A stretch of 20,287 nt of DNA from a virus. Positions 1-20,287 of the stretch are shown one piece after another (positions within the stretch are counted from its first letter, which is position 1; every line of letters starts with the position of its first letter). The stretch covers positions 1 through 20,287 of the IMG/VR virus record IMGVR_UViG_3300007513_000248; one strand, given 5' to 3'. The position numbers were made by a program, and so were the translations under genes. Below the pieces are notes generated by a model, which worked only from the letters and a program-made list of their open reading frames with translations, was not told the origin of the DNA and did no database searches.

Positions 1-2462
1 CCCTCCCCAATCTCTATGGAGCCGTTGTCTGTTCCAACTAACCCCCACCCATCTGTAGCTGGACTAATTAAACCCTCATAGACACAAGTATATCCTTCCA
101 ACTCTCTCTCAAATTTATCCACAGAAATGTTGTTGGGGTTTTGATTGAGCAGCAGTGTCACAGGACTATTTAGACTGGCTGTATAATCTCGCTCAAACCC
201 TAAGTACCGGTGACCTATGTATAAAGGATCTCTCCTCTTAGACATGGGTAGGGTGATACCCATTGGAAATCTTGCAGTATCAGGAGATCCTTTGTTGGGA
301 GAAGCTTGTGAAGCTCCGTGGTTTCCTTTTCTCAAATCCCACTTGTTGAGTACTGCTCCTTCTGTATTCAACCCTAAAATCTCTACTGGAGGAGTGGGAA
401 ACCACTTATAGTCAGTGGTAACTGCCATTTCTCCCATTGGCATCAAAGGAACAGGAACCGCCAAAGAGACTTTTCCCATATATGGATTAACTGTCTCTAT
501 CTCTACTTCTTGTTTTGGGTTGGAGAGATACTGGAGATAGACTTTCACATCTTGTTTTGTGGCAAGGGTGTTGTCTCCCCACCCTTTCACTAATGGGCCT
601 CTCTCCGTCAGAAGATGATCTCTTGTAAATTCAGCGGAGCCAATAAAAGTAGAGGGTGTATTATGCATGAAATTCCATGCCTTGGAATACACCGTTGCAG
701 AAGAATTCACATTGAGACTATGAAAGTGAAAATTGATTACTTTATAGGCGGCTGCAAGCTCTACCTTCGCTCCAGTATAACTTCCAGCAGTCACAAAGCT
801 GGCTACACCAAAGGTTCCAATAGGAATCCCGTCTACCAAGAACACATATACATCAGCCTTCTTATTTCTCAGAACGGTGACTGTTTTTGTTCCCGTAGAC
901 CAATTCACTGCAATGGTAGAGATGCCAAGTATGTTGAGGTATTCCTGACCCCCCGTTTTCTGTAGAGCCATCTGTACTTCTATAGCTCCATCAGAAGTAG
1001 AGAAAGTGCAAAAGGTTCCGTTAATAGCAGGGTCTGTAAGAGTATTCTCAGCATTGAAAGTAAAATCTACACGGTAAGTGCTGTTCGGGGCTGTCAACTT
1101 GCCGCTGGTGTCCTCAAATTGCCACCCGTAAGGGTTTCCAGCCTCTTTAGAGAGGGATAGGAAAGTGCTGGAATAGGACGTTCCTGTTCCTAATTCTGAG
1201 CCTGTAAATGAGGTGCTTGCAGAAGGGAGATATGACCCATCATATTCTATTGCAGTAGCATCAGAAATCAGAGAAGTGTAATTAAGAGAAGTCATTCCCT
1301 TAACAGCTAACTTCACTTTCTTGAAGTCATTTCCATAACGAGGAACCCCGTAATGCGTAGCAGTAGTAACTGTGATTGGTATTGGATAGCTTGGTGTAGA
1401 ATTGAAGCTATAAGAAGTAGGGTTTTCAACACCATTGGGAAATTCACTTTCTGACAGAACATCTTGTGAAAACTGAACCAGAAGCGTATTTCCAGATGTT
1501 GGAGATACAGTATACGAAGGCTGAGAGCCTTTTGTGAGAAGTTGAATTTCATTAGACTGAATTCCATAACTCTCATCCACATCAACAGGGATAACAATCT
1601 CATTTCCAGAAACATCTGTAATAGGATTGGTTATCCGTATTTTGTAGAAGCCACCCAACATTGTTCCAGTATGGGTGATAATCACACTGAGAACACCACC
1701 AGAATAATCTCCAGAGCCAGCATTGAAGGTGTCTCTGCTTCCTACTCTCACTGATACTGTATCGCTTGCTCCACCTGTTACTGCTGTAATTTCATAAGTA
1801 GACACTTGAAGGAGGTGGGGGTTTTCTTCATCCATAGCTTCTGAGAAGAATATCTCAATCTCAAAACCATTGAGAGAAGTGGCACTTGCCAGAGTGGGGA
1901 GGGTTAATTCTGTGGAACCGTAGTGCCAAAGACCATAGGGGTCACCACCATAACCACCGCTTATCGCAAAAGTGACAGCAGGGAATTGACCGTTTCCATA
2001 AGGGTCTTCACCATGTGGAGATTCCCCATAACCACCAACAATCTGTTCAGGGATTTTACCAAGCAGCCCATTCCCATAAGCAAAATGACCAAAGAAACTA
2101 CCCCCATACCCCTCAGAAATGCTTTCTGGTTGGTGTGAATAGGGTGGGGATACAGAGGATGGGGTTGGGAAAGCCCATACACCATAAGGGTTGTTTCCGT
2201 ATTGCTGACGCCCGTATCCTTGATTAACGAAGTTGCTGAGTTTGGGTTCTTCAGCACTCCAATCTACACCACCGTATGCTCGTAACCCATATGCAGATCC
2301 TGAACGGACTTCTTGGGAATAATGCACACCTCCGTATCCAGCAGCCTGTGGGTGTGCTGGAGGAACAAAGAGAGCAACGAAGTCATGTTCAAAAGGGCCG
2401 AAGCCATAAACGGAACCTTCAAAGCTCTCCGAAGGGTCAAAATAATTAGGAGGATAGGGCAA
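1..2462 (-). CDS. Large Ig-like/lectin-like virion adhesin, TTG start, 3' end beyond the left edge
   Basis: This frame is open for 820 codons from a TTG at 2460-2462 to the window edge, so the C-terminus is missing. An AGGTGA Shine-Dalgarno lies just upstream and an in-frame TGA at 2472-2474 closes the frame behind it. Residues 1-182 are rich in Gly, Tyr and Pro, with repeated GYGG and (N/D)PYG motifs. Residues 186-300 look like a bacterial Ig-like domain of the SbsA/Big_5 type, ending in the characteristic DVSGNEI. Residues 305-425 look like a second, more divergent copy. Residues 430-610 resemble a concanavalin/LamG-like jelly roll (VDGIPIGTF at 543-551). Residues 610-820 contain a phage-like tract with LGLNTEGAVLN (696-706) and HRYLGFERDYTASLNSP (751-767). 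It follows the giant fibre gene in the same frame. The likely role is host binding or surface decoration, inferred from fold-like patterns and position. No enzymatic motif is visible. Confidence 0.86.
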   Translation of the reverse strand, partial: MPYPPNYFDPSESFEGSVYGFGPFEHDFVALFVPPAHPQAAGYGGVHYSQEVRSGSAYGLRAYGGVDWSAEEPKLSNFVNQGYGRQQYGNNPYGVWAFPTPSSVSPPYSHQPESISEGYGGSFFGHFAYGNGLLGKIPEQIVGGYGESPHGEDPYGNGQFPAVTFAISGGYGGDPYGLWHYGSTELTLPTLASATSLNGFEIEIFFSEAMDEENPHLLQVSTYEITAVTGGASDTVSVRVGSRDTFNAGSGDYSGGVLSVIITHTGTMLGGFYKIRITNPITDVSGNEIVIPVDVDESYGIQSNEIQLLTKGSQPSYTVSPTSGNTLLVQFSQDVLSESEFPNGVENPTSYSFNSTPSYPIPITVTTATHYGVPRYGNDFKKVKLAVKGMTSLNYTSLISDATAIEYDGSYLPSASTSFTGSELGTGTSYSSTFLSLSKEAGNPYGWQFEDTSGKLTAPNSTYRVDFTFNAENTLTDPAINGTFCTFSTSDGAIEVQMALQKTGGQEYLNILGISTIAVNWSTGTKTVTVLRNKKADVYVFLVDGIPIGTFGVASFVTAGSYTGAKVELAAAYKVINFHFHSLNVNSSATVYSKAWNFMHNTPSTFIGSAEFTRDHLLTERGPLVKGWGDNTLATKQDVKVYLQYLSNPKQEVEIETVNPYMGKVSLAVPVPLMPMGEMAVTTDYKWFPTPPVEILGLNTEGAVLNKWDLRKGNHGASQASPNKGSPDTARFPMGITLPMSKRRDPLYIGHRYLGFERDYTASLNSPVTLLLNQNPNNISVDKFERELEGYTCVYEGLISPATDGWGLVGTDNGSIEIGE
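1917..2339 (-). repeat. Degenerate Gly-Tyr-rich coding repeats
   Basis: Residues 42-182 of the left-edge protein carry irregular short repeats built on GYG and PYG: GYGG (42-45), AYGG (62-65), NPYG (91-94), GYGG (118-121), DPYG (153-156), GGYGGDPYG (169-177). In DNA on the coding strand the recurrent unit is close to CC(T/C)TATGG. The spacing is uneven, so this is a low-complexity aromatic/glycine segment and not a strict tandem repeat. It probably forms a flexible linker or a self-associating arm before the first Ig-like domain. That role is inferred. Confidence 0.7.
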
Positions 2463-2474
2463 ACGGTCACCTCA
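2463..2474 (-). promoter_or_regulatory. Ribosome binding site and tandem stops that set the TTG start
   Basis: On the coding strand the junction reads TAATGAGGTGACCGTTG. TAA ends the 2326-residue gene, TGA follows directly in the same frame, GAGGTG is a good Shine-Dalgarno, and TTG starts the next gene about six bases after GAGG. An ATG overlapping the TAA would stop after two codons (ATG AGG TGA), so it cannot be the functional start. The GTG inside the Shine-Dalgarno opens a different frame that closes after 68 codons. Confidence 0.75.
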
Positions 2475-5400
2475 TTAACTTTCTTGCTTGAATTTAGCTG
2501 TCACCCTACCAACCATATGAGGGATTCGGTCATTTGTTCTTCCAGATGGGAAAGCAATATTTATAGTCACTCGCAAAGTATCTCCAGCGTTGGGAACGGT
2601 TGCCAAACTACTAAGATCAAGATCCGCATTTGAATTTTCAAAAAGATAGTTGTTAATGGTTCCTACATTCACACCAGCATTTATTGTCGTAGCCGTATTA
2701 GCTTTAGCTTCCTGTCCAATTAGCACTCCATCAGCGGTGTTGTGAAGGCTCAGAGTGATGGTGGGTCTGTCTGAAGCATCTATATCTACAATAGATCCCA
2801 TGATGTCATCACATTGTCCGTAATACCAGATTTTCACTTCAAACAGTGCATTTGTACCACCAAAATCACCACCCATCTTATTAGCTGGATACGGAATAGC
2901 TATCTCAGTGTAGTAATTTAAATCTGAGGTAATCGCTTGCGCTTGGGTGTTTGTAAGGAACCAACCAACCATTTCTTCAGAAGAAGATGTGTCGGATTTA
3001 AGTGTTGGGGTATAAAGGTGTCTGCTGTTTCCAATACTTTGAACAAAATCCACCTCGTTTGTTGAAGGGTTAATATCATCTGGATAAGCTATGTCTCTCC
3101 CCTTTCTTACAACAACAAGCTCTCTGGCATCAATAATCTGAGATTTCTTAGAAGCCGTGTATTGATGGTGTAGGGTTGAGGTTAATGGTGATCCAGTTTC
3201 AGTGGCTGAGATAGTAGATGGTTCTTTCGCACCAATTACCCAAGCAGCCCCATCCCAAACATTAGTAGTAGTGCTGGCATCTACACCAATCTTGATAGCT
3301 TTAGCAAAAGTAGTTTTCCCAGCAGAAATAACCAACGAGGCTGTAGAAGTACCATTAATAAGGGTCTTAATAAAACATTGGGAATCCTCTTGACCATTTG
3401 AAGCATCTGTCAACTGGAAATTAAAGAAGCCCAATCCCTTATTGTTAAATTCGTATTTGGTTTCTATCCCCCCACCCTTATCAGGGGCAGCTTCTGTCTC
3501 ATGTTCGATCTGGAGAATTCTACAAATCTCAGAACCGTTAGTAGCGGTACTATCAGAATTCCCCTGCACTTTAAATGTAGTCTTATTTGTAGCAGCGGCA
3601 GCCTGTATCGTTGCAGTCTGTTCCTCAGAAAACTGAAGTAAAATACCGTTAACACCATCGTCTAAATTTGAAAGCTGGAATGACCCGTTGTTCATTCGGA
3701 GCATTCCATATGCGGTTGGTATGGCTGGATCATTACCAAAAATAACAAGACCATTGGCTCTTGTTGTTCCGTTCGGAAAAGTTGAATCGAAAGGTGTAAT
3801 GTCTCCAGAAGTGATTTTTATGATATTGCTTCCAGTAGCCTTTCCAAAGATAAACTGGTCTTCTTGCCAGAGATTTCCATAAACCCCCTGCAAACCTAAA
3901 TTATGTCTTGCTCCTCTTGCCGTTTCTTCAGTATCAATATGTAATACCGCTTTCCATCCGAAAGGTTGGAGAGTATACGAGATGCCTCCACCAGCATCAT
4001 TTTCCATCGCAGTACCAGAGACAGCAATATCGTAGGTTGCTGTGGGGTTAATGGCTTGAAGAAGAACGTCATAGTATGGTTGATTCGGCCCAGTATTTGT
4101 AGTCTCAACACTACTACTGTAATTGGTGATTAGACCCAACAATGTATTGATAGCACCAGCTAAAGCCACCTTAGTAGTAGTAATAGTTGCAACATCAATA
4201 TTCGCTGATGCTACCGTGGGTGATACAACACTCCAAGTATTGTCTGTGGCTCCATTGCTATTAAGATTAATGGTATAGGTGGCAGATTGAATTCCAGCCC
4301 CGTTACCATTATCAACTTTAAGAATCAATTCTTGTGGTAGGCTGGCAATCGCTGGAACCCCTTCAACCATCAGAGTAGCAGCAGAGAGATCCTTACCTTG
4401 GTGGTCTATTCTAAAGACACCATACTGATCTCTACCAACTCTCCACTCATCTTCATTGGCTCCAACACCAGAATTCGTAAGCTCTAAATAGGAAGCCATA
4501 TTTGAATTGGAACTGTCAACCGTGAGGGTCTTATTGGCACTATCAAACAAAAACTCTGCCTGTCCAACAACATTTCCAGCACCATCAAAGACACCTACTT
4601 GTTGGGCTGACCCACTACCAGAAAGGTTTCCACTACCTGTCAAACCATTCCAAATCCCACTATGCTTCACCTTTATTGCATTAACAGTAGTATCAAAAAC
4701 GAGCGCACCATCTCTGTACTCAGTAGCAGTTGGAAGGGAGGCTGTTGGATAGGAATTCAGGGCAAGAGGTGTTTCAAATCTGACTTGTGCTGCTTGAGTA
4801 CTGGAGGTATCCTTAAAGAAGGAGAACATAGTTGTCCAACCCGGATTATCACCATAATCAAAATCTACCTGACTCTCCAGATTAGCAATGTCTGTGAAGT
4901 TGCTAATCTGTCTCATTATATAGACAGCCCCGTCAGTAGCCTCACCTCTCCAAACAACCCCCGTTCCATGTCCAGTTGTGAGGTTTGCCTTTGTTTCAGC
5001 ATAGGTGGATGCGAAATGGTGGGAAGATTTACCATAAGAATTCGACCCCTCCATTACATGGAATCCTCTTTCACTACCTCCACTGTCAGCAAAGTGAAGA
5101 CCTTTATCCTTGGTTCCACCTTGGTCTGATTGCACAAATATAGTTTGAACAGTGGAAGCAACCTCTCCAAATGTCTGAGTAGCAGTGTTAGGAACGAGGT
5201 TCGTACTGTTCTCTGACCAGTTAGTCAGACCGCCACTACCACCCATAGCAGACCAGTTACCACCATCCCACACCTTCACTTCGTTAGTAGTGCTGTCATA
5301 GGCGATTGTGCCAGCTAAGATCGTTCCTGATGAGGGCAAGCTGCCTGTAGCATAGTTTTTCAAGAGAAGGGGAACTTCAAACCTAACTTGAGCGATTTTG

Positions 5401-8400
5401 GAATTCGCAGTGTCTGCAAACAAAGAGAACATTGTTTGCGGTGTAGCACTGTTGTTTTGATAAAGATCAAAATCAATAGTAGACTCAAGATTGGCTGCAT
5501 TGATGAGATCCCCTTTAATTCTAAACATCGCCAAAGCTGCATTGTTAGTATCCACCCCAGCTATATTTAAGGTAATGCTTTGACCCGAACCAGCGACATT
5601 AGCTAAAGTATCATCATACTGTCCAAGAAATTGAAGGGTCTTATCGTATGGGGTTATTCCATGAGCATAAGCATGGAGAATCCCAACAGGTACAGGAGTA
5701 CCAGAAGGGTCTTCAGTGAAATTAATTCCACCAATCAGCCCAGAGTCCACTCCTTGAACTTGTAAAAATCGAACAGGTTTTGTTGTTGTTCCCAAATCTT
5801 GACCAACAGCATCAGGAACCAAATTAGTACTAATCACTGACCAGTCTGCGAGAGCTACAGCATTGGCATCCACATAGGCTTTGACACTCTCTGAAGTAGA
5901 CAAAGTATCAGCAGAAGCCGAAGACATAGTATCATCATCAATAATTCCTGTAATAACAACACTTGCAGAAACACCAACCTTCAAAGATGTTCCAACATGA
6001 ACCACTCCAGAAGCGTGATCTATGGTAATCCCTTTAGCGAGATCAGAAGCATTAGCCATAGTGAACATGTCTGTACTGTTGTCATAATGAACAGTAAACA
6101 TAAACGTGGCGAGGTCATAAAAATCTATGGCTGCTTTTTCACTTGTTCCAGCCTTAATAGCCATTTTAGAATGAGAAGCATTGTAAATCTCAAACTGGTG
6201 AGTGGCTACCCCACTACCACCGCCCATAACACCTTGTAGCTTACCAGTATTATCAATCTGCCAGTACAACGTATTGTCAGTCATAAAGTCTATGGTATCA
6301 GCAGTCTGCGCTATAACTTTTGTGGTTTGAGCAGCGTTCTCAATTCTATCTCCAGAAGAAGCCAAACCAGAAGAAGTAGCAATCAAGACAGGAGTAGCAT
6401 CACTTTCTGCTTTGTAATACAGACCATTGTCTGTCAAAGAAGCAGATCCATCACTAACAAACAAGGCTCCCTGATTAGCAGCAGTCGGAACATTAGCATT
6501 CGTATATGCCACTTCATCAAAGATCATTCCCTTGGGATCGATAAGGCCGGGTACTGTGAGCTTTCCAGTTACAGCATCATAGATCATCGGCATTGTGCCA
6601 GCAGCAGCACCTCCGATTGTGATTTCTTGTGTGTTGGAACAGTGAAGGTTCACAAACTCTGGAGCAGTACCAGCTACATACACAGCACCACTGGAAACTT
6701 TGAATTCTCCAAGATTAAGATTGAGGTCGTTAGCTACAGCAGGTGATGTGGGTTCATCTGAAACATAAACAACGTCAGCCAATTCTCCCTTGGCAGTGGT
6801 TGTTACAACCACCTTTCCAGAGGTTTCTGAGAATACCAGAAGACCAACTCCTCTCAATACTCCTTCAGTACCATTATGAGCAGTATTGAGAGCAGAGAGT
6901 AAGAGAGACATATTAGCGTAGCCAGTCAGCAACTCAATGACTACCTCTCCCATCGGAGTAGCAAAAGTGATATTCCCAGCACAAGTCGTTGGAAGTGTTG
7001 CTGCTGCATTTGCTGTCAGTGTGGCAGCAGTCATAGCAAGGGGGTTGACCAGTCTCATCCAACCATAAGGTTCATCAGCACCAGCAGCAGTAGAGGCTCC
7101 CGGAATAACGAAAATCGTACCTGCTGGACAATTAATTCCACTACTCTGTGTAGCAGGTAGATATGAACCACCCTGAAGGAAGACATCACCAGAATGAGGC
7201 CCCGCAGTGGCTCCATCTGTTTCTAAAGTATCACCACCTTGAATAATGACCCAACCAACACTACCATTACTGGTTGTTGTTGAAGATTGAGTTTGAAGTC
7301 TAAGATTATAGCTATGAGAAGAGTCTCTTGAATTCCCTTGAATGATACCAGCAGGGAGAGAACGTCTGTCTGCATTAGCAGCAATATCAGAAGGCCAAAC
7401 CGTATGACCAAGATTTAATCTTGGCCCCATTGCGAGATAATTGGGATCAAGCTCTATTTCAGGAGCAGAAATTCCACCAACCTCAATACTTCCTTCAATT
7501 TGTAAGTGTCCGTGTCTTGGATCATTTGCACCAAATTTATCAACACCAGCACCAGAAAGGTTAGGAAGGGCTGGTGTAGAAGAGGCTTGGATAACCACAG
7601 GCCCCGCATCAGCAGAGATTTTTCTACCAGCACCAGAACCAGCTACAGGAGGGTTTACCGAAGTGAAACCATCATAGGCAACATCAAGAGAGCCGTAAGC
7701 ATTAAAGGCTCCTTGAGTAGTAGCAAAGAAAGCCAGATCATCAATCGCATCCTGAACATCCTCTGCACCCAATTGGTTTGCAAGGGGGATAGCAACGACC
7801 CCACCACTGAAAGGATCAGGATAATTGTTCTGATAGTGAATACTCTTGGCTTGGGTGTGTGTGGCAAAAATGTTGGGCTTTGTACCAGCAAATACATAAC
7901 CCGGCGCTGCTGCACCAGAAGTAGGATCTCCATATTTACAAGAGGAAACATCCAAAACAGTATTTGCTAAAACCATTCCTGTAGTGTCGAAGTGAATGGG
8001 TGCAATACCAAAATCAGAGAAGGAAAGATAGACTTTCACATCACCAGCTTTTGCTAATGAACCACCCTCTCCAATGTGAAGAGTGCGACCTACAAAGGAA
8101 GAAGTGACTTCAGACCAACGAATTCTGGTTGTTGAAGCGTTTGTGAGAATACCATATCCATTAGAACCATTCTTTCCAGCGACAACAGATCTATCAACCA
8201 GAAGGTCAAAAGTCTCCGCTACAACATTAGCAATAATCGGATTGGCTTTGATAGCACTATCTCCAAAGACAGTACTGCCAATGATAAAAAGCTTTCCACA
8301 ATAGCAGTTAGCAGTAATCGCTGTCTGACCAGCCGTGGAAAGTGAATTGTAGACATAGGAATCTATGATGTAGGTTTCAGCCGTAAAGGTAGTGCTGCTG

Positions 8401-9455
8401 ACAGGATCTGAGACTGCAAAGATAGCAGAAGTGCCTGATCCAGCCGTGTGTAATACCGCACAGTCAATGAGGTACATTTTCCCACGTTTATGGGTAATCG
8501 TTGGTTGGGTAGAGGCTCCATCATCGGTTTCAAACTGAATTCCCATACAGACGAGAAGGTCTGCATTAGCACCAGCATCAAATAGATGACCTGCATTTGA
8601 TTTTGTTCTCGCAACAACACCTTTTGTCTGTGCTGTAGGAGATGGGTTAATGAGATCAGCAGCTACAATGTGAATATGAGGCTCAAATACAAGGCTCTCT
8701 TCGTACAGTCCATTCCTCACCAAAATCACATAAGGTTGATCTGCTGATGGTGCTGGCTCCCCACGGGTTGCTGCCGTATTCGCATATGCGATAGCATCTT
8801 GAATTTTGAAAAAGTCAGCGAAGCCTTCTGCATAAGTAGTCACCCCACTCGTTGCTAAAGAAGCGGAGTCGGGGCCGGGCATAGAGACTAAATTTGTAGT
8901 GTGATCATTTGGAGCTTGAGAAGCATCGTAAGATTTTCGCCCCCTGTTCGCATCAACATAGAGAACACGACCACTGGTGCTAACCCTTCTCACATAAGCC
9001 AGAAGTCTTTGGAGGTTTTGGTTCTGGTTGTCAGCCCAACCAACGATATCTATGTCAACAGGAATGGAACCAACCGTATCTTTTCGTTCACCAGCAGCAG
9101 GGAGTTTAAGATCACCAAAACGGGTTTGACTACGAACCCGTAAAAAAACCGTATCCTCATTGGATGTGCCTAAATCTGTGATCAAACGAACAAGGTAGGA
9201 GCCTTCGTGATCTACATTAAATTTACACCAATACTGAGTAGATCCCGGCGGACTAATTAAAGCTGCTGATGATGCTACGGCACTTGGACTGTCTGGAGTG
9301 AAAACGATTGTCCAATTGTAAGTAGAAATACCTGATGTGCTTGCCACCTCACACTTGATTTCATCACCCTTACGGGCAGTTTCTACACTTTGATTTGTTG
9401 GATGGGATGTTGGGGTTCCATTATGGGTGACCGTAATACTAAAATTGGCTGACAT
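2475..9455 (-). CDS. Giant modular tail fibre/spike protein with Ig-like, beta-helix and repeated fibre modules
   Basis: A 2326-residue protein started by ATG behind a GGAGAG Shine-Dalgarno seven bases away. Residues 1-105 look like an Ig/PKD-type beta sandwich. Residues about 205-510 look like a pectate-lyase-type right-handed beta-helix: PYVILVRNGLYEESLVF near 240, followed by irregular hydrophobic coils. AEDVQDAIDDLAFF near 564 and TSESVKAYVD near 1187 are motifs common in phage fibres. Residues 1205-1412 and 1413-1610 are a divergent tandem duplication, and a weaker related stretch lies near 1975-2065. Short closing motifs such as AYDSTTNEVKVWDGGNW recur. The C-terminal 250 residues are beta-rich. 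I see no Ser/Lys autoprotease of the intramolecular-chaperone type and no convincing catalytic residues. It follows the baseplate genes, fitting a trimeric fibre or spike for host binding. A polysaccharide-degrading beta-helix is possible but not shown. Confidence 0.88.
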   Translation of the reverse strand: MSANFSITVTHNGTPTSHPTNQSVETARKGDEIKCEVASTSGISTYNWTIVFTPDSPSAVASSAALISPPGSTQYWCKFNVDHEGSYLVRLITDLGTSNEDTVFLRVRSQTRFGDLKLPAAGERKDTVGSIPVDIDIVGWADNQNQNLQRLLAYVRRVSTSGRVLYVDANRGRKSYDASQAPNDHTTNLVSMPGPDSASLATSGVTTYAEGFADFFKIQDAIAYANTAATRGEPAPSADQPYVILVRNGLYEESLVFEPHIHIVAADLINPSPTAQTKGVVARTKSNAGHLFDAGANADLLVCMGIQFETDDGASTQPTITHKRGKMYLIDCAVLHTAGSGTSAIFAVSDPVSSTTFTAETYIIDSYVYNSLSTAGQTAITANCYCGKLFIIGSTVFGDSAIKANPIIANVVAETFDLLVDRSVVAGKNGSNGYGILTNASTTRIRWSEVTSSFVGRTLHIGEGGSLAKAGDVKVYLSFSDFGIAPIHFDTTGMVLANTVLDVSSCKYGDPTSGAAAPGYVFAGTKPNIFATHTQAKSIHYQNNYPDPFSGGVVAIPLANQLGAEDVQDAIDDLAFFATTQGAFNAYGSLDVAYDGFTSVNPPVAGSGAGRKISADAGPVVIQASSTPALPNLSGAGVDKFGANDPRHGHLQIEGSIEVGGISAPEIELDPNYLAMGPRLNLGHTVWPSDIAANADRRSLPAGIIQGNSRDSSHSYNLRLQTQSSTTTSNGSVGWVIIQGGDTLETDGATAGPHSGDVFLQGGSYLPATQSSGINCPAGTIFVIPGASTAAGADEPYGWMRLVNPLAMTAATLTANAAATLPTTCAGNITFATPMGEVVIELLTGYANMSLLLSALNTAHNGTEGVLRGVGLLVFSETSGKVVVTTTAKGELADVVYVSDEPTSPAVANDLNLNLGEFKVSSGAVYVAGTAPEFVNLHCSNTQEITIGGAAAGTMPMIYDAVTGKLTVPGLIDPKGMIFDEVAYTNANVPTAANQGALFVSDGSASLTDNGLYYKAESDATPVLIATSSGLASSGDRIENAAQTTKVIAQTADTIDFMTDNTLYWQIDNTGKLQGVMGGGSGVATHQFEIYNASHSKMAIKAGTSEKAAIDFYDLATFMFTVHYDNSTDMFTMANASDLAKGITIDHASGVVHVGTSLKVGVSASVVITGIIDDDTMSSASADTLSTSESVKAYVDANAVALADWSVISTNLVPDAVGQDLGTTTKPVRFLQVQGVDSGLIGGINFTEDPSGTPVPVGILHAYAHGITPYDKTLQFLGQYDDTLANVAGSGQSITLNIAGVDTNNAALAMFRIKGDLINAANLESTIDFDLYQNNSATPQTMFSLFADTANSKIAQVRFEVPLLLKNYATGSLPSSGTILAGTIAYDSTTNEVKVWDGGNWSAMGGSGGLTNWSENSTNLVPNTATQTFGEVASTVQTIFVQSDQGGTKDKGLHFADSGGSERGFHVMEGSNSYGKSSHHFASTYAETKANLTTGHGTGVVWRGEATDGAVYIMRQISNFTDIANLESQVDFDYGDNPGWTTMFSFFKDTSSTQAAQVRFETPLALNSYPTASLPTATEYRDGALVFDTTVNAIKVKHSGIWNGLTGSGNLSGSGSAQQVGVFDGAGNVVGQAEFLFDSANKTLTVDSSNSNMASYLELTNSGVGANEDEWRVGRDQYGVFRIDHQGKDLSAATLMVEGVPAIASLPQELILKVDNGNGAGIQSATYTINLNSNGATDNTWSVVSPTVASANIDVATITTTKVALAGAINTLLGLITNYSSSVETTNTGPNQPYYDVLLQAINPTATYDIAVSGTAMENDAGGGISYTLQPFGWKAVLHIDTEETARGARHNLGLQGVYGNLWQEDQFIFGKATGSNIIKITSGDITPFDSTFPNGTTRANGLVIFGNDPAIPTAYGMLRMNNGSFQLSNLDDGVNGILLQFSEEQTATIQAAAATNKTTFKVQGNSDSTATNGSEICRILQIEHETEAAPDKGGGIETKYEFNNKGLGFFNFQLTDASNGQEDSQCFIKTLINGTSTASLVISAGKTTFAKAIKIGVDASTTTNVWDGAAWVIGAKEPSTISATETGSPLTSTLHHQYTASKKSQIIDARELVVVRKGRDIAYPDDINPSTNEVDFVQSIGNSRHLYTPTLKSDTSSSEEMVGWFLTNTQAQAITSDLNYYTEIAIPYPANKMGGDFGGTNALFEVKIWYYGQCDDIMGSIVDIDASDRPTITLSLHNTADGVLIGQEAKANTATTINAGVNVGTINNYLFENSNADLDLSSLATVPNAGDTLRVTINIAFPSGRTNDRIPHMVGRVTAKFKQES
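4626..5843 (-). repeat. Two-copy tandem duplication (~200 residues each) inside the giant fibre protein
   Basis: Copy A spans residues 1205-1412 (5220-5843) and copy B residues 1413-1610 (4626-5219). Both begin with WS(V/E)xSTNLVP, reach an ANLES..DFD motif 117 and 112 residues later, then TMFS(L/F)F.DT and AQVRFE.PL.L..Y.T.SLP, and end with a D(S/T)T.N..KV...G.W closing hairpin 196 and 189 residues after the opening Trp. The matching order and spacing show duplication of a whole structural module. Divergence at many positions says it is old. Confidence 0.85.
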
Positions 9456-9496
9456 TTGTAACTCTCCATAAAAGATCGGTAGTCATATAAAACAAG

Positions 9497-11008
9497 TCAT
9501 AGATAAAATAGGGAAGAAACATCCTCTCCAATCCTATCTTTTGGTGTCCTTACTCCCAACCTATCTACCGTAAGACGGTATGATTGTGCTGTTGCTGTTC
9601 CTTTCATCCTTTGATCTAAACGAATAGTAGAAAGTCCTAATTTCACTTTGGTAGATGACCCCGAAGTGAAACCAACCCTTCCACCATTAGATTCCAATAG
9701 GAACTCCATTCGATAATTTCCTTTATTTTGACCATCTATAATGGTCAGGATCGTGCCTTCTCCACAAGAAGAGAAGTCTTGATCAAGGTCTTTTATAGTG
9801 TTTCCATTGAGAACCGTTAATTTCCCACTCAATCCATTAGAGGTTGTATAGGATCGTGGAGTGTTATCTGCTCCCAAAGGAAAGCAAAGAATATCCTTGA
9901 CCCTGTAGGTTCCCTTGTTCACACCACTCAGAATTTCTAAGGAAGCACCTATTGGTACGCTCTGAAAGTTTTTTGAAGTGTCTGTAAACAAAGATCTATC
10001 TGTAAGGGTAGCTCCGTACCCTGTTATTTCTTTTGCCCCACTACAAAATTTGCGAAAATCCTCATAATAAGAGAGGTCATAGTCCATAGATAAGACATCT
10101 GTAAAAACTTGCTGATAGACCTCTCTGAATAAATGTCTGAATTCATAGAGCGTGTGGGCTGGTTTCAGAATCTGCATCACCAGCGGTAAATTATTGAAAA
10201 TCTTTTGGATATTCTCTGAGAATTCTGAAACAAGATGATGAGTATGCCCTCCGTCCTCAGAAGCTAAAACCTTGAATTGATATATTTCATGGGTGTGGGT
10301 TTCACCCTCTCCATCAAGACTGATAGTCTTCCCATTACCATCACTATCCATTCGTATCGTATGATAATGATCTTCATCTGAAGAGGTGGTTTTCACATTC
10401 AAAAGGGAAACTTCAAATTCAAACTGATCTGCAAGTCTGTAAGCTGAATTAGGTGTCCTCTTCATCTCCATAGATTTCTCTATGATCTGAATATCCCCTT
10501 CAGTCAAGAGCCTAATCCCTTCTTTAACTGTAGAAAGTCTTGAACCATTTAGAAGAAGAACAATCATCTTCTTCAGAAATGTTCTGTGTTCTATGTCGCT
10601 GTCCAACTTGAATGTGAAATCACGATAATGAGGATTGACCAGCCCACCAAGGATCTGGTAGAGAAATTCTGGTCTTGTGAAATCAAAATCACTGTCTGAA
10701 TAGACCTCTTGTGCTACTACCTGTATCTTAGCTATTTGCTCGGCTGCACTTTGAAGTTGCAAGGTATAGAAAGGCCCCTTCACCTGAGAGATATAATTGC
10801 TTGGTAGCAAAGACATCAAGACTTCCAGTATTCTCTCAGTCTGAATCCTAACTCCCCTGTACCACTCCTGACCTGTCTCCTCTATAGGAGAGGGGTTTAT
10901 GGCTACGCTGTTGGGAAAGGTCTTCTCAGAGCCTTCTACATAGTCTGTTTCTGGAAGCTTTGATCCTTCACTATTATATGGAACAAAAGGGTCTTTCTTT
11001 ATCGACAT
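9497..11008 (-). CDS. Baseplate-associated protein following J (gpI-like position) with three HxH motifs
   Basis: A 503-residue protein whose ATG lies two bases after the stop of the J gene. GGGGGA inside the end of J acts as the ribosome binding site. Residues 50-180 are helical, with LLPSNYISQVKGPFYTLQLQ (67-86), RPEFLYQILGGLV (112-124) and FLKKMIVLLLNGSR (144-157). A Gly/Asp-rich insert at about 208-262 carries HYH (214-216), HTH (238-240) and HTHH (255-258), a plausible metal-binding beta-hairpin. Residues 265-320 are again helical. The C-terminal third holds two ungapped 35-residue repeats (340-374 and 404-438) sharing G.NKG.YR. Its place after J matches gpI/wedge-periphery proteins of contractile phages, but the sequence does not let me name a family. 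It probably joins the baseplate to the fibres encoded next. The gap to the fibre gene is 41 bases. Confidence 0.82.
   Translation of the reverse strand: MSIKKDPFVPYNSEGSKLPETDYVEGSEKTFPNSVAINPSPIEETGQEWYRGVRIQTERILEVLMSLLPSNYISQVKGPFYTLQLQSAAEQIAKIQVVAQEVYSDSDFDFTRPEFLYQILGGLVNPHYRDFTFKLDSDIEHRTFLKKMIVLLLNGSRLSTVKEGIRLLTEGDIQIIEKSMEMKRTPNSAYRLADQFEFEVSLLNVKTTSSDEDHYHTIRMDSDGNGKTISLDGEGETHTHEIYQFKVLASEDGGHTHHLVSEFSENIQKIFNNLPLVMQILKPAHTLYEFRHLFREVYQQVFTDVLSMDYDLSYYEDFRKFCSGAKEITGYGATLTDRSLFTDTSKNFQSVPIGASLEILSGVNKGTYRVKDILCFPLGADNTPRSYTTSNGLSGKLTVLNGNTIKDLDQDFSSCGEGTILTIIDGQNKGNYRMEFLLESNGGRVGFTSGSSTKVKLGLSTIRLDQRMKGTATAQSYRLTVDRLGVRTPKDRIGEDVSSLFYL
9695..9991 (-). repeat. Two 35-residue beta repeats in the post-J baseplate protein
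   Basis: Residues 340-374 (9887-9991) and 404-438 (9695-9799) align without gaps, with 13 of 35 identical positions by hand count. Shared positions include Asp, Phe, Gly-x-x-Leu-x-Ile and the strongest stretch G.NKG.YR. Each probably forms a small beta-hairpin module of the kind that recurs in tail and fibre proteins. The 64-residue offset leaves a 29-residue linker between them. Confidence 0.65.
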
Positions 11009-11010
11009 TC

Positions 11011-14000
11011 TTAGTATCCCCCACTGGAGGAATATGAAGTACCTGCTGACAGACGATTGGAAACACTGTCAGAATCGTATAAAAATTCAAAGGTTCCCGG
11101 AATTAGATACTCAATCGGCCCAGTTTCAATACTGGAAACACCTTCACTTCTACCTACAAAATAAGTCACATCGTAAGTATATGAAGTTGGAATTTCTTCA
11201 TAGGACATCGTGACCAAAACCCTGTTGGCTGTCATACTAACAGCAAGATCGTTTATTTCATTCTCTGTCTTTGAAGGATAAAGAGCCTGTAGTGTCTCCT
11301 GATCTGAGTATCCTTGGATAGACATCCCTTCATATCCTATGATGAAAGCCCTTCCCGATTTCTCTACAAAAGGAAGCCCCTCACTATTAGGAATATCTAC
11401 AATTATTTCTAACGGAGTGGTTCCTTGATACACGGCTCTGAATTCATTTACTGATCCACCACCTGTTAAGGTATCTGAGTTTAGGGGGTCTTTGATGAGA
11501 TATGTGCAGACCTCATTTGTAGACCAAGCATCTATTTTCACAATGTCAGCATCTTCACTGGCATCTATAGCTTCTCTTACAACATAGGATTCTTCTGTTC
11601 TACTCACCTTTGTAAGAGGAACCACCACATAAGAAACACCAGTGGTATTATCTATCACTTCAATAATATCAGATTGTCTAAGGGGTGTTCCGAAAGATAG
11701 AGAATTAAAGAGGTTGTATAATCTTCCTCTGAGTAATCGATCCACTACGGACATTTCAGCCCCTTGTGAAAGAATGACCGTTGCAGAAATATCTACAATA
11801 TTCCTAACAGCCTCTTTCACAACAACATCGGCTGTTAAATGCTTCATATTGTTAATGCTGTTCTGAGCCACACTCAACATAGAATTCACCGAATACGTCA
11901 CAGTGTAATTCTCATCATGCTTATAGGAAGCTATAACCACAGATCCTGACGGAATAGCACTGTTTTCGGTTCTCTGAATACCAAGAGGGGTATTATCATC
12001 TCCTTCAATAACTCTATAATCAGGAAAAGAAGAAGTAGGTGAAGCGTACTCCGTACCCTCAGAATCTGTGATAACTATCGTCAAAGGGTTAATCCCTAAA
12101 TACCGAAGATAATCAACAGTATTTCCAACCAAGATATGTTCTTCATCAGTAACAGTTGTGACTGAACCAAGATCCTTCTCTGTACTTATTTGTATGTGGT
12201 CAGCAGCTAAGGTTGAGTACCCCATTTCCAGAATAGATTGTTTGCGGTATAGGGCATATTCGGTATCGGTAAGAACCACATTACTTCCAGAAACGTCAAT
12301 CAAAGAAAGTACTGGCTGTCTGGACATTGTGAAAGCATTGCTGGTGCGGTAGCGGTAATCTCCCATGACGACATCTGTTAAATCAAGATCAGCAGGGTCA
12401 TTATATTGACTGGAAAGCTGAATTCTATTGTAAGAAAGAATGGTCAGCCCTGTTAAAACGAAATTCGTACCTTCACTGTGGTTTCGGATACCATAAGGAG
12501 GAACCTCATCAGGCAAATCTAAAACTTCTATCAAGGGATTGTCCAGCGTAAGATTTTGATCTTGGATTTCAAAAATAAGATCCTGCGGATCACCAACCAC
12601 TTCAAATTGAACATCCCTCTTTGTTTCAAAAGAAAAGGCAAAATTGTCTGTAACGATTGAATCTTGCGACCCCCGTATATAAACATCAACCTTCCCACCT
12701 TTGTGTTGTTGAAGGGTGTTGTCATAATCTCTCTTCATCAGGCTCTCTCCAGAACCAACAATCTTACTTTCAGCCACACCAGCCAAACCTGAAACCAACT
12801 GCCGATAGCCTTGAAGGGTTCCTGTATCTACAGAGGAAAGGGTGTGCTGCGCCCTTACAGCCAATTCTCTATTACTCTCTTGATCTCTACCTCCAAAGAA
12901 AGTCTCTTTATTCCTCACAAGTACGTTCAAACCCGTAACAGTAGTGATTTTCCCCACCGAAACATTTCCAACAAGCCCAGAAGAATTGCAGATAGCAAAT
13001 GTCGTAACCTCATACCACCCCGTAGAAGGGTCGTAGTGTGAGATCAAATTCCGTAATGAAATTTCAGTATAGGCTGTCGTTCTAAAGGAGAGGCTTCCAG
13101 CAGAAATTGTCGTACCAAGAGGGATACTATGCGTTGTTGTTGGTTTTGAAGTTACATAGAAGGTGACTTGACCTCTGGAGGGAGTGCCACCTCTTCTATA
13201 AACCCCAACATTAGAAGCCAGTTTTTCAAAAGCAGCATCTATAAGATTCTGCGCTTTCATTGAATTTTTGAGGTAAAAAGACTGAGCTAAAGCCTGTTTG
13301 TATGGTGAAGAGGCTGGTGAGATTGAAAACCCTGAATTTGTAGGATCATCAATCTCTAATAGAGTGCTGAAAGACTGTGTACGAGAAAGGAAATCAATAA
13401 GAAATCGTAACCTCACGCTCTCAGCAGACATTGGATCTATAAAAGTATCTCTTAATACCGCACCGGGCTGAACAGCTATGTTTTCATTGGCTCTGTGAAT
13501 GGAGGTAACAATTTCCCTAACTACCTGTCTTCTGGAAACAGTGGGCAATGAGGCAGTATTCAAAGAAAGCTGTATCGGATATCCAACAACCTCTAAAGAA
13601 TACGGACTTTCAAACTCCACACCAGAAATCGTATTGTAATAAACCGCAGTTACTACATAATATAAAGGTCTATCCAAAGGAGTAGAAGAGAACTCATTAT
13701 CAGGTACTGTAGAAGGAGTTGAATTTATGCTCCCAAGCCTATTGTGAGTGAAAGAGTATCGGTTTTTCTTGGCAATGCTCTCTACTGTAATCGAAGTCCT
13801 AAATTGTGTGGTCGCTTCATTAACCGCCATTCTCTCGTTAAATTCAACAGATACGGTATCTCCTTTAGTGTCTTCCTGATACCCAAAAACCCGAAAGTAA
13901 AGGGGGTCTACAGTAAGATCTCCATTAGCATCCACAGATGGAGTAGAGTCTACTGCCAGTTGTCCAATTATGGTAGTATCCTCAATCACTTTATCAACAT

Positions 14001-14517
14001 CTCCTATGGGAGATGGATTAAGGAGTTTATACCCTATTGATCCACCACCCTCTGAAGTAGCTGCGTAGTAATTCATACCAAGGAACTGTCTTTCATAGGA
14101 ATTGGAAGCAGCTATCTCTGCGGAAAGTCTCACAAGTCCAGTTAATCTTTCTACCCTTACTCCAACAGGAATCCCCGACACAGCAGGTAGCTCTTCACTC
14201 TGCAATAGAGTGACCCTAATTAATGCTTCCTCCGTGACTGAACCATCTGTTAGGATAGACCTAACCTTTATTATGTTTTCCCCTATCATTAAAAGGTATC
14301 CATCTGGATACTTAGAGGGGCTTGGTATTGAAAAAGTCTCCCCTTCAAATGTGATTAGGTCTGGATTATCTTCAAAATCCCTCCCCAAAACAGAAATCTG
14401 TAAGTAGGCAGTGTTAGGATCTATTTTGCCTTGAAAAAACCTACTTTCTATAGATGTGGAAAAGCTAAACTCCTCTCTATACTTCCCATCTGGACATAAA
14501 AAACTTGGTGATATCAT
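11011..14517 (-). CDS. Baseplate J-like (T4 gp6-like) wedge protein with large N- and C-terminal extensions
   Basis: A 1168-residue protein. The J core is clear: YRRGGTPSRGQVTFYV near 436-451, then IPLGTTISAGSLSFRTTA, FFGGRDQESNRELAVRAQ near 537-555 and the following GYRQLVSGLAGV, KVDVYIRG near 612, and the C-terminal part DVVVKEAVRNIVDISATVIL near 890-910 with FGTPLRQSDIIEVI. Residues about 20-110 resemble an Ig-like domain and 115-330 an FnIII-like beta region. About 180 residues follow the J core and end in SSSGGY. T4 gp6 is about 660 residues, so this protein is nearly twice that size. J proteins dimerise between neighbouring wedges to form the inner ring of the baseplate. The gap from the gp25-like gene is 11 bases with only a weak GAAG-type ribosome site, so translational coupling is likely. 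Confidence 0.93.
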   Translation of the reverse strand: MISPSFLCPDGKYREEFSFSTSIESRFFQGKIDPNTAYLQISVLGRDFEDNPDLITFEGETFSIPSPSKYPDGYLLMIGENIIKVRSILTDGSVTEEALIRVTLLQSEELPAVSGIPVGVRVERLTGLVRLSAEIAASNSYERQFLGMNYYAATSEGGGSIGYKLLNPSPIGDVDKVIEDTTIIGQLAVDSTPSVDANGDLTVDPLYFRVFGYQEDTKGDTVSVEFNERMAVNEATTQFRTSITVESIAKKNRYSFTHNRLGSINSTPSTVPDNEFSSTPLDRPLYYVVTAVYYNTISGVEFESPYSLEVVGYPIQLSLNTASLPTVSRRQVVREIVTSIHRANENIAVQPGAVLRDTFIDPMSAESVRLRFLIDFLSRTQSFSTLLEIDDPTNSGFSISPASSPYKQALAQSFYLKNSMKAQNLIDAAFEKLASNVGVYRRGGTPSRGQVTFYVTSKPTTTHSIPLGTTISAGSLSFRTTAYTEISLRNLISHYDPSTGWYEVTTFAICNSSGLVGNVSVGKITTVTGLNVLVRNKETFFGGRDQESNRELAVRAQHTLSSVDTGTLQGYRQLVSGLAGVAESKIVGSGESLMKRDYDNTLQQHKGGKVDVYIRGSQDSIVTDNFAFSFETKRDVQFEVVGDPQDLIFEIQDQNLTLDNPLIEVLDLPDEVPPYGIRNHSEGTNFVLTGLTILSYNRIQLSSQYNDPADLDLTDVVMGDYRYRTSNAFTMSRQPVLSLIDVSGSNVVLTDTEYALYRKQSILEMGYSTLAADHIQISTEKDLGSVTTVTDEEHILVGNTVDYLRYLGINPLTIVITDSEGTEYASPTSSFPDYRVIEGDDNTPLGIQRTENSAIPSGSVVIASYKHDENYTVTYSVNSMLSVAQNSINNMKHLTADVVVKEAVRNIVDISATVILSQGAEMSVVDRLLRGRLYNLFNSLSFGTPLRQSDIIEVIDNTTGVSYVVVPLTKVSRTEESYVVREAIDASEDADIVKIDAWSTNEVCTYLIKDPLNSDTLTGGGSVNEFRAVYQGTTPLEIIVDIPNSEGLPFVEKSGRAFIIGYEGMSIQGYSDQETLQALYPSKTENEINDLAVSMTANRVLVTMSYEEIPTSYTYDVTYFVGRSEGVSSIETGPIEYLIPGTFEFLYDSDSVSNRLSAGTSYSSSGGY

Positions 14518-14528
14518 ATCTTCAAACC

Positions 14529-15653
14529 CTAATAAGTATTATTGTTGGATACCAACTGTGCTGATCCCATTCTTGCTATGACTTTACCGTCTTGTAAGAT
14601 ACTACTCACAGTACTTGGGTTGCTATATAGTACTGTTACTTGCAGTCTCTGAGAACTGGCACTTTGAACTACCACATCAATAAGGAAAGTTGTTGGGTCT
14701 GTTGGGGAGGGGATTGTCTCAACGCTTAATATCCTGTAAAGCCTTTCTTTTAGAGTGAGCTTTTGATATTTCCCACTCATAGTCTGATACTCCTGTATCT
14801 GAGACAAAGCTCTCCTTACTTCAGCAGAGACTGCTGAAGAGACTGCTCCAAGAGCCTTTCTTCCAACCTTCTGCCTAAGACTTGTGCCATATCCTTTATA
14901 GAAAAGATTGGAGCCTCTATCTGTGAGCAAGATTTTCAAGCAACTTTGGTAGAGAAGATTCTCATTGTCTACAAATAAAAGCCCCCCATTAGGCCCGAAT
15001 CTAAAGTCATTTTCTATTTCATTTGCTTGACACCTGCGGCATTGGTTTGGGTGTGTAAAATAAGAGAGCCTGAAAGAATGGTTGCTCTTTACGGTTTGTG
15101 AAAACTGTATCCCTCTTGTGAAAAAATATGTTTCTTCTTGATTAAGGCTCCATGAGGGGAAAACTTTTTTTCCTCTCGCCCCTGCCTGTAGGTCAAAGCC
15201 AATATGTGGAGCAGCTTTGCCCAAGACCTGAATAATAGAACTTGAGCCATGTGTTGCAAGATCAGTCAGAGACAAAAATCCGTTGTTATTTTCAACCAAA
15301 AGACTTGTAGCCCTTTTCCGTATTTCTTTGACCAGATCCTTAATTGACAAGCGGTTTTGAAAAGAAGAAGTTTTCAGCGTTAGCTCTATGTGATCTTCCG
15401 TAGAGGAAATTATAAGAGTGTTTTCATATTTGGGAATAAAGAAGGGGCCAGCAATTCTGGATTTTATAGAAGCAGGGGTGTAAAGACCTCCTGACGGAAT
15501 AACCATATCGTTTGCATAGAGGATTGTTCCTCTGGTTGGGCTGCTAAAGATAGGCTGTCTGGTTGAGATAGTCCTACCATCCCCACTCAAAGTAACTGCT
15601 TCTTCAATAGTTTGGTGGGGGCAGGAAAAAGCTAATTGGATATCAAAAGACAT
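14529..15653 (-). CDS. Baseplate wedge protein with C-terminal gp25-like domain, N-terminal extension and CxxC motif
   Basis: A 374-residue protein ending in TAG. Residues about 228-345 match the gp25/gpW-type wedge pattern: NENLLYQSCLKILLTDRGSN (230-249), YKGYGTSLRQKVG (252-264), and a helix VSAEVRRALSQIQEYQ (275-290) before a terminal beta region. T4 gp25 is about 130 residues; here some 225 extra residues precede it. Residues 40-160 look beta-rich, with the recurring phage structural pattern FLSLTDLATHGSSSIIQVLG (126-145). HPNQCRRC (201-208) contains Cys205 and Cys208, and CPH lies at 11-13; these could form a zinc site, which is inference. It sits directly before J, as gp25-like genes do in many contractile phages. 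The 52-base leader holds an inverted repeat covering its ribosome site, so its translation may be controlled. Confidence 0.82.
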   Translation of the reverse strand: MSFDIQLAFSCPHQTIEEAVTLSGDGRTISTRQPIFSSPTRGTILYANDMVIPSGGLYTPASIKSRIAGPFFIPKYENTLIISSTEDHIELTLKTSSFQNRLSIKDLVKEIRKRATSLLVENNNGFLSLTDLATHGSSSIIQVLGKAAPHIGFDLQAGARGKKVFPSWSLNQEETYFFTRGIQFSQTVKSNHSFRLSYFTHPNQCRRCQANEIENDFRFGPNGGLLFVDNENLLYQSCLKILLTDRGSNLFYKGYGTSLRQKVGRKALGAVSSAVSAEVRRALSQIQEYQTMSGKYQKLTLKERLYRILSVETIPSPTDPTTFLIDVVVQSASSQRLQVTVLYSNPSTVSSILQDGKVIARMGSAQLVSNNNTY

Positions 15654-15655
15654 AG

Positions 15656-15680
15656 GTATTCCTCTCTCTCATAGGAATAC
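15656..15680 (-). promoter_or_regulatory. Perfect 8-bp hairpin over the ribosome binding site of the gp25-like gene
   Basis: On the coding strand GTATTCCT (15680-15673) is followed by a nine-base loop (15672-15664) and then AGGAATAC (15663-15656). The arms are exact reverse complements. The Shine-Dalgarno GAGAGAGGA runs from the loop into the 3' arm, and the ATG begins two bases after the stem. In RNA the folded form would hide AGGA and crowd the start codon. There is no U-tract after the stem, so it does not read as a terminator. Regulation by upstream translation, a protein or temperature is inference. Confidence 0.6.
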
Positions 15681-15705
15681 TCTTATAGACAAAAACCCAC
15701 AAAGA

Positions 15706-16686
15706 TCAAAACATCATACTCAAAGCACCTTCAGTCTTATCATCTTTATATGCCCAAACCTCATTGATAACGAACCTCGGCATAGAAAGTACTGGCTGAT
15801 TCTCTTCGTCTGTATGAAAGAATGTCCTATCGTAGTCATAAACAAGAGACTGAACACGGCTTTTTAAGAAATATTTTGCTGAAGGATCAAAAATAGCATC
15901 TTCTTCTCCACCCAATTCACTTTCATCAAAACTACCAGACAACCAAAAGGGCAAGAGAGCAGACACAGCACCCCCAAAGGCTTTGGTTAAAGTTTCAATT
16001 TCTTGTTCTAATTGTTCAGAGAGGTCACAAAGCTTAATGATCTTATGTTCCAAAAGGTGTAGTTTTTCCGCAATTTCCTGATTTGCCCAACCTCGTAGCT
16101 TATGCATGGCATCTGCCATAATAGTGTGTTCTTTGTTCCAGACTAAACGAGGCTGACCTGTTTTGTCCACCAATCTTGCAGGTTGGTACTTTTTCACATT
16201 CAACATCCCACCAGCATCAGAACCCCAATCCAATTCTTCAATAGTCTCTTCTGTCTTACTAATATTAGATTCGTGACGGGAAGAATTCGGGTGAACTCTG
16301 GAAACAGGAGCTATTAGCCCCCCATAGGGATATTTCTCCACCTCTTTTATCTCCCCATCTCCTATTACTTCAATGGCTTTGGTTTCATTGGGGTGCATAA
16401 ACATAGAGATATCATATGGGTTCCCCCCAACCATTATGTAAGCCATTACAAGACCTTCTAAGGAAGAACCTTCGGTAACAGAGAAATTCAACCTTTTCTC
16501 TGTTCTATATTTTCCAGTATCGGTTTCGATAGCCTCATAGGTCACAGTAATGTATCCAATCCTATCCCTCTCTACTTGTATGCTTTTAATCCTGTGTGGA
16601 ATATTCACGGCTTCTCTTAGAAGCCACTCTCGTATTCCAAGCCAATAGCCCGTTCTAAAACGAGTAAAACCACCAAAACTACCCAT
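15706..16686 (-). CDS. Uncharacterised virion structural protein, 326 residues
   Basis: ATG start three bases after the stop of the 952-residue gene, with GGGGTGAG as ribosome site. I do not recognise the family. Residues 1-30 are aromatic and basic (FGGFTRFRTGYWLGIREWLL). Residues 33-70 look like beta strands. MVGGNPYDISMFMHP (85-99) is a distinctive loop. A proline/glycine-rich middle (118-185) leads to a helical stretch at about 186-240 (HKLRGWANQEIAEKLHLLEH onward) with coiled-coil character. The last 60 residues are acidic to mixed and end in EGALSMMF. No signal peptide or transmembrane helix is visible. Its place between a large structural gene and the gp25-like wedge suggests a tail or baseplate part, inferred from context alone. 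Confidence 0.8.
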   Translation of the reverse strand: MGSFGGFTRFRTGYWLGIREWLLREAVNIPHRIKSIQVERDRIGYITVTYEAIETDTGKYRTEKRLNFSVTEGSSLEGLVMAYIMVGGNPYDISMFMHPNETKAIEVIGDGEIKEVEKYPYGGLIAPVSRVHPNSSRHESNISKTEETIEELDWGSDAGGMLNVKKYQPARLVDKTGQPRLVWNKEHTIMADAMHKLRGWANQEIAEKLHLLEHKIIKLCDLSEQLEQEIETLTKAFGGAVSALLPFWLSGSFDESELGGEEDAIFDPSAKYFLKSRVQSLVYDYDRTFFHTDEENQPVLSMPRFVINEVWAYKDDKTEGALSMMF

Positions 16687-16689
16687 ATC

Positions 16690-19548
16690 TCACCCCGTTG
16701 TTTCCAAAGCAGAGTCATTCATGTCTTTCCCTGAGAACATTTCAATAATATCCATAATAATAGCCCCACCCGGAACTGGTACAAGACCCATCGCACTGAA
16801 GCCCCAATGAGTAGAACCAGAATCAGGCTTATCCTCTGATGTTATCAAATCCATCAAAACCCCATCTGTACCCCTTGAAAAGAAATACAAAATCTTAGCC
16901 TCTGGCAATTCAAACAACCCCAAGGATTGAATAATAGCATTGATCCTTCTGATAAGGTTTTGAACTTCCTTAATTCTCTGCTGCACCCATTCGATATATC
17001 GAAGAATTACGTCAATAACGCTCTGCATAGCTTTCATTATCATCTCAATAAAATTGAGAATATAGTTAAAAACCTTTTCTATTCCCAAAGATCTACCAAG
17101 CCTTATATATTCCCAATTCTCAGAGCTACCATATCTGTTGATATCAAGCCCTGCGGTTGCAATTTTAAGGATGAGTGCAGCCTCTGGTATTACAGCAGAA
17201 TCAGAGAGTAAAGCTGTTCTACAAAAAACAGCCCTACTTGGTCCTGATGTGTCTGGATCTTCTACCAGATCCTCAATATCAGTATAAATAATGGGTAGAT
17301 CTGTCCTATCAGGCTTTGCAACACCCCCCACTGGCTTTTTTCCCAACTGCCAGCAGTTTACTATTAAGCCATTCCTACCATTCTTTGTTTTTAAATTTCC
17401 ATTTATATCTCTGAGAAAACCACCAACACTCGGATCAGTAGATTCCATCCATTCCAGTTGATCTTCAGCAGCCTTCTTTGTTTTCGTAGTTACTTTTGAA
17501 TCTGCTATTATTAGCTTTAAACTCTTCAATTGAGTAGTATAAACATCAAGAGAAATATCATTTGGGTACGATATAGAATCGTGTGTGCCTCCCGTAATAT
17601 CCTCTTCCCAATTGTACAAAGGGCTAAGAATGTGGGTCAAAACAAGCTCAGTGTTTTTTGTCTTGCCTTGAGAGACAAATAAAGACTTCCAATTGGGGGC
17701 TAATCCTGAATCGGCATTTGTATTGGCAGATTTTTTTAAGCCAACACTTTCTAAGAGGGTGAGATCTGGAAGCTCTAAATCATAATCTCTCCACTTCCAT
17801 TCTCTAAGGGTAGTAGTGTTGTCAATAGTAAGTTGCTCAACCGTTATAGGTAGTGGTCCTATGAAATCTATAATTTTTGAAGCCATTCTCTTTACATGTC
17901 GCTTTAACTTCCTCTCAAAAGCTTTGGGGTCTTCAACATTTTTGAAGAATTTCACTCCAGACATTCGTAAAACTTTATTGAGAATTTCAAGGGTTCCATT
18001 CTTATCAAAGCCTGTTGATCTTATGGTGTACCGACCCTCCGTACCATCATCAGGATCAAGATCAGGACGAGACAGGATTAAAACCAACAAAGCAGCTTGA
18101 AGGGTTTCCATAAATAGCTGGGTGTTTTCCCTCGGAATAACCACATTCACAGGCTTACAGAATTTCTCTATCTTCCCAATAGGTTCAATCACAACTCTCT
18201 CTTCACTATCAACATCTGACTTAGGAACCTGATAAGAGAGGTCATAATCAAGGGGTTCAAACTTACCATCATTATAGTCTGCACCTCTCATTTTAAGATC
18301 ATCGGGAACTGCTGCTATCCTGATAGCAAATGTGGCAGGGGGGTTCTCCGTATCTTCAACTAATTTCATATCAGAACCCTTCCCTTCAATTTTTGCGTTC
18401 ACAGGAAGTTGTTCATGCTTAATAGTGAAGCTATGAGGCGCACCCGGCCCTGTCTTCATAAAACCAGTTGCTGTTGAATAGATAAAGGATCTCTGGAAAA
18501 AATACTTCGGCAGATCGGGGTTGGAGACATCCTTCATCAATTCAAGAGGAACTAATGCGGGGCCAATCCCCTCTGAGGAAGGCACTGCCCTATGAGAAGC
18601 CACCACATAAGAGTATCCATTCTTCCTTTTCCCTTCTTTATCCGTGGCATTTGTATATTTTAACATTTCAACCAGACCTACCCTGTCGTGTCCACCATAC
18701 AAGACAACGGGGTGTCCATCTTTGCCATATAAAGGAACCAACTCTTCTTGTGAAGCCCCACTCTGTGCTGGCTGGGCAGTGTTCTTCTTCCGACAAAGCA
18801 TCAGGGGCATCCCAGCAACTTCTGTAGAGACTTCTATAATAAAGCCCTCTGCTGGTATTGTAGGAAGGGTCACTCCCATTGCCGAATATCCACTCGCCTG
18901 TTTCCAAGAAACTTCTATTTCGGCAGGTTTATTAAAGATTTTACCGTGAGTTGGAGCGTATGTTGGGTCGTTTGACATATAAGAAACTGTGACATTCGTT
19001 ATGGGAGATTGAACATCTCCCAATCTTCCGAATTTAAGCAATTTCATAATTAGCTCAATCGTTTTAAGTAGAGAGCCAATCATTTCACTATCTGCACTGG
19101 CAAACAACATAAACCCAAAAACATAAGAACCACTGGATAGATTAGGGCGACCCGGATCAGATCGATCTGTTAATCTTCCAATCATTCTTTTTTCAGCACC
19201 AGAATAACCACCAAGAAGATTTTTCATTCGTTGTGAAAATCTTCCTTGTTGTAGTACTTTCCAATCTCCCGTAGCGTAAAGACCTAATTGTGAGAGATCC
19301 CTCAATAGCTTTTTGATCTCCTCCATTAACTTTTTAATCAAAGCAGAAAGAGGGTCAGCGATACCTACAAGAAAAGCCTTAATGACTTCCATTATGGTAT
19401 TAACCACTTCCAAAGCTGCTATTAGAAATTTAGCAATTGTGTCTACTTTTGCTTTAAATTTCTCCAACCAAGGAGGGGGCCAAGGCTCAATTAAAAGCTT
19501 TTGCTCCCACTTATTCTCCCATTTATTTTCATCTTCAAAATCGCTCAT
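16690..19548 (-). CDS. Large structural protein (952 residues) with FnIII-like core flanked by hydrophobic helical segments
   Basis: Its ATG overlaps the previous TAA by one base (TAATG), and the GGTGGTGG encoding the glycines at the end of the preceding protein serves as the ribosome site. Residues 31-86 are strongly helical and hydrophobic to amphipathic (TIAKFLIAALEVVNTIMEVI, then IADPLSALIKKLMEEIKKLL). Residues 179-470 are beta-rich, with an FnIII-like piece containing AEIEVSWKQ and EGFIIEVSTE. A middle region (about 490-620) mixes helix and strand. Residues 826-880 again form a long hydrophobic helix or coiled coil (VFNYILNFIEMIMKAMQSVI). I do not recognise a named family. It is too short and too beta-rich for a classical tape measure. 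A tail-tip or baseplate hub part is a reasonable guess from its position upstream of the wedge genes. Confidence 0.83.
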   Translation of the reverse strand: MSDFEDENKWENKWEQKLLIEPWPPPWLEKFKAKVDTIAKFLIAALEVVNTIMEVIKAFLVGIADPLSALIKKLMEEIKKLLRDLSQLGLYATGDWKVLQQGRFSQRMKNLLGGYSGAEKRMIGRLTDRSDPGRPNLSSGSYVFGFMLFASADSEMIGSLLKTIELIMKLLKFGRLGDVQSPITNVTVSYMSNDPTYAPTHGKIFNKPAEIEVSWKQASGYSAMGVTLPTIPAEGFIIEVSTEVAGMPLMLCRKKNTAQPAQSGASQEELVPLYGKDGHPVVLYGGHDRVGLVEMLKYTNATDKEGKRKNGYSYVVASHRAVPSSEGIGPALVPLELMKDVSNPDLPKYFFQRSFIYSTATGFMKTGPGAPHSFTIKHEQLPVNAKIEGKGSDMKLVEDTENPPATFAIRIAAVPDDLKMRGADYNDGKFEPLDYDLSYQVPKSDVDSEERVVIEPIGKIEKFCKPVNVVIPRENTQLFMETLQAALLVLILSRPDLDPDDGTEGRYTIRSTGFDKNGTLEILNKVLRMSGVKFFKNVEDPKAFERKLKRHVKRMASKIIDFIGPLPITVEQLTIDNTTTLREWKWRDYDLELPDLTLLESVGLKKSANTNADSGLAPNWKSLFVSQGKTKNTELVLTHILSPLYNWEEDITGGTHDSISYPNDISLDVYTTQLKSLKLIIADSKVTTKTKKAAEDQLEWMESTDPSVGGFLRDINGNLKTKNGRNGLIVNCWQLGKKPVGGVAKPDRTDLPIIYTDIEDLVEDPDTSGPSRAVFCRTALLSDSAVIPEAALILKIATAGLDINRYGSSENWEYIRLGRSLGIEKVFNYILNFIEMIMKAMQSVIDVILRYIEWVQQRIKEVQNLIRRINAIIQSLGLFELPEAKILYFFSRGTDGVLMDLITSEDKPDSGSTHWGFSAMGLVPVPGGAIIMDIIEMFSGKDMNDSALETTG

Positions 19549-19778
19549 TATTGACCACCACCATGCTTCAAGCGGTCTACTTTCTCATGCAATTCTATGA
19601 CCAACTCCTGATCTTTTTTTACCTGCGCTTCCAGCAACTCAGACATTTTCTTTAGAAGCAAAATCTGAGGCTTCAACATTGCATGCTCCTTCTGACCAGC
19701 CTCTACATCAGACCATTCACCAAGATTGACACCGCACTCTTTGAGCTTTTTCATCACATCTTCTAATTCTTTATCCAC
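19548..19778 (-). CDS. Small coiled-coil protein, 76 residues, GTG start
   Basis: GTG start preceded by AAGGGGGTG, an unusually strong ribosome site. The stop TAA shares one base with the next ATG, so translation of the two genes is probably coupled. Residues 33-71 form a heptad-like helix (MLKPQILLLKKMSELLEAQV and onward) ending in HGGGQ. The protein is highly charged and has no secretion or membrane signal. No family is recognisable. It could be a small oligomerising tail part or a chaperone for the 952-residue partner. That pairing is suggested only by the overlap. Confidence 0.75.
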   Translation of the reverse strand: MDKELEDVMKKLKECGVNLGEWSDVEAGQKEHAMLKPQILLLKKMSELLEAQVKKDQELVIELHEKVDRLKHGGGQ

Positions 19779-19789
19779 CTTTCACCCCC

Positions 19790-20287
19790 TTATCCTTGTG
19801 ACAACATACGAAGGACATATTCTCTCATTTCTTTCAACCTCTTGGACAACTGCCTATCAAACTGACGGATTTGAGCCAAAAGCCCCTCTGTCCTATGAAC
19901 CCGATAGTTAATCCAAGTGTTACGAAGGTCACGGAATCGATCCCTATCATTTAATACTACCTCAACATGATCTAATAATAGAGGTCTTACCAACGATCCC
20001 GATTGACCATTCAATGAAGAAGCCCGATCTTCATAAGCAGTGTAGGGGGTTCCACCAAGATTCGACACCAAGCCTGAGCTAATCCCATTTGCTGCTGGAC
20101 ACATTTCATCCAACTGCTCATCTTGAATAAAGAACCGTCTATCCAACAATGAGAGAGCATCACTGTCGCTTGTAAAGGGTGAGTTGTCTACTCTCCCTAA
20201 GAGGTCTTCCAAAATAGCATTGTGGGCTACACCCAACCCACTCTCAGCAATCAGAGGACTGCCAAGGTCTTCTATGTGCTGATTATC
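19790..20287 (-). CDS. C-terminal part of an uncharacterised protein entering from the right edge
   Basis: The frame is open from the window edge to the TAA at 19790-19792, giving 165 visible residues. A TTG at 20234-20236 would give a 148-residue protein, but the 17 codons before it are open and protein-like (IEDLGSPLIAESG), so I treat the gene as truncated at its 5' end. The first 100 visible residues are mixed and contain RRFFIQDEQLDEMCPAANGI. The last 50 are a charged helix rich in Arg (RQFDRQLSKRLKEMREYVLR). The gene ends 11 bases before the GTG of the small coiled-coil gene, so it belongs to the same unit. I do not recognise the family. Structural or assembly roles are inferred from context. 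Confidence 0.78.
   Translation of the reverse strand, partial: DNQHIEDLGSPLIAESGLGVAHNAILEDLLGRVDNSPFTSDSDALSLLDRRFFIQDEQLDEMCPAANGISSGLVSNLGGTPYTAYEDRASSLNGQSGSLVRPLLLDHVEVVLNDRDRFRDLRNTWINYRVHRTEGLLAQIRQFDRQLSKRLKEMREYVLRMLSQG

Follow-up and report, generated by a model that had tools for sequence, protein, structure and literature searches.

A putative baseplate lectin-like protein of huge phages and its separate and fused gene forms

What is encoded at the left edge of the viral DNA analyzed here, and what could its product do on a phage particle? The window, which is 20,287 bases long and forms one complete IMG/VR virus record, opens with a 2.46-kb stretch (1 to 2462) in which the list of open reading frames on both strands gives only short frames, apart from one uninterrupted frame of 820 codons on the minus strand (3..2462). 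This frame starts with TTG, has no ATG near its 5' end, and is open at the left contig edge, all as the initial annotation had described it. When this stretch was simulated 2,000 times with a first-order Markov model that keeps its dinucleotide makeup, the longest stop-free run reached 215 codons (mean, 97), which rules out a chance open frame. Leftward extension, proposed with that annotation as a check, is provided by the sister contig L002 (IMGVR_UViG_3300008952_000052; 59,885 bp), which has 99% mean column identity to the window over the aligned stretch. No early stop is found there; the frame continues to a protein of 1,892 amino acids with a TAA stop ending at L002:15679, so that the window holds codons 1 to 820 of 1,892. 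The "phage C-terminal patterns" initially read within the window are untenable as worded because the true C terminus lies 1,072 codons beyond it.

TTG is a normal start codon in translation table 11, and its use here can be judged from the relatives of the gene. Twenty aligned long-form proteins, that of the window included, share a leader of the form DPSEC..SPFGFGPFP....PPHPxGxGYGGVGW and the same starting point, with ATG (14 proteins), TTG (4; the window gene, L019, L032, and L100), or GTG (2; L038 and L089) as the start codon. Because the long-form homologues begin at the same point, usually with ATG, the TTG is, as judged from this comparison, the true start of the baseplate lectin-like protein gene. 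A ribosome-binding site, GAGGTGA (2467..2473, minus strand), which was compared with those of the other genes in the window, ends 4 nucleotides before the TTG, and residues 1 to 190 show a coding-type composition resembling that of the neighboring genes (codon-position GC of 62/50/35%). A start at an internal ATG near residue 210, with the upstream part being noncoding or belonging to another gene, would suit a frame without an ATG near its 5' end, but the leader and Tyr-Gly repeats conserved among the long-form proteins refute it and, together with the good ribosome-binding site and the base composition, leave it with practically no likelihood.

The surroundings of the gene are those of a contractile tail. 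On the minus strand, the cluster begins with a 952-amino-acid protein (16690..19548), probably tail hub or tape-measure related on the basis of synteny and a weak match to phrog_4200 (E = 0.011), and a 326-amino-acid conserved baseplate-cluster protein placed by synteny (15706..16686). These are followed by a sheath-initiator (gp25/gpW)-like protein (14529..15653), which matches PF10934 just under the Pfam cutoff (E = 1e-6) and the baseplate protein phrog_2669 (E = 4e-5), and by a Baseplate_J/baseplate wedge protein (11011..14517; PF04865, E = 7e-19; phrog_6, E = 2e-25). Directly after Baseplate_J, in the position of P2 gpI, lies a 503-amino-acid baseplate protein (9497..11008), and then a 2,326-amino-acid protein that is fiber-like by position (2475..9455), for which neither a profile match above noise nor a relative among the annotated phages was found. 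The lectin-like gene closes this conserved cluster, shortly after the genes of the baseplate wedge, and the order is kept across the retrieved loci. Beyond it, L002 encodes proteins of 211 (phrog_5417; E = 2e-22), 1,155, and 1,224 amino acids. The 59.9-kb sister contig also carries, outside the structural cluster, a DUF5131 gene (L008:8237-9004, plus strand; phrog_2045, E = 1e-82).

The initial annotation had recognized Ig-like and jelly-roll patterns in the frame and pointed to Pfam Big_5/SbsA and LamG profiles as a means of checking them. Searches with the full protein and with 35 homologous segments gave no match to either set of curated profiles, Big_5/SbsA or LamG/concanavalin; Pfam, PHROG, and NCBIfam models likewise gave no match to the full 1,892-amino-acid protein or its homologues, and PDB sequence-profile searches returned chance-level matches only. 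Despite this failed profile test, both readings are upheld by predicted structure and Foldseek comparison. The AlphaFold2 model of residues 170 to 640, built on an alignment of 35 homologues, is nearly all beta and has a mean pLDDT of 89.7 and a pTM of 0.84.

From its N terminus, the protein is accordingly mapped as follows, with all coordinates on the minus strand. Residues 1 to 189 (1896..2462) form a Tyr-Gly repeat region with 14 YG and, after the leader of the DPSE..FGFGPF type, five GYG units. Two Ig-like domains follow at residues 190 to 301 (1560..1895; pLDDT mostly above 90) and 302 to 414 (1221..1559), and their profiles are similar to each other. The S-layer proteins SbsC (4uic) and SbsB (4aq1) are among the top Foldseek matches of this Ig-like region, with overall TM-scores kept low by the comparison of all three domains as one chain. 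Residues 415 to 609 (636..1220) are predicted to fold as a jelly roll of the concanavalin/LamG type, with Foldseek matches to legume lectins (TM-score on target, 0.46 to 0.56; E = 5e-5 to 2e-4) and to other folds of the concanavalin type. A conserved body then begins, marked by the motif RGPLVKGWGDxTxATKQDV...; its residues 616 to 820 lie in the window (3..617), closely following the site where relatives are joined to the 503-amino-acid protein. The model of residues 605 to 1785 is of only moderate confidence, with a pLDDT of 74.9 and a pTM of 0.59, with values under 50 for about the last 100 modeled residues. Because its Foldseek matches are LamG, galectin, and phage LamG-type proteins, the body probably consists of several further lectin-type sandwiches; profile-profile similarity among the jelly-roll segments themselves is weak.

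Comparison of 55 distinct loci or phage contigs reveals two main architectures. In 19 of them, including the 485-kb phage LR745208, the body is fused in frame to the 503-amino-acid protein, and neither the Tyr-Gly/Ig/lectin segment nor the 2,326-amino-acid gene is detected in any of these 19. The remaining 36 encode the body separately. Of these, 34 (all except L007 and L034) have a relative of the 2,326-amino-acid protein, and the lectin segment is detected in 35; relatives of the 2,326-amino-acid protein occur only alongside this separate form. The one locus of the separate form without Ig and lectin domains, L059, has other frames in front of the body. Its contig presents a third arrangement (L068:11336-18202), in which the body is separate from the 503-amino-acid protein and is preceded by frames of 858 amino acids, partly matching the 2,326-amino-acid protein, and 369 amino acids. 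From this co-occurrence, the Tyr-Gly/Ig/lectin arm and the 2,326-amino-acid protein appear to form, for the most part, a single optional outer module. The possibility that phages of the fused form carry the Ig/lectin part at another place was also considered and rejected, as its profile matched only a short junction piece in seven whole fused-form records, one of them the 485-kb LR745208. An assembly error as the origin of the fusion is unlikely because 19 distinct loci show it, and one phage shows it in several records (L030, L062, and LR745208).

Fused and separate forms are interspersed in the phylogeny: the tree of the 503-amino-acid protein rejects a single fused clade, and this tree and that of the body each require at least five changes of form on well-supported branches. 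The closest pair, L091 (fused) and L072 (separate), comes from one metagenome (3300035698) and illustrates such a change. The flanks share 83.0% nucleotide identity on one side (7,137 aligned columns) and 78.5% on the other (4,286 columns), and between them a clean block of 4,444 bp in L072 (11337-15780) stands against 32 bp in L091 (7123-7154). In this pair, the junction falls at the end of the 503-amino-acid protein, 10 to 15 residues before the RGPLVKGWGD motif. It is possible that this block is a recombining adhesion module. A wider generalization could also be speculated, although we rate it as distinctly doubtful: the baseplate of huge phages would have an adhesion module that can be switched. 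At one in-frame junction, a multikilobase block of fiber-like gene and Ig/lectin arm would come and go repeatedly and so change the baseplate between fused and armed states, possibly through active or selected recombination that alters host range.

Known systems place this family in context. The uncultured huge phage LR745208.1 (485 kb) holds an unannotated homologue (L003:18438-23729) with 31% identity in the body (about 1,190 aligned columns) and with the same place, between Baseplate_J and the phrog_5417 protein; it differs in being fused to the homologue of the 503-amino-acid protein and in lacking the Tyr-Gly, Ig, and lectin N terminus and the 2,326-amino-acid gene. The same gene as in this phage is present on L062 (MIBM01000077.1), a scaffold binned in a Spirochaetes metagenome-assembled genome; it is probably a phage contig within the bin, which gives a weak hint at a Spirochaetes host.

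In Bacillus phage G (JN638751), the gene next to the Baseplate_J gene gp188 encodes gp189, an unannotated protein of 1,109 amino acids (L142:9998-13327). Its N terminus is related to the 503-amino-acid protein (hhalign, 98%), and, as in the fused form, gp189 is longer than that protein; in contrast to the fused form, the match is confined to about residues 4 to 183, and the remainder has no detected relation to the body. The homology of the gp189 N terminus to the 503-amino-acid baseplate protein suggests a role for gp189 in the baseplate. The order sheath initiator/W, J, next baseplate gene, and fiber is also similar to that of the P2 operon V-W-J-I-H-G, where gpI is a tail protein and gpH is the tail fiber. 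The loci differ from P2 in having a body of jelly rolls, with no fiber chaperone identified next to it. Equating the 503-amino-acid protein with P2 gpI was rejected, as it gave no sequence-profile match (hhalign probability, 0.1%) and no Pfam match. LamG/concanavalin-like structural proteins of phages, such as M4SJZ4 of Synechococcus phage Syn30, share the fold type of the body in Foldseek, with a sequence identity of about 9%.

When these results are placed together, we consider it likely that the product of the gene, 1,892 amino acids long, is a structural protein at the baseplate surface of a huge phage with a contractile tail, where it binds host glycans and carries an optional outer module; its place in the virion, the glycan binding, and the role in host range are what we infer here. 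As the body is either fused to a baseplate protein or encoded beside it, it most likely sits on that protein, and several lectin-type domains on the baseplate exterior would most likely bind cell-surface glycans. It can be hypothesized that the conserved body (residues ~616 to 1620) docks beside the 503-amino-acid protein where the baseplate wedge ends, while the string of lectin-type jelly rolls and the N-terminal Tyr-Gly/Ig/lectin arm bind host surface glycans during adsorption, with the 2,326-amino-acid fiber-like protein probably joining in. In relatives, the outer module, comprising the 2,326-amino-acid gene and the Tyr-Gly/Ig/lectin segment, comes or goes as a single block at a constant junction, and the body is accordingly free or joined to the 503-amino-acid protein.

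The main competing explanation, which we hold to be somewhat unlikely, is that the protein forms a purely structural baseplate periphery, with its jelly rolls and Ig domains serving as spacers and docking surfaces and with the true receptor binder being the 2,326-amino-acid protein or one of the downstream 1,155- and 1,224-amino-acid proteins. Jelly rolls and Ig folds do often serve as plain structural spacers in phage virions, and phages of the fused form are common although they do without the lectin/Ig part altogether. The lectin part is, moreover, only modestly more variable than the body: among close pairs, its identity falls below that of the body in three (66 versus 78%, 67 versus 74%, and 42 versus 59%) but hardly in a fourth (75 versus 76%). 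This excess is below what would be expected of a receptor-binding tip, and it only mildly favors a receptor-binding role. Adhesion is the better fit for several lectin-type domains in tandem and for an outer module that is lost and gained together with a fiber-like gene, and there is a precedent in Gp119 of the Bacillus myophage Vp4, a wedge protein of the baseplate that has a carbohydrate-binding fold and was shown to bind cells (PMC11406892). Gp119 resembles the protein described here in combining a wedge position with sugar-binding-type domains and differs in that its domains are others and Vp4 is a Herelleviridae phage. That the protein is not a binder but a tailspike bearing an enzyme of the sialidase, glycanase, or esterase type is very improbable: sialidases, GH43 enzymes, and a phage esterase are among the top Foldseek matches, but the large glycosidases do not superpose as a whole because the rmsd is about 20 Å or more, and the models contain beta sandwiches only, with no catalytic family match. 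For the glycan-binding baseplate protein preferred here, "adhesin-like," the term of the initial annotation, is the best inference as to role.

Lectin-type baseplate and tail proteins are already known; of the family, its domain map, and the repeated switching between fused and armed forms we found no description in the open-access literature. Most structural genes of huge phages lack annotation. The present analysis assigns to the baseplate cluster an unnamed family, seen in about 55 distinct phage contigs, and provides it with a domain map and a fusion partner. Close phage relatives with and without the outer lectin/fiber module constitute a natural experiment, and the role of this module in host choice therefore becomes testable.

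Follow-up and report, generated by a model that had tools for sequence, protein, structure and literature searches.

A CTATA-centred promoter-like element in the sheath-initiator leaders of uncultured large phages and its overlap with a ribosome-site hairpin in one of them

Two leaders of bacteriophage T4 are the closest described precedents for the locus analysed here. In T4 gene e, as in soc, 49 and I-TevI, the Shine-Dalgarno sequence (SD) is held in a stem on longer transcripts, and the DNA of the gene e late promoter encodes the 5′ strand of that stem, which is absent from RNA started at the promoter (PMC3014915 and PMC2988022, in their available parts). The hairpin of the T4 gene 25 leader sits between SD and AUG and aids translation, according to the available part of PMC3014915. 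The late motifs of the large phages phiKZ and AR9 are given as TATG at the start site and AACA-N6-UA/G (PMC7598289, available portion), and one huge phage is described as carrying its own sigma-70, with no promoter motif mentioned in the accessible part of that report (PMC7162821). The open-access literature yielded no description of CTATA as a phage late promoter; the promoter-like element presented below is apparently undescribed, while the kinds to which it belongs, phage promoters and promoter-overlapped masking hairpins, are already known.

The window, that is, the whole stretch of DNA analysed, is a 20,287-base virus record whose main genes all lie on the minus strand. A 52-nt gap, bounded by the stop of one open reading frame (ORF) and the ATG of the next, forms the leader of a baseplate gene, and an identical leader and protein are also found on a 59,885-base IMG/VR contig. 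The genes and the parts of the leader hairpin, numbered with the C of CTATA as 0, are as follows.

15706 to 16686, minus strand: upstream gene, 326 aa, function not assigned
15654 to 15705, minus strand: leader of the sheath-initiator (gp25-like) gene, 52 nt
15673 to 15680, minus strand: 5′ arm of the stem, GUAUUCCU, 8 bp, +8 to +15
15664 to 15672, minus strand: loop, AUGAGAGAG, 9 nt, +16 to +24
15656 to 15663, minus strand: 3′ arm of the stem, AGGAAUAC, +25 to +32, with the SD core AGGA at 15663-15660
14529 to 15653, minus strand: sheath-initiator (gp25-like) gene, 374 aa, Pfam and PHROG matches
11011 to 14517, minus strand: Baseplate_J-like wedge gene, 1168 aa, Pfam and PHROG matches

The first-pass annotation had named the gene gp25-like, a label that proved reasonable: its product matches the PF10934 sheath initiator at E=1.1e-6 (29.1 bits, below the curated 32.9) and PHROG baseplate families at E from 4.2e-5, and the gene that follows is Baseplate_J. 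The 326-aa protein encoded upstream has no Pfam or PHROG match, and in most of the relatives inspected a homologous gene likewise stands before the sheath initiator. The leader, which had been described as the longest gap of the window, is so between main genes, another gap, of 41 nt, lying at 9456-9496.

Folding of the minus strand reproduced the reported hairpin, with eight perfect pairs between the two arms, AGGA inside the 3′ arm and a distance of 2 nt from the end of that arm to the ATG; folds of the plus strand were set aside because that strand does not carry the genes. The hairpin by itself has a folding energy of -7.4 kcal/mol. When the leader was shuffled 20,000 times with dinucleotides preserved, perfect stems of at least 8 pairs with loops of 3-15 nt arose in 175 of the shuffles, and 74 shuffles had one whose 3′ arm fell in the SD zone, a frequency in which the window's other leaders are not yet allowed for. 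The folding energy of the 71-nt leader is unremarkable (z -0.71; 41 of 200 shuffles equally stable). A 9-codon ORF that is open from the AUG in the loop and overlaps the start was considered and dropped because this AUG is not conserved, GTAGA and GTGAG being as common. Rfam gave no match above gathering score and two far below it, one of which, to U7 snRNA over the leader at 18.1 of 34 bits, was treated as chance.

Similar to T4 gene 25, an orthologous baseplate gene is thus preceded by a leader hairpin, and in contrast to the split ribosome binding site (RBS) of T4 the SD lies inside the 3′ arm of the stem rather than upstream of the hairpin. The likeness to T4 gene e is that the SD would be sequestered in a stem on read-through RNA, as judged by folding only, and that a promoter-like element, known from sequence alone, overlaps the 5′ arm. 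The locus differs from gene e in that the gene concerned is the sheath initiator, most relatives are without the stem, the arrangement is predicted, and the element comprises CTATA flanked by a block on either side instead of TATAAATA.

The baseplate proteins, searched against viral contigs, identified relatives at about 36-48% identity, the only nearer match being the identical contig, and searches of genome contigs returned no relative. Among 50,697 phage records, LR745208.1 (485 kb, unannotated) was the sole match over most of the protein, while Tunturiibacter phage Tunturi_5 matched in part. Since the clade is represented in that collection by one unannotated full relative, no annotation would have shown the element described here. 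In LR745208.1 (L003:5823-6003), the ~300 nt ahead of the sheath initiator are filled by a small ORF whose stop codon overlaps the start of that gene; the distant sheath-initiator leader of Tunturi_5 (L004:4710-4767) has a strong fold over the SD (-16.0 kcal/mol over 57 nt) and no CTATA. The 184 sheath-initiator ORFs collected were reduced to 97 distinct leaders and 83 representatives (<80% protein identity), after exclusion of 21 ORFs without a start fitting the pattern and 3 too close to a contig end. A second look at the excluded rows revealed a start in 14, with CTATA present in 11 of them and absent from the other 3 (L204/L211/L215, a single sequence); these 14 enter no count.

Apart from one element, little aligns between these leaders. 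This element, CGGTR-N6-CTATA-N11-RNRRR, lies 20-61 nt before the start codon of sheath initiators of uncultured large phages, and it is this part of the leader that is conserved, not the hairpin on which the first-pass annotation had concentrated. CTATA is found in 53 of the 83 representative leaders, against a dinucleotide-shuffle mean of 4.3 (maximum 11 in 200 rounds), and in 43 of the 51 leaders with a gap of 20-70 nt (shuffle 2.9, maximum 8). It is missing from 30 of the 83 and from 8 of the 51, respectively; 11 of the 30 leaders lacking it have CTAT followed by another base (CTATC, CTATG, CTATT), such that CTATN is present in 64 of 83. CTATA occurs in 3 of the 8 representatives with a gap below 20 nt, a group mostly made up of a separate, more distant branch (L042-L050) in which the sheath initiator abuts the previous gene. 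Flanking preferences comprise C-11, G-10, T-8, G-2, C/T-1 and the purines R16, R19 and R20, the spacer and positions -22 to -12 being hardly conserved. The RNRRR block persists at all leader lengths, including those with the start codon at least 40 nt away, and is therefore not simply an SD. In the window the element is composed as follows.

15696 to 15699, minus strand: upstream block, GGGT here (consensus CGGT, -11 to -8)
15684 to 15688, minus strand: CTATA core
15673 to 15683, minus strand: spacer, 11 nt, AGAGTATTCCT, which holds the 5′ arm of the hairpin
15668 to 15672, minus strand: purine block, ATGAG (consensus RNRRR), the first part of the hairpin loop

A weight matrix built from sheath-initiator leaders only ranks the site at 15688-15684 first of all positions on both strands of the window, at 16.7 bits; with the window left out of the matrix the site still reaches 15.5 bits versus 11.7 for the runner-up, and among the 44 CTATA sites of the window it has the highest flank score (6.2, the next being 2.4). 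Two further arrangements were seen in leaders of the collection. In several leaders, including L076 and L077 (record G005), TTCGTATA or GTTCGTATA stands in place of the CTATA element, and these perhaps represent a second promoter class. In leaders L140 and L141 a 9-bp inverted repeat lies immediately 5′ of CTATA and runs into it, and another, short inverted repeat encloses the SD, with single-base differences between the two leaders in both repeats.

The same matrix was scanned over 18 records, the near-identical G009 and G012 both being counted. Intergenic sequence read in the sense of the following gene contained 46 matches (3.47 per 10 kb), against 12 in antisense (0.87 per 10 kb), and called coding sequence contained 62 in sense (0.27 per 10 kb) and 45 in antisense (0.20). 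After removal of the sheath-initiator leaders, 37 sense and 12 antisense intergenic matches and the same 62 and 45 coding matches remain; the gene caller was crude, and some of the 107 coding matches are misassigned. No sense intergenic match was found in G004 or G013. Sites of at least 12 bits stand before an ORF of at least 100 aa closed off upstream in 43 of 66 cases, versus 57 of 457 for other CTATA sites (Fisher p=3e-19; ten records, the 66 including the sheath-initiator leaders themselves). A first k-mer test, diluted by pooling intergenic gaps, gave CTATA in 38 sense and 33 antisense of 433 gaps (shuffle 16.1), and TCTATA, over seven records, in 8 sense and 1 antisense of 51 gaps (shuffle 0.7). 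The strongest 6-mer excess in the pooled gaps belongs to GCGTAA, present in 24 of 433 (14 records) versus 4.2 expected.

Ten proteins encoded behind matrix matches were annotated: one is clearly structural (gp9/10-like, baseplate), one has a weak AAA/helicase-like match and 8 of the 10 have no PHROG match. With a single clear structural match in ten, the late-gene label rests mainly on the baseplate genes. In the window itself, the second-longest gap (9456-9513), which precedes a 2326-aa gene, contains the lookalike CTATG-N11-ATGAC; it scores 0.9 bits, rank 59, and is therefore not claimed as an element. CTATA is present in the leaders of similar long genes in G005, G009, G012 and G015.

A signal that is strand-specific, located upstream of gene starts and built of two or three blocks at fixed spacing with free sequence between them is what a promoter would look like, and CGGTR-N6-CTATA-N11-RNRRR is very probably a promoter. 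Known promoter types were compared. The T4 late promoter TATAAATA does not describe the element, as only CTATA is conserved and +5 to +7 are free; a sigma-70 promoter was rejected as there is no conservation at the -35 distance (TTGACA-like, 16-18 nt before TATAAT), and a scan of the window for host sigma-70 sites returned one site, at 15436-15409, inside coding sequence, no better than the shuffle mean of 1.0. Similar to T4-type late promoters and the sigma-70 -10 box, a short AT-rich core precedes structural genes with no -35 at the usual distance. In contrast to both, CTATA is followed by no fixed base and is accompanied by CGGTR 6 nt upstream and RNRRR 11 nt downstream. The comparison with phiKZ and AR9 extends to a late-promoter motif in large phages. 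The motif itself differs, and these jumbo phages have their own multisubunit RNA polymerases, while the Rpb1 domain (PF00623) was matched in 0 of 20 records here (control 14 of 14), a search that incomplete records or distant phage subunits could escape. The T7-type polymerase family PF00940 was likewise matched in 0 of 20 records, with a positive control that was equally silent.

A candidate for the factor that recognises the element is a protein of ~200 aa resembling sigma-70 region 4. Region 4 was matched at E<=0.001 in 10 of 20 records, 7 of which exceed the cut-off; region 2 was matched in only 1 of 20, so that the protein is not necessarily a sigma factor. A model spanning the whole protein was matched by 9 of 21 records, each longer than 222 kb, and the protein is present in 9 of the 10 clade records over 220 kb, the exception being G022. 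Shorter records are probably fragments, and absence from them therefore says nothing. The model did not match Tunturi_5, the leader of which is also without CTATA. Loci encoding the protein include L314:1354-1959, which has two helix-turn-helix stretches, and L316:1189-1791; a NusG/KOW-like ORF adjoins it in both loci inspected. That this protein reads CTATA is a guess, the link being a correlation.

The reading preferred here, to which a probability of roughly 0.6 is assigned as a whole, weighted towards the promoter, is that the leader is a phage promoter region whose spacer can double as a translation lock. RNA polymerase, probably that of the host with a phage factor, would recognise CGGTR-N6-CTATA-N11-RNRRR and begin the baseplate-gene transcript towards the end of the spacer or within the purine block, and use of the element would be late. 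In the leader alignment purines are enriched at +15/+16, with no enrichment at +5, which suggests that transcripts begin at +10 or beyond, in the loop or close to it. In the window phage the spacer also encodes one arm (5′) of the hairpin, the SD lying in the other: read-through RNA entering from upstream contains both arms and would be poorly translated, while RNA started at the element would lack most of the 5′ arm and be freely translated. If transcripts start at +10 or later, folding gives an energy gap, the opening of AGGA costing 6.2 kcal/mol in read-through RNA versus 2.1-2.2 in the element-started RNA, and that of GAGG falling from 7.0 to 4.7-4.8 kcal/mol. The idea of a regulatory leader put forward in the first-pass annotation is supported, and folding predicts that the stem masks the SD on RNA entering from upstream, but the stem is not a family trait.

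Pairing between spacer and RBS was evaluated in 37 of the 53 CTATA representatives, those with CTATA at least 30 nt from the start. Pairing of each RBS with its own spacer exceeds that in re-paired sets (392 versus 341.9, sd 14.0; 0 of 500) and with shuffled spacers (combined p=0.0018; p=0.015 without the window phage), and a control stretch of 11 nt upstream displays no excess (p=0.999). Stems of at least 7 contiguous pairs occur in 5 of 37 leaders, a number reached in 6 of 300 re-pairings. Opening energy computed with the spacer as the only variable gave p=0.004 over the 37 leaders, with only 4 of 37 at p<=0.05 and the window at rank 16 of 300, and for the whole leader the test was not significant (p=0.08 over 31 leaders, p=0.12 over 20). 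Individual stems reach p<=0.05 in seven leaders, namely the window, L126, L015, L144, L159, L171 and L022; the seven differ from one another in sequence, and L144 follows the plan of the window, with a spacer arm, a GUGAG loop and an SD arm. No such stem was found at this threshold in the other 30 of 37 leaders, including those of the nearest testable relatives by protein identity (L121, L011, L214 and L008). Loss of the stem in relatives, which had been named as grounds for refutation, is therefore largely what is seen at the level of the family, although the 97 distinct leaders include no relative between 44% and 100% protein identity, the range suited to a proper comparison. Probably, the hairpin is an optional addition particular to some lineages.

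The main competing explanation accepts the promoter and regards the hairpin as an accident of a U/C-rich spacer beside an A/G-rich SD, with no role. The 30 of 37 leaders without a significant stem fit it, as does the ordinary RBS opening of the window leader, matched by 64 of 200 shuffles and approached by two further window genes whose RBSs are about equally closed (9.2 and 8.3 versus 9.0 kcal/mol). It does not account for the rarity of an exact SD-overlapping stem (74 of 20,000 shuffles) or for spacer-RBS pairing above chance over 37 leaders, which holds without the window and is not seen in the upstream control, and it is considered somewhat unlikely. Conversely, that the hairpin matters to the phage may be put forward only tentatively, at rather less than even odds, and an optional translation lock on the sheath-initiator RNA is plausible. 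The most extended version of the preferred reading, in which a three-block promoter served by host RNA polymerase and the sigma-region-4-like factor drives structural genes throughout the clade and the spacer lock evolved independently several times, appears unlikely as a package.

Alternatively, the hairpin could stand alone, masking the RBS in all transcripts and determining how fast the baseplate gene is translated, whether or not a protein ligand takes part; in a variant, a start at +5 to +8 would place the stem at the 5′ end of every transcript, where it could also shield RNA from decay. In RNA from +5 or +8 the stem indeed persists and AGGA stays masked, its opening costing 5.7 and 4.6 kcal/mol, respectively, beside the 6.2 of read-through RNA. 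The stem is not conserved, however, the conserved sequence being the element, and the purine enrichment at +15/+16 rather than +5 hints at a start near the loop, which makes this explanation improbable. An element that works at the RNA level instead of as a promoter, for example by being processed or by binding a protein, would be strand-specific and located in leaders as observed; its blocks are, however, short, about one DNA turn apart and not mutually complementary, and Rfam holds no match above gathering score, such that this possibility is judged improbable. Neither control of baseplate stoichiometry nor a site of RNA processing, both suggested by the initial reading of the sequence, gained support in the analysis. 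A split, accommodated RBS in which an SD 5′ of the hairpin is brought close to the start codon by the fold, as described for the T4 orthologue in the available part of PMC3014915, can be practically dismissed, as the SD is part of the 3′ arm and ordinarily spaced, only 2 nt separate the stem from the AUG and a weak UAAGA is all that is available 5′ of the stem.

The timing of late genes is poorly understood in large phages that lack an RNA polymerase of their own. A promoter composed of a short element, recognisable even in metagenomic phages that carry no annotation, would provide operon starts together with a candidate factor. If the spacer lock is real, the arrangement of T4 gene e would have arisen again, with another promoter and at a structural gene.
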